Program-made: the position numbers and the translations under genes
The notes under the pieces: model-generated
Databases searched by the model: none
What the model was told of the DNA's origin: nothing
Seen by the model: the letters and a program-made list of their open reading frames with translations, nothing else
In this document: piece by piece, positions 1 through 64,000 of the stretch
How the letters are laid out: each line of letters opens with the position of its first letter
Position numbering within the stretch: the first letter of the stretch is position 1
Source of the DNA: Komagataeibacter xylinus
GTDB taxonomy: Bacteria > Pseudomonadota > Alphaproteobacteria > Acetobacterales > Acetobacteraceae
DNA: 64,000 nt
Direction of reading: 5' to 3'
Assembly (NCBI RefSeq): GCF_031081985.1
Contig: NZ_JARWSK010000009.1
Span: 1 to 64,000, forward strand

Positions 1-14
1 TGCCCCCGCAACCA
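1..14 (+). tRNA. 3' end of a tRNA, probably initiator tRNA-fMet (truncated by window edge)
   Basis: The window opens with TGCCCCCGCAACCA, which reads as the 3' strand of an acceptor stem, discriminator A and encoded CCA. It is nearly the same as the end of bacterial initiator tRNA (…CCCCCGCAACCA). A T-tailed hairpin follows 30 bases later, as expected for a tRNA transcript. The body of the tRNA lies outside the window, so the identity is an inference from 14 bases. Confidence 0.6.
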
Positions 15-44
15 TATATACGTGTCTGATAAGACAACAGAAAA

Positions 45-70
45 GCCACCCCATAAGGGTGGCTTTTTTT
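45..70 (+). terminator. Rho-independent terminator
   Basis: A perfect 7-bp stem (GCCACCC/GGGTGGC) with a 5-base loop is followed by seven T. It lies just after the tRNA end and probably terminates that transcript. Confidence 0.85.
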
Positions 71-150
71 GTGCCCGAAATCTACCGTAGGAAACATATA
101 GGAAACAGACGGAAAGGTAAGCCGGTGGGCACCGTCCGTCAAAAACCAGG

Positions 151-357
151 CCTGAACGAGCTTGGCTGCCGGCCATCATTGATGCCAAATCTGACATGCA
201 CCTCGCAGCGCTGTCGATCCGACTGCGCGACGAGCGTGGCGTTCAGGCCGACATGGGAATGCTGTCGCGCTTATTTCAAGCCGAAGGGATCAGCTCCCAA
301 AAAAGCGTAATGCCCTCCGGGCAGGATCGGCCTGACGTTGCGCGCAAGCGACGGACT
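151..357 (+). pseudogene. IS630-family transposase remnant
   Basis: The frame containing base 196 reads, without a plausible start, LRDERGVQADMGMLSRLF, then GISSQKS, then QDRPDVARKRR. This resembles the segment of IS630 transposases that joins the N-terminal helix-turn-helix to the DDE domain (pattern 'L..RG..vs...l.r.l...g.s.KKs...seQdRpDVarrR'). No DDE catalytic residues follow, and the homology stops near base 357. I infer a fragment left by an old insertion, next to a tRNA end where mobile DNA often integrates. No terminal inverted repeats could be assigned. Confidence 0.6.
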
Positions 358-471
358 CAGTATCGAAATGCATCGGCTCACTCATCAAATGCTTCTCCGC
401 ACAGGAATGCGCCGATAACCGCCAGAACTCAGCATATGCATCAATCTAATAATAGATCCTGCATATTGCTG

Positions 472-2577
472 CTACAGACCGGCTTCTCCCATAAAGACCG
501 AGACAATCTTGCGATAGGTCCGTTGTATGAAGCTGGTGGCGGTGGCGTGTATGCGGACCATTCCCCTGATGCGCCGCCTGATTGGTGGCAGCGGCCCATC
601 AGGCAGGATCATAACCTGATAAACCGCTTCCTCCGGCACGATCCTGTGGCTGGTCTCGTCCCGGTGTGCCTTGATATGCCCGCCATAAAGGGAGGCCTGT
701 TCCAGCGCATCGATTTCAGGAACTGATGCTACCGAAATCGACTGTACATGCCCCGTAATCTGCTTGGCACCAGGGCTGTCGGCCATAAAACTGGCCTTTG
801 CGCCGGACTGTATGAAGCTGATGTCCGTTTCATACACATATGCTTCAACGGCGGCGTGGTCTTCGGTTATGATTGAGCCAATATAATCATGCTGTTTCAA
901 TGTATCGCCAACATGGATTTCCGGTGGAACATCCACCAGCATGCCGTCAAAGGGCGCGGTGAGGGTCAACTGCCTTATCGCGGCTTCCGCCCGCAGGCGC
1001 TCGGCTGTTTCCTGCTCGATCCTGTCACGCGTATCATCAAGCGAGGCCGTATCTTCCACGCCAAACATCCGCTCCGACAATGTGGCTTCCAGCGTTGCCA
1101 GTCGTGCCATTGACACGGCACGGTCATGGTCAAGCTGGGGGGAGCGGAGTTCGGCCACGGTCTCGCCTGCCCGTACCAGGCTGCCTGTGGGCAGCAGGTG
1201 CACCACCTGTCCCGGGTCCTGCGTGTAAAGCATGCTCTGCCCTTGCGCCCGCAATACGGCAGGTGCGCGGACAGTGTGGCTCCATGGCAGTACAAGAAGG
1301 GCAATCAATATGGCAAACGCCGCACCGGTAACGTGCACGCGGCGGCTGCCGGGGGCATGCAGGGCCTGGCGTGCCCATTCCGCCAGCTCTCCCATGATGG
1401 GGCGTGCAACAAAGAACCAGATTTCAATGCCCATCAGAACCACGCCCAGCGCGGGAAAAACCGCATGATAGACAACCAGCGCAATGCCGGTGAACAGAAA
1501 GAAACGGTAAAGCCATGTGGCAAGGCTGTAGCCCACCAGCATGATGCCCCTGCGTGCGGGAAAGACCTCAGGTGGAGGCGTGTCCTTGCCAAACAGGAAC
1601 CTGCGGGTGCGCCAGCGTGTCCATGCAAATGCACGTTCCTGCAGGTTGGGAATACCCATCAGGTCGGAGAGGATATAATACCCGTCAAACCGCATCAGCG
1701 GGCTGAGATTGACCGATAGGGTCAAAATCCATGTTGAACTGCTTAACGTGAACAGGCCATCACGCAGCGGCCCGTCGGGTACAATGCTCCAGATAATGGT
1801 GGCCAGCGTGGCCAGCATGATTTCGGCCACCATGCCGGCACAGTCGATCACCAGTCGGTCGCGTGCGCGGACCAGTCGCCATGCATCGGTGGTATCGGTC
1901 CATAAAACAGGGCACAGCACCAGAAAGGCCACCCCCATGGCGGGTACCCGGCAGCCAAAATGTCGTGCCGCAATGCCGTGGCCCAGTTCATGCACCATCT
2001 TGCTGCATGCCAGCGCCAGGGCAATGCCGATTGCGCCCTGCGGCGTGATGAGATGCATGAACCCCGCGGCGTAAAGGCTCCATTGCTGCACGACCAGAAT
2101 GACCGCCAACACCACTGCCAGTGCCAGCCCGATGCAGAACCTGCGGGTAAAAAGCCAGTCCGTTAGCGGCACGCAGCGTTTAAGAACGGGATCGGGATTG
2201 CATAGCCGTACCCGTAGGAAAAGATAATGATGCAGGATCCATGACAGCAATGGCGGCTTGCGCGCCTGCCGGGCCAGCAAGGCGGTGTCTGCGCTGGTCT
2301 GCGCCGTAGTCAGTCCGGCCTGTTGCACGAAGGCGGCAAAGGCCATGACATCGGCTGACTGCGTATCAAACGTGGTCTGTTCACGCACAATGCGGGCAAT
2401 GGTGTCCGGGTCAGCCAGGTCCCAGCGTTGCAGGATTTCCATTTCCATGCTGCCAAGGCGCACGTAACGGTGGCGGGCGGGGTCATAGAGGCTCCATGTT
2501 GGCGCGCCGGTTACGACGGGGCCCCGTAACAGTTCAAGGTCATCACGCAGGGCAGGCCAGAGGGCAGGGGCGCTCAT
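472..2577 (-). CDS. PqqD-like / peptidase M50 (site-2 protease) / HlyD fusion, putative inner-membrane export component
   Basis: A 701-residue protein starting at MSAPALWP; the open frame extends further upstream, but that part overlaps the neighbouring gene. Residues about 15-90 resemble a PqqD/RRE peptide-binding fold (W-x-LYDP…YVRL…EILQRW). Residues about 145-440 are polytopic and carry the M50 zinc site HELGH (196-200) and the partner motif N290-x-x-P…D298-G. Residues about 445-640 form a periplasmic lipoyl/barrel-sandwich and coiled-coil HlyD part. It is the last gene of a leftward run (TolC, HlyD, GAF-HlyD, this gene), starting 19 bases after its neighbour stops. I infer that it replaces the ABC transporter of a type I-like exporter for the divergent giant protein. 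Its function is unproven. Confidence 0.75.
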   Translation of the reverse strand: MSAPALWPALRDDLELLRGPVVTGAPTWSLYDPARHRYVRLGSMEMEILQRWDLADPDTIARIVREQTTFDTQSADVMAFAAFVQQAGLTTAQTSADTALLARQARKPPLLSWILHHYLFLRVRLCNPDPVLKRCVPLTDWLFTRRFCIGLALAVVLAVILVVQQWSLYAAGFMHLITPQGAIGIALALACSKMVHELGHGIAARHFGCRVPAMGVAFLVLCPVLWTDTTDAWRLVRARDRLVIDCAGMVAEIMLATLATIIWSIVPDGPLRDGLFTLSSSTWILTLSVNLSPLMRFDGYYILSDLMGIPNLQERAFAWTRWRTRRFLFGKDTPPPEVFPARRGIMLVGYSLATWLYRFFLFTGIALVVYHAVFPALGVVLMGIEIWFFVARPIMGELAEWARQALHAPGSRRVHVTGAAFAILIALLVLPWSHTVRAPAVLRAQGQSMLYTQDPGQVVHLLPTGSLVRAGETVAELRSPQLDHDRAVSMARLATLEATLSERMFGVEDTASLDDTRDRIEQETAERLRAEAAIRQLTLTAPFDGMLVDVPPEIHVGDTLKQHDYIGSIITEDHAAVEAYVYETDISFIQSGAKASFMADSPGAKQITGHVQSISVASVPEIDALEQASLYGGHIKAHRDETSHRIVPEEAVYQVMILPDGPLPPIRRRIRGMVRIHATATSFIQRTYRKIVSVFMGEAGL

Positions 2578-2596
2578 GCGTCTTCTGCCGGGCCAG

Positions 2597-3934
2597 CTAG
2601 AAGGAAAGCCATTGTCGGACCACGCCCAGTGGTTTGCGCAAAGCCCAGAGCACCAGCATGTGCCGTGGGCCGTAGATGCGCGCAGTGCCGCGCAGGCCAA
2701 GGCGGATGTCGCTATCCAGATCGGCACGCAAGGTATAGGCCAGCGTGCCCGCAGGGGTCGATGTGCTGGCATAGGAGGTAAAGACCAGATGCCCCTCCGC
2801 CGGATGATTGGGGTGCACATTGTCAAAAAAACGTACGCGCGCATCGGGGGCGAAATGTGCGGCCTCGGTTGCGGGCAGGCGGATCTCGATCCGGCGCGAC
2901 AGGGCGGGCGCAACCATGAGAATGCGCTCGCCAGCTTCCACCGGGCGGCCTATCCATTCGGAAGGGTCGTTATAAAGCGCCAGCCCGTCTATCGGGGCGG
3001 TCAGGGTGGCGCGATGCAGCAATTCGCTCTGGTAGCGCATCTGGGCCGCTTCCTCATCAATGCGGCCCTTGAGTTCACCCGCCTGCGCGCGGGCCTTGGC
3101 ATCAAGCATGCCTGCCTGAATGGCTTCATCATACTGGGTGCGGGCCACTTCCAGCGCCTTGCGGGCAACAAGGTACTGGCTTTCAAGCTGGGCACGCTCC
3201 AGTTCCACGACCGGTGTACCGGCCTGCACGGCTGTATTGGGAGCGACATCAAGCTGGTGGACGATACCGGCAAAGGGCGCGCGCACGAAAGTGGGGGCAA
3301 CCGGCACGACTTCAGCCGGAGCCAGAATCCATGAATGGACCGGGTAGCACGCCACCAGCACGGCAGCCGCCAGCATGGCGCCAATGCGCCTGCGCATTCG
3401 TGTATCGCGTGGCCTGGGCGGTTGGGAGGCGATAAGCTGCCGACTTTCCGCATATTCGCCGCCAATCATGCCCAGGGCCTGAATATCGGGCGGTGTCCAT
3501 GCATCTGCCCGCGCGACAAGCAGCGTGCCCACCTGGCCATGCCGCCCCAGCAGCGGAATGAGCACGGCATGAGGGGCCATCCATTGCGCCCATTCATCGC
3601 GCAGCGTGGCCGGCAGGGTCGCGACATCAAGCACCCTGGCCTGCGCCTGTGGCGTAATGCTCTCGAACACGCGGCCCAGCCAGCGCACATAGGGGGCGGC
3701 AGAATCGAACACCGCCGTGCCGGAGATGGCGGCTATCCCCGCCTTGTCCGTGCGGTAAAGGGCGGCCTGCTGGTAGGGAAGGAGATTATGGCTTTCGTTG
3801 ACCAGCACGAAATCCAGTTCATCAGGCGGGCAGGTCCGCAGGCGCTCGCACAGATGCACAAGGGCTGACAGCCGCAGCAATGCAGCCTGCCGGCCCTGCT
3901 GCAGGCGTGCGGGATCAGGCGGGGAGGAGGTCAT
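2597..3934 (-). CDS. GAF domain-HlyD fusion, membrane adaptor
   Basis: The protein has 445 residues. Residues about 20-165 look like a GAF-type sensor domain, with the typical 'VLIPLLGRHGQVGTLLVAR' strand pair. One membrane helix follows (about 184-203), then a periplasmic HlyD/RND adaptor core: lipoyl half (FVRAPFAGIVHQLDV), a short coiled coil, second lipoyl half (ATLTAPIDGLALYND) and a beta-barrel end. This puts GAF in the cytoplasm and the adaptor in the periplasm. The gene starts 20 bases after the upstream adaptor stops, so it is probably co-transcribed with the TolC-like and M50 genes. A cytosolic sensory domain on an adaptor suggests signal-gated export, but no ligand can be inferred. 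Confidence 0.75.
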   Translation of the reverse strand: MTSSPPDPARLQQGRQAALLRLSALVHLCERLRTCPPDELDFVLVNESHNLLPYQQAALYRTDKAGIAAISGTAVFDSAAPYVRWLGRVFESITPQAQARVLDVATLPATLRDEWAQWMAPHAVLIPLLGRHGQVGTLLVARADAWTPPDIQALGMIGGEYAESRQLIASQPPRPRDTRMRRRIGAMLAAAVLVACYPVHSWILAPAEVVPVAPTFVRAPFAGIVHQLDVAPNTAVQAGTPVVELERAQLESQYLVARKALEVARTQYDEAIQAGMLDAKARAQAGELKGRIDEEAAQMRYQSELLHRATLTAPIDGLALYNDPSEWIGRPVEAGERILMVAPALSRRIEIRLPATEAAHFAPDARVRFFDNVHPNHPAEGHLVFTSYASTSTPAGTLAYTLRADLDSDIRLGLRGTARIYGPRHMLVLWALRKPLGVVRQWLSF

Positions 3935-3954
3935 GATCCGTCAGCCATCCGTTA

Positions 3955-4776
3955 TCATTGACCGAACTGGGCTTCTCCCGTCATGCCCGGTAGCAGGTCA
4001 GGGGCGGGGCGGGTCAGTTTGCCATAGACCTTGATGGTCTTGCTGACAGGGTCCACCTTGCCCGAAATGCGGCTGACGGTTGCCGGGTAGGTGGCATCCG
4101 TCTCCAGTATATGAACCTTGAACGGCGTGCCGGGCTGCAGATGGCGCAGTTCCATGGATGAGACGATCATGGACAGTTCAAGCGAGGTATCATCCAGTAT
4201 TTCCAGCATGGGGGTTCCGGCTGAAAGATACTGGTAATTATGCACCATGGTGTTGGAGACACGCCCGTCAAACGGAGCCTGGATCACGCACTGGGCCACA
4301 ACGGCGTTGGCCATTTCCAGATCGGCATTGGCTGCCTGTTCATCGGCTGCCGCCGAGCGCAGGTCCGATACGCTCCATTGCCCGAGCGCCTTCATCTTGT
4401 TCTGCACATCAAGCAGGCCACGACGCTTGATGTATTCGGCATGGGCGTGGGCAAGGGTTGCCTTCTGCTGGCCGCAGCGGAACTCGGCAAGGACATCGCC
4501 CTTGTGAAAATGGTCACCGTCGCGCAAGGGAAATTTTTCAAGCTGGCCCGACATGCTGGCGCTGATCTGCGCACTCATGGGCGCGGTGACCTGTACGCTC
4601 GGGGCATGGACCGCCGTGCTGTCCGGCTCCGATGTGGGGGGCATATCAGGTTGCGCGACAGGTACCGTGGCGGTCGGTGTCGTGTCAGCGGGAGCGACCG
4701 GGCGTGCTGTCTGGGCCAGGACCGTGCCGGGTGCAAGGCCAAGCAACAGTGCCGAGATAAACGAATATATACGCAT
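3955..4776 (-). CDS. HlyD-family periplasmic adaptor
   Basis: I start it at the methionine of MRIYSFISALLLGLAPG because this gives a clean signal peptide ending …TVLAQ and GGAAGG lies 12 bases upstream; a longer frame begins at 4842. The mature protein has a Pro/Thr/Ala-rich linker (about residues 25-70). A split lipoyl domain follows (SASMSGQLEKFPLRDGDHF and VIQAPFDGRVSNTMV) around a helical hairpin, then a C-terminal beta-barrel (PATVSRISGKVDPVSKTIKV). It is a standard RND/HlyD membrane-fusion adaptor without an inner-membrane anchor, and is expected to bridge to the TolC-like lipoprotein encoded just upstream. Confidence 0.8.
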   Translation of the reverse strand: MRIYSFISALLLGLAPGTVLAQTARPVAPADTTPTATVPVAQPDMPPTSEPDSTAVHAPSVQVTAPMSAQISASMSGQLEKFPLRDGDHFHKGDVLAEFRCGQQKATLAHAHAEYIKRRGLLDVQNKMKALGQWSVSDLRSAAADEQAANADLEMANAVVAQCVIQAPFDGRVSNTMVHNYQYLSAGTPMLEILDDTSLELSMIVSSMELRHLQPGTPFKVHILETDATYPATVSRISGKVDPVSKTIKVYGKLTRPAPDLLPGMTGEAQFGQ

Positions 4777-4874
4777 ATATGCAACCGGCCTTCCGGAATA
4801 ATAAGGCACCATGACCGCCCGGGGCGACGGGGCCTTAAACATTACTTATTAGTAATAATATTCAAAATGGCAGA

Positions 4875-6536
4875 TCAGCCGGGTGTAGCGGCAGGCTGTG
4901 CCGTATCCGTCTGCGCGACAGGGGTGGAAGGCGGTGCAGCCTGCGGCACCGGCACCGCGACGGGTGCCGTGCTGTTGCCCGCATCCGGTTTCCTGACATT
5001 ATCGGGCAGCGTCAGGTCAGGCAGGCGGCCGTTTTCCCACAGGGCAATGGAATGCTTGACCTGCGCCGTCAGGTGCTTGAGATCCTGAATATCGGCATTG
5101 GCAGGCACAAGATCCACGCCGATGGAAGCATACAGGTTGGCCAGCGCCTGATGTGTATGGGCAAGGCTGCGGCTGTATTCAAGCTGGCCGAGCAGGGCCG
5201 CCATCTGGTGGCGCACGCGATTGGCCTCGGACTGCGCGCCTGCGGCGGAGGCGGAGACGGCAAGCTGCTCCATCTGCAGGCTCACATCGTTGATCTGCCG
5301 CGAGGATTTGAGGAAATCCACCGCCGTGACGTATTTCTGCGCGCTCAGGTTGATCTGGGCCAGAATGGCGACACTCAGCGCCAGGCGACGCATTTCCGAG
5401 AGCTTGACATTGCCCTTGGCCACCGCGATGGCGCGCGGCCCCTGGATCATGTTGATCAGGTTGACGGTCGCCCGCACCCCGATCTGCCCCCAGATGTGGT
5501 GGTAAAGCAGCGCATTCGAATCAAAGTTGCCGTTCCCGATGGCGCCGATACCGGGCATCATCTTCAGGATTTCCTTATAGACATCCTGCCGGTCAACCTT
5601 CTGCTGGTACACTTCCATGCGCAGTTCGGGGCGCATGACCAGCCCCATGCGCTCCAGCGTGGGAATGTCGAGGTTGCCCAGTGGCTGCACGTCCTGCGGG
5701 TGGGTGGCGAGGTTGAGCTTTTCATCCTGCGGCACGTTGATGAGCGAGGCGAGCTGGATCTGCGCGCCAACCAGCTCATCCTTGATGCGCCGCATCTCAC
5801 CCAAGATCTGGATGATGTTCTGCTGGTAATCAAGCAGCGTAAGGGGAGACTGCAGGTGCGCGTTGCCGGCATCCTGCGATGCCGCCAGCATGGTCTCCGC
5901 ATCGTGGATGATGGGATCAAGGCGGGGCAGCATGACCTGGGCTGCGGCAGCCTCCCAGTAATTGGTGGTTACGGCCTTGACCAGATCATTGATGGCGCGC
6001 CTGCGGCGCTCGACGGCAATCAGGGCGCGGAAAGCCTGCTGGCGGGCGGAGAAATAGCTGATCCCCGCATCCATCGCGTTCCATGAAAAGCTGATATCGC
6101 CGCTGCCATGGCTGGGCATTTCGGAATAGGAATAATCCAGCGAGCGCTGGTTGCTGAATTCATCAATACTTTCAGCAGCATTGTTGTTGCTTCTGTCGGT
6201 ATAGCCCGCATCGGCCGCAAGGTGCGGCAGCATCTGCATCAGGGCCAGATCAAGCTGCTTTTCCTGCTGGTTGATCTCAAGCTTGGCGACCTGTGAGTCA
6301 TAGTTGAACTTGAGCGCGCGCGCGATGGCGGTGCCCAGTGTCAGTTCACCATCGAGCGGCAGGTAACGCGCCTCGATCGTGGCGTGATCGGCATCGGCAC
6401 GTTTGATATGATCGGCCAGGGGCATGGGCTTGGGCCGCATGCCGCACCCTGCCAGCAGCATGACTGTCGAAAGCGCGGCGCAGGAGACCAGACGTATTTT
6501 ACCACGGGTAAGCTGATGCGTCACAGGATTTACCAT
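4875..6536 (-). CDS. TolC-family outer-membrane channel lipoprotein
   Basis: The protein has 553 residues. An N-terminal signal ends in the lipobox LLAGC, so it is probably lipidated. Two long helical halves show outer-membrane efflux protein features: GTAIARALKFNYDSQVAKLE in the first, and RPELRMEVYQQKVDRQDVYK opening the second. The C-terminal 60 residues are Pro/Ala/Thr-rich and probably disordered. It is the first gene of the leftward export operon, 98 bases ahead of the HlyD adaptor. That gap holds an imperfect ATTACT/AGTAAT hairpin at 4841-4856. The start has GGAA about 5 bases upstream. Role: exit duct of the exporter; its cargo is inferred to be the divergent giant protein. Confidence 0.8.
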   Translation of the reverse strand: MVNPVTHQLTRGKIRLVSCAALSTVMLLAGCGMRPKPMPLADHIKRADADHATIEARYLPLDGELTLGTAIARALKFNYDSQVAKLEINQQEKQLDLALMQMLPHLAADAGYTDRSNNNAAESIDEFSNQRSLDYSYSEMPSHGSGDISFSWNAMDAGISYFSARQQAFRALIAVERRRRAINDLVKAVTTNYWEAAAAQVMLPRLDPIIHDAETMLAASQDAGNAHLQSPLTLLDYQQNIIQILGEMRRIKDELVGAQIQLASLINVPQDEKLNLATHPQDVQPLGNLDIPTLERMGLVMRPELRMEVYQQKVDRQDVYKEILKMMPGIGAIGNGNFDSNALLYHHIWGQIGVRATVNLINMIQGPRAIAVAKGNVKLSEMRRLALSVAILAQINLSAQKYVTAVDFLKSSRQINDVSLQMEQLAVSASAAGAQSEANRVRHQMAALLGQLEYSRSLAHTHQALANLYASIGVDLVPANADIQDLKHLTAQVKHSIALWENGRLPDLTLPDNVRKPDAGNSTAPVAVPVPQAAPPSTPVAQTDTAQPAATPG

Positions 6537-6885
6537 GAATTTCCGGGTTGTATTCAGGTCGTCAAGAAAAATTTCAACGCAAGATGGCGGGAACAGTATT
6601 ATGGTTACCTGATCATATAGAACTGTATAGATCTATATATAGGTACGGCTTGGTAATTCCGCCTATTTTGCAGTTACTCTGCGCTCGATACCGGGCACGG
6701 CATGGTAGTTATGGGGCGCACACATTTTTGTCAACTTCATTCGTTGTAACACGAGAAAAAAAATTGTAGATGGAATGCGGGAATTGAAAATGCAGTCGTA
6801 GCGCCCTGCTGGGTGGAAATGATTCATCTCATGGAAACCATAACCTGGTATTCCTAAACAAATTGTTGATAAAAATGGTTTTTTC
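6537..6885. promoter_or_regulatory. Divergent intergenic region of the export/adhesin locus with a 12-bp palindrome
   Basis: These 349 AT-rich bases separate the TolC operon from the giant protein gene. TATAGATCTATA at 6626-6637 is a perfect palindrome and a candidate operator. A TTGACA on the minus strand (complement of 6729-6734) could serve the leftward operon, but its -10 is weak. No convincing promoter or strong ribosome site was found for the rightward gene, whose ATG follows a T-rich run. No gene is visible here. Confidence 0.4.
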
Positions 6886-9800
6886 ATGCGTCTGATTCTT
6901 GAGCAGAGATATCTCTTTGATGGCAGCGTGGCGCATGTCTCCCATCACCATGGGGCGGACAGGCACCATCACGAGAATCAGGGGGAAAATGCTCATGATG
7001 CCCCTGTTGTGGATGAAGCCGTCGGTTCCCTGCCGGATTTACCTGCAACCACTGGTACAGATAAGTCAGTGCATGATCGCAATGGTGGAAAAAAAGACAG
7101 TTTTACCGATATCGTCTTTGTAGATTCCCGGGTCAGCGACTGGCGCGAACTCACGGCCTCGCTTGGCAATAACGTGGGCGTGGTGGTGGTGGACAATACG
7201 CGTGATGGCATGTCCGTCGTCTCGCGCGTGCTGTCGCACCAGCACAACCTCAACAGTGTCAGCTTCCTCACCTACGGGCAGGCAGGCCAGATCGAGCTTG
7301 GCAGCACCACCATCAATGCCGCCACCCTCATGGCGGACAGCACGCAGGTGGCGCAGTGGGGCGATGCGCTGGGGGCGAAGGGGCAGATCCTGTTCTGGGG
7401 CTGCGATGTGGGGCAGGGGGCTGCCGGTCAGGCGCTGGTCGAGGACCTGCACACCCTGACCGGCGCGGGTGTCGCCGCCTCGACCGATGCCACGGGCCTT
7501 GGCGTGCTGGGGGGTGACTGGACACTGGAGCGCACGGCCGGGCTGGATGGCAATGCCGTGGATGCACCCTTCTCGGCTGCGGCCGAGGCCGGTTATGACA
7601 GCGTGCTCGACAGCCCGACGGCTACCGTCACCATTTCAAGCCCCACCGATACCAGCAACCTGCTGGGCAATACCTTTTCCCAGACCATCACCTTTTCCAA
7701 CAATGCGTCCAATGGCGTGGGCTATGCGCCTTTTGTCGAGATATTCGCGCCAACCAACGCAACACAGGATACCCCGCTTACCTCTGTAACCTATCTGGGC
7801 CAGAGCCTGTCCGCCAAGGCTGTCACGCTGGTGGATGTCGATGGCAAGGTCGGAGCCTATAATCCCTACAGCAGCGGCACGGATGGCAAGCCGCAGTTTG
7901 TTACGGCGCCTGCGGGTTTCAAGGCGGGCGATACCATGTATGTGGTTTCCCTGCCGTTCGGCAGTTACACGCCCAAGCAGCCAACCCTCACCCTTACGGC
8001 CAGTTTTGCCAATAACACGACCGAGTCCGTCGATGCGCCTACAGGTACTGGCACCCCCATTACCATCGCTGCCGCCGGTGGTTACCAGTATGGCGCCGAT
8101 GCGCTCAATGACCCCGGCACTGACCCGACCATCCAGGGGGCTGTCGCAACCAATACCGTTGCCCAGAACCTCGTGCAGGTGACCGCCGGTATCCTGACCT
8201 CGCCGCGTGGCGAGGATGAGGTGCCCACTGGCCCGGATTATCCCGCTACCTACGAGGTGACCGTCACCCCTGCCGAAGCAACGCAGGCCAACGCCATCAA
8301 GGACATGACGCTCAATGTCACCCTGCCTGACAGCGTCAATTACAACAACAGCCCCATTACCCTGACCGGGGCCGATGGCTCGACCATCAGCGGCACGGCC
8401 ACCTATGTGCCGCCCGCTGATGGCTCAAAGGAAGGCGGATCGGTCAAGATTACGCTCGATAGCGTGGCCTACAGCGCAAATGCGCCCTACAAGATTGATA
8501 TTCCGGTCTATGTGGGCCAGACGGATGCGGCCGGGAATTCAATCCTCAATGCTTCTGGCGGCATCACATCGCCCACCACCATTTCGGGTGCGACCATATC
8601 CTATACCGGCACCTGGACCCCGCCCGTGGCAGAGGGTCAGACCGCCACGCCCGTTGCGCTGGACCAGACGGTGGACACGGTCCCCACCACGTTCAACGCC
8701 AAGGCCTTCGCGGTGCAGGAGACGGATACGATCACGAATGCGGATGGCAGCGCCACCGGCCTGGCCGCCGGGCAGGTCATGCCCGGCGATACCATCACGC
8801 ATGATATCCATATCGAGAATTCGGACTACTATTCCAGCACCGGCATGGTGGTCACCACCACGCTGAGCGATGGCCAGACCCTGAAGCCGGGCACCAGCCC
8901 CACCTTTACCTATACCGATGCCACCGGCACGTCCCATACCGTGCAACTGGGCAGCGCCTACTGGTCGGCCACGCCGGGCGATAACGGGCAGACCGTGGTG
9001 CAAATGAACATCGCCCAGTATCTGGCCGATAATAAGCTGCCAGCCATGGGGGCGGGCAAGCAGGGCACGATCAGCTATGCCAGCACGGTAAACGAGAACT
9101 ATACGGCCACAAATACCCCGGTGACCGAAGGCGATACGATCAGCAGCAGCGTGAGTGTCAGCGCGCAGGCAACAGGTCCCGATGGCACCACCTCTCAGGT
9201 GCAGGATGGTTCAAGCAATACGCTTTCCGTGCCCGAGGGCACGACGGGGCTGAAGATCGTGGCCATCAATGGCGTTGCCGTGGATGACACGACTACGCCT
9301 GTCATCCATGCGGGTGACAAGGTGACTTACGAGGCAACCTATACCCTCCAGACCGGCACCTATACTGACCTCAACCTCTCGTCTTACCTGCCTCTGCCGC
9401 TTTATGACACGAGCAACCCCACGGGCACCGGTGATTCTGCTTTCACGGCTTCCGACAGCACGGACCCGACCCAACAGGCGGCTGGCACCTACAGCGTGGT
9501 GAGCGTGCCAAACGGTGTCGATCCGGGCAAGGTCACGGTCTCGACGCAGTCCGCGAATAACAGCATCAGCTTTGATATGGGCAACAGCAACACGCTTGCC
9601 ACGAGTGATGCTGGCAAGCAGGTCGCCGTGCTGTTTACCCTCAATGCAACCTCAAGCCCCTTTGCCGATGGCCTGAGCCTGACCAGCCAGGAGCAGTCCA
9701 CCCTGACCAATGGGCAGAATGCCCAGACCGCCCAGTCCACCCTGCAGTCGGTTACCGTTGCCGAGCCTGCGGCCGAGATCAAGACGGGCGTGGTATCAGT

Positions 9801-12800
9801 CATGAACGGCGCCAGTGCGGACAAATCCGTCACCTACACGCCCCAGACAACGGGTGAAGGGACGGATACCAATCCCACCACCACCTTCAACGCGGCGGGA
9901 TCGGATGGGGGGGCCTATACATCGGTTCCCGCAGGTGGCGTGAGCGGCCTTGGCGCGGTCAATGACCTCAATGCCACGGGGGCCGAGGGCGGCGACACGG
10001 TGCGCATTGCCTCCACGGTGGAAAATACCGGCTCGGCCGGCATGTACGACCTGACGGTATCGGGCACCCTGCCTGCCGGGTTCTCTACGGCGAATGTAAA
10101 GAATTTCCAGATCACGCGCCCCGATGGCACGGTGGTCTATTCCTCGGCGGCGGATGCCACGACTGCGGCCAGCAGCTATTTCACCACCGGCGGCCTGACC
10201 ATACCGGCCACCTCGGCCACCGCTGCAGTCCTGGCCAAGGGGCAGGACCTGACCATTACCTATGACCTGGCCCTGCCCACCGGCCAGAACCTGGGCGATA
10301 CGCTGGTGGCCAGCGCAAACGTGGTGAACTTTGGCAACAGCCCCGGCGCGGTTGCGCAGGGCGACGGGTTCGTGACCAATGGCGTGCCGCTTGGCGGGCA
10401 GGCATCTGACCTGACCGACCCGGCAAGCATCACCCTGCAGACGCCCACCATCAGCAAGACCATCGGCCCCTCAAACCTGCCTGAAAATGATGGCGTGGAT
10501 ACAGCCACCTCCAGCGGCACCATTGTCAGCGGCGAGACGCGCACCACCACCATTACCGTAACCGTGCCCGAGGGTACGCTCAGCAATGGCGCGGGTGATG
10601 TGACGGTGGTGGAAACCCTGCCCGCTGGCATGGACTATGCCGGGGGCTTTACCGCTACCCTGACCGGCGCGACCGCATCAGGCGCCGATGCCAGCGGCAA
10701 CCTGCCTGCGCCCACGGCGGTCAGGAACGCCGATGGCACCACCACCCTTACCTTTGACCTTGGCAAGACGGTCACCAATTCCAGTTCCACGCCCGGCACC
10801 ATAACGCTGGCCTATAACGGCTATTATGGCGAGAACAATGCGCCAGCCAATGCCGCCACGATCACGTCATCGGCGGTGCTGAACTACAGCGCGCATGATG
10901 ACACGAGCACCGTGGCCGAGCAGGCCGGCCCTGCCGACGTGACCGTAACCGAGCGCAAGCCCTCCCTGACCGAAACCATTACCGATGACACCAACGGCCA
11001 GCCGCTGTACAGCGGCCAGCAGGTCACCTATACCCTGAAGCTGAGCAACAATGGTGATGTCACGGCCTATGACGTCGATCATGCCATCACGCTGCCCTCG
11101 GATCTGAAGGACGTCACCATCACCGGCGGGGGGCAGACCATCACCGTCGCTGCCGGGCAGACATCCGTCGCCCTGTCCCAGCTTGCCTCTCTCGCCCCTA
11201 CCGATGCCCCGGTCACCTACACCATTACCGGCACGGTCGCCTCCGACCTGCCTGCAGGCACGAAGCTTGCGGTAACGGACAACTACACCTGGCATTCGGC
11301 ACCCAAGAGCAACGAATTCACACCGCCCTCGGGCACCCCGTCCGGGTCGGGGGGGGCGCCTGTTACACCGCAGGACGTGCCTGAAGCGTTCAAGGGCACG
11401 GTCAGCGACGCGCCAGCGGTTGGCAACTTCACTTCCGTGCTCGACATTGTTGGTGAAAGCAACGGCACCAGCAGCGGCATTTCCCCCACTAAGTCCGTTA
11501 CGGCGGCCAATGCCGTGCCTGGCGACCAGGTGACCCTGCAGGGCGAGGTCTCGATCCCTGAAGGGCAGAACCAGGATGTGACGCTGACCCTCAAGGTGCC
11601 GGACAACGTGCAGCTTGACCCCACATCGCTGCGCCTGCTGCTGGCCAGCCCGAACGGGGAAGTCATATCATCCGGTTTTGGCAGTGCCACGCAGCTTGCG
11701 GAAGGGACAACATCGGCCGTGCAGGTGGACGGCAAGACCTTCACGCTTTCGAGTGCGGCGGAGGCCGCGCTCAACAGCAGTGGCGCGGCCATAACCGGCG
11801 TGACAACGGATTCCGCCGGCCAGACCGTGCTCACCATCAATCTCGGCACGGTCACCAACAACGATACGTCATCCGTTCCCAACTATGCCATCATCCAGGT
11901 GGCGGGCACGGTGCTCAATACCACGGCCAACAAGGATGGCACCGCCCTGAGCGAGAGCCTGACGGCCAGTACGTCACCAACGCCCACATCAACCACGTCC
12001 ACCCCCGCATCCACCATCACCGAAACGGTCAGGGAACCCACCGTCTCGCTGGGCAAGGCGGTCACCGCGATCAACTACACTGATGATACCGTCACCTTTA
12101 CCGATACCCTGACCAATACTGGCGATGCCACGGCCTATGATGTCGCCCTCAATGACCCGCTGGTGGCAGGGCAGGAAACCGTTGACGGCGCTGTCGTGGC
12201 TACGGGTGCAGGCACGGTGGACACCACGATCAATGCCAGCGGCAGCGTGGCGGCTGCCGATGCGAAAGGCGTGACCACCAACGGTCTGACACTGGCCGCC
12301 GGTGCCAGCGAGACCGTAACCTATACGGTCAAGCTGTCCGACCTGACGCAGGGGCTGGCGCAGACCACGACCAATGTAACGTGGGAATCACTGGCCGGAG
12401 CCACGCCCGCCACTTCAGGCGCAACGGACCAGAGCCGCGATGGCTCGGCCGGGCAGGATGGCAAGGCAGGCACCAACTCCGCCGATACCTATGAGCGCTC
12501 GGTCACGATGGGTCTTGGCACGCTGTCGGGCCAGATCTGGCAGGCGCTGGGCAATACGCCGGGCACTTATGACAGTACCATCGATACCGCGCTGAAGGGC
12601 GTAGGCGTTACGGTGACCGCGCGCGGGCAGGATGGCACCTATGCCACCGGCCTTGTGCAGACCGGCATTACGACCGATGCCAGCGGCGACTATGCAGCGC
12701 TTGTGCCGGTTTATGGCACGCCCACATCCTCCATTGCGGAAATTACCGTGCCGACCACGGGGGGCACGGATGGCGTGCCCGCCAGCGAGACGGAGGTCTA

Positions 12801-15800
12801 CAACCATGATGGCGCGGTAACATCTGCCACGACCGCTGTCAGCCCCGATGCGGATTCAGCCAGTGGCATGAGCGCAACCCATGCCGACCTGGCTTATGAA
12901 CTGCCCGATACCGCGCCCACCATAACAGGCTGGCAGGATACCACGCCCCACGTCACCACTACCGGCACCGCCACGGCAATTGGTGATGGCGGGATCACGG
13001 TGGATGACCACGAACTCGATACGCTGACCACGAAGGAAAGCGGCACCTACAGCTATGCCGGTACCATGCTGACGGTGCAGCGCTATGTTGATGGCAAGGC
13101 CGCCCCCTCGGGCACCGATAGCTTTGGCGCGACGGGCACCGACGTGAGCATGGCGGGCGGACAGGTGAGCGTGAACAACACCGTAATCGGCACCTATACC
13201 GACACGGGCGGCGTGCTGCAGTTCACGTTCAATGCCTCCGCCACCAAGACCAGCATCGCCACACTGGCGCAGGACCTGACCTATACCTACACGCCCACCG
13301 CGAGCGATCCGGCAACGCAGCTTGATGTCACGCTCGGAGCCACGTTCTCGGATGGCAATACCGACCTTGCGGGCCAGCAGGCCACCACGGGCGCACAGGG
13401 TACGGGGGGCGTGCAGACCAGCGCGCCCATGTTCACGCATGTGAGTGTTGGCGGCAGCACCTTTGCCACCACCTTTACCGAACCCAATGACACCCCGGCC
13501 GCGGCATCGGCAACCGCGCTTGGCTCCTATGTCTCGGTGGAGGATGCATCGGGCACGGGTGCGGGGTCGATCCAGAAAGTAACGGTGCAGATCGGTTCCG
13601 CCACGGCGGAGGACGTGCTGGCCGCCACCACGGCGGGCGGCATTACCGCGAGCCTCGACAGCGCAACTGGTACCCTGACCCTGACTGCGGGCACCGCTAC
13701 CACGCTCAAGAACTGGCAGGCCACGCTGGCCAGCCTGAAATATTACGACAGTTCTGATACGCCCATCGAGGGCACGCGCAATGTGAGCATATCGGTTTAT
13801 GAAAACGGGGCGAACACGCCCATCGTCACCAATGGCACCATTGCAGTTACGGCTGCCAATGACTCCCCGGTGCTTGATCCCTCGGTCCCGGTTTCCCTCA
13901 ACGATGCGCAGGAGGACTCCGCGCCGCCGCAGGGCGCGGTGGGCACGGCAGTTTCGCAGCTTGTGGGCTATGCAGGGGCAACAGGTGGCGCAGGCAACGT
14001 GACCGACCCCGATGGCGCGGGCCTGACCGGCCAGGGTGCCGCAGGCGCCACGTCGCTGCCCGGCATTGCCATTACCAGCGCCGATACCACACACGGCACA
14101 TGGTGGTACAGCACCGATAACGGCAAGACATGGACCGAATTCGCCGGCAGCGGTGCAAGCAATGCAGTTGGCAGTGGCAATGCCCTGCACCTGATCGATA
14201 ACGGGCAGGCACGGGTCTATTTCCAGTCCACCGACCCGAACTGGAACGGCAAGGTCAATGATGCCCTGACCTTCCGCGCATGGGACCAGTTTGATGGCGC
14301 GGCCAATGGCAGCATTTCCGCCCTGCCTGCCACCGCAGGGCTGGGCACGGGCACCAACACGCCGGGTTCCGCCTATTCGGCAGCCACGGATAGCGTTGTG
14401 CTGATGGATGACAACGTGAACGACGCCCCGAACGTGGTGGCCGATAACACCACCCCCGGCGCAACCCCGGTCACGGGGGACCAGCCCGCCTCGTGGAAGG
14501 TGACGGAAGATACGCCGCAGGCCACAAGCGTGCAGGGGCTGTTTGGCAGCTACTTCTCCGACCAGACCGACCAGCAGCACAGTGCGACCAACCCCGATGG
14601 CTCCACAGCCAACACCATGGCGGGCGTGGCCGTGGTGGGTTACACGCCCTCGGCTGCGGGCACATGGTCGTATTCCACCGATGGCGGCAAGACATGGACG
14701 CAGCTTTCGGCCGCCGTCTCGACCACGAATGCCCTTGTGCTGTCCAAGGATGCGCAACTGCAGTTTACGCCTGCGGCCAACTATAACGGCCAGCCTGTCA
14801 GTGGCGATGACCTCAAGGTCGTGCTGATCGACAATTCGGGCGCCGCATCAGGCAGCCCGGCCCTTGTGGGAGCGAACGGGCAGGCCCTGACCACGGCTGA
14901 TGGCACGTCGCTGACCGGTGCCGCGCTTGATTCGGGCACGATGGCGATAGCCGGGGCCGATGTCTCGACCCGTGGCGGGCAGACCGCGCTCAGCAAGGGC
15001 ACGGTTGACCTGTCCACCACCGTGACGCCGGTCAATGACCCGCCGACAATGGCGGCTGGCCCTTCGGGTGGCGCCTACACGCTGCCTGATGTGACCTCCA
15101 ACAGTGCTGACAGCGCCAATACGGGCACCACGGTTGCAGACCTGTACTCCAATGCCGTGCAGGATGGGTCCGATGCGCAGCAGGGCGCGGCCGATCCCAC
15201 CGGGTCCACTGCCGACCATCTGGCCGGCGTGGCCATTACCGGCAACACGGCCAACCCCGCAACCGAGGGCACGTGGCAGTATTCCACCGATGGCGGCAAG
15301 ACATGGACGGACGTGCCCGCCAATGTTTCAGGCAGCAATGCCGTGGTACTGGGCGACCAGGCCAAGGTGCGCTTTGACCCCGTGCCCAACTTTACCGGCA
15401 CGCCGGGCGGGCTGACCACGCAGGTTGTCGAGACCTCGGCCGACGTGCCCCTGACCGGCACCAGCGATGGCGTTGCCACCAGCGTGACCGGGCAGGCGCT
15501 TGATGGCACCGCCACGGCCCTGACGGGCGTGAACATAACCCAGATGCAGCAGGACCACCCCAACGGGTCGGTCAGCACCAACAGCCAGCCGCTGGATGTC
15601 AAGGTTAATCCGGATGCGCACACGGCTGTAACCATTCCCCCGGGCACGGAAGACCAGCCGGGCACGAAGGAAACGGTCTCGCAACTGTTCACCACCACCG
15701 ACCCCAATGGCGTGGGTGGCGTTGCCATTACCGGCAATGCCACGCCCGCCAGCGAAGGGACATGGATGTATTCCGTGCCCGGTGGCGCGGCGCAGGCGCT

Positions 15801-17232
15801 CCCGACCGATCTTTCTGCGACCAGCGCCGTGGTCCTGCCCAATGATGCGCAGGTCTGGTTCCAGCCTGCGCCCAACTTCAATGGCGACCCGTCCAACATC
15901 TCGTTTACGGCAACGGTGATCGATAATACGACCGCCACCGCCTTCACGGGGGCGGATGGCAGGGCCGTGGCGGGTAATGCCATAACCGGCGTGACCACAG
16001 GGGTTGATGTCAGCAACACCGGCGGGGGCACCGCGCTCGACGTGGTGCCGGTGCAGGTGAGCACCAGTGTGGCACCGGTCAACGACGCGCCGGTAGCCAG
16101 CGGCAGCGCCACACTGCCTTCGGCCGATACCAGCAACCAGCAGGTCAGGGGCGATAGCGTATCCTCCCTGTTCGGGCCAACGTTCTCCGATCAGACCGAT
16201 CAGCAGCGCAGTGCCTCCAACCCCGATGGCTCGGTGGCCGACCATCTGCAGGGCGTTGCCATTGTGGGCAATACGGCCAACCCGGCAACGCAGGGCACAT
16301 GGCAGTATTCAACCGATGGGGGCCGGACATGGCAGAATGTCAGCACCTCGGTTTCCACTACCGCCGCCCTTGTGCTGCCTGCCAGCGCGGAACTGCATTT
16401 TGCGCCCGTAACCGGCTTTACCGGCACGCCGGGCGGGCTGTCTGCCGCACTGGTCGAGACCAACAGCACGCTGGCCACGGGCACGGCGGCACAGGTGGCC
16501 GATGTCTCGGCGCTGATGGCTGATGAGACCAGCCATGTCTCGCAGACCACCGTGGCACTGAACACGAACGTGACACAGCAGGAGGGCAATCCCGCCCTTT
16601 CGGGTTCGACCCTCAACAATGACCTCAGTTCCTCCGACCTGCTCAAGACATCGGTGGAGGACGGGTTCGAGAACGAGTTCCAGCGTGGCTTTGGTGTTGC
16701 GCACCAGACATGGATACGCGGCACGTCGCTCTACCGGTTTGTGACAACCAACCAGCAATATGATGTTGATGTGCCTGCTGGCGCCTTCATCAGTTCGGAT
16801 GGCACGGACCTCAACCTGACCATTACGGCACGCCAGGCCGGTGGCGCGCCGTTGCCGGACTGGGTCTCGTTCGATGCGGATCGCCGCTGCTTTTCCATGG
16901 TCGCGCCAGATGAGGCCACCGGTTCCATCGATCTGGCCCTTATTGGCCGCGATGAATATGGCCATGAGGCCGAAGTGGATGTGCATGTGGTGATCGGGCA
17001 CGAACATCCCGCGTGGGAAATGGGTAACGATCCGTCCATTCCGCAGGCGGTGGAGCGCGCGATGCAGGTGGTGGAGCAGGACATGAACTGGCTTGCCTTC
17101 AATCCCGATTTCCATCGCGGCAGTCATCAGCCAGCCGAGGCAGTTCACGGCAAAAAGGGACTGCGGGCGCAGATGCGCCAGGTCGGTCAGAGAGCCGCAT
17201 ATGCGCGCAGCCGCGACCTGGTCAATCACTGA
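6886..17232 (+). CDS. Giant DUF4347 / conserved-repeat surface protein (putative adhesin)
   Basis: The protein has 3448 residues, with strong Thr/Ser/Asp/Gly bias and almost no Cys. Residues 4-13 (ILEQRYLFDG) match the LEPR-type N-terminal motif of very large exported repeat proteins. A His-rich stretch follows (16-30). Residues about 74-240 are a DUF4347 domain (VFVDSRVSDWREL…ILFWGCDVGQG). A long array of DUF11-like beta-sandwich repeats runs from about 250 to 1870. An SdrD-B-like domain is at about 1874-1945. Five cadherin-like modules with the G-T-W-x-Y-S-T-D-G-G-K-T-W signature are at about 2400-3240, and a dystroglycan/cadherin-type domain is near 3275-3370. I see no RTX nonapeptides. 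It is divergent from the exporter operon and is likely exported to the cell surface for adhesion or biofilm. Confidence 0.8.
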   Translation: MRLILEQRYLFDGSVAHVSHHHGADRHHHENQGENAHDAPVVDEAVGSLPDLPATTGTDKSVHDRNGGKKDSFTDIVFVDSRVSDWRELTASLGNNVGVVVVDNTRDGMSVVSRVLSHQHNLNSVSFLTYGQAGQIELGSTTINAATLMADSTQVAQWGDALGAKGQILFWGCDVGQGAAGQALVEDLHTLTGAGVAASTDATGLGVLGGDWTLERTAGLDGNAVDAPFSAAAEAGYDSVLDSPTATVTISSPTDTSNLLGNTFSQTITFSNNASNGVGYAPFVEIFAPTNATQDTPLTSVTYLGQSLSAKAVTLVDVDGKVGAYNPYSSGTDGKPQFVTAPAGFKAGDTMYVVSLPFGSYTPKQPTLTLTASFANNTTESVDAPTGTGTPITIAAAGGYQYGADALNDPGTDPTIQGAVATNTVAQNLVQVTAGILTSPRGEDEVPTGPDYPATYEVTVTPAEATQANAIKDMTLNVTLPDSVNYNNSPITLTGADGSTISGTATYVPPADGSKEGGSVKITLDSVAYSANAPYKIDIPVYVGQTDAAGNSILNASGGITSPTTISGATISYTGTWTPPVAEGQTATPVALDQTVDTVPTTFNAKAFAVQETDTITNADGSATGLAAGQVMPGDTITHDIHIENSDYYSSTGMVVTTTLSDGQTLKPGTSPTFTYTDATGTSHTVQLGSAYWSATPGDNGQTVVQMNIAQYLADNKLPAMGAGKQGTISYASTVNENYTATNTPVTEGDTISSSVSVSAQATGPDGTTSQVQDGSSNTLSVPEGTTGLKIVAINGVAVDDTTTPVIHAGDKVTYEATYTLQTGTYTDLNLSSYLPLPLYDTSNPTGTGDSAFTASDSTDPTQQAAGTYSVVSVPNGVDPGKVTVSTQSANNSISFDMGNSNTLATSDAGKQVAVLFTLNATSSPFADGLSLTSQEQSTLTNGQNAQTAQSTLQSVTVAEPAAEIKTGVVSVMNGASADKSVTYTPQTTGEGTDTNPTTTFNAAGSDGGAYTSVPAGGVSGLGAVNDLNATGAEGGDTVRIASTVENTGSAGMYDLTVSGTLPAGFSTANVKNFQITRPDGTVVYSSAADATTAASSYFTTGGLTIPATSATAAVLAKGQDLTITYDLALPTGQNLGDTLVASANVVNFGNSPGAVAQGDGFVTNGVPLGGQASDLTDPASITLQTPTISKTIGPSNLPENDGVDTATSSGTIVSGETRTTTITVTVPEGTLSNGAGDVTVVETLPAGMDYAGGFTATLTGATASGADASGNLPAPTAVRNADGTTTLTFDLGKTVTNSSSTPGTITLAYNGYYGENNAPANAATITSSAVLNYSAHDDTSTVAEQAGPADVTVTERKPSLTETITDDTNGQPLYSGQQVTYTLKLSNNGDVTAYDVDHAITLPSDLKDVTITGGGQTITVAAGQTSVALSQLASLAPTDAPVTYTITGTVASDLPAGTKLAVTDNYTWHSAPKSNEFTPPSGTPSGSGGAPVTPQDVPEAFKGTVSDAPAVGNFTSVLDIVGESNGTSSGISPTKSVTAANAVPGDQVTLQGEVSIPEGQNQDVTLTLKVPDNVQLDPTSLRLLLASPNGEVISSGFGSATQLAEGTTSAVQVDGKTFTLSSAAEAALNSSGAAITGVTTDSAGQTVLTINLGTVTNNDTSSVPNYAIIQVAGTVLNTTANKDGTALSESLTASTSPTPTSTTSTPASTITETVREPTVSLGKAVTAINYTDDTVTFTDTLTNTGDATAYDVALNDPLVAGQETVDGAVVATGAGTVDTTINASGSVAAADAKGVTTNGLTLAAGASETVTYTVKLSDLTQGLAQTTTNVTWESLAGATPATSGATDQSRDGSAGQDGKAGTNSADTYERSVTMGLGTLSGQIWQALGNTPGTYDSTIDTALKGVGVTVTARGQDGTYATGLVQTGITTDASGDYAALVPVYGTPTSSIAEITVPTTGGTDGVPASETEVYNHDGAVTSATTAVSPDADSASGMSATHADLAYELPDTAPTITGWQDTTPHVTTTGTATAIGDGGITVDDHELDTLTTKESGTYSYAGTMLTVQRYVDGKAAPSGTDSFGATGTDVSMAGGQVSVNNTVIGTYTDTGGVLQFTFNASATKTSIATLAQDLTYTYTPTASDPATQLDVTLGATFSDGNTDLAGQQATTGAQGTGGVQTSAPMFTHVSVGGSTFATTFTEPNDTPAAASATALGSYVSVEDASGTGAGSIQKVTVQIGSATAEDVLAATTAGGITASLDSATGTLTLTAGTATTLKNWQATLASLKYYDSSDTPIEGTRNVSISVYENGANTPIVTNGTIAVTAANDSPVLDPSVPVSLNDAQEDSAPPQGAVGTAVSQLVGYAGATGGAGNVTDPDGAGLTGQGAAGATSLPGIAITSADTTHGTWWYSTDNGKTWTEFAGSGASNAVGSGNALHLIDNGQARVYFQSTDPNWNGKVNDALTFRAWDQFDGAANGSISALPATAGLGTGTNTPGSAYSAATDSVVLMDDNVNDAPNVVADNTTPGATPVTGDQPASWKVTEDTPQATSVQGLFGSYFSDQTDQQHSATNPDGSTANTMAGVAVVGYTPSAAGTWSYSTDGGKTWTQLSAAVSTTNALVLSKDAQLQFTPAANYNGQPVSGDDLKVVLIDNSGAASGSPALVGANGQALTTADGTSLTGAALDSGTMAIAGADVSTRGGQTALSKGTVDLSTTVTPVNDPPTMAAGPSGGAYTLPDVTSNSADSANTGTTVADLYSNAVQDGSDAQQGAADPTGSTADHLAGVAITGNTANPATEGTWQYSTDGGKTWTDVPANVSGSNAVVLGDQAKVRFDPVPNFTGTPGGLTTQVVETSADVPLTGTSDGVATSVTGQALDGTATALTGVNITQMQQDHPNGSVSTNSQPLDVKVNPDAHTAVTIPPGTEDQPGTKETVSQLFTTTDPNGVGGVAITGNATPASEGTWMYSVPGGAAQALPTDLSATSAVVLPNDAQVWFQPAPNFNGDPSNISFTATVIDNTTATAFTGADGRAVAGNAITGVTTGVDVSNTGGGTALDVVPVQVSTSVAPVNDAPVASGSATLPSADTSNQQVRGDSVSSLFGPTFSDQTDQQRSASNPDGSVADHLQGVAIVGNTANPATQGTWQYSTDGGRTWQNVSTSVSTTAALVLPASAELHFAPVTGFTGTPGGLSAALVETNSTLATGTAAQVADVSALMADETSHVSQTTVALNTNVTQQEGNPALSGSTLNNDLSSSDLLKTSVEDGFENEFQRGFGVAHQTWIRGTSLYRFVTTNQQYDVDVPAGAFISSDGTDLNLTITARQAGGAPLPDWVSFDADRRCFSMVAPDEATGSIDLALIGRDEYGHEAEVDVHVVIGHEHPAWEMGNDPSIPQAVERAMQVVEQDMNWLAFNPDFHRGSHQPAEAVHGKKGLRAQMRQVGQRAAYARSRDLVNH
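14095..16335 (+). repeat. Intragenic tandem modules (cadherin-like) with near-identical DNA cores
   Basis: Five copies of a segment encoding GTWxYSTDGGKTW-like sequence begin near 14095, 14659, 15268, 15757 and 16294, so the module period is roughly 490-610 bases. The cores at 14659 and 15268 differ at only a few bases over about 40. The fourth copy has lost the STDGGKTW part. Such arrays are prone to recombinational copy-number change. Confidence 0.8.
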
Positions 17233-17654
17233 TAGCCAGGTGGCGCGCATGGTTGGCAATGGAGCGCCAGATGCGAATGTACAATACAGCCTTTCCCGGT
17301 CATATCGCGACCGGGGCGGGCGCTTTTAAAAACGGTGTCCCCTGACGGGATGTATTGCCTGTTACTGGGGATGCTGCCTGAATTCTCATTCAACCCCCCA
17401 CTCAAAATGGGGGGATTACCTGCTGACCCGCAGGGAGATGTGATCGCGCATTCAATGCAACAGCTTTATGAGCGCGATGGCCTCGACGTGCCCGTGCCAG
17501 ATCAACATGGCGGGTGGTATTTTAAATAAACCCCTGTCAGTGCGCTCAGGCAAAACCGGATTTACAAATACATCCTGCAAGGATGTAAAAATGTCCTTGT
17601 ATCGCCTGTGTTCAAAAAGACGATGTCTTCCGAAGTTTTTGGGAAAAAGCTTTA
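17233..17654. other. Intergenic region after the giant protein gene
   Basis: About 420 bases lie between convergent genes. A 7-bp hairpin (CCCCCCA/TGGGGGG, 17394-17414) lacks a T-tract. A 64-codon GTG-started frame (17335-17529) has no recognisable homology and no ribosome site; I consider it unlikely to be a gene, though it could be an eroded fragment. The right end carries a copy of the palindromic element. Confidence 0.5.
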
Positions 17655-17672
17655 CTAAAAACTTTTATCATT
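17611..17672 (+). repeat. Palindromic intergenic element, degenerate copy
   Basis: It contains the element's AAGTTTTTGG and AAAAACTTTTATCATTT ends and a shortened stem. The stop codon and last codons of the leftward gene at 17655 lie inside it. Confidence 0.6.
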
Positions 17673-18221
17673 TCCCGCTCGGCTGACAGAAAAATCCAGC
17701 TCATAGGATGACTGATCGGCCGCGCGGCGCTGCCCGATGACATGAATGGCAGGATCTGGCGGCAGCAGGCAGTTCGCCAGCCATACCGTGTCGGGGCCAT
17801 CACCCTGATTACGGTAGGCCAGATGATTGTCGCCCTGCCGCAGGCGGGCGGGCATTGTCAGCTCAAGATCAATGACGCCAGTGCCGCCCTGCATTGCTGC
17901 AAGGGAGGGAAACGTCACGGTCTGTACACGCAGGTGACCCGGCTGCCCATTGAGGGAAAGCGACAGGGTGTGCATGACGTGGGTCACATAAGCGTGCTGC
18001 TCGCTGACTGACAGGCTGCCATCACCGTTGCGGTCAATCTGGCCAATGAGCCCTGCCGCTACATCCACGCCCGGCGTAAGGCGCAGATGTAAGGCGATAT
18101 GATCACGCGCAAGGCTGAATGTCGTGGCCTGCAGATATTCATCCAGCCGGTGCGCCTGAGCCGCAGCGGGCAGGGCCAGCAGGGCAATGGCCGCAAGACA
18201 CGCCTGTCCGGCCCGGCTCAT
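17655..18221 (-). CDS. Periplasmic protein with one EF-hand-like loop
   Basis: The protein has 188 residues. A signal peptide (MSRAGQACLAAIALLALPAA…QA) is followed by HRLDEYLQATTFSLARDHIAL, the opening of a family of uncharacterised periplasmic proteins. An EF-hand-type calcium loop is at D63-RNGDGSLSVSE-74. The rest is predicted beta-rich. Its ATG overlaps the stop of the upstream DUF3500 gene (ATGA, 18218-18221), so the two are translationally coupled. The last codons (…NDKSF-stop) are read out of the palindromic element, which suggests that the original C-terminus was replaced when the element inserted. Confidence 0.7.
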   Translation of the reverse strand: MSRAGQACLAAIALLALPAAAQAHRLDEYLQATTFSLARDHIALHLRLTPGVDVAAGLIGQIDRNGDGSLSVSEQHAYVTHVMHTLSLSLNGQPGHLRVQTVTFPSLAAMQGGTGVIDLELTMPARLRQGDNHLAYRNQGDGPDTVWLANCLLPPDPAIHVIGQRRAADQSSYELDFSVSRAGNDKSF

Positions 18222-19411
18222 GGGTGGGTAAATCGGCTGCCATACCGATTGGTCGGGTCGCGGTAGACGGTGTGGACATGCAGTGTCGGGTCACCGCCAA
18301 CGCCCTGGGGCGAAAATTCGATCAGCAGCCGCGGCCCCTGAATGCGGTAATACGAAGACCCATTGCGGTCTGGTTCATGGGTGGTCGGGCCACTCCAGGC
18401 AAACCATGTCTGGTCCAGCCCGGCCCTGATTTCCGCCAGGCGCGGGGCGGCATAGGTGTCGTTGATGATCCCGGCCCATTCGGCGATGATGTCCATCAAG
18501 GCCTGCTTTTGTCTGGCATTGAGCGCATCCCCCCTGATGCCTTCGGGCACGAGAGTTTCCCCGTCATGGCCCGGCCCCTGCACCAGATCCTCCACCTTGT
18601 AAGGCAGGATGGCCTGCTTGCGTTGCGTTTCATCGAGCGAGTCCAGCAGGGCGAAGGCCTTGTCGCTTTCGCCTGCCAGCACGCGCACCATCTGCCCATC
18701 GCGCTGGTAAAGCGCGGGCTGCGCGCCGGTCAGGGTGGGGGTCATGACGCCATGCGGGCCGTCAATGACCAGGTTCAGGCCCAGATGATGGCCCCCAAAC
18801 TGCACCATCCACGGTCTGGTTTGGGAGGGTTCGCCAAAAATCGCAATGGTATAGACCGCCTCGCCCGACGCAAATTGCGTGCCGCTATCGGCAAGCGCCT
18901 GATCGGCGCCCATGATGTCGCGCACCTTCTGGTAGCCCTTCGCACTCAGCAGGGTCTGGAGCAGGTGCAGGGCGGCGCTGCGCTGTTGCGGGGTCAGGTG
19001 GCCCATCTGTACGCCGGGCCGCGGCACGTCGCTTACGGGAAAGTTGGACCAGATCGACTGCCCGTAACGCTCGCCCACAAAGCCGCCCGGCGGCCCCATG
19101 CCCGGACCCTGTTTCATGGGTGTGTTGGCCTGCGCACCGGTAACGGGCAGGGCGGGCTGGTCGGGCGCGCTGCGGCGGAAGCGGGCCAGCGTGCCTGCTT
19201 TCTGTGCTACGAAAGGAAACTGCACGTCCTTGCGCGCCTGCGGATCGAAGCTGTCGAGGAAAGACCGGGCGGCGTCCACCGCTGCACCCGTTTGGCTGGC
19301 GGGCTGGGCGTTTTGCGTGGCAGGCGGGGCGGAAGGCAATGGCGCGCCGTGCGCAAGGGCAGGCAATGCGGCCCAGAACAGGCCGCCTGCTATCCATGAT
19401 CCAGTCTTCAT
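18218..19411 (-). CDS. DUF3500 domain secreted protein
   Basis: The protein has 397 residues starting at MKTGSWIAGG; the frame runs upstream to 19573, but AGGGGACAGG just before 19411 and the signal peptide (cut near AHG/AP) fix this start. The body matches DUF3500 proteins: TPQQRSAALHLLQTLLSAKGY, an IAIFGEPSQTRPWMVQFGGHH block, and a WFAWSG…YYRIQGPRLLIEFSPQG ending with LHVHTVYRDPTNRYG. The function of DUF3500 is unknown to me. It is likely periplasmic and forms a coupled pair with the EF-hand protein. The pair is divergent from the EmrB-type pump. Confidence 0.8.
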   Translation of the reverse strand: MKTGSWIAGGLFWAALPALAHGAPLPSAPPATQNAQPASQTGAAVDAARSFLDSFDPQARKDVQFPFVAQKAGTLARFRRSAPDQPALPVTGAQANTPMKQGPGMGPPGGFVGERYGQSIWSNFPVSDVPRPGVQMGHLTPQQRSAALHLLQTLLSAKGYQKVRDIMGADQALADSGTQFASGEAVYTIAIFGEPSQTRPWMVQFGGHHLGLNLVIDGPHGVMTPTLTGAQPALYQRDGQMVRVLAGESDKAFALLDSLDETQRKQAILPYKVEDLVQGPGHDGETLVPEGIRGDALNARQKQALMDIIAEWAGIINDTYAAPRLAEIRAGLDQTWFAWSGPTTHEPDRNGSSYYRIQGPRLLIEFSPQGVGGDPTLHVHTVYRDPTNRYGSRFTHP

Positions 19412-19442
19412 CCTGTCCCCTGCGCTCCGTAAAGAAACCATC

Positions 19443-19518
19443 AAAAGTTTTTGGCGAAGCTTTTTCAAAAAGCTTCGGAAGAACACCACTTTTGGCAAAA
19501 AGGTGGCACCCGGAAACT
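19443..19518 (+). repeat. Palindromic intergenic element, copy in a divergent promoter region
   Basis: A perfect 21-base palindrome (19456-19476) is followed by a second imperfect hairpin (CACCACTTTT…AAAAAGGTGG). Flanking TTTTTGG and CACCCGGAAA correspond to the element ends. This copy sits between two divergently transcribed genes. Confidence 0.85.
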
Positions 19519-19658
19519 CCTGTCCTGTTATCAAAGTGCCTGCCTCATGGCTGCACGACAAGAGGGCGGCCATGAAAACCCCCAGACCCGTCCCTTCCGC
19601 AAATCGAAGTCATTACCTGCGGGAAATGAGGGTTGTCCGCCACGTGTGTCTGAGGATC

Positions 19659-21305
19659 ATGTGGCGCATGAACACTGTCGCTCCTGCACAGGCGGCGGGT
19701 GGGCCGGTTATCCATGCCGCGCCGCCACGGCCTTCCTATATTCCGCCTTTTGGCCTGCGCACGGTCATTGGCTGCCTTGGCATGCTGCTTGCCGTGCATG
19801 TGGCGGGGTTCAACGAGCATGTGACCGAGATCGGCCTGTCCGATATCCGCGGGGCCATGCATATCGGTCACGATGAGGGCACGTGGGTCATCGCCATCTA
19901 CGAGGCGTTCAACATTGCCGCCATGGCCTTTACGCCGTGGTTCTACATGACGTTCTCGATCTACCGCTTTTCCATTTTCATGACGGCGGCGCTCGCCCTG
20001 TTTTCCATCCCGGCACCCTTCATGCCCGATGTCACATCGCTGTGCATCCTGCGGGCCTTCCAGGGGCTGGCGGGGGGCTGCCTGCCGCCGGTGCTCATGA
20101 CCGTCATGCTCAAATACCTGCCGCCCCAGATCCGTGTGTTCGGCATCGGGGGGTACGCCATGAGTGCAACTTTCGGCCCCAATCTCGGCCTGCCGCTCGA
20201 GGCATTCTGGTTCGAGCATGTGGGCTGGCACTGGCTGTACTGGGAGATCATTCCCACCGCCGCCCTGGCCATCGCCATGATGGCCTATGGCCTACCGCGC
20301 GACCCGATGCATTTCGAGCGCTTCGAGAAATTCAACTGGCTTGGCATCCTTGTGGGGCTGCCCGCCATCTGCTCGCTGGTCATTGTGCTGTACCAGGGCG
20401 ACCGGCTGGACTGGTTCCGCTCGCCTGTCATTACCGATCTCGCCTTCTGGGGCGGGGCGGCATTCATTGTGTTCGTCATCAACGAGGCCTACCACCCCAG
20501 CCCGTATTTCAGGATTCAGTACTGGCGCTCGCGCAACATCCAGGCCTCGCTTCTGTCGCTGGTGGGCATTCTGGCCATCTGCTCCATCATGGGCAACATT
20601 CCCGCCACCTACCTTGAGGCCGTGCGCGGCTACCGGCCCATCCAGGCGGCCCCGGTCGCGCTGGTGGTTGCCCTGCCGCAACTCATCATGCTGCCGCTCA
20701 TCGCAGCCATCTGCAACAGCCGCAAGGTGGACTGCCGCTTCGTGCTGGCAGGCGGCATGCTGTGCCTTGCCGCCGCCGCATGGCTGGGCACATGGCTGAC
20801 GGTGGACTGGGTGCGCGACAATTTCTACCTGATCCAGATCCTGCAGGTCTTTGGCCAGCCCATGACCGTCATCCCCACGCTCATGCTGGCCACCATGGCC
20901 ATGGGGCCGGCCGATGGCCCGTTCATCTCTGGCATGGTCAACATGCTCAAGGGGCTGGCCAACGCCGTGGCCTTTGCCCTGTTTGGCGCGCTGTCCCGAC
21001 GGCGCGAGCAGTACCATTCCACCATGCTGCTCGACCACCATGGCACGCATCAACTGGCCCTGCAGGGCATGGGCGATCCCATTGGCGGCCAGCTTGCCGC
21101 CACCTCGCCCGACAGCGCGCATGTGGCCCGCAACACGTTGCAGGTCTTCCATACCTACGTGCATGAGCAGGCGCTCGTGCTGGCGCTGAACGATATCTAC
21201 TACATCCTGATCTGGGTCTGCCTGGGCTACGCGGTCATGAATCTCATCCTGCCGCGCCGCGTCTATCCACCGCAGGCCCCTTCACCCGATACTCCTGCCC
21301 GTTAA
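19659..21305 (+). CDS. DHA2-family MFS drug exporter (EmrB-like)
   Basis: A polytopic protein of 548 residues with about 14 hydrophobic segments, typical of DHA2 (EmrB) drug:H+ antiporters. It has SDIRGAMHIGHDEGTWVIAIYE near the first helix and FQGLAGGCLPPVLMT as motif C region. I start at MWRMNTVAPAQ because TGAGGATC lies directly upstream; the frame is open much further back but is non-coding there. The gene begins a co-directional run with an EmrA adaptor (16-base gap) and a NodT-type channel (4-base gap), which makes a complete tripartite efflux system. The substrate cannot be predicted. Confidence 0.85.
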   Translation: MWRMNTVAPAQAAGGPVIHAAPPRPSYIPPFGLRTVIGCLGMLLAVHVAGFNEHVTEIGLSDIRGAMHIGHDEGTWVIAIYEAFNIAAMAFTPWFYMTFSIYRFSIFMTAALALFSIPAPFMPDVTSLCILRAFQGLAGGCLPPVLMTVMLKYLPPQIRVFGIGGYAMSATFGPNLGLPLEAFWFEHVGWHWLYWEIIPTAALAIAMMAYGLPRDPMHFERFEKFNWLGILVGLPAICSLVIVLYQGDRLDWFRSPVITDLAFWGGAAFIVFVINEAYHPSPYFRIQYWRSRNIQASLLSLVGILAICSIMGNIPATYLEAVRGYRPIQAAPVALVVALPQLIMLPLIAAICNSRKVDCRFVLAGGMLCLAAAAWLGTWLTVDWVRDNFYLIQILQVFGQPMTVIPTLMLATMAMGPADGPFISGMVNMLKGLANAVAFALFGALSRRREQYHSTMLLDHHGTHQLALQGMGDPIGGQLAATSPDSAHVARNTLQVFHTYVHEQALVLALNDIYYILIWVCLGYAVMNLILPRRVYPPQAPSPDTPAR

Positions 21306-21321
21306 TCCGGAATTACCGATC

Positions 21322-22398
21322 ATGATTTACAAGAAACCGCTGCTTTACGCAGGCTGCGCCGCCGTCGTGCTGGCCCTTGTGGCCTGGGGGGGCACGCGCC
21401 TGGTCAATGGCGATGGCATCAACCAGTACACCAACGATGCTTACGTGACGGCGGACTTCCCCACCGTCGCACCCAAGGTGCCGGGCCGCATCGACCGGGT
21501 GATCGCGCAGGATAACGAGCAGGTGCATGCAGGCGAGGAACTCGCCCATATCGAGGATGACGACTACCGCGCCGCCCTTGAGGTGGCACGCGGCAACAGG
21601 CAGGCGGCACAGGGTGATGTGGCCAACCTTGAAGCCGAAATCGCGCGTCAGGATTCCGTCATAGCCCAAGCCCGCGCCGCCGTGCTGGCCGATCAGGCGG
21701 ACCTGATGTTCGCGCGCCAGAATGCCACGCGGTACCGCAACCTGTCATCCGGAGGGGCGGGCACGATCGAGCAGAAACAGCATTCCGAGGCGCAGGAAAA
21801 GGAAGCCGAGGCCGCCATTGCCCGCGATCAGGCCGGGGTGGATGCGGCCATACGGCAGGTGGCCGTGCTGCAGGGCCAGCTTGAACGCGCGCGCGGCGTG
21901 CTGGTGCGCACGCAGGGCGATGAGAAGCAGGCCGAACTCAACCTGTCCTACTGCACCATTCCAGCCCCTATGGATGGCGTGGTGGGCGAGCGTGGCGTGC
22001 GCGTGGGTAACTATGTGCATCCGGGCACGGGCATTCTGGCCGTGGTGCCCGTGCATGCGGCCTACGTGCTGGCCAATTTTCAGGAAACGCAACTGACAAA
22101 GGTGCAGACCGGCCAGCGCGCGACCATCTGGGTCGATACGTTTCCCGGCCATCCGCTCAAGGCGCATGTTGACTCACTTGCGCCCGCCACGGGTGTTGCG
22201 TTTGCGCCCATCCAGCCCGATAACGCCACCGGCAACTTCACCAAGGTGGTGCAGCGCATTCCGGTCAAGCTGACCTTTGATCCTGGCCAGCCACTGGCCG
22301 ACAGGGTGCGCGTTGGGATGTCGGTTGAAGCCAGTATCGATACGTCTTCCGCCCCCGAAGGCCCGCATGCCAATGATGCCCGTTATGTCTGGCAGTAA
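21322..22398 (+). CDS. EmrA-type HlyD membrane-fusion protein
   Basis: The protein has 358 residues: one N-terminal membrane helix (about 8-27), then the EmrA hallmark TNDAYVTADFPTVAPKVPGRI. A long coiled-coil hairpin (about 85-200) follows, then the second lipoyl motif (STIPAPMDGVVGERGVRVG region, read here as YCTIPAPMDGVVGE) and a beta-barrel (VLANFQETQLTKVQTGQ). It sits between the MFS gene and the outer-membrane channel gene and would join them across the periplasm. Size and architecture are normal for the family. Confidence 0.88.
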   Translation: MIYKKPLLYAGCAAVVLALVAWGGTRLVNGDGINQYTNDAYVTADFPTVAPKVPGRIDRVIAQDNEQVHAGEELAHIEDDDYRAALEVARGNRQAAQGDVANLEAEIARQDSVIAQARAAVLADQADLMFARQNATRYRNLSSGGAGTIEQKQHSEAQEKEAEAAIARDQAGVDAAIRQVAVLQGQLERARGVLVRTQGDEKQAELNLSYCTIPAPMDGVVGERGVRVGNYVHPGTGILAVVPVHAAYVLANFQETQLTKVQTGQRATIWVDTFPGHPLKAHVDSLAPATGVAFAPIQPDNATGNFTKVVQRIPVKLTFDPGQPLADRVRVGMSVEASIDTSSAPEGPHANDARYVWQ

Positions 22399-22402
22399 GG
22401 CC

Positions 22403-23929
22403 ATGAAGCGCTTCCTTCTTGCAGGGCTTTCGGCGCTTGTGGTGGCAGGCTGCACGGTCGGCCCCAACTACCACAAGCCCCAGGTCAAGGCGCCTGCGCA
22501 GTGGCGCACGACCCAGCCACCGGCGGAAAGTCAGGTCACCATGGCCACGACCGACCCGCAGTGGTGGACGCTGTTCAACGATCCCATCCTGACCCGGCTG
22601 GAGAACGAGGTAGCCAGCGCCAACCTTGACCTCAAGGCTGCCAGCCTGCGGCTGATGCAGAGTGTGGCCGAGCGGCGCATTGCCAGCGCCGCCCAACTGC
22701 CGCATGCCGAGGCCAATGCCTCCTACGGGCGCGAGCGGGCCTCCACCAATGGCGTGCTGGGGCTGCTGGGCACCATGGAGCGCGAGGGCACGGGCTCGGT
22801 GGCCTCGGGCACGCAGGGTTTTGGCCCCACGGCGCTGCCCGGCAGCGTGGGCAACCCATCCTTCAACCTGCCGCAATATGGCATGAACGCCTCGTGGGAG
22901 GTGGATTTGTGGGGGCATGTGCGCAGGCAGGTGGAAGCCGCGACGGCGGCCATGCACGCCACCGAGGAAATGCGGCGTGACACGCTGGTCTCGCTCATGG
23001 CCGAGACCGCGCAGGACTATATCGACCTGCGCGCCACACAGGTGCAGCTTGGCATTCTTGAACACAACATCGCGGTGGCTGATAACAGCGTGCGGCTGAC
23101 CACCCTGCGCTTTGAGCAGGGGGCCGCAACCCGACTGGACGTGGCGGAGGCGACCGGCCAGCTCCATACCTTCACCTCCCGCCTCGCCCCGCTCCGGGCG
23201 CAGGTCACGCACCGGCTCAATGCGCTGAGCTTTCTCGTGGCGCGCGAACCCGGCGCGCTCGATGCCGAACTCGGGCCGCCGGGCCTCATTCCCGTCGTGC
23301 CCGCCACCATTCCCGTGGGGCTGCCCTCCCAGCTTGCCGAGCGCAGGCCCGATATCCGCATGGCCGCCGACCGGCTGCATGCGGCCACGGCCAGTATCGG
23401 GGTGGCAATTGCCGATTTCTTCCCCCGCGTCACCCTTTCGGGCAGCCTTGACGTGCAGGCCCTGCAGTTCAGCGGGCTGGGGTCATGGGCCTCGCGCCAG
23501 TATGGCTTTGGCCCTACGGCAACACTGCCCATCTTTGAAGGGGGCCGCCTGACCGGGCAGTTGCACCTGCGCCGCGCCCAGCAGAAGGAGGCGGCCACCA
23601 TGTTCCAGCGCACGGTGCTCAAGGCGTGGCAGGAGATTGATGACGCCATGGCCGATTTCACCGCAGCCCAGCGCCGCCGCGATGAACTGGTCGAAGCCGT
23701 GCACGAGAACGAAATCGCGGTGGATACCGCCAGGGCGCAGTACGTGCAGGGATCATCCGATTTTCTCAACGTGCTGACGTTGCAGAACGCGCTTTTGTCC
23801 TCACAGAGCACGGAAGCGGATGCCACCGCCCATGTGGCGCTGTCGGTGACCAATCTGTACCGCGCGGTTGGCGGCGGGTGGGAGAACCTCTACCCTGAAA
23901 AACAGAAGAAGACCCGCAAGCATGGCTGA
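22403..23929 (+). CDS. NodT-family outer-membrane efflux lipoprotein
   Basis: The protein has 508 residues. A lipoprotein signal (MKRFLLAGLSALVVAGC) is followed by TVGPNYHKPQVKAPAQW, the classic start of NodT/OprM channels. ERRPDIRMAADRLHAATASI and FFPRVTLSGSLDVQ open the second repeat. ATG at 22403 is 4 bases after the emrA-like stop with AAGG just upstream; a start at 22385 would lack the clean signal. This is the third part of the tripartite pump. A palindromic element follows the gene. Confidence 0.88.
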   Translation: MKRFLLAGLSALVVAGCTVGPNYHKPQVKAPAQWRTTQPPAESQVTMATTDPQWWTLFNDPILTRLENEVASANLDLKAASLRLMQSVAERRIASAAQLPHAEANASYGRERASTNGVLGLLGTMEREGTGSVASGTQGFGPTALPGSVGNPSFNLPQYGMNASWEVDLWGHVRRQVEAATAAMHATEEMRRDTLVSLMAETAQDYIDLRATQVQLGILEHNIAVADNSVRLTTLRFEQGAATRLDVAEATGQLHTFTSRLAPLRAQVTHRLNALSFLVAREPGALDAELGPPGLIPVVPATIPVGLPSQLAERRPDIRMAADRLHAATASIGVAIADFFPRVTLSGSLDVQALQFSGLGSWASRQYGFGPTATLPIFEGGRLTGQLHLRRAQQKEAATMFQRTVLKAWQEIDDAMADFTAAQRRRDELVEAVHENEIAVDTARAQYVQGSSDFLNVLTLQNALLSSQSTEADATAHVALSVTNLYRAVGGGWENLYPEKQKKTRKHG

Positions 23930-23966
23930 GGGATTATCTGAAGCGTTAGCACAGAAAATATTCAGC

Positions 23967-24092
23967 AATCATAAGGAAGTTTTTGGTGAAGCTTTTTTTA
24001 AAAAGCTTCGGGGAACGCCGCCTTTTTGAAAAAAGGCGGTACCCAAAAACTTTTATTATTTTTTATCAAATGAGTTGTTTTAAAACAGTCTC
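23967..24092 (+). repeat. Palindromic intergenic element, full-length copy
   Basis: In order: AATCATAAGGAAGTTTTTGG, hairpin 1 (GAAGC…GCTTC), hairpin 2 (GCCGCC…GGCGGT), ACCCAAAAACTTTTATTATT, and the tail ATCAAATGAGTTGTTTT ending near ACAGTC. The same left and right flanks recur at 61749-61909, which shows that the repeat unit extends beyond the two hairpins. Confidence 0.9.
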
Positions 24093-24104
24093 TAAGGGGC
24101 GCAC

Positions 24105-24836
24105 ATGATCACGATCCGGCACGCAGCCAGCCTTGGCACGGCCCATGATGGCGGGCAGGTGCTGCGCTGCCATTTTGCCTTTGCCGATTATGCCGATCCG
24201 ACGCATGGTCATGAGGGCCGCCTGCGCGCGGTCAATGCCTGCACGCTGCCTGCGGGCGCGGCCTACCGCATTGGCCCCGAAGCAGCAGTAGATATCGTGA
24301 CATGGGTGGCAGACGGCACGCTGGCGACAGACATGGCGGGCTTTGAACCTGATGCGCTCGGCACGGGCGGGCTGCATCTGGCCAGCACCGGCAGCGGCTG
24401 TGCGCAAATGGCATGGCGCGCGGGCGGGCAGGGGGCCAGCTTCATCCAGTTCTGGTTCCTCGCTGACACGCAGGGCATGGTCCCTGCGCAGGAGATGCGC
24501 CCGGCCTTGCCGGAACTCGAAGATGGCGGCTTTCGCATCCTTGCCTCGGGCTTCCCAGAGGATGACCCCGAGGAAGGCGAAAGCGTGGATGATGGCGCTC
24601 CCGTTACGCTGACCTCACGGGCGCGCCTGCTGCATGCGGCCCTTCCGGCAGGGGAGGGGGCGGCTTACGGCACCGCGCCGGGGCGGGTGCTCTACCTGCT
24701 CGTGGTATCGGGTGCCGTGCGGATCGGCACGCAGGGGCTGCATGCGGGCGATGCAGCAGCCATCAGCGAACTGACCGACATTACGGTCACGGCTGATGAA
24801 GCCGCCGTGGTGCTGCTTGCGGATGTCGCGGCCTGA
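24105..24836 (+). CDS. Pirin-family bicupin (YhhW-like)
   Basis: The protein has 243 residues. The N-terminal cupin shows the pirin pattern with DPTHGHEGRLRAVN and QFWFLADTQGMVPAQEMRP; the C-terminal cupin is shorter. Pirins of the YhhW type can act as quercetin 2,3-dioxygenases or as redox-sensitive regulators. The usual metal-binding histidines of the first cupin (H-x-H…E…H) are largely missing here (DIVTWVADG where HEGLE-like sequence is expected), so catalysis is doubtful. AAGGGG precedes the ATG. The gene stands alone, facing the convergent TonB-C gene. Confidence 0.7.
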   Translation: MITIRHAASLGTAHDGGQVLRCHFAFADYADPTHGHEGRLRAVNACTLPAGAAYRIGPEAAVDIVTWVADGTLATDMAGFEPDALGTGGLHLASTGSGCAQMAWRAGGQGASFIQFWFLADTQGMVPAQEMRPALPELEDGGFRILASGFPEDDPEEGESVDDGAPVTLTSRARLLHAALPAGEGAAYGTAPGRVLYLLVVSGAVRIGTQGLHAGDAAAISELTDITVTADEAAVVLLADVAA

Positions 24837-24850
24837 GGCCTGAACAGCGT

Positions 24851-25270
24851 TTATGGCGTGCTGGCCAGTATGTAATGAAAGTCCACATCCGCTTCATAAT
24901 AATCGGTTTTGAGGCGCGGGTTGGTTGGCAGATGTGCGTTCTTGGCGACCGTGATGCATGATATGCTATCCAGATGATAAAAGCCGCTCGTTCTGGTCAG
25001 CCGGTAGCGTGTCACTACGCCATCGCTATTGCGCACAACGACATGGACGGAAGCGATACCCTGTTCCCCAAACCTGAAAGATTCTTCAGGGTAATATCTG
25101 AACTTGTAAATCGCATTGCCGATTTTACGGTTGAAAGCGGGACCATAAGGCGAGGTCACGGTGACCTGTATATTATCTGTCGGGTTACCTGCGATGGCAG
25201 TGCGCGGAAGGCTGGCCCAGCCAGTCACGGCCAGGAGCAACGCGGCGGCGATAGGGTGATTGGGCTTCAT
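24851..25270 (-). CDS. Secreted TonB C-terminal-domain protein
   Basis: The protein has 139 residues. MKPNHPIAAALLLAVTGWAS is a signal peptide cut near AIA/GN, with AGGACA ahead of the ATG. The rest resembles the TonB C-terminal fold: RYYPEESFRFGEQGIASVHV, VTRYRLTRTSGFYHLDSISC, and a final strand ADVDFHYILAS. It lacks the membrane anchor and Pro-rich span of true TonB, so it is a stand-alone periplasmic domain of unknown partner. It lies upstream of, and divergent from, the siderophore-interacting protein gene, so a link to iron is possible but unproven. Confidence 0.65.
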   Translation of the reverse strand: MKPNHPIAAALLLAVTGWASLPRTAIAGNPTDNIQVTVTSPYGPAFNRKIGNAIYKFRYYPEESFRFGEQGIASVHVVVRNSDGVVTRYRLTRTSGFYHLDSISCITVAKNAHLPTNPRLKTDYYEADVDFHYILASTP

Positions 25271-25543
25271 TGTGTCCTGTGTGGCATCTGATTTAAAACT
25301 ATATGGTACATTTAACCTGTTTCTGGCCCGCTGTCTGCCCGGTCGTGGCGGTCTGGCAATACTCTTGACAGGTGCAGTGAAAAAGCGTCTGGCTTGTTGC
25401 AGTTGAGGTCCGGCGCATGCGCCGTGGCCCGTAGGCGTTAACGTGAAACAACGCACAGAAACTGACAGCAGACATGCTGGCGGGCTGTGCGTGTGTGTGT
25501 ATCCACCCTCACCGGTCTGCTGGCATGATGAGGAGAGACACGC

Positions 25544-26329
25544 ATGACGATCCTTCCCCCCATTGCCCACCCTGATGGCGCGCCGGTGATCGAGCGCGTG
25601 CGGCACGAACTGCGCCGCCGCCGCCTGTGGGTTGCGGGCACCGAGCGCCTGAGCCCGCATATGATCCGGGTCACGCTTTCAGGCCCGGAACTGGCCGGGT
25701 TCACCAGCCCCGCGCCGGATGATCATATCAGGATTTTCCTGCCTGACCATGCGGGGGAACTGACGCGACGCGACTACACGCCGCGGCATTACGATGCGGC
25801 GGCGGGCACGCTGGTGCTGGATTTCGTCAACCATGAAGGCGGCCCCGCCGCCGCATGGGCGCGGGCGGCAAAGCCCGGTGATGTGCTGGAGATTGGCGGC
25901 CCGCGTGGCTCGCGCATCATCCGGGGCAGGATCGACCACTGGCTGCTCATTGGCGATGAGACGGCGCTGCCCGCCATTGGCCGACGCGTGGAGGCCCTGC
26001 CCGCCGAGGCGCTGGTCACCACGATCATTGCCGTGCCCGGCCCGGAAGATGAGCAGGTCTTTACGTCATGCGCCGCCCATGCCGCCCATTGGGTGCACCG
26101 CCCGCTGGCCGAGGCGGCGCAGGCGCACGGCCTGCTGGCGGTATTGCGGCAGGTTCCCCTTGTCAGGCGGAGTTTCGTGTGGGTCGGGGCCGAGGCAGGC
26201 GTGGCGCGTGCCGTGCGGCAGTGCCTGATTGCGGAAAAGAAGGTGCCTGCCGCGTGGATCAGGGCCGCGGGCTACTGGGTAAAGGGGCAGGCGGACGCGG
26301 CCATCAGCGATGTGGGCGCAGAAGAATAA
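25544..26329 (+). CDS. Siderophore-interacting protein (ferric-siderophore reductase, YqjH/ViuB-like)
   Basis: The protein has 261 residues with an FAD-binding barrel carrying TRRDYTPRHYD, the flavin-contact motif of the SIP family, and a C-terminal NAD(P)H-type domain (HWLLIGDETALPAIGR; WVGAEAGVARAVRQCL). These enzymes reduce ferric siderophores in the cytosol to release iron. GAGGAGA precedes the ATG. A His-rich PadR regulator lies 54 bases downstream on the same strand, reproducing the E. coli yqjH-yqjI pairing in a collinear rather than divergent order. Confidence 0.88.
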   Translation: MTILPPIAHPDGAPVIERVRHELRRRRLWVAGTERLSPHMIRVTLSGPELAGFTSPAPDDHIRIFLPDHAGELTRRDYTPRHYDAAAGTLVLDFVNHEGGPAAAWARAAKPGDVLEIGGPRGSRIIRGRIDHWLLIGDETALPAIGRRVEALPAEALVTTIIAVPGPEDEQVFTSCAAHAAHWVHRPLAEAAQAHGLLAVLRQVPLVRRSFVWVGAEAGVARAVRQCLIAEKKVPAAWIRAAGYWVKGQADAAISDVGAEE

Positions 26330-26333
26330 AAAC

Positions 26334-26383
26334 ATATCTAGATATATCTTGACATACGATATATCGGGAATTATATCGGACTC
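26334..26383 (+). promoter_or_regulatory. Palindromic operators overlapping a promoter for the PadR regulator
   Basis: Two perfect palindromes occur: ATATCTAGATAT (26334-26345) and CGATATATCG (26357-26366). Between and over them lies a promoter with TTGACA at 26349-26354 and TATATC at 26372-26377 (17-base spacer). Transcription would start at or within a few bases of the ATG at 26384, so the mRNA may be leaderless. ATAT-rich palindromes suit PadR-family binding, so autorepression is likely. Confidence 0.65.
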
Positions 26384-27031
26384 ATGAAACACGCAAACAG
26401 ACACGCAGGCGGTCGTCACCGCCATGTTTTCTCCCCCGAAGGGCTGGCGCAGGGCGCAGGCCGCCATGGCGGGCGCGGCGAAGGTCGTGAGGGCCGTGAG
26501 GGTCGCGAAGGCCGGGGCCATCATGGTCGCGGCGGCCACGGCGGAGGCCATCGGGGCGGCCCGCGCAACCGGCTGTTCGATTATGGCGAGATGCGCCTGC
26601 TGGTGCTCAGCCTGATCGCTGAAAAACCGACCTATGGTTATGAACTGATCAAGACCATCGAGGAAAAATTCGGTGGCAGCTACACGCCCAGCCCCGGCGT
26701 GATCTACCCCACGCTCACCTGGCTTGATGAAGCGGGCTACATCCGCCCCGGCGCGGAAGAAGGCCGCAAGAACTACCACATCACCCCCGAAGGCGAGGCG
26801 TTCGTTGCCGCAAACCGCGCGGCGCTGGAGGCGATCCTTGCCCGCGCGGCAACGGCCGGGCCGCAGGGGCGTGGCGGTGGCCGCAATGCGCCGGTGCCCG
26901 TCATGCGGGCTATGGAAAACCTCAAGACAGCCCTGCGCCTGCGGTTGCGCAACGGCGGCCTTGACCCGCAGGCCGAGGAAAAGATCGCTTCCCTGCTTGA
27001 TGAAACCGCCCGCGCGCTGGGCCAGGCCTGA
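26384..27031 (+). CDS. PadR-family regulator with His/Gly-rich metal-binding N-terminus (YqjI-like)
   Basis: The protein has 215 residues. The first ~60 are a Gly/Arg/Glu/His tract with nine histidines and a triplet repeat (GREGREGREGRG). A PadR winged helix follows: FDYGEMRLLVLSLIAEKPTY, GYELIKTIEEKFGGSYTPSP, and VIYPTLTWLDEAGYI. The C-terminal helices probably dimerise. In E. coli, YqjI has a His-rich N-terminus that binds metal (nickel) and represses yqjH; the same gene neighbour here argues for that role. There is no Shine-Dalgarno sequence near the ATG, which agrees with a leaderless transcript from the promoter just upstream. Confidence 0.85.
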   Translation: MKHANRHAGGRHRHVFSPEGLAQGAGRHGGRGEGREGREGREGRGHHGRGGHGGGHRGGPRNRLFDYGEMRLLVLSLIAEKPTYGYELIKTIEEKFGGSYTPSPGVIYPTLTWLDEAGYIRPGAEEGRKNYHITPEGEAFVAANRAALEAILARAATAGPQGRGGGRNAPVPVMRAMENLKTALRLRLRNGGLDPQAEEKIASLLDETARALGQA

Positions 27032-27101
27032 AGCGCGCCCTTTCGGGCCCTGAAGGAGGACGGGCAGGGATGACAGGATCAGCCGGTTCTTGACCTCTGC
27101 C

Positions 27102-27269
27102 ATGCGCCCCCTCGGGCCGGAGACGGGGCCGTTCCTGAACATCCTGGCGCGCATCCTCGCGCGCCCGACCATTCGTGAACTGGGCACGTTGTTTGGTTAT
27201 TCCGCCCTGTGGCTGGCCGAGGCCGCGCGGGGCTTCTGTAGCATATGGAATATCTTCGCGATTATATGA
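27102..27269 (+). CDS. Candidate small protein, 55 residues
   Basis: A short frame reads MRPLGPETGPFLNILARILA and ends …CSIWNIFAII; it is amphipathic/hydrophobic in the second half. The same frame stays protein-like upstream to about 27054. A very strong AAGGAGG (27053-27059) lies too far ahead of this ATG and instead precedes a 7-codon frame at 27070. A TTG at 27090 is a possible alternative start. It follows the PadR gene by about 70 bases and may be its operon partner. I do not recognise the family. Confidence 0.35.
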   Translation: MRPLGPETGPFLNILARILARPTIRELGTLFGYSALWLAEAARGFCSIWNIFAII

Positions 27270-27322
27270 TAGGGTACCTAAAATAAAGCTTTTATAACGC
27301 TGCTGATACAGGACTGTGTGTT

Positions 27323-28042
27323 TTGAACCGCGACCTTATGGATAACAGCACCCTCGACACGCTTGAGGCCATGCTCCGCACGCGCACCATCGAGGAACTG
27401 GCCCAGCAGTTCCAGAAAGCTGTCGGCGCCATAGGAGAGTTTTATTGCCTGCTCGCGAACGTGAACAAATTCCAGCCTGGCGCCATACGGCCGACCCTGT
27501 CCAGCTACCCCAAGGAATGGATTACCCATTACATCGGTAACAATTACGGGAAGGTTGACCCGCTTTTGCCCCGTGCGATGCAGACCACGGTCGGGTTTGA
27601 ATGGAACACCTGCGATGCCATGATGAACAAGAAGGAATGGGCTTTGGCCGCCGATATTTACGAAATCGGCGTGCAGGATGGTTTTGTCCTGCCCATTCAT
27701 GGTCCGGGTGCATCGGTTTTCTTTGCCAGTTTTGGCCAGGCCGGGCGCACGATGCCCCTGCGCACGCAGATAGCCCTGTCAATGCTGACCATGCAGTACC
27801 ATCAGCGTTACCAGCAGTTGATGGCACCAAAGGTGATCCAGCCCGATATCCTGACCACGCGCGAGCGCGAATGCCTGGCCTGGGTGGCCAATGGGCGCAC
27901 CACATCCGAGGTGGCGGATATACTGAACGTGAATGACAACACGATCAAATTCCACCTCAAGAACGCGCAGCGCAAGCTGGAATGCACCAATCGTGTCACC
28001 ACGGTCATCAAGGCGCTGTCACTGGGTCTGATCAGCATATAG
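27323..28042 (+). CDS. LuxR-family regulator with autoinducer-binding domain (LuxR solo)
   Basis: The protein has 239 residues. The N-terminal autoinducer-binding domain keeps the key acyl-homoserine-lactone contacts in register: W66, Y70, D79-P80, W94 and G120. The C-terminal LuxR helix-turn-helix is LTTRERECLAWVANGRTTSE to LNVNDNTIKFHLKNAQRKLE. I use the TTG at 27323 because AGGA lies 9 bases upstream; an ATG at 27338 is an alternative. There is no luxI-type synthase in this window, so it may respond to other cells' signals or to a distant synthase. It is followed by a palindromic element and an immunity-like gene. Confidence 0.85.
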   Translation: MNRDLMDNSTLDTLEAMLRTRTIEELAQQFQKAVGAIGEFYCLLANVNKFQPGAIRPTLSSYPKEWITHYIGNNYGKVDPLLPRAMQTTVGFEWNTCDAMMNKKEWALAADIYEIGVQDGFVLPIHGPGASVFFASFGQAGRTMPLRTQIALSMLTMQYHQRYQQLMAPKVIQPDILTTRERECLAWVANGRTTSEVADILNVNDNTIKFHLKNAQRKLECTNRVTTVIKALSLGLISI

Positions 28043-28119
28043 CGCGCCTGGGGCTGGCAGGGACCGGCGGTGTCGTGCCTGAGTCACTTCCGGTGTCAGT
28101 CAAGATAATAATCAATGTA

Positions 28120-28198
28120 ATGATAAAGGTTTTTGGGTACCGCCTTTTTTCAAAAAGGCGGTACCCGGAACTTTTATTTTTAATCATATGATAAAGGT
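28120..28198 (+). repeat. Palindromic intergenic element (short form) flanked by an 11-base direct repeat
   Basis: A long hairpin (TTTTGGGTACCGCC…GGCGGTACCCGGAA) with ends TTTTTGGG and ACTTTTATTTTT serves as terminator of the luxR-type gene. ATGATAAAGGT occurs at 28120-28130 and again at 28188-28198, directly flanking the element like a target duplication. Confidence 0.8.
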
Positions 28199-28206
28199 GT
28201 ATATTT

Positions 28207-28584
28207 ATGAACTATAATAATTATAAAAATATACAAATGGATATTTGTAATAAATTCCACGCACCTTACCTGGATTGCGGGTGGGATCTGAAACTGGGCA
28301 TTGCCCGCAATGTGCAAACCGGCCTGCTGCCGGTCAATGGACTACGCCTTCAGCCTGAAAACGGCACGAGCGGGTGGTACATATGGGCGGGCGAGGAGAT
28401 GTCGCAGGATGATGATTTCTTCGTGCCGCTGCACACGCACCACATCCTGCACTGGTGCAAAATGGTTGTTCCCTATCTTGGCCTGGCGCCGGGATGGACG
28501 TTTCTGGTTACGCCAGATTATGAAAACGTATGGGATAATGAGGCTTTGAGAAAATCAGCTAATACAAACACTGATGAAGTATAA
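28207..28584 (+). CDS. Imm33/DUF2185-like immunity protein
   Basis: The protein has 125 residues. Its core, TSGWYIWAGEEMSQDDDFFV, then PLHTHHILHWCKMVVPYLGL, APGWTFLV and DYENVWDNEAL, fits the Imm33/DUF2185 family found as immunity proteins in polymorphic toxin systems. The first ~20 codons are markedly AT-rich (MNYNNYKNIQMDICN), unlike neighbouring genes, which suggests recent acquisition or a recruited start. No toxin gene is adjacent. Next to it is a broken SUFU-family gene, another immunity class, so this looks like an orphan immunity site. Confidence 0.6.
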   Translation: MNYNNYKNIQMDICNKFHAPYLDCGWDLKLGIARNVQTGLLPVNGLRLQPENGTSGWYIWAGEEMSQDDDFFVPLHTHHILHWCKMVVPYLGLAPGWTFLVTPDYENVWDNEALRKSANTNTDEV

Positions 28585-28647
28585 AAGCTTCAAAAGATCA
28601 TCGCCTTTTTGACAAAGGGCGAGATACCGAAACGTTTATTCTTTTTC
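28583..28647 (+). repeat. Palindromic intergenic element, degenerate copy
   Basis: It contains AAGCTTCAAAAGATC, a decayed second hairpin (TCGCCTTTTTGACAAAGGGCGA) and CGTTTATTCTTTTT. It lies between the convergent Imm33-like and SUFU-like genes and can act as a bidirectional terminator. It overlaps the end of the SUFU pseudogene. Confidence 0.65.
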
Positions 28648-29329
28648 AACTCCGCTCCACGCCGTCAGGCAGGGATCAAACCGCCAGCCTGCGGGCGAGG
28701 CCGCAAGGTGCCGGGCCAGATCGTTACGTGCCTGCCGCGATGAACTGATCAGGGGCAGGGATGCCGGGGGGATGGGGGTCACGGGCACGAAACGGCACGG
28801 GCCAAAGGGCAGGTCAATCTGTGCAGGGCGGTCCGCAACGGGCATGCCGAGCAGCACGCCCACATTATTGTTCTCGTCCTGCCAGCCTGCCGCAAGCGGC
28901 TGTGGCATCGGAACCGTCAGTGAAATGACACCATACTGTGCCAGCATTTCAGCAATCGTGCCGAAATGGGCCACGTTCTGGGCCACGTTTTCAATCAGCC
29001 TGAATTCCGCGCTGTGCTGGATCTGGTCAAAGGGCCATGAGCTCGGCGCCCATGATTTCAAGATAGACCTCAAGGCCAAAACCGCTGGTATCGGTCATGT
29101 CGGTACCCACAAACGGGTCTGACAGTCCATCCGATGCCACGATCAGGCTGCCTGCCGTGCGGATGACACGATACGCCTGCCGTGTATTGGGCCACGCTGG
29201 CGCGCCGGAGAACATGGGGTTGATCATGTAGCTGATCACATCATCATCAACCGCGCCGATTGTTTTCCAGTAAGCCTGCACGCGATCCTGCCCAGCGGCA
29301 ATACGCGGATCGTTTTCAGCAATGATCAT
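28636..29329 (-). pseudogene. Suppressor-of-fused (SUFU) domain protein, frameshifted
   Basis: Two adjacent frames together give one SUFU-family protein. The first (29329-29027) reads MIIAENDPRIAAGQDRVQAY … SDPFVGTDMTDTSGFGLEVY…IMGAEL and stops. The second (ending at 28636) resumes with SSWPFDQIQHSAEFRLIENV … VLLGMPVADRP … FVPVTPIPPASL. The frame change is near 29040, where GAEL meets SSWPFD. A single-base indel explains it, or a sequencing error. SUFU proteins occur as immunity proteins in polymorphic toxin systems. AT-rich palindromic sequence (CAATATATTG, 29349-29358) lies just upstream. Confidence 0.65.
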
Positions 29330-29460
29330 CGTGTAAAACGGCCTCCGGCAATATATTGTTCATTATGGTATAATATTGTCAGGGCAGATAAAAATGACAG
29401 GGACAGTGCGGGTGATGGTGCCCTGACAGCACGCATGCAGGGCAGGCGCATCGCGCGTTG

Positions 29461-30663
29461 TCAGGGCCGGGCAGAGGCGGGGTGGGTTACAACGGCAGCA
29501 GGCACGGGCTTGTGGGCCATGCGGTGCTGGAAATGGATGGCAAGACCCACCAGCCCCAGCCCGATCAGGGCAAAACACGCTGACAGCACCGGCAGCCCGG
29601 CATAGGACCAGCGGGTCACCACCATATGGCTGCCCGCCCACGCGCCGATGGCGTTGCCGAAGTTGAAGGAACTCTGGTTCATCGCTGCCGCGATATTGGG
29701 GGCGGAGCCTGCGCACGCCACCACATAGGTCTGGAGCGGCGCCATGGGCGCATAGATGAACACCCCCCACGCGAACAGCAGCGCAAGGCAGCTCCAGCTC
29801 ATGAGGCTGCCCGGCACAAGCAGCAGTTGCACCACCGCCACCGCCGCCATCAGCCCCGCGCAGGAGGGCAGCATCTTCCAGTCAGCCAGCCGGCCGCCCA
29901 GCAGGTTGCCCAGGCACAGCCCGCCCCCGATCATGAGCAGCACGGCATCGATCGCATGCATGCCCAGCCCCGTGCGCACCTGCAGAAAGGGCGAGATATA
30001 GGTAAACAGCGTGAACATGCTGGCTGACGTGCACATGGAAACCAGCATCATGGTCACCACCAGTGGGTGCAACATGGCCCGGAACTGGGCAGTCAGGGGA
30101 ATGGTGGCCCCACCTGCCCTGTCACGCGGAATGCACAGCCACATCGCGCCCCATGCCACCACGCCTATCGCGCAGATCAGCCAGAATGCCATGCGCCATG
30201 AGGTAAGCTGCGCCACCACGGTGCCCATTGGCACGCCCAGGATCATGGCCAGCGTCAGCCCGATATAGACGAGCGAGAGCGCTTCGGCACGTTTTTGCGG
30301 TGGCACGATCTGGCACGCCATGATGGAGGCCGCGCCATAAAAGGTGCCATGCGAGAACGATGTCAGCACGCGCGCCAACATCAGGCTCCAGTAACCCGGC
30401 GCGAGCGCGCTGCATGCATTGCCCGCAACAAAGATGCCCATGGTCAGCAGCAGCGTGTCGCGCCGCGAGAGGCTGTTGGTCAGGATGGCCACCACGGGGG
30501 AGGCGATCGTGACCCCGATGGCATAGCCCGAGACCAGCAGCCCCGCCTGCGCGATGGAGACATGCAGCCCCCCCGAGAGTTGCGGCAGAAGCCCCATGAC
30601 GATGGTTTCCGTCGTGCCAAGGCCAAAGGCCCCGATGGCAAGGGCGAGCAACGCTATGGGCAA
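29461..30663 (-). CDS. DHA1-family MFS exporter (AraJ/YdhP-like)
   Basis: The protein has 400 residues with 12 predicted membrane segments. The opening PIALLALAIGAFGLGTTET is the hallmark of the AraJ/YdhP group of sugar or drug exporters. I start at TTG 30663 because it gives the family's usual N-terminus and has AAGGA 8 bases upstream; the frame is open to 30786, but that part is AT-rich leader. Motif A is degenerate (TNSLSRRDTLLL); motif C-like GVPMGTVVAQLTSWRMAFW is clear. It is a single-gene unit preceded by an AT-rich region with direct repeats. Confidence 0.83.
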   Translation of the reverse strand: MPIALLALAIGAFGLGTTETIVMGLLPQLSGGLHVSIAQAGLLVSGYAIGVTIASPVVAILTNSLSRRDTLLLTMGIFVAGNACSALAPGYWSLMLARVLTSFSHGTFYGAASIMACQIVPPQKRAEALSLVYIGLTLAMILGVPMGTVVAQLTSWRMAFWLICAIGVVAWGAMWLCIPRDRAGGATIPLTAQFRAMLHPLVVTMMLVSMCTSASMFTLFTYISPFLQVRTGLGMHAIDAVLLMIGGGLCLGNLLGGRLADWKMLPSCAGLMAAVAVVQLLLVPGSLMSWSCLALLFAWGVFIYAPMAPLQTYVVACAGSAPNIAAAMNQSSFNFGNAIGAWAGSHMVVTRWSYAGLPVLSACFALIGLGLVGLAIHFQHRMAHKPVPAAVVTHPASARP

Positions 30664-30729
30664 GAGACATGTCCTTGAACGGGCGGCGCATAATATGCGT
30701 CGGTAAAAAGGCGAATATGCCAGAGTATG

Positions 30730-30800
30730 ATATTTTATATTGTAGAAAATGACTATGTAATGACAATATATTTTATGCGTATACATGATATTTTATGCGT
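30730..30800. promoter_or_regulatory. AT-rich direct repeats upstream of the MFS gene
   Basis: ATATTTTATGCGT occurs at 30768-30780 and 30788-30800, exactly 20 bases apart, and a shorter ATATTTTAT is at 30730-30738. The two-turn spacing suggests a same-face regulator site upstream of the leftward exporter. The region is only about 185 bases wide and holds no gene. Confidence 0.4.
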
Positions 30801-30848
30801 GTATGCAATTTTATACATATATCTTATTGCGTGGTGGAGGAGGCGCCC

Positions 30849-31865
30849 TTACAGGCCACTCAGATCGTGCATGATCCGCACCATCTCCTGCATGGGGCCG
30901 GGATCGCTGGTCTGGATCTGCCCGTGATAGGCGATGCACAATTCTTCAGGGTATCCGAAAACATGAACATGGACCCGGTTTTCCGGTGGGGCAAAGGTTG
31001 GCTGCAGGTGCAGGATCTCCTGTACGCCAGGACCTGCCACCGGCATGAAAGCGGCTATGGAGCCGTGAAAGAAGGTTGCGGACCCTATGGTGTTCTCGCC
31101 GCTGTCCTGCCGCTCAAATACTTTCTGGATATCATGGGCGGAGACCTGTGTTACGAAGGCATGGCTGTGCAGGTTGTCGCCGCCGCCTGTGCCCTCGGCA
31201 ATTCCGATGACCTGGTTGTGCTCATTGAGCAGCGCCGCGCCGGAGACGCCCGGCATCAGGGCGCCAGGATCGGTAAACCACGCGTACATGATACCCCTGT
31301 AGAGCCGCGGCGCGACATCAACGCCGCTGATCTGGTCATACGCGGGCGTGCGTGGCTGCATGTCGAGCAGGACCGCGTTATCGCCCGGCTCGCCGCGCAC
31401 GGCGGAGTCAGGCTCCTGCGCCAGGCGGCTTTCTGAAAGGATGGTGGCCGGCGTCTGCCGTGCTTCGCCAAGTATGTTGCCAAACCGGTCAAGAACATAA
31501 ATTCTGCGATGCTTGCGTAGGGCATGCTGTGTTACGTGCCGTATTGTCAGGATGCGGTTATGCCCTTGGGGCGTGCGGCTGTTGCGCAGGACAATGCCCG
31601 ATCCACTGACGTCGTTCCTGTTACCGGGGGTGGACACGTAAAGGTACAGGGTGGCTTCAAGCGCCACGCGCTCGCTTTCGGGCACGCGCTGCCCGTCAAA
31701 GCATGAATGTTCCGCCACGATATCCGGCCCGCTCTGATGTGCCATGTCCCTGTGGGAAATGACAAACGGGCCAAGTTTGTGCGCAACGGTCACGATCACG
31801 TAGTATGCGATGATGATGATAAAAGGCAGCCAATGCCATCGTTTGCGTAAAAAGCGCAGGATCAT
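30849..31865 (-). CDS. Membrane-anchored trypsin-like serine protease homologue
   Basis: The protein has 338 residues. A basic N-terminus and one membrane helix (about 12-28) are followed by a soluble domain. Residues around GSGIVLRNS…ILTIRHV give H110 as catalytic histidine, GDNAVLLDM supplies D162, and MPGVSGAALLNEHNQVIG supplies S208 in a G-x-S-G-A motif, so a chymotrypsin-fold triad is plausible. About 110 more residues of unknown fold follow. It is likely tethered in the inner membrane with the protease in the periplasm. There is no operon partner and the ribosome site is weak. Sequence similarity outside the triad is low, so the family call is tentative. Confidence 0.5.
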   Translation of the reverse strand: MILRFLRKRWHWLPFIIIIAYYVIVTVAHKLGPFVISHRDMAHQSGPDIVAEHSCFDGQRVPESERVALEATLYLYVSTPGNRNDVSGSGIVLRNSRTPQGHNRILTIRHVTQHALRKHRRIYVLDRFGNILGEARQTPATILSESRLAQEPDSAVRGEPGDNAVLLDMQPRTPAYDQISGVDVAPRLYRGIMYAWFTDPGALMPGVSGAALLNEHNQVIGIAEGTGGGDNLHSHAFVTQVSAHDIQKVFERQDSGENTIGSATFFHGSIAAFMPVAGPGVQEILHLQPTFAPPENRVHVHVFGYPEELCIAYHGQIQTSDPGPMQEMVRIMHDLSGL

Positions 31866-31959
31866 GTCAGGTCAGTGCGGCAGGCAGGCAACATGATGCC
31901 TGTCCTGTCATGCGGGCGGGATTTCGACCGCATGGTATGATGCCGTGCCGCCGAGCCGC

Positions 31960-32811
31960 TTATTCCCCCACAACCCATTCCACGTTGCCCTCTGCCTGCC
32001 CATCACCCAGATGCGGGCACAGGGCTGCGAGAATGGCCTGTGCCTCATCCTCGAAGCGGAAAGGCGGGTTGGCGATGAGCAGACCGCTGCCGTTGAGGCG
32101 GGTCGGGTCGAGCGGAGGGCGCAGGGTCAGTTCAACCGCCAGCAGCTTGCGCTGGCCCGCATCCTTCAGCCCGTTCATGAAGGCCCGCACCGGCGCGCGG
32201 TGCTTGATGGGATACCACGCCGCCACGATCCCGGCGGGGAAACGCCTGCGTGCGGTCATGATGGCCTGGGCCAGGCGGGCAAATTCATCCCTGTCCTCAA
32301 AAGGCGGGTCCATCAGCACCAGCCCGCGCTTTGCCTGCCGGGGCGGCAGCAGCGCGGTAATGGCCCCGTAGCCATCGCGGCCATGCACCGCTACCTGTGG
32401 GTTATGGCGAAACAGCCGCCGCAGGTCGTGCTGGTCCTCGGGGTGGTGTTCGCAACAGGTCAGCGCATCATCGGGGCGCAGCAGGCGGGCGATGATTTCG
32501 GGCGAGCCGGGATAGAACAGCCGCCCCTCATGTGCGCGCATCACGTCGCGCACGATGTCCAGCCAGGGGCCAAGGGCGGCCTGTTGCGCAACGCTCAGCG
32601 GGGCTTCGAGCAGGCGGCCGATGCCCTCGCGCCACTCGCCCGTGGCCTGGGCCTGCGGGCCGGACAGGTCATACAGGCCGATACCGGCATGCGTATCGAG
32701 CACGGAAAAAGCCGAGGGCTTGCGGCACAGTGCCTTGATCAGGGCCACAAGCAGGGCGTGTTTCATGACATCGGCGAAGTTGCCGGCATGATAGCTGTGT
32801 CTATAATTCAA
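31960..32811 (-). CDS. rlmJ: 23S rRNA (adenine2030-N6)-methyltransferase RlmJ
   Basis: The protein has 283 residues. It opens with NYRHSYHAGNFADVMKHALL, the diagnostic RlmJ/YhiR N-terminus, and has a SAM site region LDTHAGIGLYDLSG and the catalytic DPPFEDRDEF (D-P-P-F type for N6-adenine methylation). It methylates A2030 of 23S rRNA. The start codon is TTG (complement of 32809-32811), with AGGA 6 bases upstream. It is a single gene; about 100 bases separate it from its neighbours. Confidence 0.93.
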   Translation of the reverse strand: MNYRHSYHAGNFADVMKHALLVALIKALCRKPSAFSVLDTHAGIGLYDLSGPQAQATGEWREGIGRLLEAPLSVAQQAALGPWLDIVRDVMRAHEGRLFYPGSPEIIARLLRPDDALTCCEHHPEDQHDLRRLFRHNPQVAVHGRDGYGAITALLPPRQAKRGLVLMDPPFEDRDEFARLAQAIMTARRRFPAGIVAAWYPIKHRAPVRAFMNGLKDAGQRKLLAVELTLRPPLDPTRLNGSGLLIANPPFRFEDEAQAILAALCPHLGDGQAEGNVEWVVGE

Positions 32812-32913
32812 GTCCGTCCTGCCAAGATGCGTTCACGGGCCGGGGCCCGTGTCGCGGCAAGCGTTATCGTGCTTTTGGCATGGCTGTCCATCCCGGCCCG
32901 AGCCGGGCGTGGC

Positions 32914-33075
32914 CTAGCGCAGGAAGAAAGCCACCAGCGCCCACAGGGGCAGGGCCATGAGCAGGCTGAAGAAAATGCCACTCGCGGCGGAATACCGGCG
33001 GCGGGCAGGGGCAGTCACTTGCTGCGCAGCAGGCTGGGAAACCGTCTGTGTCAGGGCGATACCATCAAACGACAT
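32914..33075 (-). CDS. Small single-pass membrane protein, 53 residues
   Basis: The frame reads MSFDGIALTQTVSQPAAQQV, then a basic turn (ARRRY), then a membrane helix (IFFSLLMALPLWALVAFF) ending LR-stop. The third-codon GC preference is kept. AAGG lies about 11 bases ahead of the ATG, and a TTGACA-type -35 (complement of 33170-33175) lies upstream. I do not recognise the family. Its topology suggests a small inner-membrane protein or subunit. Confidence 0.55.
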   Translation of the reverse strand: MSFDGIALTQTVSQPAAQQVTAPARRRYSAASGIFFSLLMALPLWALVAFFLR

Positions 33076-33122
33076 GCGCTTAGGGCCTTAGAAACTGAAG
33101 GAAAGGGGAAAAAGCACCCCCA

Positions 33123-33175
33123 ATTGTGGAGCAACACCACAATCCTGCCTTAAAAATAACACGATCTGCTGTCAA
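33123..33175 (-). promoter_or_regulatory. Candidate promoter and inverted repeat for the small membrane protein
   Basis: On the minus strand TTGACA (complement of 33170-33175) is followed 17 bases later by a weak TAAGGC. A perfect 7-bp inverted repeat (ATTGTGG/CCACAAT, 33123-33143) lies just downstream and could be an operator or a leader hairpin. Confidence 0.35.
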
Positions 33176-33550
33176 TCACTTTTAATTAAACTGCCACCAT
33201 TGTCGCTGCCTGCACCTGTGCAGGAGACTGTAAAATCTCGCATTAACAGACACTTCCATAAAAGCTGCGGGTTCCCCGCCTGCCTGGTGGCCGCCCGCGC
33301 AGTCTGGCTTTTTGTGCCATGGGGCGCGCACCCTTATCCCGAAATGCATCTGTTCGGCCACGATTCCCGCCCAGCGTGCTTGTGGCCTGCAGCCGGGGTT
33401 CCGCCTGCCGCAGGACTGCGCGTTGCGGCGGGACAATGGCCTGATCGGGTCAAGCCGGTGCGCGACGGCAGGTATCATCCAGCCATGACATTTTACGGGC
33501 GGCCGCATGCTTTCTTTTGCTGCCTGCATGGGCGCGCCCTATATTTCATC

Positions 33551-33620
33551 ATGTCAGGAGCGACAAAGCAACGCGATTACCCTGACATCGCAAGTATAAT
33601 GGCATAATTCATGCATTATA
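33551..33620 (+). promoter_or_regulatory. Nested inverted repeats upstream of levansucrase
   Basis: The 500-base gap 33181-33685 contains no gene I can support. Near its right end, ATGTCAGG (33551-33558) pairs with CCTGACAT (33581-33588), and TATAATG (33595-33601) pairs with CATTATA (33614-33620). CTGACA at 33582-33587 with TAATTC 17 bases on is a weak candidate promoter lying over these repeats. Confidence 0.4.
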
Positions 33621-33685
33621 CAGAACAGATACCTGCATATAAATAGATCAGGGCCGTCATCGTGCCCTGTCGAGAGGATCAGATC

Positions 33686-34978
33686 ATGGTTTCCTCCAAT
33701 GCACGCCTTCCGTCCGCCTGGACCATCGCCGATGCACTGAAAGTGCATGCCGATGACCCCACCACCACCATGCCCGTCATTGCCCAGGATTTTCCTGTTA
33801 TTGATGATGCCCTGTGGCAGTGGGACACGGGCGCCTTGCGCCGCATCACCGGCGAGACAGTGACCTTCAAGGGCTGGTACGTCATGTGGTCACTCGTGGC
33901 CGAACGCGCCGCAACAGGTGATGATGCGGCTGGCTGGCACAACCGCAACGCCTTCGCCTTTATTGGCTATTACTACAGCCGCAACGGCATTGACTGGACC
34001 TTTGGCGGCCGCCTGCTCAACACCAGCGCCGACCTGCGGCCCGATGAATGGTCGGGCAGCCTGGTCATGCGCCACGGCAGCGAGAACGTGGTGGACATGT
34101 TCTACACCTCCGTCAACACGGATGTGAACCAGAGCGTGCCGTCCGTTTCCTCCGGCACGATCCATGCCGATGACAGCGGTGTGTGGTTCGAGGGCTTCAC
34201 GGCCACGACCGAGATGTTCTCGGCCGACGGGCTGCATTACGCCAATGCATCCCAGGACCCGTATTTCGACTTCCGGGATCCGCATCCGTTCATCAACCCC
34301 GCTGACGGGCAGGTTTACTGCCTGTTTGAAGGCAACGTGCCCGGCATGCGCGGCGACTTTGTCATCACCGACCGCGAGGCGGGCCACCTGCCGCCGGGCT
34401 ACACCGTGGGCGAAGGGGCAGGCTATGGCGCCGCCGCCATCGGCATCGCGCGGCTGGTTTCGTCCTATGCGCAGGGTGATTTCTCACGCTGGGAAATGCT
34501 GCCCGCCCTGGTCACCGCCCTGGGGGTGAACGACCAGACCGAACGGCCGCATGTGGTGTTCCGCAACGGGCTGACCTACCTGTTCACCATCAGCCACCAC
34601 TCCACCTATACCGGCGGGCTGGAAGGGCCGGACGGGGTGTACGGGTTCGTGTCGCGCCACGGCATTTTTGGCCCCTACACGCCGCTGAACAGTTCGGGGC
34701 TGGTACTGGGCAATCCGTCTGCCGCGCCCTACGAGACCTACAGCCACTTTGTTGACCCGATGGGCTACGTGCAGTCCTTCATCGACACGCTGCCAGCCCC
34801 TGGCACCGACCCGCAGAACCCTGCAACCTACCGCATTGGCGGCACGCTTGCCCCCACCGTGCGCATAGTTCTGGAGGATGACCGCACCTTCCTGACCGAG
34901 GTGCATGATTACGGGCAGATCTTCGCCTTTGACGAATGGGCCGCAAGCGCCCAGCCCGACCCGCGCCCCGCCACCTGA
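33686..34978 (+). CDS. lsxA: Levansucrase, GH68
   Basis: The protein has 430 residues. The GH68 catalytic set is complete: nucleophile D47 in LWQWDTG, transition-state D198 in the FRDPHPF (RDP) motif, and acid/base E286 in NDQTERP. It splits sucrose and builds beta-2,6-fructan (levan). There is no signal peptide: the start MVSSNARLPSAWTIADALKV is hydrophilic, and GAGAGGATC precedes the ATG. This differs from the secreted LsdA of Gluconacetobacter diazotrophicus, but matches the size I recall for LsxA of Acetobacter xylinum. Export, if any, must use a non-classical route. It is a single-gene unit followed by a small membrane protein. Confidence 0.92.
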   Translation: MVSSNARLPSAWTIADALKVHADDPTTTMPVIAQDFPVIDDALWQWDTGALRRITGETVTFKGWYVMWSLVAERAATGDDAAGWHNRNAFAFIGYYYSRNGIDWTFGGRLLNTSADLRPDEWSGSLVMRHGSENVVDMFYTSVNTDVNQSVPSVSSGTIHADDSGVWFEGFTATTEMFSADGLHYANASQDPYFDFRDPHPFINPADGQVYCLFEGNVPGMRGDFVITDREAGHLPPGYTVGEGAGYGAAAIGIARLVSSYAQGDFSRWEMLPALVTALGVNDQTERPHVVFRNGLTYLFTISHHSTYTGGLEGPDGVYGFVSRHGIFGPYTPLNSSGLVLGNPSAAPYETYSHFVDPMGYVQSFIDTLPAPGTDPQNPATYRIGGTLAPTVRIVLEDDRTFLTEVHDYGQIFAFDEWAASAQPDPRPAT

Positions 34979-35035
34979 CACCAGCCATTGGGGAGGCCGC
35001 CCTGCAGGGCGGTCTCCCTGCCGGAACCCTGCGTC

Positions 35036-35278
35036 ATGGACACCATGCTCACGACCCAGACCATCCTCTCTCTCCTGCCAGCTCAATATGCCGCGGATGC
35101 GGTTGTCATCTTCTCCTTCCTCATTTCCGGCTGTGCGCTCGTCGCGCGCTTCTGGCGGCCGCCCGCAGCCGGGTCGAAATGGGTGGTCGTGTGGACCGTT
35201 GTTACCGCCATGGCGCAACTGCGTGGCTGGAACCGGCCCTCCGACAGGAAGGGCGATACGACGGATAAGAAGCCGTAA
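35036..35278 (+). CDS. Small two-helix membrane protein (holin-like)
   Basis: The protein has 80 residues starting at MDTMLTTQTILSLLPAQYAA. Two hydrophobic segments (about 17-36 and 46-62) are separated by a short polar loop (RFWRPPAAGSK), and the tail is basic (RKGDTTDKKP). Size and layout recall phage holins, and the next genes are a papain-like domain protein and a small lipoprotein. No sequence motif proves it. The stop codon falls at the edge of a palindromic element. Confidence 0.5.
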   Translation: MDTMLTTQTILSLLPAQYAADAVVIFSFLISGCALVARFWRPPAAGSKWVVVWTVVTAMAQLRGWNRPSDRKGDTTDKKP

Positions 35279-35345
35279 AGAGGTTTCGGACGAAGGTTTT
35301 TTCAAAAGATTCTGAAGAAAACTGCCTTTTTAACAAATAGCAGGG
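35278..35345 (+). repeat. Palindromic intergenic element, degenerate copy
   Basis: The first hairpin is decayed (GAAGGTTTTTTCAAAAGATTC) and the second reads CTGCCTTTTTAACAAATAGCAG. It separates the holin-like and peptidase-like genes. Confidence 0.7.
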
Positions 35346-35350
35346 CGAAA

Positions 35351-36157
35351 ATGATGCTGCGTAAACTGGGCTGCTGCCCTGCCCAAAGGCGTGCGCGCCA
35401 GCCCATGCTCACAACCATGCGGGGCTTCATGGCCCGCCGCGCGCCGCCGTGCCTGATCCGCGATGGCATCGACCCCGCCCCGCTCATGCTGGGCAATGAT
35501 GTGCTGGGTGACTGCACGGCGGCGGGCATAGGCAACCATATCCGCGCCACCGCCGCACTTGCGGGCTACCAGGTGGCGGTGGATACGCCTGATGCCGTGC
35601 GGTTCTACGCGCTTTCCACCGGTTATGTGCCCGGCAACCCGGCCACGGATCATGGTGGCGTGGAGGTGGATGTGCTGACCACCGCCGCGCAACGGGGCTA
35701 CGCGCTGGCCCGGCAGACCCTGTTCCCGCTCTGGGGCACGCTGGAGCCTGCGGACCTCAATGCAGTCCGTAACGTAACAGCAGGGCTGTCGGCGGCCTAT
35801 CTGGGCGTGCAGCTTGCCGTGGCGGATATGTGGACCGACGCTGCCGGCAACCCGCCGCCGTTATGGGATACGCCAGCACCCGCCGCGCGTGGCGATCCCA
35901 CCCCTGGTAGCGCGGGTGGCCACTGCCTGCTGTTGTGGGATTACACCGGCACAGCCGACACGGATGTGGTGACGCTTCTGACATGGGGCACGCGACAGAA
36001 GGCGACATGGCGCTGGGTGCGCTCACGCCTTATGGAAGCGCATGGCCTGGCGTGGCGGCAGTTGCTGCCCGCGGGCACGCTCAGCCCCACCCATCAGGAC
36101 TGGGAAGCCCTGGTCAGCGCCAATGAAGCCTATCTGGCGGGGCCGGAGGCGGTGTGA
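35351..36157 (+). CDS. Papain-fold-like protein of phage/prophage type, function unknown
   Basis: The protein has 268 residues. LGNDVLGDCTAAGIGNHIRA places a Cys in a G-D-C-T context, GGHCLLLWDY gives a His about 150 residues later, and LLTWGTRQKATWRWVR follows. This Cys…His…(W/N) order is typical of a family of uncharacterised papain-like proteins seen in phages and prophages. I infer a C39/papain-like fold; the activity is unproven. There is no signal peptide. It lies between a holin-like protein and a lipoprotein, with palindromic elements on both sides. Confidence 0.5.
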   Translation: MMLRKLGCCPAQRRARQPMLTTMRGFMARRAPPCLIRDGIDPAPLMLGNDVLGDCTAAGIGNHIRATAALAGYQVAVDTPDAVRFYALSTGYVPGNPATDHGGVEVDVLTTAAQRGYALARQTLFPLWGTLEPADLNAVRNVTAGLSAAYLGVQLAVADMWTDAAGNPPPLWDTPAPAARGDPTPGSAGGHCLLLWDYTGTADTDVVTLLTWGTRQKATWRWVRSRLMEAHGLAWRQLLPAGTLSPTHQDWEALVSANEAYLAGPEAV

Positions 36158-36163
36158 ACGGAA

Positions 36164-36250
36164 CAAGTTTTTGGTGAAGCTTTTTTCAAAAAGCTTCGGA
36201 ATCATGTTGCTTTTTTGAAAAAAGGCAGCACCCGGAAACGTCTGTTTTTT
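36164..36250 (+). repeat. Palindromic intergenic element, near-complete copy
   Basis: AAGTTTTTGGTG, hairpin 1 (GAAGC…GCTTC), hairpin 2 (TTGCTTTTTTGAAAAAAGGCAG, slightly changed) and CACCCGGAAACGTC occur in the standard order. Confidence 0.85.
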
Positions 36251-36281
36251 TCAAAGTGATTGCGGGAATTTGCAATAAATC

Positions 36282-36896
36282 ATGAAATTACTTCTGTCAT
36301 TACTGCTTCTTGCGGTGTGCCTGTGGGGCTGCGCGCAGGGCGGGCCCGTGCAGACCACCATCCCCGCCGCCATGGCCGGGCTCGAAACCACGCTGGGGCA
36401 GGCGGGCATTGTGTCCGTCTCGCACCCTGCTGACTGGTCACAGGCGCAGGCCGCGGGCTTTGCGGCCGCCATCCGTGCTGCCCAATGTCGCCAGAACGTG
36501 GCAGACCCTGTTATTGGCGCGATCGTGGGGGATGTGGCGCTCCAGCTATCAGGCAGTTTTACGCATGGGGGGCAGTTTAGCGTGGGCGCGCTGACAACCG
36601 CGCCCACCTTTGGCATCGCGGCGGATGCCAGCCGGACCACCAGCCAGCAGGTCAGCCTGCCGGTCTCCTACGCACCGCTTTCCTCCATGCCGGATGTGGA
36701 AATGGCGCGGCAGGCGACTTATGAAACCACCCTGCTTGGCCAGAACGACGCCATACGCCACGCCGAGGCCACGCGCCTGCTGGCCGGGCGCGACGCCTTG
36801 CGGCACATTACCAACGGGCTGATCCAGTCATGGCGCGCGGATGACTGCGCGCCTGCCCCGCAGCCCGTTCGGCCTTTTGCCACGTTGCGGCGGTAA
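36282..36896 (+). CDS. Predicted lipoprotein, function unknown
   Basis: The protein has 204 residues. MKLLLSLLLLAVCLWGC is a lipoprotein signal with lipobox L-W-G-C. The mature part is Ala/Thr-rich with no recognised domain; SWRADDCAPAPQPVRPF near the end adds a second Cys. No strong ribosome site is visible. It follows the holin-like and peptidase-like genes on the same strand, and may complete a phage-derived lysis-type trio, but this is speculation. Confidence 0.6.
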   Translation: MKLLLSLLLLAVCLWGCAQGGPVQTTIPAAMAGLETTLGQAGIVSVSHPADWSQAQAAGFAAAIRAAQCRQNVADPVIGAIVGDVALQLSGSFTHGGQFSVGALTTAPTFGIAADASRTTSQQVSLPVSYAPLSSMPDVEMARQATYETTLLGQNDAIRHAEATRLLAGRDALRHITNGLIQSWRADDCAPAPQPVRPFATLRR

Positions 36897-36897
36897 G

Positions 36898-37024
36898 AGG
36901 CTGTTTGAAAGGGCTGAACCAATAATGCCTTGAAAATATAAAAGTTTTTAGGAAAGCTTTTATCAAAAATCCTTGAAAAACGTCACCTTTTTAAAAAAAG
37001 GCGACACCCAAAAACTTTTATCTG
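36898..37024 (+). repeat. Palindromic intergenic element, extended degenerate copy
   Basis: The left flank AGGCTGTTTGAAA is the reverse complement of the right flank of the copy ending at 61909. Then come AAAAGTTTTTAGG, a weak first hairpin, a second hairpin (GTCACC…GGCGAC) and CACCCAAAAACTTTTATC. Confidence 0.8.
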
Positions 37025-37074
37025 ATGGTGAACTACCATCTAAATAAATGACATTATCATATTTTGTCTTGGAA

Positions 37075-37151
37075 TGGCGGACTCGAAAGGATTCGAACCT
37101 TCGACCTTCGCCTTCGGAGGGCGACGCTCTATCCAGCTGAGCTACGAGTCC
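37075..37151 (-). tRNA. tRNA-Arg (anticodon CCG)
   Basis: On the minus strand a full 77-base cloverleaf runs GGACTCG…CGAGTCC with discriminator G and encoded CCA. The D arm is GCTC AGCTGGATA GAGC, the anticodon arm TCGCC CTCCGAA GGCGA (anticodon CCG) and the T arm GAAGG TTCGAAT CCTTT. All stems pair. Confidence 0.96.
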
Positions 37152-37206
37152 ACTCACGCCTGCATACATCGCCACAAGGCGGAATGCCAGCCCCAATTGG
37201 CAAAAA

Positions 37207-38289
37207 TCATCGCGGCGCGATTGCGTCCATCCGTCCGGGCAGGATGGGCAGCGGCGCGTCGTGGCCAGCGGGTTCGGCCATCCATGCCGCCGTCGCCGCA
37301 TCCCCGCCCGAGGGCAGAAAAAGCGTGGGGTGCAGGATCCAGCCTGTCAGGTCCGCCGTCACCTTTTCACCCGCCCGCCCGCGGGTCAGCAGGTGGTAGC
37401 CGTCGGGTATGTAATCCAGCCTTGTGCCATCTGGCATGTGCCGCCACGCCCGCGCCATGGCGGCAGCGGGCACGATCTGGTCGCACCCGCCATACACCAC
37501 CAGCACGGGGCCATGCATGTGGGCGCTGGCATGGGCGGCCTGATGCATGAGGTCGGTCAGCCCGGCGAGCGCCGTGGTTGAGGTGTCGCGCAGGGTCAGC
37601 GGGTCATAATACAGGCGGGCCAGGGCCAACTGGTCATCGGCTGCGGTCACATGCACGGGCAGTTCGCGCCCGCTCAGTCGCCAGCGCGGGGCCATGGCCG
37701 CCATCAGGTGGGTGGTCAGGCGCGCGCCTGCGTCCAGATCCCACAACGCCGGAGCCAGCAGGATCGTGCCCGCTACCGGCGGCGCGTCCGGCTGGGCCGC
37801 CATTACGGCGGCAAGTGCGCCGCCCATGCTCTCGCCCATGATGTAGAGCGGCACGCCGGGGTGTTCACGCCCGATGGTGGTGACCAGAGTGCTGACCGTG
37901 CGGCGCAGCGCGTCCGTGCCCACCCAGCCGCCGCGTGCCTGTGTCTGGCCAAAGCCGGGCAGGTCGGGGGCGACCACGCTCAGCCCGGCGGCATTGAGTG
38001 TCGGGGCCGGGCGCTCCCATGCATCGCGGCTGTCATTGAAGCCGTGCAGCGCCAGGATTACCGCGCGTTCCGGCCCATGGGCGGGCCAGAGGCGCAGGGG
38101 CACGGCGCCCACGCCCGCAATCTCCACCACGCGGTCAGGCGGTATGAGGCGGGCGAGTTCGGCATGCCGCGCGGGCGGCGTGGGGGCCGGGGCCTCATGG
38201 GTGGCGCAGGCGGTCAACATCACAAAAAGCGCTGGATAAAGCAGGCGTGACAGGCGAATGTTTGAAAGCACGGCAATCCTGCGTATCAT
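37207..38289 (-). CDS. Alpha/beta-hydrolase lipoprotein (monoacylglycerol lipase-like)
   Basis: The protein has 360 residues starting at MIRRIAVLSN; earlier starts at 38292 or 38304 are possible. The N-terminal signal ends in the lipobox MLTAC. The hydrolase core has the oxyanion loop LHGFNDSRDAW, nucleophile elbow GESMGG, acid region VYGGCDQIVP (D) and catalytic histidine in IPDGYHLLTRG. This serine-hydrolase pattern resembles monoacylglycerol lipase/lysophospholipase L2 proteins. It is probably anchored in the periplasm. Its last codons lie 55 bases from the tRNA-Arg gene. Confidence 0.82.
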   Translation of the reverse strand: MIRRIAVLSNIRLSRLLYPALFVMLTACATHEAPAPTPPARHAELARLIPPDRVVEIAGVGAVPLRLWPAHGPERAVILALHGFNDSRDAWERPAPTLNAAGLSVVAPDLPGFGQTQARGGWVGTDALRRTVSTLVTTIGREHPGVPLYIMGESMGGALAAVMAAQPDAPPVAGTILLAPALWDLDAGARLTTHLMAAMAPRWRLSGRELPVHVTAADDQLALARLYYDPLTLRDTSTTALAGLTDLMHQAAHASAHMHGPVLVVYGGCDQIVPAAAMARAWRHMPDGTRLDYIPDGYHLLTRGRAGEKVTADLTGWILHPTLFLPSGGDAATAAWMAEPAGHDAPLPILPGRMDAIAPR

Positions 38290-38365
38290 CATGGGCCAGC
38301 GCATGGCCCACCCATGGGGCGCGCCATGCAAATCCAAGCCGGACAACAACCCGAGGCCGATCAGA

Positions 38366-38581
38366 ATGCAAGCCCTGTCCCACGATCCCGCACCGCACCC
38401 CCGCCTGGGCACGATTGAAACCATCGTGGTCGATTCGCGCACCCTGTCCTGTGATGGTGGCCTCGGCGCGCTCGGCCACCCGCGCGTGTTCCTGCGCATC
38501 GGCCATCACCAGACCTTCTGCCCCTACTGCTCCCGCCTGTTCGTGCTCAACCCCGATGCATCGGCGGGTGACGCGCACTGA
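38366..38581 (+). CDS. zf-CHCC zinc-finger protein
   Basis: The protein has 71 residues: C29-D-G-G-L-G-A-L-G-H38-P-R-V and H48…F-C52-P-Y-C55 form the C-H-C-C zinc knuckle of this family, related to the NDUFS6 subunit of complex I. GAGG lies ahead of the ATG. In alphaproteobacteria such proteins are small and widespread, sometimes linked to respiratory complex I assembly. It is 14 bases ahead of polA on the same strand, so the two may be co-transcribed. Confidence 0.85.
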   Translation: MQALSHDPAPHPRLGTIETIVVDSRTLSCDGGLGALGHPRVFLRIGHHQTFCPYCSRLFVLNPDASAGDAH

Positions 38582-38595
38582 CAGCCTCTACATCC

Positions 38596-41364
38596 ATGTC
38601 CAGCGACACGCCGCTTCACCTGATCCTGGTGGATGGCTCGGGGTATATCTTCCGCGCCTTCCACGCCCTGCCTCCCATGACCAGCCCCGATGGCACGCCC
38701 GTCAACGCGGTCTATGGTTTCACCAACATGCTGTCGCGGCTTTTGCGCGAGCATGCGGGCACCCACCTTGCGGTCATATTCGATGCAGGCCGCCATACCT
38801 TCCGCAATGACCTGTATGGCGAATACAAGGCCCACCGCCCCGAACCACCCGAGGAACTGCGCCCGCAGTTCAGCCTCGTGCGCGACGCCACGGCAGCCTT
38901 TGGCGTGCCCGCCATCGAGCAGGCGGGCTGGGAAGCCGATGACCTGATCGCAGCCTACGCCCGCAAGGCCACCGATGCGGGCGGGCAGTGCACCATCTAT
39001 TCATCCGACAAGGACCTGATGCAGCTCATCCGCCCCGGCGTGATGATGATGGACCCGATCAAGAACCGCCCGATCGGACCGAAGGAAGTTGAAGCGAAAT
39101 TTGGCGTCACCCCGGACCGCGTGGCGCAGGTGCAGGCCCTGATTGGCGACCCGGTGGACAACGTGCCCGGCGTGCCCGGAATCGGCCCCAAGACCGCCTC
39201 CGCCCTGATGGCGGAATATGGCTCGCTCGATGCCATCCTCGCGGGTGCGGAGGGCATGAAGCCGTCCAAGCGGCGCGAGAACCTGCTGGCCCATGCCGAC
39301 ATGGCCCGCCTGTCTTACAAACTCGTCACGCTGTGCGAGGATGCGCCCTGCCCCGAACCACTGGCCGATCTGGGCTGCTGCGATGTGGACATGGAGCGGC
39401 TGGGCGCATGGCTGTCGGATATGGGGTTTTCATCGCTGTTGCAGCGCATGGGGCTCAAGGCAAAGCCGCGCCCGCGCCTCTCGGCGCATGACACGTTGGC
39501 AGCAGCGCCGGTGGCGCCACGCCCGCCTTTTCCGCCCGAGCCGTATGGTCCCTACATCACCGTAACCGATCCCGAGGCATTGCGGGAATGGGTCAGCGAG
39601 GCCCGCACGAGCGGCGTGTGCGCGGTCGATACCGAAACCGACGGGCTGGACCCGCTTACGGCCCCGCTGGTGGGCATCTCGCTTGCGCCGCGCTGCGGGC
39701 GGGCATGCTACATTCCGCTAGGCCATCAGGTTGACCTGATGGACAGCGCGGGCACGCCCCAGATGCCGGTAAAAACCGCGCTTGAAATCCTCGAGCCGCT
39801 TTTTGCCGACCCGTCCGTGCTCAAGGTATTCCAGAACGCCAAGTTCGACCTGCTGGTGCTGACACAGGCAGGTAGCGTCCAGCCCGCGCCCATTGATGAC
39901 ACCATGCTGATCTCCTACGCGCAGTCAGCAGGCCAGCACGGGCAGGGCATGGACGAGCTTTCGCGCCTCACGCTCGACCATACGCCCATCCCCTATGATG
40001 AAGTGACCGGCACGGGCCGCAAGCGGGTCGTGTTCTCGCAGGTGGCGATTGACCGCGCCACGCCGTATGCGGCGGAAGATGCGGATGTGACCCTTCGCCT
40101 GTGGCAGGTGCTCAGGCCCCAGCTCCGTACCAATAAGGCACTGGCGCTGTATGAGGAAATGGAGCGCCCGCTGGTGCCCATTCTGGCGGATATGGAGCGG
40201 GCGGGCATTAAGGTCGATGCTGATGACCTGCGCGCCATGTCCACCGAGTTTGCGCAGCGCATGGGGGTGATCGAGGCCGAGATTCACAAGCTGGCCGGGC
40301 GCGACTTCAATGTCGGCTCCCCCAAGCAGCTTGGCGAGATCCTGTTTGACGAGATGGGCCTGCCCGGCGGCAAGCGCACCAAGGCGGGCGCATGGGGCAC
40401 GGATTCGGCGGTGTTGCAGGACCTGGCCGATCAGGGCCACGACCTGCCCGCGCGGATTCTGGCCTGGCGGCAGCTCGCCAAGCTCAAGAGCACCTATGCC
40501 GATGCGCTGCTCAACCAGATCAACCCCGCCACGGGCCGCGTGCACACATCCTTCCAGATGGCGGTGACGACAACGGGCCGCCTGTCATCGAACGACCCCA
40601 ACCTGCAGAACATCCCCATCCGCACGGAAGAGGGCGGGCGCATCCGCCGCGCCTTTGTGGCCGAACCGGGCCATGTGCTGGTCTCGGCGGATTATTCGCA
40701 GATCGAACTGCGGCTGCTGGCCGATGTGGCGGATATTCCCGCATTGCGCGAGGCGTTCGAACTACGGCAGGACATTCATGCCCGCACGGCCTCCGAAGTG
40801 TTCGGCATTCCGCTTGAGGGCATGGACCCGCTCACGCGCAGGCGCGCCAAGGCGATCAATTTCGGCATCATCTACGGCATCAGCGCCTTTGGCCTGAGCC
40901 GCCAGCTTGGCATTTCCCCCGGTGAGGCACGGGGTTACATTGATGCCTATTTCGCCCGTTATCCCGGCATCCGCGACTACATGGAGCGCGTGAAGGCGGA
41001 GGCGCGCAAGAACGGCTATGTCACGACACCCTTTGGCCGCCGCTGCTTTGTGCCGGGCATTGCCGAGAAGAGTGCGGTGCGCCGCAACTATGCCGAGCGC
41101 CAGGCCATCAATGCCCCGCTGCAGGGGGGGGCTGCCGACATCATCAAACGCGCCATGGTGCGAATTCCTGCTGCCCTGTCCGATGCGGGGCTTGACGGAC
41201 GCATGCTCCTTCAGGTCCATGACGAACTTGTGTTCGAGGTGCGCAAGGATGATGCCGATCGTCTGGCAGCCCTCGTCAAACAGGTCATGGAATCCGCGGC
41301 GGCCCTGTCTGTGCCCTTGGTCGTGGAAACCGGGACCGGAACGAACTGGGCGGATGCACACTGA
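38596..41364 (+). CDS. polA: DNA polymerase I
   Basis: The protein has 922 residues with the three classical parts. The 5' nuclease is at about 1-290 (LVDGSGYIFRAFHALPPMTS; helix-hairpin-helix NVPGVPGIGPKTASALM). The 3'-5' exonuclease at about 320-510 keeps its first acidic motif (VDTETDGLDPL), so proofreading is probably active. The polymerase has motif A (DYSQIELRLLADV), motif B (RRRAKAINFGIIYGISAFG) and motif C (QVHDELVFEV). It acts in Okazaki fragment processing and repair. Its stop overlaps the start of the SCO-like gene (TGATG). Confidence 0.97.
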   Translation: MSSDTPLHLILVDGSGYIFRAFHALPPMTSPDGTPVNAVYGFTNMLSRLLREHAGTHLAVIFDAGRHTFRNDLYGEYKAHRPEPPEELRPQFSLVRDATAAFGVPAIEQAGWEADDLIAAYARKATDAGGQCTIYSSDKDLMQLIRPGVMMMDPIKNRPIGPKEVEAKFGVTPDRVAQVQALIGDPVDNVPGVPGIGPKTASALMAEYGSLDAILAGAEGMKPSKRRENLLAHADMARLSYKLVTLCEDAPCPEPLADLGCCDVDMERLGAWLSDMGFSSLLQRMGLKAKPRPRLSAHDTLAAAPVAPRPPFPPEPYGPYITVTDPEALREWVSEARTSGVCAVDTETDGLDPLTAPLVGISLAPRCGRACYIPLGHQVDLMDSAGTPQMPVKTALEILEPLFADPSVLKVFQNAKFDLLVLTQAGSVQPAPIDDTMLISYAQSAGQHGQGMDELSRLTLDHTPIPYDEVTGTGRKRVVFSQVAIDRATPYAAEDADVTLRLWQVLRPQLRTNKALALYEEMERPLVPILADMERAGIKVDADDLRAMSTEFAQRMGVIEAEIHKLAGRDFNVGSPKQLGEILFDEMGLPGGKRTKAGAWGTDSAVLQDLADQGHDLPARILAWRQLAKLKSTYADALLNQINPATGRVHTSFQMAVTTTGRLSSNDPNLQNIPIRTEEGGRIRRAFVAEPGHVLVSADYSQIELRLLADVADIPALREAFELRQDIHARTASEVFGIPLEGMDPLTRRRAKAINFGIIYGISAFGLSRQLGISPGEARGYIDAYFARYPGIRDYMERVKAEARKNGYVTTPFGRRCFVPGIAEKSAVRRNYAERQAINAPLQGGAADIIKRAMVRIPAALSDAGLDGRMLLQVHDELVFEVRKDDADRLAALVKQVMESAAALSVPLVVETGTGTNWADAH

Positions 41365-41993
41365 TGATGCGAAATGAACGGGACCGGTTTTTCATGCTGG
41401 TCGGGTTTGCCATACTGGTGGTCTCCTCGATTGCGGGGTATTTCGGCTACCGTTATTCCGACAGCGCGCCCGTGCCGCTGACCACTTATGGCAACCCGGT
41501 TGGCGGGTCGTTCAGGCTGATCAACGGGGCAGATGGCTCGGTGCTCGACACCGACTTCCGTGGCCGGTGGATGCTGATCTATTTTGGCGATACCCACTGC
41601 CCTGATGATGTATGCGGCGCGACCGTCAAGGCCATGGCCGAGGGCGTGGAAGCGCTGGGCCATGACCGCGTGCGGCTGGTGGTGCCCATCTTCATCACGC
41701 TCGACCCCATGCGCGACAACTCCGACGTGCTGCGCACCTATGCCCTGCGCTATGGCTCGCATGTCACGGTCATGACCGGCTCGCCCAAGATGATCCAGGC
41801 CGTGGCCAAGGAGTATCATGCTCCTTACGTGCGGCGTGATGGCGCCAATGGGGATTACAGCATGGAGCCTGCCAGCCAGATCGTGATCATGTCGCCCACC
41901 GGGCGCTATGAGGGCAGCCTGCCCGCCACCGCCACGGCAGCCGACATCACGGCCCGCATGACGGAACTCATGTCACCCGCGGCGCATAACTGA
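41364..41993 (+). CDS. SCO1/SenC-family protein with altered copper site
   Basis: The protein has 209 residues. One membrane helix (about 9-28) is followed by a thioredoxin-like SCO domain (SFRLINGADGSVLDTDFRGR; MLIYFGDTHCPDDVCG). Canonical SCO proteins use C-x-x-x-C plus a distal His to bind copper for cytochrome oxidase assembly. Here the cysteines are C79-P-D-D-V-C84 (one extra residue), and the usual D-H-S position reads GDYSMEPASQ, so the His is missing. Copper binding is therefore doubtful; a thiol-redox role is an alternative. The start overlaps the polA stop; MRNERD at 41367 is a second possible start. Confidence 0.78.
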   Translation: MMRNERDRFFMLVGFAILVVSSIAGYFGYRYSDSAPVPLTTYGNPVGGSFRLINGADGSVLDTDFRGRWMLIYFGDTHCPDDVCGATVKAMAEGVEALGHDRVRLVVPIFITLDPMRDNSDVLRTYALRYGSHVTVMTGSPKMIQAVAKEYHAPYVRRDGANGDYSMEPASQIVIMSPTGRYEGSLPATATAADITARMTELMSPAAHN

Positions 41994-42010
41994 ACCGGGC
42001 GGGCCAGCGC

Positions 42011-43696
42011 ATGCGGGCATTGTGTCATCGGCTGGGCATTGTCGTGCTCATGCTCGGCGGCCTGCACGCGCTGCCTGCCACGGGCTTTGCACAAGGCACG
42101 CAGGGCAGTCCCCATCGGGGTGGCACCCTGCGGCTGACGGCGGCGAGTGCTTCCGGCACGCTTGACCCGCAGATCAGCTACACCAGCCAGTACATGCAGC
42201 TTGCCACGGTCATGTATGACGGGCTGCTCACCTACCCCAAGCTTGAAGGGCCAGCAGGCAACCAGGTGGTGCCTGACCTGGCCGAGGCCATGCCCGCGCC
42301 GCGTGATGGCGGGCGCACATGGGTATTCACCCTGCGTGAAGGCATCCGTTTTTCAGATGGCACGCCGGTTACGGTGGAGGATGTGGCAGCCTCGCTGCGG
42401 CGCATCTTCAAGGTGGGCACGCCCACGGCGGGCTCGTTTTACGGCGCCATAGTAGGGGCGGATGCCTGCCTGCGCGATAGTGCGCACTGCACGCTGCAGG
42501 GCGGGGTGGAAACCGACCTCGCCACCCGCCGCATCACCATCAACCTGACCGGGCCGGATTCCGAATTTCCGCAAAAGCTGGCTTTTGGCCATGCCTCCAT
42601 CCTGCCCGCTTCCACGCCCGCGCATGATCTGGGCAATGTGGCCGCACCCGGCACGGGGCCATATCATATCGTGTCCTCCGACCCCGAGCGCGGGCTGGTG
42701 CTGGAGCGTAACCCCTATTTTCATGAATGGAGCGAGGCGGCCCAGCCCGACGGGTATGTGGACCGCATCGTTTATGATTTCGGCCTGTCGGAAGAAGATG
42801 CGGTCACCGCCGTCGAGCGCGGGCAGTATGACTGGATGGCGGGGCTCAAGCCGCTTGACCGGCTGGGCGAGATCGGCAGCCGCTACACGGCGCAGGTGCA
42901 TGTATCACCGCTCTATGGCCTGATCTTCCTGCCGATGAACGTCAACATCCCGCCCTTTGACCAGCTCAAGGCGCGTGAGGCGGTCAACTACGCGCTCGAC
43001 CGCCGCGCCATGACCATCCTGTATGGCGGGTCGGGCATTGCCACCCCGCTTTGCCGCATGGTGCCGCCCGGCCTGCTGCCCGGTGATGGCGCGTGTGCCT
43101 GGACGCGCGGCGCCGACCCCGACCACCCGGCAACGCCCTGGGCGCACCCGGACCTGCAACGCGCCCGCCAGCTTGTGCATGAAAGCGGCACGGAGGGCAT
43201 GGACGTGACCCTGATCGTGCCTGCCACCGCCATGTATGTGAGCATGGGCACCTATCTGCGCGACATGCTCGAGGCGATCGGCTACCACGCGCGCCTGCAT
43301 CCGCTCTCGCCCGCCATGGAGGGCAATTACGCGGCCAATACCGTCAATCATGTGCAGATCAGCCTGCTGGGGTGGTATGCGGATTACGCCTCGCCCTCCA
43401 ACTTTCTTGACACGTTGTTTGGCTGCGAGAACTTCCATCCCGGTTCCGACAGTTCCATCAACATGTCCGGCCTGTGCGACCCGGTGGTGCAGGCGCTCGT
43501 GGCGCGCATCCGCAGCGAACCCGACCCGGAGGCGGCCCTGGCGCTCTGGGGGCAGGTGGATGACCGCATCACCCGCCTCGCCCCCGCCGCCCCCATGATC
43601 AGCACGCGGTATGTCGATCTCGTCTCGCCCCGGCTGGGCCATTATTTTGTAACCAGCCTGTACCACATGGCCTTTTCACGCGTGTGGGTGCAGTAA
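42011..43696 (+). CDS. Periplasmic oligopeptide-binding protein (SBP family 5)
   Basis: The protein has 561 residues. The signal peptide is cut near GFAQ/GTQ. The family-5 fold is evident from RGGTLRLTAASASGTLDPQI, YDGLLTYPKLEGPAGNQVVP, FTLREGIRFSDGTPVTVEDV, GTGPYHIVSSDPERGLVLER and REAVNYALDRRAM. It binds peptides or similar solutes for an OppBCDF/Dpp-type importer. No permease or ATPase genes are adjacent, so it works with a distant transporter or in sensing. It follows the SCO-like gene by 17 bases and may share its transcript. Confidence 0.88.
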   Translation: MRALCHRLGIVVLMLGGLHALPATGFAQGTQGSPHRGGTLRLTAASASGTLDPQISYTSQYMQLATVMYDGLLTYPKLEGPAGNQVVPDLAEAMPAPRDGGRTWVFTLREGIRFSDGTPVTVEDVAASLRRIFKVGTPTAGSFYGAIVGADACLRDSAHCTLQGGVETDLATRRITINLTGPDSEFPQKLAFGHASILPASTPAHDLGNVAAPGTGPYHIVSSDPERGLVLERNPYFHEWSEAAQPDGYVDRIVYDFGLSEEDAVTAVERGQYDWMAGLKPLDRLGEIGSRYTAQVHVSPLYGLIFLPMNVNIPPFDQLKAREAVNYALDRRAMTILYGGSGIATPLCRMVPPGLLPGDGACAWTRGADPDHPATPWAHPDLQRARQLVHESGTEGMDVTLIVPATAMYVSMGTYLRDMLEAIGYHARLHPLSPAMEGNYAANTVNHVQISLLGWYADYASPSNFLDTLFGCENFHPGSDSSINMSGLCDPVVQALVARIRSEPDPEAALALWGQVDDRITRLAPAAPMISTRYVDLVSPRLGHYFVTSLYHMAFSRVWVQ

Positions 43697-43708
43697 GGAA
43701 GATACGGA

Positions 43709-43793
43709 ACAAAAGTTTTTGGGTGTCGCCTTTTTTCAAAAAGGTGGCGTTCCTTACGAAGCTTTTTGAAAAAATCTTCACCAAAAACTTCTT
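43709..43793 (-). repeat. Palindromic intergenic element, reverse orientation
   Basis: AAAAGTTTTTGGGTGTCGCC…AAAAAGGTGGCG comes first, then GAAGCTTTTTGAAAAAATCTTC and ACCAAAAACTTC, so hairpin order is inverted relative to the 23967 copy. It lies between convergent genes. Confidence 0.85.
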
Positions 43794-43799
43794 TAAAAT

Positions 43800-43828
43800 A
43801 AAAAACCCCGCCAGTTTAACTGGCGGGG
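43800..43828 (-). terminator. Rho-independent terminator of the DUF2501 gene
   Basis: A perfect 9-bp stem (CCCCGCCAG/CTGGCGGGG, loop TTTAA) is followed on the minus strand by a T-rich run. It also has A-rich sequence on the other side and could work in both directions. Confidence 0.88.
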
Positions 43829-43858
43829 TCTGTAAAACGGGGCGTTAGGCCGCCGTAA

Positions 43859-44308
43859 TCAGAGCATGGACTTCGCGCGGGCTTCCACCTTGGCGCAGGC
43901 CTGCTTGCGGATGTCGGCTGAAGCATCCTCGAGCGAGATGGGGGCCTTGCCGCCCACCTTCAGCAGCCCGGTCGAGCCATCGGCGTAGGACATGTTGCCC
44001 TTCTGGTTGGACGGCACGTCGTTGGTCTTCTTGTTGAAGGCGGCGAGCACCGGCCAGGCTTCAGACGCGGTCAGGTAGTTGGACTGGATGCAGTAGTTCA
44101 TGATGCCGCCAAGATCAGCAGGCTTGGCGGAGGCAACGGCGGAATACACCGTATCAGCCGAGAGCGAACCCGGCTTGATCTGCTCGACCTGGTTGGCAAC
44201 GCCTGCGCCCGTGGGCGGCGAGACTTCAGCGGCATGGGCCGCAAGCGGTGCTGCGGCCAGCACGGTTGCGAAGGCACTGGCGGACAGGACGCGACCGAAC
44301 GACACCAT
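43859..44308 (-). CDS. DUF2501 periplasmic protein (YjjA-like)
   Basis: The protein has 149 residues. Start at MVSFGRVLSASAFATVLAAA, because AAGGA lies 9 bases upstream of this ATG and the signal peptide is then standard (cut at AHA/AEV); earlier ATGs at 44332, 44326 and 44314 are less well placed. The body matches DUF2501/YjjA: LGGIMNYCIQSNYLTASEAW, GNMSYADGSTGLLKVGGKAP, and the conserved tail RKQACAKVEARAKSML with paired cysteines. The function is unknown. Confidence 0.8.
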   Translation of the reverse strand: MVSFGRVLSASAFATVLAAAPLAAHAAEVSPPTGAGVANQVEQIKPGSLSADTVYSAVASAKPADLGGIMNYCIQSNYLTASEAWPVLAAFNKKTNDVPSNQKGNMSYADGSTGLLKVGGKAPISLEDASADIRKQACAKVEARAKSML

Positions 44309-44678
44309 ATTCATTATTCCTTGCATGTTCATCTGGCAGGCCGATCACGGCCCACTCAATTGTGAATCTATGTGTCAGGCATAACACGATGGGCGCGCGC
44401 CGCACCCCTGCGGCGGATATGTCAGGCATTCGTCTTTTCGATATATAGCGCTCTTGTCATGCGCTTTATGCGCCATAAACCCCTGTTGTCAGCCGGTATT
44501 GGCTGCCGGGTGCCGGGCGCGCGCAAATGGCGCATGTGGTCAATAAGTTGTGATAATGCTTAATGTCCCCGGCTTTTTGCGCGCAAAACGGGCGTGTGGC
44601 GCAATCATGATTGAGTCCGCCCCCACTTCGTGGGAATGCTGTGGGTTCCTGCCTTTCACCCCACTGCACGGGATCAAC
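44309..44678. other. Divergent intergenic region, DUF2501 / ABC exporter
   Basis: About 370 bases without a supported gene. It includes CGATATAT near 44438 and a GATAAT-like -10 near 44552, with no matching -35 I can trust. An open frame from 44550 runs into the ABC gene but lacks a ribosome site. Confidence 0.4.
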
Positions 44679-46442
44679 ATGCAGCATTTGCGCCTTCTCC
44701 TGAAAGATGTCTGGTACCTGACCCGCCCCTATTTCGTGTCGGAGGACAAGAAATGGGCCTGGGGCCTGCTCGTGGCCGTTCTGGTGCTGACCTTCTCCAT
44801 CGTGGGGATGGACCTGCTCCAGTCATTCTCGCGCAATGTGTATTACACCGCGCTGCAGCAGCGTGACGCCACTACCTTCCTGCGCGGGCTGTTCTGGTAT
44901 GTGCATAATGAGAGCGGGTACGTGCCCGGCTTCTTCATCATCACCATTCCGGCCATCCTGTTCAGCGTCTATGCCACCTACCTGCAGCAGATGCTCGGCC
45001 TGCGCTGGCGGCGGTGGCTGACCGCGCGCATGACGCGGCAGTGGATGGAAAACCAGACCTATTTCCGCATCGCCATCACCACGTCGGGCATTGAGGCCGG
45101 GGCCGACAACCCCGACCAGCGCATACAGGAGGACCTGAACAGCTTTGTGACCGATACGCTGACGCAGTTCATCAACCTGCTGTCCAATATCGTGACGCTG
45201 TTCAGCTATGTCGGGCTTTTGTGGGTGCTGTCCGGCCCGCTGGAAATATGGGGCATGTCCATACCGGGCTATTTCTTCTGGGCCGCACTCATCTATTCCG
45301 TGGTGGCGACGTGGGTTACGCATCTTGCCGGTCATAAACTGGCGGGGCTGCAGTTCTTCCAGCAGCGCGCCGAGGCCGATTTCCGCTACAGCCTCGTCCA
45401 TGTGCGCAACAATGCTGAAGGCATCGCGCTCTATCGGGGCGAGGCGGAGGAACAGGCTGGGCTCGACCGCTCCTTCGCCTCTGTTTACGGCAATTTCCTT
45501 TCCATCATGCGCCGCACCAAATGGCTGGGCCTGCTCACCACGGGGCTGGATGTGGTGTCGGGCAACTTTGCGCTGCTGATCGGCTCGATCCGCTATTTCG
45601 CGGGCAAGATGAGCTTCGGCACGCTCATGCAGTTGGTCATGGCGTTCTCGCGCGTGCAGGGGGCATTGGGCTGGCTGTCCAATTCCTATGCCGCGCTGAC
45701 CACATGGCATGCGGAGGTGGCGCGTCTGGCCACCTTCCAGCGCGTGATGGACCGCGCGCAGGCCATGAAGAGCGAGGTCAGCCTCATTGCAGCCCCCGCC
45801 GGGGCGGCCATGCAGGTCAGCGGGCTGGACGTGTTCCGCCCCGATGGCACGGCCCTGCTCAGGGATGTGAACCTTACGCTGCCGCATGGGCAGATGACGG
45901 TGGTGACCGGCCCCTCGGGCACCGGCAAGTCCACGCTGTTCCGGGTGCTGGCGGGTATCTGGCCGTTTGCCAAAGGCACGATCACGCGCCCTGACGTGCC
46001 GATGATGTTCGTGCCCCAGCGCCCCTACATGCCCACTGGCACGCTGCGCCGGGCCGTGGCCTATCCGGCGGACAGCACGGCCTATGCCGCAACGCAGGTG
46101 GCGCAGGCGCTGCAGCAGGTGGGCCTTGGCGCGCTGGTGCCGCGCCTTGAAAACGAGGAGCCGTGGGGGCAGATCCTCTCGCCTGGCGAACTCCAGCGCC
46201 TGGCCTTCGCGCGCATCGTGCTGGCGCGGCCGGGCTGGGTCTTTCTCGATGAATCGACCTCGAACCTCGATGCCGCGTCCGAGGCCGCCCTTTATGCCCT
46301 GCTGGCCGAGGCCTGCCCGGGCATGACGGTGGTGTCGATCACGCACCGGCAGTCAGTGGTGGGCATGCATGAAAATGCCATTGACCTCACCCCCTTTGCC
46401 GTGGGTGCGACCGACATGGTCAGTGCGGACGCATCGCCCTGA
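44679..46442 (+). CDS. SbmA/BacA-YddA-type ABC exporter (fused membrane and ATPase domains)
   Basis: The protein has 587 residues. The membrane domain has the family's conserved blocks (LLKDVWYLTRPYFVSEDKKW near the start; QRIQEDLNSF; EGIALYRGEAEEQ). The ATPase has Walker A GPSGTGKST, signature LSPGELQRLAFARI, Walker B WVFLDEST and switch-region THRQS. Members move vitamin B12, bleomycin or antimicrobial peptides, or act as cobalamin-type or fatty-acid exporters. I start at MQHLRLLLKD with GGGA upstream; the frame begins at 44550. Its 3' end overlaps the convergent znuA gene by 23 bases. Confidence 0.85.
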   Translation: MQHLRLLLKDVWYLTRPYFVSEDKKWAWGLLVAVLVLTFSIVGMDLLQSFSRNVYYTALQQRDATTFLRGLFWYVHNESGYVPGFFIITIPAILFSVYATYLQQMLGLRWRRWLTARMTRQWMENQTYFRIAITTSGIEAGADNPDQRIQEDLNSFVTDTLTQFINLLSNIVTLFSYVGLLWVLSGPLEIWGMSIPGYFFWAALIYSVVATWVTHLAGHKLAGLQFFQQRAEADFRYSLVHVRNNAEGIALYRGEAEEQAGLDRSFASVYGNFLSIMRRTKWLGLLTTGLDVVSGNFALLIGSIRYFAGKMSFGTLMQLVMAFSRVQGALGWLSNSYAALTTWHAEVARLATFQRVMDRAQAMKSEVSLIAAPAGAAMQVSGLDVFRPDGTALLRDVNLTLPHGQMTVVTGPSGTGKSTLFRVLAGIWPFAKGTITRPDVPMMFVPQRPYMPTGTLRRAVAYPADSTAYAATQVAQALQQVGLGALVPRLENEEPWGQILSPGELQRLAFARIVLARPGWVFLDESTSNLDAASEAALYALLAEACPGMTVVSITHRQSVVGMHENAIDLTPFAVGATDMVSADASP

Positions 46443-47316
46443 CCATCAGCTCGGTATTGTGGCGCATCATGCTGATGTAGTCAGGCGCGGGGCCGCCCGC
46501 GGTGGAGAGGGCCTCGGCATAAAGCTCGCCGCCGGGCTGTGCCCCGGTGGCGCGGGCGACCTGCTGCACAAGGCGCGGGTCGGTCGCGTTTTCAAGGAAA
46601 TAGGTGGTCATGCCGCTTTCGCGGATCTGCGCGATCAGCCTGCCTACATCGGCGGCGGAGGCTTCGGTCTCGGTGGAAAGGCCCTGCGGCGCCATGAAGG
46701 TCACGCCATAGGCGCGGCCAAAATAGCCAAAGGCATCATGGCTTGTCAGCACGCGCCGCCGCGCGGGCGGGATGGTGTCGATCGCGGTGCGGATGTCATG
46801 GTCAAGGGCCTGCAACTGCGCGGTATAGGCCGCCGCCGAGGCACGGAAGTCATCGGCATCCGCCGGGTCGGCGGCGATCAGCGCATCGCGGATGTTGTTG
46901 GTCCATACAATCACGTTGGGCACGCTGTTCCACACATGCGGGTCGGTTTCCACCTGCTGGCCATCGTGTTCGGTGTGGATGTCGATCCCGTCCGAGACGA
47001 TGACGGGCCTGCCCTGATAGCCCGCCGCATGGGCAAGGCGGGCAAACCAGCTTTCCAGCCCCTCGCCACTCATGAATACGACATCGGCCTGCCGCAGGGC
47101 GCGGGCATCATCGGGGGCGGGTTCGAATTCATGCGGGTCGCCATCGGGTGGCACCAGTGATGTGACCGCGACATGCGCGCCGCCCACATGCGACACCACA
47201 TCGGCCAGCACGGTAAAGCTGGCAACGGCATGCACCACATGCGGCGCGGGGGCTGCATGGGCAGGCTGGATGGACAGGAAACCGCAGAAGCCCAGAAGGC
47301 AGGTGAGGCGGCGCAT
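46420..47316 (-). CDS. znuA: Zinc/manganese ABC transporter substrate-binding protein
   Basis: The protein has 298 residues: signal peptide (MRRLTCLLGFCGFLSIQPAH/A) and cluster A-I fold. Metal ligands are H62 (DGDPHEFEP), H127 (TDPHVWNSV) and H193 (LTSHDAFGYF). The His-rich loop typical of many ZnuA proteins is very short here (DIHTEHDGQQ), so a flexible zinc trap is nearly missing. It captures Zn(II) in the periplasm for ZnuBC. It is the last gene of the operon, one base after the permease stop. A Zur box upstream of the operon supports zinc rather than manganese. Confidence 0.85.
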   Translation of the reverse strand: MRRLTCLLGFCGFLSIQPAHAAPAPHVVHAVASFTVLADVVSHVGGAHVAVTSLVPPDGDPHEFEPAPDDARALRQADVVFMSGEGLESWFARLAHAAGYQGRPVIVSDGIDIHTEHDGQQVETDPHVWNSVPNVIVWTNNIRDALIAADPADADDFRASAAAYTAQLQALDHDIRTAIDTIPPARRRVLTSHDAFGYFGRAYGVTFMAPQGLSTETEASAADVGRLIAQIRESGMTTYFLENATDPRLVQQVARATGAQPGGELYAEALSTAGGPAPDYISMMRHNTELMVRAMRPH

Positions 47317-47317
47317 G

Positions 47318-48190
47318 TCAGTGACTCCGGAAGGGGGATGAACCACCCCCCGCGCGGATGCCGGCGGGGGAGGCAAGAAGGGAGAACAGGTAAGCTGCCG
47401 AACAGGTGAGGATGATGCACGGCCCCGCCGCCAGCCTGAAATGGTAGGACACGAGCAGCCCCGTATAGCCCGCCAGCATGCCCACCGTGGCCGAGAGCGC
47501 CATCATCGGCACAAGGCGGCGCGTCCACAGCCGCGCGGTGGCGGCGGGCACCATCATCATGCCCACCGACATGAGCGTGCCCAGGGCTTCAAACCCGGCC
47601 ACGAGGTTGATGACCACAAGGAACAGGAACACCATGTGGTACAGCGCGCCCCGGCTGCCGGTCATGCGCATGAAGCCGGGGTCCACGCATTCCATGACCA
47701 GCGGCCGCCAGATGAAGGACAGCAGGAACAGGCTGAGCGTGGTGATGCCCGCCATCAGGTACAGGGCAGGCCCGTCAATGGCGAGAATGGTGCCGAACAG
47801 CACGTGCAGCAGGTCGATGTTCGATCCCCGCGCCGAGACGATCAGCACGCCCAGCGCCAGTGATGTGAGGTAGAAACTGGCAAAGCTCGCATCTTCCGCC
47901 AGATGCGTGCGGCGGCTCACCAGCCCCGCCAGCAGCGCCACCCCCAGCCCCGCCGCGATGCCCCCCAGCCCCATGGCCGTAAGCGACAGCCCGCCCGCCG
48001 CCAGAAAGCCTATGGCGGCACCGGGCAGGATGGCGTGGCTCATCGCATCGCCAATCAGGCTCATGCGGCGCAGTTGCAGCAGTACGCCCACCGGCCCCGC
48101 CCCCATGCCCAGCGTGATGGAGGCGACCAGCGCGCGACGCATGAAGCCAAAGGTGGCGAACGGCTCCCATAACCCGACAAGCATGCTCAT
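47318..48190 (-). CDS. znuB: Zinc ABC transporter permease
   Basis: The protein has 290 residues starting at MSMLVGLWEPF, whose ATG overlaps the ATPase stop (ATGA, 48187-48190). It is polytopic (about 8-9 helices) with the ABC-3 family signature region ISHAILPG-like (IGDAMSHAILPGAAIGFLAA) and GTLMSVGMMMVPAATARLWT. It pairs with ZnuC and ZnuA for zinc import across the inner membrane. Confidence 0.88.
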   Translation of the reverse strand: MSMLVGLWEPFATFGFMRRALVASITLGMGAGPVGVLLQLRRMSLIGDAMSHAILPGAAIGFLAAGGLSLTAMGLGGIAAGLGVALLAGLVSRRTHLAEDASFASFYLTSLALGVLIVSARGSNIDLLHVLFGTILAIDGPALYLMAGITTLSLFLLSFIWRPLVMECVDPGFMRMTGSRGALYHMVFLFLVVINLVAGFEALGTLMSVGMMMVPAATARLWTRRLVPMMALSATVGMLAGYTGLLVSYHFRLAAGPCIILTCSAAYLFSLLASPAGIRAGGGSSPFRSH

Positions 48191-48918
48191 GCCGGGCCGC
48201 CTGCCCACGGGGTGGCCTGAGGCGTGTCATACGCACGTTGCAGCGTGCCCGGCGTAAGGATGCGCGCGGTCTCGCCCCAGATGGCCTGCCCGCCCGAGAG
48301 CAGCACCACATGCGGAAAGCAGGTGCGGATCTGGTGCATGTCATGCAGCACGGCAATGATGGTGCGGCCCTGCGCGTGCCATTCGCGCACCAGTGCCAGC
48401 AGGTCCTGCGTGGTGGGGGCATCAAGTGCGGTGAACGGTTCATCGAGCATGATGACGGTGGCATCGGTCATGAGCAGGCGCGCGAACAGCAGGCGCTGGA
48501 ACTGCCCTGCCGAGAGCGCATCGATCATGCGCCCGGCCTGTTTTTCCAGCCCCACGCGGCACAGCGCATCGGCCGCGCGCTGGCGCACGGCCCGGCTGGC
48601 CGCGCCAAAAGCCCCGGTCTGGCGCCATGCGCCACCGAGCACCATGTCGGTTACGCTGATGGGAAAGGCGCGGTCAATGATGCGGGCCTGCGGCAGGTAG
48701 CCAAAATCCTGCGCGCGCAACCCCCCGAGGGTGATCCTGCCCGCGCTCAGCGGTACTTCGCCCAGTATGGCGCGCAGCAGGGTGGACTTGCCCGCGCCAT
48801 TGGCCCCTGCGATGGCGGTCATGCTGCCGGGCGCGAAGCTGCCGGTTACATGCTGCCACACCGGCGTGCCGTTGAGTACGACACCCGCATCATCCAGCCC
48901 GATGGCGCCATGGCTCAT
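48187..48918 (-). CDS. znuC: Zinc ABC transporter ATPase
   Basis: The protein has 243 residues. Walker A is GANGAGKST, the signature is LSAGQFQRLLFARLL (degenerate: G-Q-F-Q rather than G-E-x-Q), Walker B is VIMLDEPF and the H-loop is VLHDMHQ. Its ATG overlaps the stop of a small membrane protein gene (ATGA, 48915-48918), and its own stop overlaps znuB, so all are translationally coupled. Confidence 0.88.
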   Translation of the reverse strand: MSHGAIGLDDAGVVLNGTPVWQHVTGSFAPGSMTAIAGANGAGKSTLLRAILGEVPLSAGRITLGGLRAQDFGYLPQARIIDRAFPISVTDMVLGGAWRQTGAFGAASRAVRQRAADALCRVGLEKQAGRMIDALSAGQFQRLLFARLLMTDATVIMLDEPFTALDAPTTQDLLALVREWHAQGRTIIAVLHDMHQIRTCFPHVVLLSGGQAIWGETARILTPGTLQRAYDTPQATPWAGGPA

Positions 48919-49106
48919 GGCTGGGCCACGGCCCAGGCCACCAGCCCCCATAACAGGCCACAGGGCAGTGCCATGCACACCAGGCGCTGCCAGCCTGCGC
49001 GGGCCATCCATGTCAGCGGCAGGGGCGTTGCCGCCTTGGGGGCAGGGTGGGGCATTGTCGTGTTGTGGTCCTGCAGGGCGTGACGGGTGGCTGAGGGGAA
49101 TGGCAT
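48915..49106 (-). CDS. Small membrane protein, first gene of the zinc operon
   Basis: The protein has 63 residues from MPFPSATRHALQDHNTTMPH, or 46 from the second methionine (49055). The tail is one membrane helix (LVCMALPCGLLWGLVAWAVA) ending QP-stop, and the stop overlaps the znuC ATG. The position just below the Zur box and the coupling support a real gene, though I do not recognise it. It could be a small regulatory or accessory subunit of the importer. Confidence 0.55.
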   Translation of the reverse strand: MPFPSATRHALQDHNTTMPHPAPKAATPLPLTWMARAGWQRLVCMALPCGLLWGLVAWAVAQP

Positions 49107-49120
49107 GGGAACGCCCAAAG

Positions 49121-49135
49121 TGTTATAATATAACA
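49121..49135. promoter_or_regulatory. Zur box
   Basis: TGTTATAATATAACA is a perfect 7-1-7 palindrome that matches the core of the proteobacterial Zur operator. It lies 15 bases upstream of the first znu operon gene and between it and the divergent LysE-type exporter gene, so it may control both. Confidence 0.85.
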
Positions 49136-49218
49136 TTCGTCTACAGCACGGGCTTGCCATCCGTCAAGCGAAGGCTGCATTGTTACGTCATGCGCACGGC
49201 ATGATCGGGGTGAAACGG

Positions 49219-49848
49219 GTGAGCTTTCATACATGGCTGCTGTTCGCCGCCACCGCCTTCCTGCTCTCGGCCATGCCGGGGCCGAACATGATGCATGTCA
49301 TGTCCATCAGCGTGCGGCACGGCCTGCTGCGCAGCACGGGGGTCATGGCGGGGTGCATGCTGGCCATCGTGCTGGTGGTGTGCGCCTCCCTTGCGGGCAT
49401 GGCGGGCGTGCTGGCGGCCTCGCCCCGGCTGTTTGCGGGGCTGCGCGTGGTGGGAGCAGCCTATCTGGTGTTTCTGGGCGTGCGCGTGTGGATGGCGCGC
49501 GACACGGAAGGCGAGGATGCGCAGGCGGCGGACCCGCAAACAGCCGCGCCGTGGCGTGAACTGTTCCGTGATGGATTCCTGACCGGTATCAGCAACCCCA
49601 AGCTGCTGCTGTTTGCCGCAGCCTTCCTGCCGCAGTTCGTCAACCCGGCAGCCCCGCACATGCCGCAATATGTCCTGCTCGTCACCACCTTCGTGCTTGT
49701 CGAGGCGTTCTGGTACCTGGTTTACGCGGGCGGCGGGCGCATGCTGTCGGCCTGGCTGCGCACGCCGGTGGTGCGGCGGGTGTTTGGCATCGTGACCGGG
49801 CTGGTGTTCATGGGGTTCGGGGCCATGCTGCTGCTGGCGCGGGTTTAG
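49219..49848 (+). CDS. LysE/RhtB-family amino-acid exporter
   Basis: The protein has 209 residues with about six membrane helices: FHTWLLFAATAFLLSAMPGP (conserved N-terminal PGPN-type motif), AAYLVFLGVRVWM, and FLTGISNPKLLLFAAAFLPQF. I start at GTG 49219 (SFHTW…), since GGGGTG lies 6 bases upstream; ATG 49201 is possible. Family members export amino acids such as lysine, homoserine or threonine. It is divergent from the zinc operon. Confidence 0.85.
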   Translation: MSFHTWLLFAATAFLLSAMPGPNMMHVMSISVRHGLLRSTGVMAGCMLAIVLVVCASLAGMAGVLAASPRLFAGLRVVGAAYLVFLGVRVWMARDTEGEDAQAADPQTAAPWRELFRDGFLTGISNPKLLLFAAAFLPQFVNPAAPHMPQYVLLVTTFVLVEAFWYLVYAGGGRMLSAWLRTPVVRRVFGIVTGLVFMGFGAMLLLARV

Positions 49849-50274
49849 GGAACCTGTTTGAAAAAAGCGTCGCCAGAAACTTTCTACTGATGGCGTCCGG
49901 CCCGGCTGGGCATGGTCCACGTTGCGCACCCCAAAGGCATGGAATCCGGCAATGACGGCGCCTGTTTCCGCCTGCGCACAGTATTACGGCGTATACATCT
50001 GGAAACGCCGCAGGCGGCATGTGTTTTTTATTATCGATTCCATATAGTTGTGCTGCATCGGTTTATGCTGGCTGCAAAAGCCGGGTCATCAGGGGTGGTT
50101 GGTAAAGTAGGTGCATCTATATACAGTCATATATAGACATCTGTATCTATAAGGACACAGTCATGCAGTATATGACGATTACGTGATTAATATATTTATG
50201 CTGATATAGACGCTGCGGCAGGTGGGTTATATACGGCCATGCATGTTCAAAATGGCTAACGAAATGGAATCAGC
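49849..50274. other. Intergenic region upstream of the TonB receptor, with element remnant
   Basis: About 425 bases. A fragment of the palindromic element (CCTGTTTGAAAAAAGCG…AAACTTTCTACT) lies at 49849-49890. The last 170 bases are AT-rich, with ATATA-type repeats (near 50116-50150) and probably hold the receptor promoter. I found no convincing Fur box and no gene. Confidence 0.45.
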
Positions 50275-52620
50275 ATGGCCAGAATGACCGCAGGTATGGC
50301 GTGGATGCTTTCGGCCAGTCTTGGCGCATTGCTCATCCCCTCCGCTTACGCACAGGGCACCGGCACGGATGCGGACAAGGGCAAAAAAGCCCTGTCCACC
50401 GCCAAAAGCACCCCCGCTGCAGATGACGCTGTAGGCTCCGCCAATGCGGAGGAAATGACCGTGATCGGCCACCATCGCATGGTGGCGGGCGCTGCGGCCA
50501 ACTATAACAAGAAGATGGCCAATCTCGGCCCGCTGGGCACGCGCCGCACGCTTGATACGCCCATGTCGATCATGACCGTGCCGCATGACGTGATCGTCAA
50601 CCAGCAGGCGCGCAACATCAACGACCTGATGCAGTACATCCCCTCGGTGCAGCTTGAAACGCGCGCCGACCCCGGCACCAGCCGCCCGCAGTCGCGCGGG
50701 TTCGAGGCGGATGTGATCTCCAACAGCCGCATCGACGGGCTGAACGCCTTTACGGTCACGCCATATGCTGCCGAGCAGTTCGACAACGTGCAGGTGCTCA
50801 ACGGCCTAGCAGGCGCCATGTATGGACCCCAGAACCCGGCGGGCACGTTTGAATACGGCCTCAAGCGCCCGACCGACGAGCGCATCAACCGCCTTGTGGT
50901 GGGTGTGGATTCCGTTGGCACGCTGATGGAAAACGTCGATGCATCGGGCCGCGCGGGCAAGCATGGCTGGTTTGGCTACCGCATCAACCTGCTGCATGGC
51001 GATGGCACGTCCTATGTGCAGGATAGCTGGGTGCGCCGTAACATGGTCAGCGCCGATTTCGATATCCATTTCGACCGCGATACCGTGCTGGAACTCGATG
51101 CCAGCCATTACACTTTTGATGAGCGCGGCATGCCTGCGGGCGTCAACCTCAAGGGCTACAGCCTGCCTTCGGCCCCTGACCTGAGCAAGCCCCATATGGG
51201 GCAGGACTATTCGGGCTACAATTCCGAGAACAACGTCTTCCTCGCCAAGCTCAAGCATCGCATCAACGATAACTGGAGCTTCGTCATCGGCGGGCTGTAC
51301 CAGGATTCCGGGCGGCAGGTGTTTGAATCAGCGGACTCGCTGATCAACAATTCCGGTGGCTACACCCAGTCTCTCTCGGCTGCCACCACGGTCAATGACT
51401 TCAAGGTCGGCAGTAATATGGCCTATGTCAACGGCCATGTGCGCACCGGCTTTATCAGGCATGATCTGGTCATTGGCACCAATGGCTACATGGAAGGCGG
51501 CTACAACCCGCTGAGTGGGCAGAGCTATACCGATATCAAGGCGGGCACGCTGAATAACCCCACGGTTGCGGCCAATGGCCCGCAGCCCTATTACAGCGGC
51601 AAGTATGAATCGCAGTACGTGCGCTACCAGTCGATGATCCTGGGTGACACGGTGCACTTCAACAAGCACTGGTCGGTCATGGGCACGCTGGCTTGGAGCT
51701 GGCTGGATCAGGACGCCACGAGCACCACCACGGCGGCCAAGAACACCACGAGCATCGAAAACGGCTATACCGTCACCACTACCCATCTGGCCAAGGGTGC
51801 CACCACCAACAGCCGTGCCAATGCGGCCTTCAGCCCCATGGCCAGCCTGGTCTACAAGCCGACCGACAACCAGACCGCCTATTTCACCTATGGCCGTTCG
51901 CTGCAGGCGGGCACGACCGCCCCGGCCGATGCGCTCAATGCCAATGGTCTCACATCCCCCGTGCATAGCGAGGAATATGAGGTGGGCTACAAGATGCAGT
52001 GGCGCCAGATGCAGTTCAACGTGGCGGGTTTCCGCGCCACGCGCAGCTATGCTTTCTATGAAGGCAGCAACACGCTGTATGGCAATTTCGGCACGCAGCG
52101 CAATTATGGCGTTGAGTTCCAGGCCATGGGTCACATCACGCCGCGCCTGTCGGTTATCGGTGGCATGACGTGGATCGATGCGGAGGTGACGCATGCAGCC
52201 TTTGCCGCCCTCAACAACAAGGAAGTTGTGGGTGTGGCCCCGCTGCAGGCCAATGCGCTGATGGACTACCGCATTCCGTTCCCGCGTGGCTTCGCGCTCA
52301 ATGGCCTGGCGGTCAATGCCAACGTACATTACACCGGCCGCAGGGCTGCCGATATTGAAAACACGACCTATGCCGGCTCCTACGTTACGCTGGATCTGGG
52401 CGTGCGTTATCCGTTCCGTGCGGCCAAGCATCCGTGGATGGCCCGCTTTGGCGTGACCAATGTGGCCAATGAGCGCTACTGGTCCTCGGTCTATAATGGC
52501 ACGGTGTCGAGTGCGGGTGTCACGACCAAGGATGCCACGGCCACGTCGCTCAACAGTGGCAGCGCCGCCTATGCCGGCATGCCGCGTGCCTTCCACTTCA
52601 CGCTGGAAGCTGATTTCTAA
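50275..52620 (+). CDS. TonB-dependent outer-membrane siderophore receptor
   Basis: The protein has 781 residues. Signal peptide (cut at AYA/QGT), a TonB-box-like EEMTVIGHH segment, and a plug domain with RRTLDTPMSIMTVPHDVIVN, NDLMQYIPSVQLETRADPGT and SRPQSRGFEAD. A 22-strand barrel is expected after that, ending with the aromatic terminus RAFHFTLEADF. The plug is of the ferric-siderophore (FhuA/FoxA) type. It probably feeds ferric siderophores for which the YqjH-like reductase at 25544 could release iron. It is a single gene, ended by a strong terminator formed by a palindromic element. Confidence 0.88.
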   Translation: MARMTAGMAWMLSASLGALLIPSAYAQGTGTDADKGKKALSTAKSTPAADDAVGSANAEEMTVIGHHRMVAGAAANYNKKMANLGPLGTRRTLDTPMSIMTVPHDVIVNQQARNINDLMQYIPSVQLETRADPGTSRPQSRGFEADVISNSRIDGLNAFTVTPYAAEQFDNVQVLNGLAGAMYGPQNPAGTFEYGLKRPTDERINRLVVGVDSVGTLMENVDASGRAGKHGWFGYRINLLHGDGTSYVQDSWVRRNMVSADFDIHFDRDTVLELDASHYTFDERGMPAGVNLKGYSLPSAPDLSKPHMGQDYSGYNSENNVFLAKLKHRINDNWSFVIGGLYQDSGRQVFESADSLINNSGGYTQSLSAATTVNDFKVGSNMAYVNGHVRTGFIRHDLVIGTNGYMEGGYNPLSGQSYTDIKAGTLNNPTVAANGPQPYYSGKYESQYVRYQSMILGDTVHFNKHWSVMGTLAWSWLDQDATSTTTAAKNTTSIENGYTVTTTHLAKGATTNSRANAAFSPMASLVYKPTDNQTAYFTYGRSLQAGTTAPADALNANGLTSPVHSEEYEVGYKMQWRQMQFNVAGFRATRSYAFYEGSNTLYGNFGTQRNYGVEFQAMGHITPRLSVIGGMTWIDAEVTHAAFAALNNKEVVGVAPLQANALMDYRIPFPRGFALNGLAVNANVHYTGRRAADIENTTYAGSYVTLDLGVRYPFRAAKHPWMARFGVTNVANERYWSSVYNGTVSSAGVTTKDATATSLNSGSAAYAGMPRAFHFTLEADF

Positions 52621-52644
52621 AAACGCCGTTCAAAAAACAGTACA

Positions 52645-52687
52645 CGTTTCTGGGTGCCGCCTTTTTTCAAAAAGGCGGCATTTTTTT
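52645..52687 (+). terminator. Palindromic element acting as terminator of the TonB receptor gene
   Basis: GCCGCC…GGCGGC forms a long perfect stem (52656-52679) followed by ATTTTTTT. It is half of the dispersed element, in the orientation starting with CGTTTCTGGGTG. Confidence 0.88.
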
Positions 52688-52784
52688 ATGAAGTGCCGCG
52701 CACCCGCTTGTGATGGCGGGCAGGGGCGCGAAAGGCGGGTGGTGTGCCCATATTCCCTGCAACCATAAGGGAAGGAACGCCACC

Positions 52785-54239
52785 ATGACCGAACCCACAC
52801 CCCCGACATTGACTGACTGCCCCATCGGGCTCGACGCCACCGGCACGCGGCGCGAGAAGGACTCGATGGGCGAGATTGACGTGCCCGCCAGCCATTACTG
52901 GGGTGCCCAGACCCAGCGCAGCCTCGTGCATTTCTCGATCGGGCGCGACCATATGCCCATCGAGGTATGCCATGCCTATGGCATCGTGAAAAAAGCGGCG
53001 GCCCAGGTGAATGCCGCTGACGGGCGCATGCCACAATGGAAGGCCGACGCCATCAGTCGCGTGGCCGATGAGGTGATTGCGGGCAGGCTGGATTCCGAAT
53101 TCCCGCTTTTTGTCTGGCAGACCGGCTCGGGCACGCAGACGAACATGAACGTGAACGAGGTGATCGCCAACCGCGCCATCCAGCTTCTTGGAGGCACCAT
53201 TGGCTCCAAAAGCCCGGTTCACCCCAATGATGACGTGAACATGGGCCAGTCGAGCAATGACTCGTTCCCCACAGCCATGCATGTGGCGACATTGCTTGAA
53301 ATCGACAGCCGCCTGCTGCCGCGCGTGCGTGAACTGATCGAATGCCTGCGCAGCAAGGCGGAGGAATGGATGCAGGTGGTCAAGATAGGCCGCACCCATC
53401 TGCAGGATGCCGTGCCGCTTACGGTGGGGCAGGAATGGTCGGGCTGGGCGCAGCAGCTGGAAGATGCTTTGGAGGCGGTCGAGGCCGCGCGCCCCGGCCT
53501 GTTGCAGCTTGCGGCGGGCGGCACGGCGGTGGGCACCGGGCTGAACGCCCCGCCGGGCTTCAGCCGGGCCATTGCGGGGCGCATTGCCGCGCTGACGGGC
53601 AAGCCCTTTGTGACCGCACCCAACAAATTCGCGGCCCTTGGCGGGCTGGATGCCATGGTCCGGGCCTCGGCGGGGCTGCGCGGGGTTGCGGTAACCCTGC
53701 TCAAGATTGCCAATGACATGCGCCTGCTCGGCTCCGGCCCGCGCTGCGGGTTGGGTGAGCTACACCTGCCGGAAAACGAACCCGGCTCCTCCATCATGCC
53801 CGGAAAGGTCAACCCGACCCAGTGCGAGGCGATGGTGATGATCTGCACGCAGGTGCTTGGCAATGACGCCACGGTGGCGTTTGCGGGCAGCCAGGGCCAG
53901 CTTGACCTGAACGTGATGCGCCCGGTGATCGTGGCCAATGTGCTGCATGCCATCCGCATCCTGGCCGATGGCTGCCACAACTTCCGTGTGTTTTCGGTGG
54001 CAGGCGCCACACTCAACCGCAAGCGCATTGAGTCTTACGTGGCGGGCTCGGTCATGCTGGTCACGGCCCTCAGCCCCGAAATCGGCTACGACCGGGCCTC
54101 GGCCATCGCCCATCAGGCCATGGAACACGACATCAGCCTGCGCGAGGCCGCATTGGCCTCCGGCTTTGTCGATGGCGCAACTTTCGACCGCCTCGTCCGC
54201 CCGCTCGACATGGTGGGCAAGGGCGTAGGCGGGGCCTGA
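52785..54239 (+). CDS. fumC: Fumarate hydratase class II
   Basis: The protein has 484 residues from MTEPTPPTLT with AGGGAAGGAA just upstream. The early block REKDSMGEIDVPASHYWGAQ, the middle block TGSGTQTNMNVNEVIANRA, and the signature GSSIMPGKVNP are all present. It converts fumarate to malate in the TCA cycle without an iron-sulphur cluster, so it is stable to oxygen. It stands alone, between palindromic elements. Confidence 0.96.
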   Translation: MTEPTPPTLTDCPIGLDATGTRREKDSMGEIDVPASHYWGAQTQRSLVHFSIGRDHMPIEVCHAYGIVKKAAAQVNAADGRMPQWKADAISRVADEVIAGRLDSEFPLFVWQTGSGTQTNMNVNEVIANRAIQLLGGTIGSKSPVHPNDDVNMGQSSNDSFPTAMHVATLLEIDSRLLPRVRELIECLRSKAEEWMQVVKIGRTHLQDAVPLTVGQEWSGWAQQLEDALEAVEAARPGLLQLAAGGTAVGTGLNAPPGFSRAIAGRIAALTGKPFVTAPNKFAALGGLDAMVRASAGLRGVAVTLLKIANDMRLLGSGPRCGLGELHLPENEPGSSIMPGKVNPTQCEAMVMICTQVLGNDATVAFAGSQGQLDLNVMRPVIVANVLHAIRILADGCHNFRVFSVAGATLNRKRIESYVAGSVMLVTALSPEIGYDRASAIAHQAMEHDISLREAALASGFVDGATFDRLVRPLDMVGKGVGGA

Positions 54240-54249
54240 CAGGATAAAC

Positions 54250-54322
54250 ATTTCCGGGTGCCGCCTTTTTTCAAAAAGGCGGCTTTCCTCGAAGCCTGTT
54301 GAAAAAAGCCGCACCCGGATGA
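54250..54322 (-). repeat. Palindromic intergenic element, reverse orientation
   Basis: TTTCCGGGTGCCGCC…AAAAAGGCGGC is followed by a decayed first hairpin (TCGAAGCCTGTTGAAAAAAG) and GCACCCGGATGA. It follows fumC and probably terminates it. Confidence 0.85.
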
Positions 54323-54461
54323 TGCCTGCCTGCGCTGTGGCGCGAACCCTGACGATGATCCTTTCCCGTGGGCATGAAAAGGGGGAGGTGAAAAGGACGC
54401 TTTGGTTGGTAGTTTCTTTAACAGTAAAATAAGGATGTGGAATCAATGGGTTCCACAAAGA

Positions 54462-54490
54462 GTGTTCCCCGCACACGCAGGGATAAACCT
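54462..54490 (+). CRISPR. Isolated type I-E-like CRISPR repeat (no array)
   Basis: These 29 bases start GTGTTCCCCGC and end GGGATAAACCT, the ends of the type I-E repeat, with the internal dyad (CCCCGC…GCAGGG) partly kept. It is preceded by an AT-rich stretch and a perfect hairpin (TGTGGAA…TTCCACA, 54436-54457). No second repeat is present at a 61-base offset on either side and no cas genes are in the window. It is best read as a relic or a solo repeat. Confidence 0.55.
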
Positions 54491-54497
54491 GTCTCAT

Positions 54498-55709
54498 TTA
54501 CGAAGGTGCTGCGCCCTGCGTGTTGACCTGTAGCGTGAACAGCGTATCGCCCGCGCACATGAACACCACATCGCGCTTGGGGCCGCCGAAGGTCAGGTTC
54601 GACACCCCGCGCGGCAGGCGGATGCGGCCGATCATGTGGCCGTGGGGGTTGTACACCACCACGCCGCACAGCCCCAGCGGCCCGTTGGCCCCGCACCACA
54701 GGTTGCCGAAAATGTCGGTGCGCATGCCATCGGGAATCATCGCGTGCCCGTTCAGCATCATGTCGGCAAACGGGTGGAGGTTGCGCACTTCGCCGCCTGC
54801 CACGTCAGCGGCATGGATGCGCCCGTCGCCGCCCTGTCCGTTCTGCCCCGGTCCCGGCCCGTCGGAAATGACATAGACGATCTTGCCATCGGGCGAGAAC
54901 GCAATGCCGTTGGGGTCGGGCAGCTGCTTTTCGGTCAGCACGGCCTTGACCTCGCCCGTGGTCGGGTCGATGCGGAAGACATGGTCCTCCTGCCGCCTGC
55001 TGCCGCCAAACTCGGTCATGACCTCGCCATCAAGGTTCCAGCGTTCCACGCCCGCGCGGTTGGCCGGGTTGCCCGGCGCATCGGGGTGGCCTTCCACGAT
55101 CGTGTCGCCATAGCCGGGATCGGTAAACCAGATGCTGCCATCAGGGTGCACGGCAAGGTCGTTGGGCGAGTTGAGCGGGGCGTTATTGTAGCGGTCGGCC
55201 AGCACGCGGCACGAGCCGTCATGCTCCCAGCGCACTACGCGGCGCAGGCCGTGCTCGCAACTGACCAGGCGGCCTTCATTGTCAAAGATGTTGCCATTGC
55301 TGTGATAGGACGGGCTGCGGAAGATGGAGACAGCCCCGTTCTCCCACAGATAGCGGTACTGCACGGCGCGGATTGTATCGCTCAGCAGCAGGAAGCGCCC
55401 CTCGCTGCACCAGGCCGGGCCTTCCAGCCAGCCGCCGCCGCGCCATGTCAGTTTCAGGCTGGCATTGGCATAGGCCAGATTGCCAAAGCTGGGGTCGAGC
55501 ACCAGAATATCGGGGTCGGGCAGGGGTGTGACAGGCGCATCAGCACCCCATTGCCGCGGCGGGTTCGACACCACGCTGGGCGGCTGGGGCAGGCCATCAG
55601 GGCTGGCGGCCCGGGCGCGTCGGCCGATGCTCCATAGTCCTTCCGTGGCCAGCCCTCCGGCAAGCATGGCCCGTCGGCCAGGATTGAACGGATGGATGAC
55701 TGGCGGCAT
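54498..55709 (-). CDS. SMP-30/gluconolactonase-family exported protein
   Basis: The protein has 403 residues from MPPVIHPFNP, with GGGAGG 5 bases upstream. A twin-arginine-like signal (GRRAMLAGGLATEG) precedes a six-bladed propeller of the SMP-30/gluconolaconase/LRE family: EGPAWCSEGRFLLLSDT, SCEHGLRRVVRWEHDGSC, NAPLNSPNDLAVHPDGSIWF, PDPNGIAFSPDGK. The conserved Glu, Asn and Asp metal ligands (E in EGPAW, N in SPND, D in SPDG region) are present. It probably acts on sugar lactones in the periplasm, fitting an acetic acid bacterium that oxidises sugars there. Confidence 0.83.
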   Translation of the reverse strand: MPPVIHPFNPGRRAMLAGGLATEGLWSIGRRARAASPDGLPQPPSVVSNPPRQWGADAPVTPLPDPDILVLDPSFGNLAYANASLKLTWRGGGWLEGPAWCSEGRFLLLSDTIRAVQYRYLWENGAVSIFRSPSYHSNGNIFDNEGRLVSCEHGLRRVVRWEHDGSCRVLADRYNNAPLNSPNDLAVHPDGSIWFTDPGYGDTIVEGHPDAPGNPANRAGVERWNLDGEVMTEFGGSRRQEDHVFRIDPTTGEVKAVLTEKQLPDPNGIAFSPDGKIVYVISDGPGPGQNGQGGDGRIHAADVAGGEVRNLHPFADMMLNGHAMIPDGMRTDIFGNLWCGANGPLGLCGVVVYNPHGHMIGRIRLPRGVSNLTFGGPKRDVVFMCAGDTLFTLQVNTQGAAPS

Positions 55710-55832
55710 GGAAGCCTCCCTCTGATGATGATGGATCACGACAGGACAATCCGGCCCCTGCAGGGGCCAAGTGACGCCGCATGAAAGGCGATCGTGAAAA
55801 TATAGGTCGAAGTTTTAAAAAAAAGACGGTTT

Positions 55833-56147
55833 TCAGTTCTGGATATCCTGCAGCACTTCAAAGCCTTCAAACACCGGCGGCCCTGCCATGAGCGGCTTGC
55901 GGTTGCCTGCATGCGCGTGGGCTGCGCGAAACTGCTCCGACTGGGTCCAGCCTACAAAGGCTTCATAGGAGTCCCATACGGTATGGGAGGCGTAGAGGAT
56001 GTAGTCCTCGTGCGCGGGGCCCTTGAGGAACTGGAAGCTGACAAAGCCGGGCACGGTGCGCAGGTGCACCTCGCGGCCCAGCCAGCGCTCACGGAATTCG
56101 GCCTCGTTCTCGGGCGGGATACGGAAACGGTTCATGGCGATATACAT
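55833..56147 (-). CDS. Antibiotic-biosynthesis-monooxygenase-fold protein, IsdG/HmoA-like
   Basis: The protein has 104 residues with one ferredoxin-like ABM domain (MYIAMNRFRIPPENEAEFRE; VPGFVSFQFLKGP). N6, W67 and H77 are at the positions of the IsdG haem-degrading triad (Asn, Trp, His), which suggests haem oxygenation to release iron. Dimerisation is expected. It stands alone between the SMP-30 gene and a small acidic protein gene; a TonB receptor lies about 3 kb away. Other ABM-fold activities cannot be excluded. Confidence 0.75.
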   Translation of the reverse strand: MYIAMNRFRIPPENEAEFRERWLGREVHLRTVPGFVSFQFLKGPAHEDYILYASHTVWDSYEAFVGWTQSEQFRAAHAHAGNRKPLMAGPPVFEGFEVLQDIQN

Positions 56148-56311
56148 GTGTCTGGCTTCTCCTTAAAAGCTGTTCTGAAAGCCTGCCTGCGCCCCGGCTG
56201 AAGGGCGCGCCGCAAGGGCAGGGTAACGCATGGCGGGGGTATTTCCACCCGCTTTGCACGGCGTATCGCAACGCCCGCACCCTGCCTTTCCACCCACGCA
56301 GGGGCGGCCTT

Positions 56312-56650
56312 TCAGCGGCGCTCCGAATCCGCGCCGCTACCCTCATCGGTAATGCCCGCGCGTGAGGGGGCATCCGCGCCGGGTTCCATCGTGCGGCTCA
56401 TGCGGGCAACACCGGCATCATCGCCAAACCCCTGGCCCGACACACGGCGGCGGGGGGCGGGGTTTTCCGCCAGCACGGTGGCCAGCGCCTCGGGGTCGGT
56501 GCGTTCGGCTTCATCAAACAGTTCATCGGCACGGGCCTGATCGCCCGCGCGTTCGGCGCGCAGGCCCGCCTCGGCCAGATGGCGGGCGGCTGCGTGCTTG
56601 TTTCCGCCATCATCACCGGGGCGGTCATCATCATTCATTGAGCGCGGCAT
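56312..56650 (-). CDS. Small acidic hydrophilic protein, unknown
   Basis: The protein has 112 residues from MPRSMNDDDRPGDDGGNKHA, with AAGGCAGG upstream. The middle (AAARHLAEAGLRAERAGDQA, RADELFDEAERTDPEALATV) reads like a single TPR-type helical hairpin; the ends are charged and probably disordered. No signal peptide or membrane helix. It is downstream of virB10 on the same strand by 91 bases, so it may belong to that transcript, but I cannot assign a role. Confidence 0.6.
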   Translation of the reverse strand: MPRSMNDDDRPGDDGGNKHAAARHLAEAGLRAERAGDQARADELFDEAERTDPEALATVLAENPAPRRRVSGQGFGDDAGVARMSRTMEPGADAPSRAGITDEGSGADSERR

Positions 56651-56741
56651 GGGCCTGCCTTTCGTGTCGTGTTGGGGGCCGGGTGGGCCATGCGCAGACA
56701 ACACGCGGGGCAGGGGCATGGTTCACCGCCAGCGTGCATGG

Positions 56742-57713
56742 CTACTGCTCGGCCAGCGTATAGACGCTGCTGAAGTCAAGGTCGCGCGCCACATAGATCT
56801 GCACCATGTTGCCCTGCTGCACATACAGGCTGGGTGGCACGTTGCTGGTCTGGGCCAGGATGACCTTTTCCACCTCGCTTACGACTGAATTGGTGTTGTC
56901 GCTGCTGGTGGTGATGCTGGTTGTGCCCGGTTTGGAGGCGAGGTTGGTGATGGCCTGCACCATCATCTGCCCCACATTGGTGATGATCGACACCATGATC
57001 GCATCGCCAAAGCGCGCCCAGAAATGCGTGTTGACCTTGCCCTTTACCCCGCTGCCGCCAAGCGGCGTGGTGCCGGGGCTGAGCAGGTCGATGGTCACGC
57101 CCTCGGGGTTGCGCAGGCGCAGCCAGTTCACGAAAATACGCTTCTGGCCATATTGCAGGGCGGATGTCACCTCGCCTTCCGCCACCGCCCCCTTGTCGAT
57201 CAGGCGCACCTTGCCGTTGATGGAATAGACATCATGGCTGACCCGGCAGGTGACCAGTCCGGGCAGGGTGGTGTTGATCTCGTTGATCGTGCCGCACGGG
57301 ATCAGCGTGCCCTTGCCCACGATCAGGTTCTGGCCGTGCATCAGGCTGGCATGGGTGGTAGGCGTGCTCTCGGGCTGCAGGCGGGTCAGGAGCGGGTTGT
57401 CGCTTTTGGTGGCCGCCGTGGCCGCAGCAGGTGTGGCCGCCGGGGTATCGGCCACGGGGGTGGCGAAGGTGAAGTCATGGCCGAGCCTGCGCTTCATGGC
57501 GGCGTCTTCCACGCTGTCCACCACGGTTGCGGGGGTTGCCACGGGGGCAGGGGCTGGCGCGGCAGGCGGGCACGAGGCCTGTCCCTGCCCATCGACCATG
57601 ACGGTGCTGCCGGGGCATCTGAGGGTAAGCCGGGCCGCATCCTGCGCGCGGGCGGGGCTGCTGGCCCCCGCCGCGCACAGTGCCAGCACGCAGGTCGCGG
57701 CCACGCGCTTCAT
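56742..57713 (-). CDS. virB10: VirB10/TrbI-type protein with a cleavable signal instead of an inner-membrane anchor
   Basis: The protein has 323 residues. A normal signal peptide (MKRVAATCVLALCAAGASSP…ARA) replaces the cytosolic tail, membrane helix and long Pro-rich span of classical VirB10. The C-terminal TrbI domain is clear: GKGTLIPCGTINEINTTLPG, VTCRVSHDVYSINGKVRLID, KRIFVNWLRLRNPEG, and NTHFWARFGDAIMVSIITN. It forms the inner layer of a T4SS outer-membrane core. Its ATG overlaps the virB9 stop (ATGA). Without an anchor it cannot span both membranes, so this copy may be specialised or vestigial. Confidence 0.8.
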   Translation of the reverse strand: MKRVAATCVLALCAAGASSPARAQDAARLTLRCPGSTVMVDGQGQASCPPAAPAPAPVATPATVVDSVEDAAMKRRLGHDFTFATPVADTPAATPAAATAATKSDNPLLTRLQPESTPTTHASLMHGQNLIVGKGTLIPCGTINEINTTLPGLVTCRVSHDVYSINGKVRLIDKGAVAEGEVTSALQYGQKRIFVNWLRLRNPEGVTIDLLSPGTTPLGGSGVKGKVNTHFWARFGDAIMVSIITNVGQMMVQAITNLASKPGTTSITTSSDNTNSVVSEVEKVILAQTSNVPPSLYVQQGNMVQIYVARDLDFSSVYTLAEQ

Positions 57714-58612
57714 GATGCCCCGTCACGCACGACCCGGCGCACCATGGGCGAGATGGTGCCGCCCGGCGTGCTGCCCAGCGAGGGGTTGAACCCGTCATTG
57801 ACCACGCCAATCACGAGGCTGCCGTAGCGGATGCGCCATTGTCGGGCGGTCATCTGGGCGGCGAGGATATTGTGGTCGCGCCCCAGCACCACGGCATTGA
57901 CCACCGTTTCCTGCCCGCTTTCGTTCATGACATACAGCGTGGGCAGCACCCCGTTTTCAGGAAAGCGGAAATAGGTGAAGCGGTAGTCATCCCACACGTT
58001 CAGCGGGGCGATGGCCCGGTCCTGCGTGCCATCCGAGCGGCGATAGGCGGTATTGTGCGGCCCGTCGCCATAGGGGTCGGCCAGTGCGGCCTCGATGTGG
58101 CGGGCCTGTGCTGCGGCAGCCTTTTTGCCGCCGTCCTCATCGGGGTAGACATAGGTCAGCTCCACCGTGGCCTGCGCCAGCGCCCACGGCGTGGGGGCGA
58201 AGACGGTGCGCGTGACGCCATCCGCCCCCTTTTCCTGCTGGCCGCCCACGTAATGCAGCAGGATATGGTAGGTGCGGCGGTCGGTCACGATGGCCAGGTT
58301 GGTGTCGCTTTCCTGCGCCTTGGGGCGGATGAAGCAATGGTTCTCGCGGCAGGCGAAGGACCAGCCGCCTTCCTCGCCAAAGGCGTGGGTGATGTAATGT
58401 TCATCGGGGGCGAGGGTGATGTCGGTCGCAATCCCTACCACGCCGTCGATTTCCACCGTATCACGCGGGTTATAGATGACCGACTTGATGCGGTAGTCAT
58501 AGGGTGAGGCGCTCTTGCGCCCCGTGGCCCCGGCAGGTGCCGCGCACAGGACGGGCGTCATGAGGGCCGCCATCAGGGCCATGCGCCAGGTGCTGCGAAG
58601 TGTGCGGGTCAT
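57710..58612 (-). CDS. virB9: VirB9/TrbG-type T4SS core protein
   Basis: The protein has 300 residues. After the signal peptide (cut near AGA/TG) come the VirB9 landmarks: IKSVIYNPRDTVEIDGVVGI at the start, TNLAIVTDRRTYHILLHYVG in the middle, and a C-terminal domain with WDDYRFTYFRFPENGVLPTL and NEVV-like NAVVLGRDHNILAAQ. It binds VirB7 and VirB10 in the outer-membrane core. Both ends overlap neighbours by 4 bases, so the three genes are translationally coupled. Confidence 0.85.
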   Translation of the reverse strand: MTRTLRSTWRMALMAALMTPVLCAAPAGATGRKSASPYDYRIKSVIYNPRDTVEIDGVVGIATDITLAPDEHYITHAFGEEGGWSFACRENHCFIRPKAQESDTNLAIVTDRRTYHILLHYVGGQQEKGADGVTRTVFAPTPWALAQATVELTYVYPDEDGGKKAAAAQARHIEAALADPYGDGPHNTAYRRSDGTQDRAIAPLNVWDDYRFTYFRFPENGVLPTLYVMNESGQETVVNAVVLGRDHNILAAQMTARQWRIRYGSLVIGVVNDGFNPSLGSTPGGTISPMVRRVVRDGAS

Positions 58613-58830
58613 GGGCGTGCGGCCTGTGTGCTGGAGGCAGGGGCGCTTGCGCGGCCCGATAGTTCAGGCGGCGGCGTGCGGTTGACCGGCACCAGATGCC
58701 ACATGTTGGGCTGGGTTACATGGCCGGGCCGGGGCGCGCAGCCAGCCAGCAGCAGGCCCACCGCCACGCCCATGCCCAGACGCGCGCCCACAGGCCGCAG
58801 GCGTGAAAAGATGCGGACGGCCTGGCTCAC
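58609..58830 (-). CDS. virB7: VirB7-like lipoprotein
   Basis: The protein has 73 residues from a GTG start. A signal with lipobox LLAGC is followed by a short Pro-rich mature part (APRPGHVTQPNMWHLVPVNR). Small lipoproteins in this position before virB9 are VirB7-like and anchor the core in the outer membrane. Its stop overlaps the virB9 ATG. A shorter start at 58773 is possible. The identity rests on size, lipobox and position. Confidence 0.65.
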   Translation of the reverse strand: MSQAVRIFSRLRPVGARLGMGVAVGLLLAGCAPRPGHVTQPNMWHLVPVNRTPPPELSGRASAPASSTQAARP

Positions 58831-58885
58831 AGACCGGGCAGCCCGACCCTGAAGCGGACCGCTACCGATTGCTCAAAGCCGTCTC

Positions 58886-58914
58886 TTGACATCGTTCGCA
58901 TGCGAAAAGGATAA
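58886..58914 (+). promoter_or_regulatory. Candidate promoter with embedded palindrome upstream of the transglycosylase gene
   Basis: TTGACA (58886-58891) and a weak GGATAA (58909-58914) are 17 bases apart. The perfect palindrome TTCGCATGCGAA (58895-58906) fills the spacer, a position where a bound repressor would block RNA polymerase. It lies between virB7 and the divergent virB1-like gene. Confidence 0.5.
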
Positions 58915-58952
58915 AAAAGCCCCCTGTTATTGGCAAGTCCGGGAAGGAAGAA

Positions 58953-59699
58953 ATGCAGCGCCGGTTCCTTCTCGCGCTTCTGGCGTGGCTTTCATGTGGG
59001 CTGATCGGCCCGGCGGGGGCAAGCGTGCCCGCTGTGCCGTTCGCCAGGCTTGCGCAAAGCTGCGCGCCCGATACCGCGCCCCGCACGCTCATGCTGGTTG
59101 CAGCACAGGAATCAGGGGGCGTGCCGTGGGCCATTCATGTCAATGGCCCGTACCGCCTGCCCCGGCCCCCCGCGAGCCTGGCCGAAGCCACCGCCACCGT
59201 GCGGTGGCTGGCCGCCCACGGGCATGATTTTGATACGGGGCTGCTTCAGATCAACAGCCGCAACGCAACACGGCTGGGGCTGGACCCTGCAGCCCTGCTC
59301 GAGCCATGCCGCAACCTGCGCGTGGCCAGCCTCATCCTGCATCAATGCTACCGCGCGGCCCTGCCCGATGGGGCCAGCCCGCAGGCCGCGCTGCGCCATG
59401 CGCTGAGCTGCTACAATACCGGCAGCCTCACGCGGGGCCTGCGCAATGGCTATGTCGATGGCCTGCTGGCCCGCGCGGCCCAGCCCACAGCCCCCACAAC
59501 GCTGATGATCCCCGCACTTGAGACCCCGCCCGCCCCACCCGATGATGACGACGCCCCGCCGCAGGCGTCACAGCCCGCAAACCCGCCCGGCCACGACCCG
59601 CAGGCCGATGATGCGCAGGGTGATGACCCGCAGGGGCAGGACGCCTTTACGCATGCGCCGCGCGATGTGTTCACCCCCCGGCCGGCTCCGCATGACTGA
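58953..59699 (+). CDS. Lytic transglycosylase, VirB1-like
   Basis: The protein has 248 residues: signal peptide (cut at AGA/SV) and an SLT domain with catalytic E53 in LMLVAAQESGG, then DFDTGLLQINSRNATRLGLD and the ALSCYNTGSL motif. The C-terminal ~75 residues are Pro/Asp/Gln-rich and disordered. It cuts peptidoglycan to open space for a secretion complex. AAGGAAG precedes the ATG. It diverges from virB7-virB9-virB10, which supports a shared T4SS role. Confidence 0.88.
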   Translation: MQRRFLLALLAWLSCGLIGPAGASVPAVPFARLAQSCAPDTAPRTLMLVAAQESGGVPWAIHVNGPYRLPRPPASLAEATATVRWLAAHGHDFDTGLLQINSRNATRLGLDPAALLEPCRNLRVASLILHQCYRAALPDGASPQAALRHALSCYNTGSLTRGLRNGYVDGLLARAAQPTAPTTLMIPALETPPAPPDDDDAPPQASQPANPPGHDPQADDAQGDDPQGQDAFTHAPRDVFTPRPAPHD

Positions 59700-59832
59700 A
59701 GCGCTGGACACAGACCTGCATCGCGCAGGCGGCGGCCATGCCCAAAACCACCACGGCAGATGGGCGGGCTGCATGTAATATCAACATCCTCATCCGCCAC
59801 TACCGTGGCGGTAGCATGCAACGGAGTATCCC

Positions 59833-60369
59833 ATGTCCGATCTGATCGTTATCGGTTTTGACAACAAGGACGAAGCCACGGCCGCGCTGACCGAATGCAA
59901 GAAGCTGGAAAAGGAATACCTGCTTGACCTCGAGGACGCGGTTGTCGTGATCCGTGATGCGGATGGCAAGCTGCACCTGCAGCAGAGCATCAACCTTGAA
60001 AAGGTCGGTGCCTCCTATGGCCTGTTCTCGGGCGGCTTCTGGGGTGCGCTGGTTGGCCTTCTGTGCCTGAACCCGCTGGCAGGCTTTGTTGCGGGCAGCA
60101 TTGTCGGCGCTGGCGCCGGGGCGCTGGCGGGCAAGATGTCCGATTACGGCATTGATGACAATTTCATCAAGTCGCTTGGCGCGACCATTCCCGCCAATAC
60201 GTCCGCCCTGTTCGTGCTGGTGCGCAAGTCGCAGCCCGACAAGGTTCTGGCTGACCTGAGCGAGTTCAAGGGCCATGCCCGCGTGCTCCAGACCTCGCTC
60301 TCGCCCGCCAATGAAGGCAAGCTGCGCGAAGCGCTTGGCCAGATGGCCGCAGCCGCCCCCGCGGCCTGA
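59833..60369 (+). CDS. DUF1269 membrane protein
   Basis: The protein has 178 residues. MSDLIVIGFDNKDEATAALT is the usual DUF1269 start. A glycine-rich hydrophobic core follows (GLFSGGFWGALVGLLCLNPL; AGAGAGALAGKM), and YGIDDNFIKSLGATIPANTS is the typical C-terminal domain. Function is unknown; the family is linked by annotation to stress or membrane fluidity. GGAG lies upstream of the ATG. It is a single gene. A GC hairpin (60379-60405) follows. Confidence 0.85.
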   Translation: MSDLIVIGFDNKDEATAALTECKKLEKEYLLDLEDAVVVIRDADGKLHLQQSINLEKVGASYGLFSGGFWGALVGLLCLNPLAGFVAGSIVGAGAGALAGKMSDYGIDDNFIKSLGATIPANTSALFVLVRKSQPDKVLADLSEFKGHARVLQTSLSPANEGKLREALGQMAAAAPAA

Positions 60370-60407
60370 AGACCCGCCCCCCGCAGGGCTGCTGCGCCTG
60401 CGGGGAA

Positions 60408-60481
60408 CAGCGTCATCAAAACGCTTCGGAGAACGCCGCCTTTTTGAAAAAAAGGCGGCACCCAAAACGTCCATCAATCAT
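60408..60481 (+). repeat. Palindromic intergenic element, partial copy
   Basis: The first hairpin is reduced to CGCTTCGG, then GAGAACGCCGCC…AAAAAGGCGGC and CACCCAAAACGTC. Just before it a 9-bp hairpin (CCCCGCAGG/CCTGCGGGG, 60379-60405) may help to end the DUF1269 transcript. Confidence 0.8.
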
Positions 60482-60550
60482 TTATTTTCAGATTATTTTT
60501 CACACGCAGCCGTGAACCGCCTGCGCGGCGCAGGGTGATAGGGTAGGGGC

Positions 60551-61678
60551 ATGCGCTTCCCCCATTTTTTCCTTTCCCTGCGCGGCATGGCCGTGGCGGG
60601 CGTGGTGTTCGCCCTTGGTCTGGCTGGCCAGCCGGGGCCGGCTTGCGCGCGTGAGGCGCTGCACACGGCCTGGACCTCGCAGCGCGTGCTCAATGCCGTG
60701 GCCGTGGCGGATAACGGGCGCATGTTCGTCTCTTTCCCGTATTGGGGCGGCGGTGGCGGCGGTCCGAGCGTGGCCGAGGTCGATACGCAGGGCGTGCCCC
60801 ATGCCTTCCCCGATGTGCGCTGGAACCATATGGATGGCACGAAAGGCGACATGCAGCCTTTCGTGCGGGTCAACGCCCTGCGCATCGGGCCGGACGGGTT
60901 GCTGTGGGTGGTGGATTCGGGCGATGCCAATGTTGGCGGGCCGCCCAACCCCATGGGCGGAGCGCCTGCACGGCTGCTGGCCTTTGACATCACGACCGGG
61001 CAGCCCGTGCATATCATCTCGTTGCGCGCCAGCAGCACGCCGCACAGCTATATCGACGATATCCGCTTTCATAACGACACGATTTTCGTCACCGATGCGG
61101 GCGACCCCGCCCTGATCGTGGTCAGCCAGCGCACCGGGCAGCAGCGCCGCGTGCTGGCCCATGACCGTTCCACCACCGATGAACGCCCGATGTATGCCGA
61201 GGGCCGATTGCTGACCACTGGCGGTCACCCCGCCCGCGTGCATGCCGACCAGCTCGAGGTCTCGCCCGATGGGTCGAAACTCTATTTCCAGCCCAGTTCC
61301 GGCCCGCTCTGGGTCGCCCCCACCGCCGCGCTGGAAAACCCGGACCTGCCCGCGCCGGATCTCGCCCGGTCTGTCCGGCTGTTTTACAACACCCCCACTA
61401 CCGGCGGCACGGCCATTGATGGCGATGGCAACCTGTATGTATCGGATGTGAACCGGCTGCGTATCCTGCGCCTGACCCCGCAGGGCAGGGCCACCACGCT
61501 GGTGCGCGACAGGCGGCTGGTCTGGGCCGATGCCATGTGGATCGACAGCCACGGCACGTTGTGGATTCCTGCAGTCCAGCTCAACCGCACCGCCAGCTTC
61601 CAGCCTGATGGAAAATCACGCCTGCGCCTGCCGGTTGCGATCTACACCATGGACCTGCACCTCAAACCGGTGCGCTAG
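60551..61678 (+). CDS. Major royal jelly protein (yellow)-like secreted propeller protein
   Basis: The protein has 375 residues: signal peptide (cut near ACA/RE) and an MRJP-type beta-propeller. RMFVSFPYWGGGGGGPSVAE, VNALRIGPDGLLWVVDSGDA, IDDIRFHNDTIFVTDAG and DRRLVWADAMWIDSHGTLWI are characteristic. Bacterial members are uncharacterised, and some are annotated as dopachrome tautomerase-related. It probably acts in the periplasm or outside. It is a single gene followed by two palindromic elements. Confidence 0.8.
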   Translation: MRFPHFFLSLRGMAVAGVVFALGLAGQPGPACAREALHTAWTSQRVLNAVAVADNGRMFVSFPYWGGGGGGPSVAEVDTQGVPHAFPDVRWNHMDGTKGDMQPFVRVNALRIGPDGLLWVVDSGDANVGGPPNPMGGAPARLLAFDITTGQPVHIISLRASSTPHSYIDDIRFHNDTIFVTDAGDPALIVVSQRTGQQRRVLAHDRSTTDERPMYAEGRLLTTGGHPARVHADQLEVSPDGSKLYFQPSSGPLWVAPTAALENPDLPAPDLARSVRLFYNTPTTGGTAIDGDGNLYVSDVNRLRILRLTPQGRATTLVRDRRLVWADAMWIDSHGTLWIPAVQLNRTASFQPDGKSRLRLPVAIYTMDLHLKPVR

Positions 61679-61689
61679 GGCCATGTGAT

Positions 61690-61909
61690 AAAAATTTCCG
61701 GGTGCCGTCCTTTTAAAAATTGCGGTGTTCTCTCGAAGTTTTTTTAACAGACTGCTTGAAAAGTCAGCCCGGAAAACATCCAGAAATCATAAGGAAGTTT
61801 TTGGTGAAGCTTTTTTCAAAAAGCTTCGAAGAACGCCGCCTTTTTGAAAAAAGGCGGCACCCAAAAACTTTTATCATTTTTTATCAATGAGTTGTTTTCA
61901 GACAGCCGT
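61690..61909 (+). repeat. Two adjacent palindromic elements, one full-length
   Basis: 61690-61752 is a decayed reverse copy (TTTCCGGGTGCCGTCC…TCGAAGTTTTTTTAACAG). 61749-61909 is the best full-length copy: left end CAGACTGCTTGAAAAG, AATCATAAGGAAGTTTTTGG, two perfect hairpins, ACCCAAAAACTTTTATCATT, then right end GTTGTTTTCAGACAGCC. The outer ends are imperfect inverted repeats of each other. Confidence 0.9.
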
Positions 61910-61920
61910 TTACTGGTTTT

Positions 61921-62562
61921 TCAGAGCTGGAGAATGCTCGAGAAGTCAAAATCCTGCCCCGTCGGGTTCTCGCCCAGCCGGATGACGGTCGGCGTGGGCA
62001 TGCTGTATGGCGGCACCGGCAGGTTGTAGGGCGCGGGGGCACCACGGAACACACGGCCCGCGAGGTCGAATTTGGAGCCATGGCACGGGCAGGCATAGCC
62101 GCCGGGCCAACTGGCGTCTCCCTTGCCCTCGGGCAGGGGTTTGTAGGCGGGCACGCAACCCAGATGGGTGCAGATGCCCACCACCACGCCGTAGCGCGGG
62201 TCAAGCGAGCGGTGCCAGTTTGTGGCATAGGGCGGCTGCTGGTTGTCGTGCGATGGCCCATCGCGCAGGCGGGCGGTCTGGGCCGCATCCTGCAGCACGG
62301 CCAGCGCCTCGGGCGTGCGGTGGGTAATGAAAACCGGCTTGCCCTGCCATGTCACCACAATCTGCTGCCCCGGTGGCAGGGCGGATATGTCCACGTCCAC
62401 CGGCAGGTGAGCGGCGGCGCTGTCGCGCGGGGCAAGACTTTGCAGGAAAGGCCACAGGCATGCCCCGGCCCCCGCAGCAGCGGTGGCGGTGGTGACAAGC
62501 CCGAGGAAATTCCGGCGCCCTCCGGGGGCGGGTTGTGTATCCGACGCGTTTTCCATCATCAT
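61921..62562 (-). CDS. petA: Ubiquinol-cytochrome c reductase Rieske iron-sulphur subunit
   Basis: The protein has 213 residues from the first of three methionines (MMMENASD). A twin-arginine signal anchor (GRRNFLGLVTTATAAAGAGA) is followed by the Rieske domain with C131-T-H133-L-G-C136 and C158-P-C160-H161-G-S, which hold the 2Fe-2S cluster. It carries electrons in the cytochrome bc1 complex. In most alphaproteobacteria petB and petC follow directly; here the gene is followed only by palindromic elements and a convergent gene, so the complex would be encoded at split loci. Confidence 0.93.
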   Translation of the reverse strand: MMMENASDTQPAPGGRRNFLGLVTTATAAAGAGACLWPFLQSLAPRDSAAAHLPVDVDISALPPGQQIVVTWQGKPVFITHRTPEALAVLQDAAQTARLRDGPSHDNQQPPYATNWHRSLDPRYGVVVGICTHLGCVPAYKPLPEGKGDASWPGGYACPCHGSKFDLAGRVFRGAPAPYNLPVPPYSMPTPTVIRLGENPTGQDFDFSSILQL

Positions 62563-62716
62563 GTTTTTACTGCGCTCCCCCGCCAAAAGGAAGAGGATAC
62601 AGCGCACATGCATCATGTTGCCCCAGCCGTGCCACACAGGCAGAAATATGAGGCGAACCCATCCGTGCATGGCGTCATGCCCGCTGCCCTGCCGGACTCC
62701 AAGAAAGGTATTGTTG

Positions 62717-62902
62717 ATGCGCCTGATCCTGGCCCTTTTGCTGCCCTGGCTACAGTTTTTCACCATCGGGCGGCCCTTTGCAGGCATTGTGTGCCTGATC
62801 CTGCAGGTTACCGTCATTGGCTGGATTCCCGCCGCCATCTGGTCGGTCTATGCGCTGAGCCAGTTCACCACCGACCGCAAGATCGCGGCCCTCAAACGCT
62901 AA
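62717..62902 (+). CDS. Small YqaE/Pmp3-like membrane protein
   Basis: The protein has 61 residues: LILALLLPWLQFFTIGRPFA, GIVCLILQVTVIGWIPAAIW and SVYALSQFTTDRKI. Two membrane helices and a basic tail match the small Pmp3/YqaE-type group. AAAGG lies 8 bases upstream. Related proteins are tied to membrane potential or salt stress. It is 10 bases ahead of grxB, so they are likely co-transcribed. Confidence 0.8.
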   Translation: MRLILALLLPWLQFFTIGRPFAGIVCLILQVTVIGWIPAAIWSVYALSQFTTDRKIAALKR

Positions 62903-62912
62903 CGGGACCGGC

Positions 62913-63557
62913 ATGAAACTCTATATCTACGACCACTGCCCTTTCTGCGTGAAGCCACGCATGATTTTTGGCCTCAAGCACATACCGGTGACCGATATCG
63001 TGCTGCTCAATGATGACGTGCAGACCCCCACCCGCATGATAGGCCGCAAGATGGTGCCGATTCTGGAACAGGACGGCCATTTCATGGGGGAAAGCATGGA
63101 TATCGTCACCCATGTCGATGCCATGGATGGCAAACCCCTGCTGACCGGCCCCACGCGCCCCGAAGTCACCGCGTGGATGAAGGAGATGCACGAACCCTAC
63201 CTGAACCTGACACTCCCGCGCACGGCGGCAACGCCCCTGCCGGAGTTCGCGACCACGGCGGCGCGGCTGTATTTCATCCGCAACAAGGAGGAGATGGTCG
63301 GCCCGTTTTATCAGCGCCTGGCTGAAAGCCCGGCCCTGATCGCCCGCATCAATGCGGCCTTCCCGCGCCTGGCCGGACTGATTCGCAGCCCGGACGCGGT
63401 CAACGGCCAGCTTTCAACCGATGACATCCATCTCTTTCCCTTCCTGCGCAACCTGACGCTGGTGGCGGGGCTTGTATGGCCCGAGCCGGTGCGGGCCTAT
63501 GCCACGCGCATGGCGCAGGCCACCGGCATTGGGCTGCTTGACGCCATGGCGGCCTGA
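62913..63557 (+). CDS. grxB: Glutaredoxin 2
   Basis: The protein has 214 residues. The N-terminal thioredoxin-like domain has the redox pair C9-P-F-C12 (YDHCPFCVKPRMIFGLKHIP) and the cis-proline block GRKMVPILEQDG. The C-terminal helical domain is GST-like (FPRLAGLIRSPDAVNGQLST; DDIHLFPFLRNLTLV). This two-domain layout is typical of GrxB. It reduces protein and low-molecular-weight disulphides with glutathione in the cytosol. Confidence 0.92.
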   Translation: MKLYIYDHCPFCVKPRMIFGLKHIPVTDIVLLNDDVQTPTRMIGRKMVPILEQDGHFMGESMDIVTHVDAMDGKPLLTGPTRPEVTAWMKEMHEPYLNLTLPRTAATPLPEFATTAARLYFIRNKEEMVGPFYQRLAESPALIARINAAFPRLAGLIRSPDAVNGQLSTDDIHLFPFLRNLTLVAGLVWPEPVRAYATRMAQATGIGLLDAMAA

Positions 63558-63674
63558 GCGGGGCGTGCCAGCCACGCACATGGCAGCCCCGCCGGGGCGG
63601 GGCGGCAGGAAACTGTCAGCCCGGCCTGGCCGTTTGCGGTGCAGGACACGCCCGGCATCACAGGGAGGGACACC

Positions 63675-63881
63675 ATGCCAGCATTTCACGACACGCCGCG
63701 CCTCCCCGTCAGGCGTGGGGGCACGCCGTTCGAGGTCTGGGTCCGTCAGGCGCTGCATGCGCGATTCGACCGGGTCTTTGCCGAAAATCTGCCTCATGAA
63801 ATTCTGGTTCACCTCGCCCAGCCTGACCCGATGTTCCCTGACCTTGCGGAACATGATGGTGAACCGGAGCTCAATGGCTGA
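63675..63881 (+). CDS. Small NepR-like protein (possible anti-sigma factor)
   Basis: The protein has 68 residues from MPAFHDTPRLPVRRGG with GGGAGGGA 6 bases upstream. The core, WVRQALHARFDRVFAENLPH then EILVHLAQ, resembles the two-helix NepR pattern (…L…YD.vv.E.vPd.ll.LL). NepR holds the general-stress sigma factor EcfG until PhyR is phosphorylated. If this is right, an ecfG or phyR gene should follow beyond the window edge. The match is weak and length-based, so the call is tentative. A GC-rich hairpin lies at about 63586-63604 upstream. Confidence 0.4.
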   Translation: MPAFHDTPRLPVRRGGTPFEVWVRQALHARFDRVFAENLPHEILVHLAQPDPMFPDLAEHDGEPELNG

Positions 63882-64000
63882 GTCCCTGATGGAACGGGTG
63901 GGTCAGGTGTGGATTTTTTTCACCGTAATCCGCCCGAGTCCCCTGCACAGGAAACTGCAGGCGTAAAGAAGGGTGCAAAAAGAATCCTGTTTATGGCGGA

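Follow-up and report, generated by a model that had tools for sequence, protein, structure and literature searches.

The comparators for the gene group described here are HlyB-HlyD-TolC and the LapBCE-type exporters of giant adhesins, both of them type I secretion systems (T1SS). A T1SS-like locus without an ATPase has reportedly been published under the name 'ATPase-independent type 1 secretion system (aT1SS)'. Among the open-licence PMC papers listed, no description of aT1SS or of the module presented below was found. A T1SS for an adhesin is described in Pectobacterium (PMC6963963), and the energised part is given as an ABC, RND or MFS transporter (PMC8277102).

The window, i.e. the whole 64-kb stretch of Komagataeibacter xylinus DNA that was analysed, carries a locus of this general appearance at 472-17232 and corresponds to contig 16 of a 3.53 Mb genome. 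All five genes named in the preliminary description are present, four of them (the exporter genes) on the minus strand and the fifth, for a giant protein, on the plus strand:

472..2577, minus strand: PqqD-like/M50 protease/HlyD fusion, 701 aa, ATG at 2577
2245..2556, minus strand: probable PqqD-like (RRE-like) N-terminal domain, fusion residues 8-111 (hhalign to sister N-termini)
1978..1992, minus strand: HELGH zinc site, fusion residues 196-200 (sequence)
1681..1710, minus strand: NLSPLMRFDG, second M50 motif, fusion residues 290-299 (sequence)
532..1281, minus strand: HlyD/MacA-like adaptor part, fusion residues 433-682 (Pfam, PDB sequence matches, Foldseek)
2597..3934, minus strand: GAF-like HlyD adaptor, 445 aa, with one hydrophobic helix at about residues 177-198
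3955..4842, minus strand: HlyD-type periplasmic adaptor, listed start 4842 (TIGR01730, sequence)
4875..6536, minus strand: TolC/OEP family outer-membrane protein, lipobox LAGC (PF02321, E 5e-21; sequence)
6537..6885, no strand: intergenic region separating the divergent genes (sequence)
6886..17232, plus strand: DUF4347 giant repeat protein, 3448 aa, proposed cargo
6898..6924, plus strand: leader motif LEQRYLFDG, giant residues 5-13
7111..7608, plus strand: DUF4347 domain of the giant (Pfam)
17158..17175, plus strand: GLRAQM near the giant's C-terminus, containing a match to [LFMV]xxQ[LMFV]

The fusion is listed as an open reading frame from 2913 (TTG), and the ATG at 2577 agrees with the point where conservation among homologues begins, giving 701 residues. 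In the HlyD-type adaptor, a signal-peptide-like start is seen by eye downstream of the listed 4842. Three of the four exporter proteins match HlyD above the Pfam cut-off, and the fourth matches OEP; the HlyD-type adaptor also scores 108.3 bits against TIGR01730 (cut-off 94.9). The adaptor part of the fusion resembles MacA/MexA in Foldseek (E 4e-14 to 6e-14) as well as in PDB sequence matches, and the Foldseek lists are dominated by HlyD matches, the M50 and GAF parts not being separated out. Both predicted folds are confident (pLDDT 91.5 for the fusion, 95.4 for the GAF-like HlyD). HlyD adaptors and a TolC-family protein, the parts of a type I-like conduit, are present as in the earlier view, and the TolC protein has the lipobox LAGC. 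The label GAF-HlyD stands in its HlyD half, which is above the Pfam cut-off, while its GAF half is weakly backed: the Pfam match has E 0.026 and is the sole GAF match among 16 members, and a profile comparison gives 48% probability. The predicted topology agrees with GAF by eye, and two sister homologues match GAF at 5e-13 and 4e-10. The giant (DUF4347, Pfam E 4e-45) contains no RTX nonapeptide, as had been noted. Equally, no ABC gene lies near the locus; the sole ABC-like frame that a regex search found in the window, at 48187-49122, is 31 kb past the giant.

The four exporter genes are a real module, conserved and free of any ABC gene. In named genome contigs a scan confirmed at least 590 relatives, and the best 80 of these, which were analysed, come from Alpha-, Beta- and Gammaproteobacteria and from Nitrospira, Campylobacteraceae and Desulfonema MAGs. 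Among these best 80 of at least 590 loci, a GAF-HlyD is found at 78, the adaptor at 67, TolC at 64 and, by an author-defined composition filter, an adhesin-like ORF at 56; for the 54 of the best 80 that have 8.5 kb or more of upstream sequence the counts are 54, 52, 50 and, for a giant or adhesin-like ORF under the same filter, 46. In the same best 80, a two-motif regex for ABC ATPases found none inside the module (0/80) and a frame within 1.5 kb of it at four. Most often the genes run giant, TolC, adaptor, GAF-HlyD and fusion along a single strand; some loci instead have the giant between adaptor and GAF-HlyD or past the fusion. A giant divergent from the exporter genes is seen in the window and in three other Komagataeibacter loci (L036-L038); Komagataeibacter fusions, 88-92% identical to that of the window, are its closest named relatives among the best 80 of at least 590. 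A sister branch of fusions separates from the window's branch with a split support of 1.0.

The preliminary description had proposed, as a check on its reading, that such fusions should co-occur with DUF4347 proteins, and they do; the refuting outcome that it had named, no co-occurrence, did not arise. Of 299 Pseudomonadota genomes, 74 contain the fusion (profile, E 1e-20), 73 contain DUF4347 and 58 contain both, counts that are lower bounds, 5 candidates per genome having been scored in one search and up to 11 in the other. When only window-branch fusions are counted (E 1e-90), 54 of 60 genomes with the module have DUF4347 vs 19 of 239 without it (odds ratio 104, p 4e-36, statistics that ignore kinship). 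Within the genus, ten of 19 congeners have the fusion and nine have DUF4347, all nine lying within those ten (9/10 vs 0/9); in the single congener with a fusion and no DUF4347 (G006), the fusion lies at the edge of a contig. Among the matches listed, DUF4347 lies within 30 kb of the module for 16 of 22 modules in genomes of at most 30 contigs, and for 45 of 111 over all places. Eight extra modules were chosen for having no DUF4347 nearby or in the genome, and seven of them adjoin an adhesin-like ORF (at L158 a fragment of 556 aa), the exception being L161. Chance neighbourhood of module and giant is ruled out by this co-occurrence together with the conserved order over many lineages.

The N-terminus of the giants carries a second, more specific signal. 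A leader of the form LExRxx[F/Y/L]D[A/G] is present in all 20 DUF4347 giants taken from beside modules (the variable position being F or Y in 19 and L in L136), these 20 loci having been picked because module and DUF4347 lie together. It is absent from the N-terminus at all 14 DUF4347 loci obtained from genomes without the module (15 such genomes, of which 13 were fetched). This means that the leader follows the exporter and not DUF4347. The earlier pairing of the exporter with DUF4347 giants is supported as far as co-occurrence goes, but what tracks the exporter is the leader rather than the domain. In the extra modules with the giant's N-terminus in view, the leader is present in three of three, with no DUF4347 in Pfam. 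Two frames of the set without the module call for comment: at L120 an internal motif match, at residue 206 of a 422-aa frame, was set aside, and the L129 frame starts within the DUF4347 domain, so that its true start may be unseen.

In a wider set the strict leader is found in 20 of 29 giants. By eye, the other nine comprise fragments (the second ORF of L025 and that of L035, and L036), masked starts (L089, L109), one protein that is not a giant (L092), one sister variant (L033) and two real exceptions, of which L074 has a Sec-like start and L029 shows no leader. Even a looser form of the leader arises only once in 5800 shuffled sequences, and two apparent background matches among 4447 ORFs are themselves giant N-termini. 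The leader, back-translated, has a single match in the 3.53 Mb genome of the strain, at 6898, and a reversed control matched twice; the single match is within chance as such, and its position is what counts. Further cargo with the same leader in this genome was sought by exact pattern, and there is none. The leader region is not Sec-like, hydropathy exceeding 1.8 over 15 residues (the authors' threshold) in one of 41 giants. At the other end, [LFMV]xxQ[LMFV] occurs at the C-terminus of 43/64 and 14/17 module-locus ORFs (shuffle expectations 0.16 and 0.21) and in 0/16 ORFs from genomes without the module (0.13). From linkage, co-occurrence and the common leader, the giant is the likely cargo, as had been suggested, and export of the giant by the module is very probable. 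That the leader acts as the export address is a rather likely reading of these sequence patterns.

DUF4347 proteins in genomes without the module have other companions. At three of the 14 loci (L117, L120, L121) DUF4347 adjoins a T1SS-type ABC gene, for which the best NCBIfam model is type_I_sec_HlyB at 511-522 bits, under the cut-off of 725.55; an HlyD-like gene is also present at all three, that of L117 above the type_I_hlyD cut-off. By eye, the DUF4347 proteins of L119, L123 and L125 have RTX-like C-termini and those of L118 and L126 Sec-like N-termini. DUF4347 as the export signal can be rejected, since without the module it occurs with T1SS-type ABC, RTX-like or Sec-like features and without an N-terminal leader. 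For related cargo, the M50 module and the ABC exporter seem to be alternatives, which provides a natural contrast.

The fusion itself was said to hold an intact zinc-protease site, and the HELGH and NLSPLMRFDG motifs prove to be under strong constraint across homologues. The H, E, H, N, P and D of the M50 motifs are identical in all 93 aligned fusions, four of which belong to the sister branch; the motif D was part of one of the two scan patterns behind the 80 genome loci, so that its invariance is partly forced, while that of HExxH is not. The H, E, H and D of the zinc site are likewise kept in all 24 sister loci (an alignment of 25 rows, one being the reference copy of L031). With HExxH, NxxP...D and membrane helices the fusion falls among the M50 (site-2) proteins and is a predicted protease; its Pfam match to Peptidase_M50, 26.7 bits, is slightly below the cut-off of 27.2. 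A degenerate protease serving as a scaffold finds no support, the zinc ligands being invariant. The closest NCBIfam protease models are for RiPP proteases, daptide_HExxH (NF041824, E 1e-44; 152.9 bits for the window fusion vs a cut-off of 300) and YydH/LiaK (NF058609, E 4e-8; 33.3 bits vs 225).

The N-terminus of the fusion is probably PqqD-like, a link made by profile comparison via the sister branch. The window fusion has no Pfam PqqD match in this region, and in its clade Pfam finds PqqD in one of 30 N-termini (E 0.017). Sister N-termini match PqqD (PF05402) in 17 of 24 cases at E up to 1, the best at 7.7e-10 and that of L031 above the cut-off; in the PDB they match PqqD at 6.5e-5 and, weakly, TfuB1 (0.05). 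Comparison of the two sets of N-termini by hhalign gives 97.1% probability and E 7e-11. PqqD and TfuB1 are presumably leader-binding proteins in peptide maturation, and the fusion as a whole probably consists of a leader-binding domain, a protease and an adaptor.

In the sister branch, the gene beside the fusion encodes a SecA-like protein. Two of these were run against Pfam (E 8.5e-99 and 1e-103) and a third matches the first at E 1e-184. Such a gene is found in 20 of the 24 sister loci, in two of them in pieces (L172, L174), with one more match that is weak and three loci that have none; 20 of the sister loci were chosen from the weaker fusion matches, among the matches listed. No SecA-like gene occurs in the 117 window-branch loci, some of which have short flanks, and no ABC frame was found by regex in the 24 sister loci. 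The two run against Pfam have the SecA DEAD, P-loop and preprotein cross-linking domains. Of 18 sister proteins examined, 16 retain Walker A TGEGKT and 10 show motif II in its strict form. None of the three that were aligned is a full-length SecA with the C-terminal helical region: they end early, lacking most of the SecA C-terminal third, at about the start of the helical scaffold. Lacking most of this part, they may not work on SecYEG, and may instead dock on the fusion. In annotated records they are called 'prepilin peptidase' (two) or 'helicase' (one). Where the N-terminus of a sister giant is in view, it bears a related leader, LExR..[LF]SA in L185, L189, L180 and L181 and IEPRILLSAD in L033, the exceptions being L188 and L191. 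DUF3467, which is found beside the sister giants L031-L033, was considered as a SecB-like protein and rejected, no SecB being among its seven PDB matches at E up to 10 and none of these being convincing.

These data suggest the sister SecA-like ATPase as a candidate answer to what powers export. For the window's branch a SecA motor is an extrapolation, because none of its 117 loci has a SecA-like gene; by analogy it is possible, if somewhat short of an even chance. The genome of the strain has a single SecA.

The mechanism favoured here, at slightly better than an even chance, is a leader-dependent, protease-gated export of the giant through HlyD and TolC, with a SecA-type ATPase as pusher. 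The four genes would make up a trans-envelope exporter dedicated to the divergent giant, a T1SS-like conduit without the ABC transporter. The giant, having no Sec-like signal, would present its N-terminal LEQRYLFDG leader on the cytosolic side to the PqqD-like domain, and the M50 core would clip it, which would commit the giant to export or release it. The usual substrates of M50 proteases are membrane segments and the giant's leader is not one, which counts against this proposal. All three HlyD components (free, GAF-like and fused) would together make an adaptor ring leading to the TolC lipoprotein, and the giant would pass through this conduit. Pushing of the chain would fall to a SecA-type ATPase, the one encoded beside the fusion in the sister branch and the housekeeping SecA in the window's branch.

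Two rival explanations concern the motor. The module might be a T1SS that relies in trans on an ABC transporter from another locus, a reading that is weakened by the genome survey and now seems unlikely. The strain does have a T1SS-like ABC beside an HlyD gene (G000:C10), and T1SS-type ABC genes are commoner in genomes with the module (54/60 vs 146/239). There are also the frames within 1.5 kb of the module at four of the best 80 loci (of at least 590) and, among the 20 loci with module and DUF4347, frames about 150 bases from TolC at L131 and L139, of which the latter is MsbA-like and not T1SS-like. However, a T1SS-like ABC is lacking at E 1e-100 (three candidates per genome) from six of the 60 genomes with the module, and five of these six have a DUF4347 giant; with most or all of their candidates scored, their best TIGR01842 match is at most 233 bits, vs 293-296 for three HlyB-like proteins and 197 for one MsbA-like protein. 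Moreover, the best T1SS-type matches in the genus are similar with and without the module, and the sister loci show no ABC frame. It is similarly unlikely that there is no ATPase motor at all, the membrane core of the fusion moving the cargo with energy from the proton-motive force or from the chain as it folds extracellularly. This would fit the window-branch module, from which ABC (0/80 inside the module; best 80 of at least 590) and SecA-like (0/117) genes, the two ATPase kinds searched for, are both absent, but it sits poorly with the SecA-like ATPase at 20 of 24 sister loci.

The remaining two question the role of the giant or of the protease, and both are improbable. The module could handle a small peptide or molecule, the giant using another route or being merely co-regulated; the M50 and PqqD parts are indeed nearest to RiPP-maturation models, and the HlyD and TolC parts are like efflux adaptors. 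Against this, giants without a Sec-like signal are linked to the module in many lineages, and the leader tracks the module rather than DUF4347. An M50 protease that acts after export, releasing or retaining the giant as LapG does LapA, with transport by a separate partner, would agree with the invariant zinc site and with fusion of the protease to an adaptor. It is harder to reconcile with a leader at the extreme N-terminus, with the PqqD-like domain in the same protein and with M50 sites, which presumably lie in the membrane near the cytosol. Leader-dependent export with a SecA-type pusher remains the preferred reading.

Annotated plasmid records label the exporter genes as efflux or generic adaptors, so that the module's tie to giants is invisible from names. 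The tracking of the exporter by the leader, the PqqD-like start of the fusion and the sister SecA-like gene are new here. If the module exports giants, type I-like export could do without the ABC motor that textbooks require, one class of giant surface proteins would have an address tag that sequence can predict, and a role would emerge for the SecA-like proteins now called 'prepilin peptidase' or 'helicase'. Komagataeibacter, known for cellulose production, would offer a testable surface-protein system. It may tentatively be proposed, with rather less confidence than the mechanism, that the module represents a separate Gram-negative secretion class, in which a PqqD-like domain would read a short N-terminal LExR leader, a membrane zinc protease at the base of HlyD/TolC would clip it, a SecA-type motor would replace the ABC transporter, and the leader logic of RiPPs would be reused for the largest proteins of the cell.

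RiPP M50 leader proteases provide the best protease models and share the PqqD-like part seen in sister homologues, while the fusion is far below the curated cut-offs, is joined to HlyD and neighbours a giant instead of a small peptide. The LEPR-XLL model (NF012209) has an N-terminal LExR-like core and matches the sister giant L033; the window giant is unmatched, and the leader of its branch ends in D[A/G] vs SA in the sister branch. SecA2 and other accessory Sec ATPases share SecA domains with the sister neighbour, which is shorter, below the cut-offs of all matched SecA and SecA2 models, and linked to HlyD/M50 genes. The likeness to type I secretion lies in the linkage of a giant repeat protein, which has no Sec-like signal, to HlyD adaptors and a TolC-family protein, and in a C-terminal motif common to many of the putative cargos. 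The module differs in having no ABC gene at the locus, three HlyD-type proteins, and an adaptor to which a protease and a PqqD-like domain are joined, and the window giant in having an N-terminal leader and no RTX repeats. With the ABC gene missing, the module is by definition outside T1SS, yet its outer part probably works in a T1SS-like way.

The whole module (genes for the M50 protease-HlyD fusion, GAF-like HlyD, HlyD adaptor and TolC-type lipoprotein, without an ABC gene) and a giant are also found, flanked by IS genes, on an E. coli plasmid (NZ_CP081687, locus L024, 2340–22091). Its 13.4-kb giant is Ig-like and carries the leader. Among 5426 E. coli genomes, 24 have a match to the four exporter genes of this locus; in 22 the match spans at least 80% of the query. 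Of the 25 matching places in E. coli, 21 are plasmid-borne.

The giant of L157 (3981–9101) has the leader and no DUF4347, its start matching a lactonase-type beta-propeller instead (PF10282, E 1.6e-18). The sister-branch giants of L183–L187 and L192 are enormous, with an open frame over at least 18 kb of the 20-kb stretch. Two further genes of this branch are listed below.

SecA-like ATPase genes adjoining sister-branch fusions, and small DUF3467 protein genes after the giant gene
L031, 17021–18937: SecA-like ATPase
L032, 16877–18838: SecA-like ATPase
L034, 17516–19540: SecA-like ATPase
L031, 12543–12863: DUF3467 protein
L032, 11484–11789: DUF3467 protein
L033, 12666–12962: DUF3467 protein

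Databases label these ATPases ‘prepilin peptidase’ or ‘DEAD/DEAH box helicase’. In a PDB search, SecB was absent from the matches of the DUF3467 protein.

The window's own genome also has these transporter-like and adaptor genes.

Window, 19098–22398: multi-pass transporter-like frame, then HlyD/EmrA-like adaptor
L153 (G000:C10:146500-164500), 6457–10139: T1SS-like ABC (743-aa ORF) and HlyD

The former resembles an ordinary efflux pair. The latter has comparable best matches in 19/19 congeners; repeat-protein and glycosyltransferase-like genes lie in the vicinity, and no obvious giant was found in the listed stretch. At three loci (L117, L120, L121) whose genomes lack the module, HlyB-like ABC and HlyD-like genes adjoin DUF4347 proteins; here, related cargo heads are paired with the classic exporter type.
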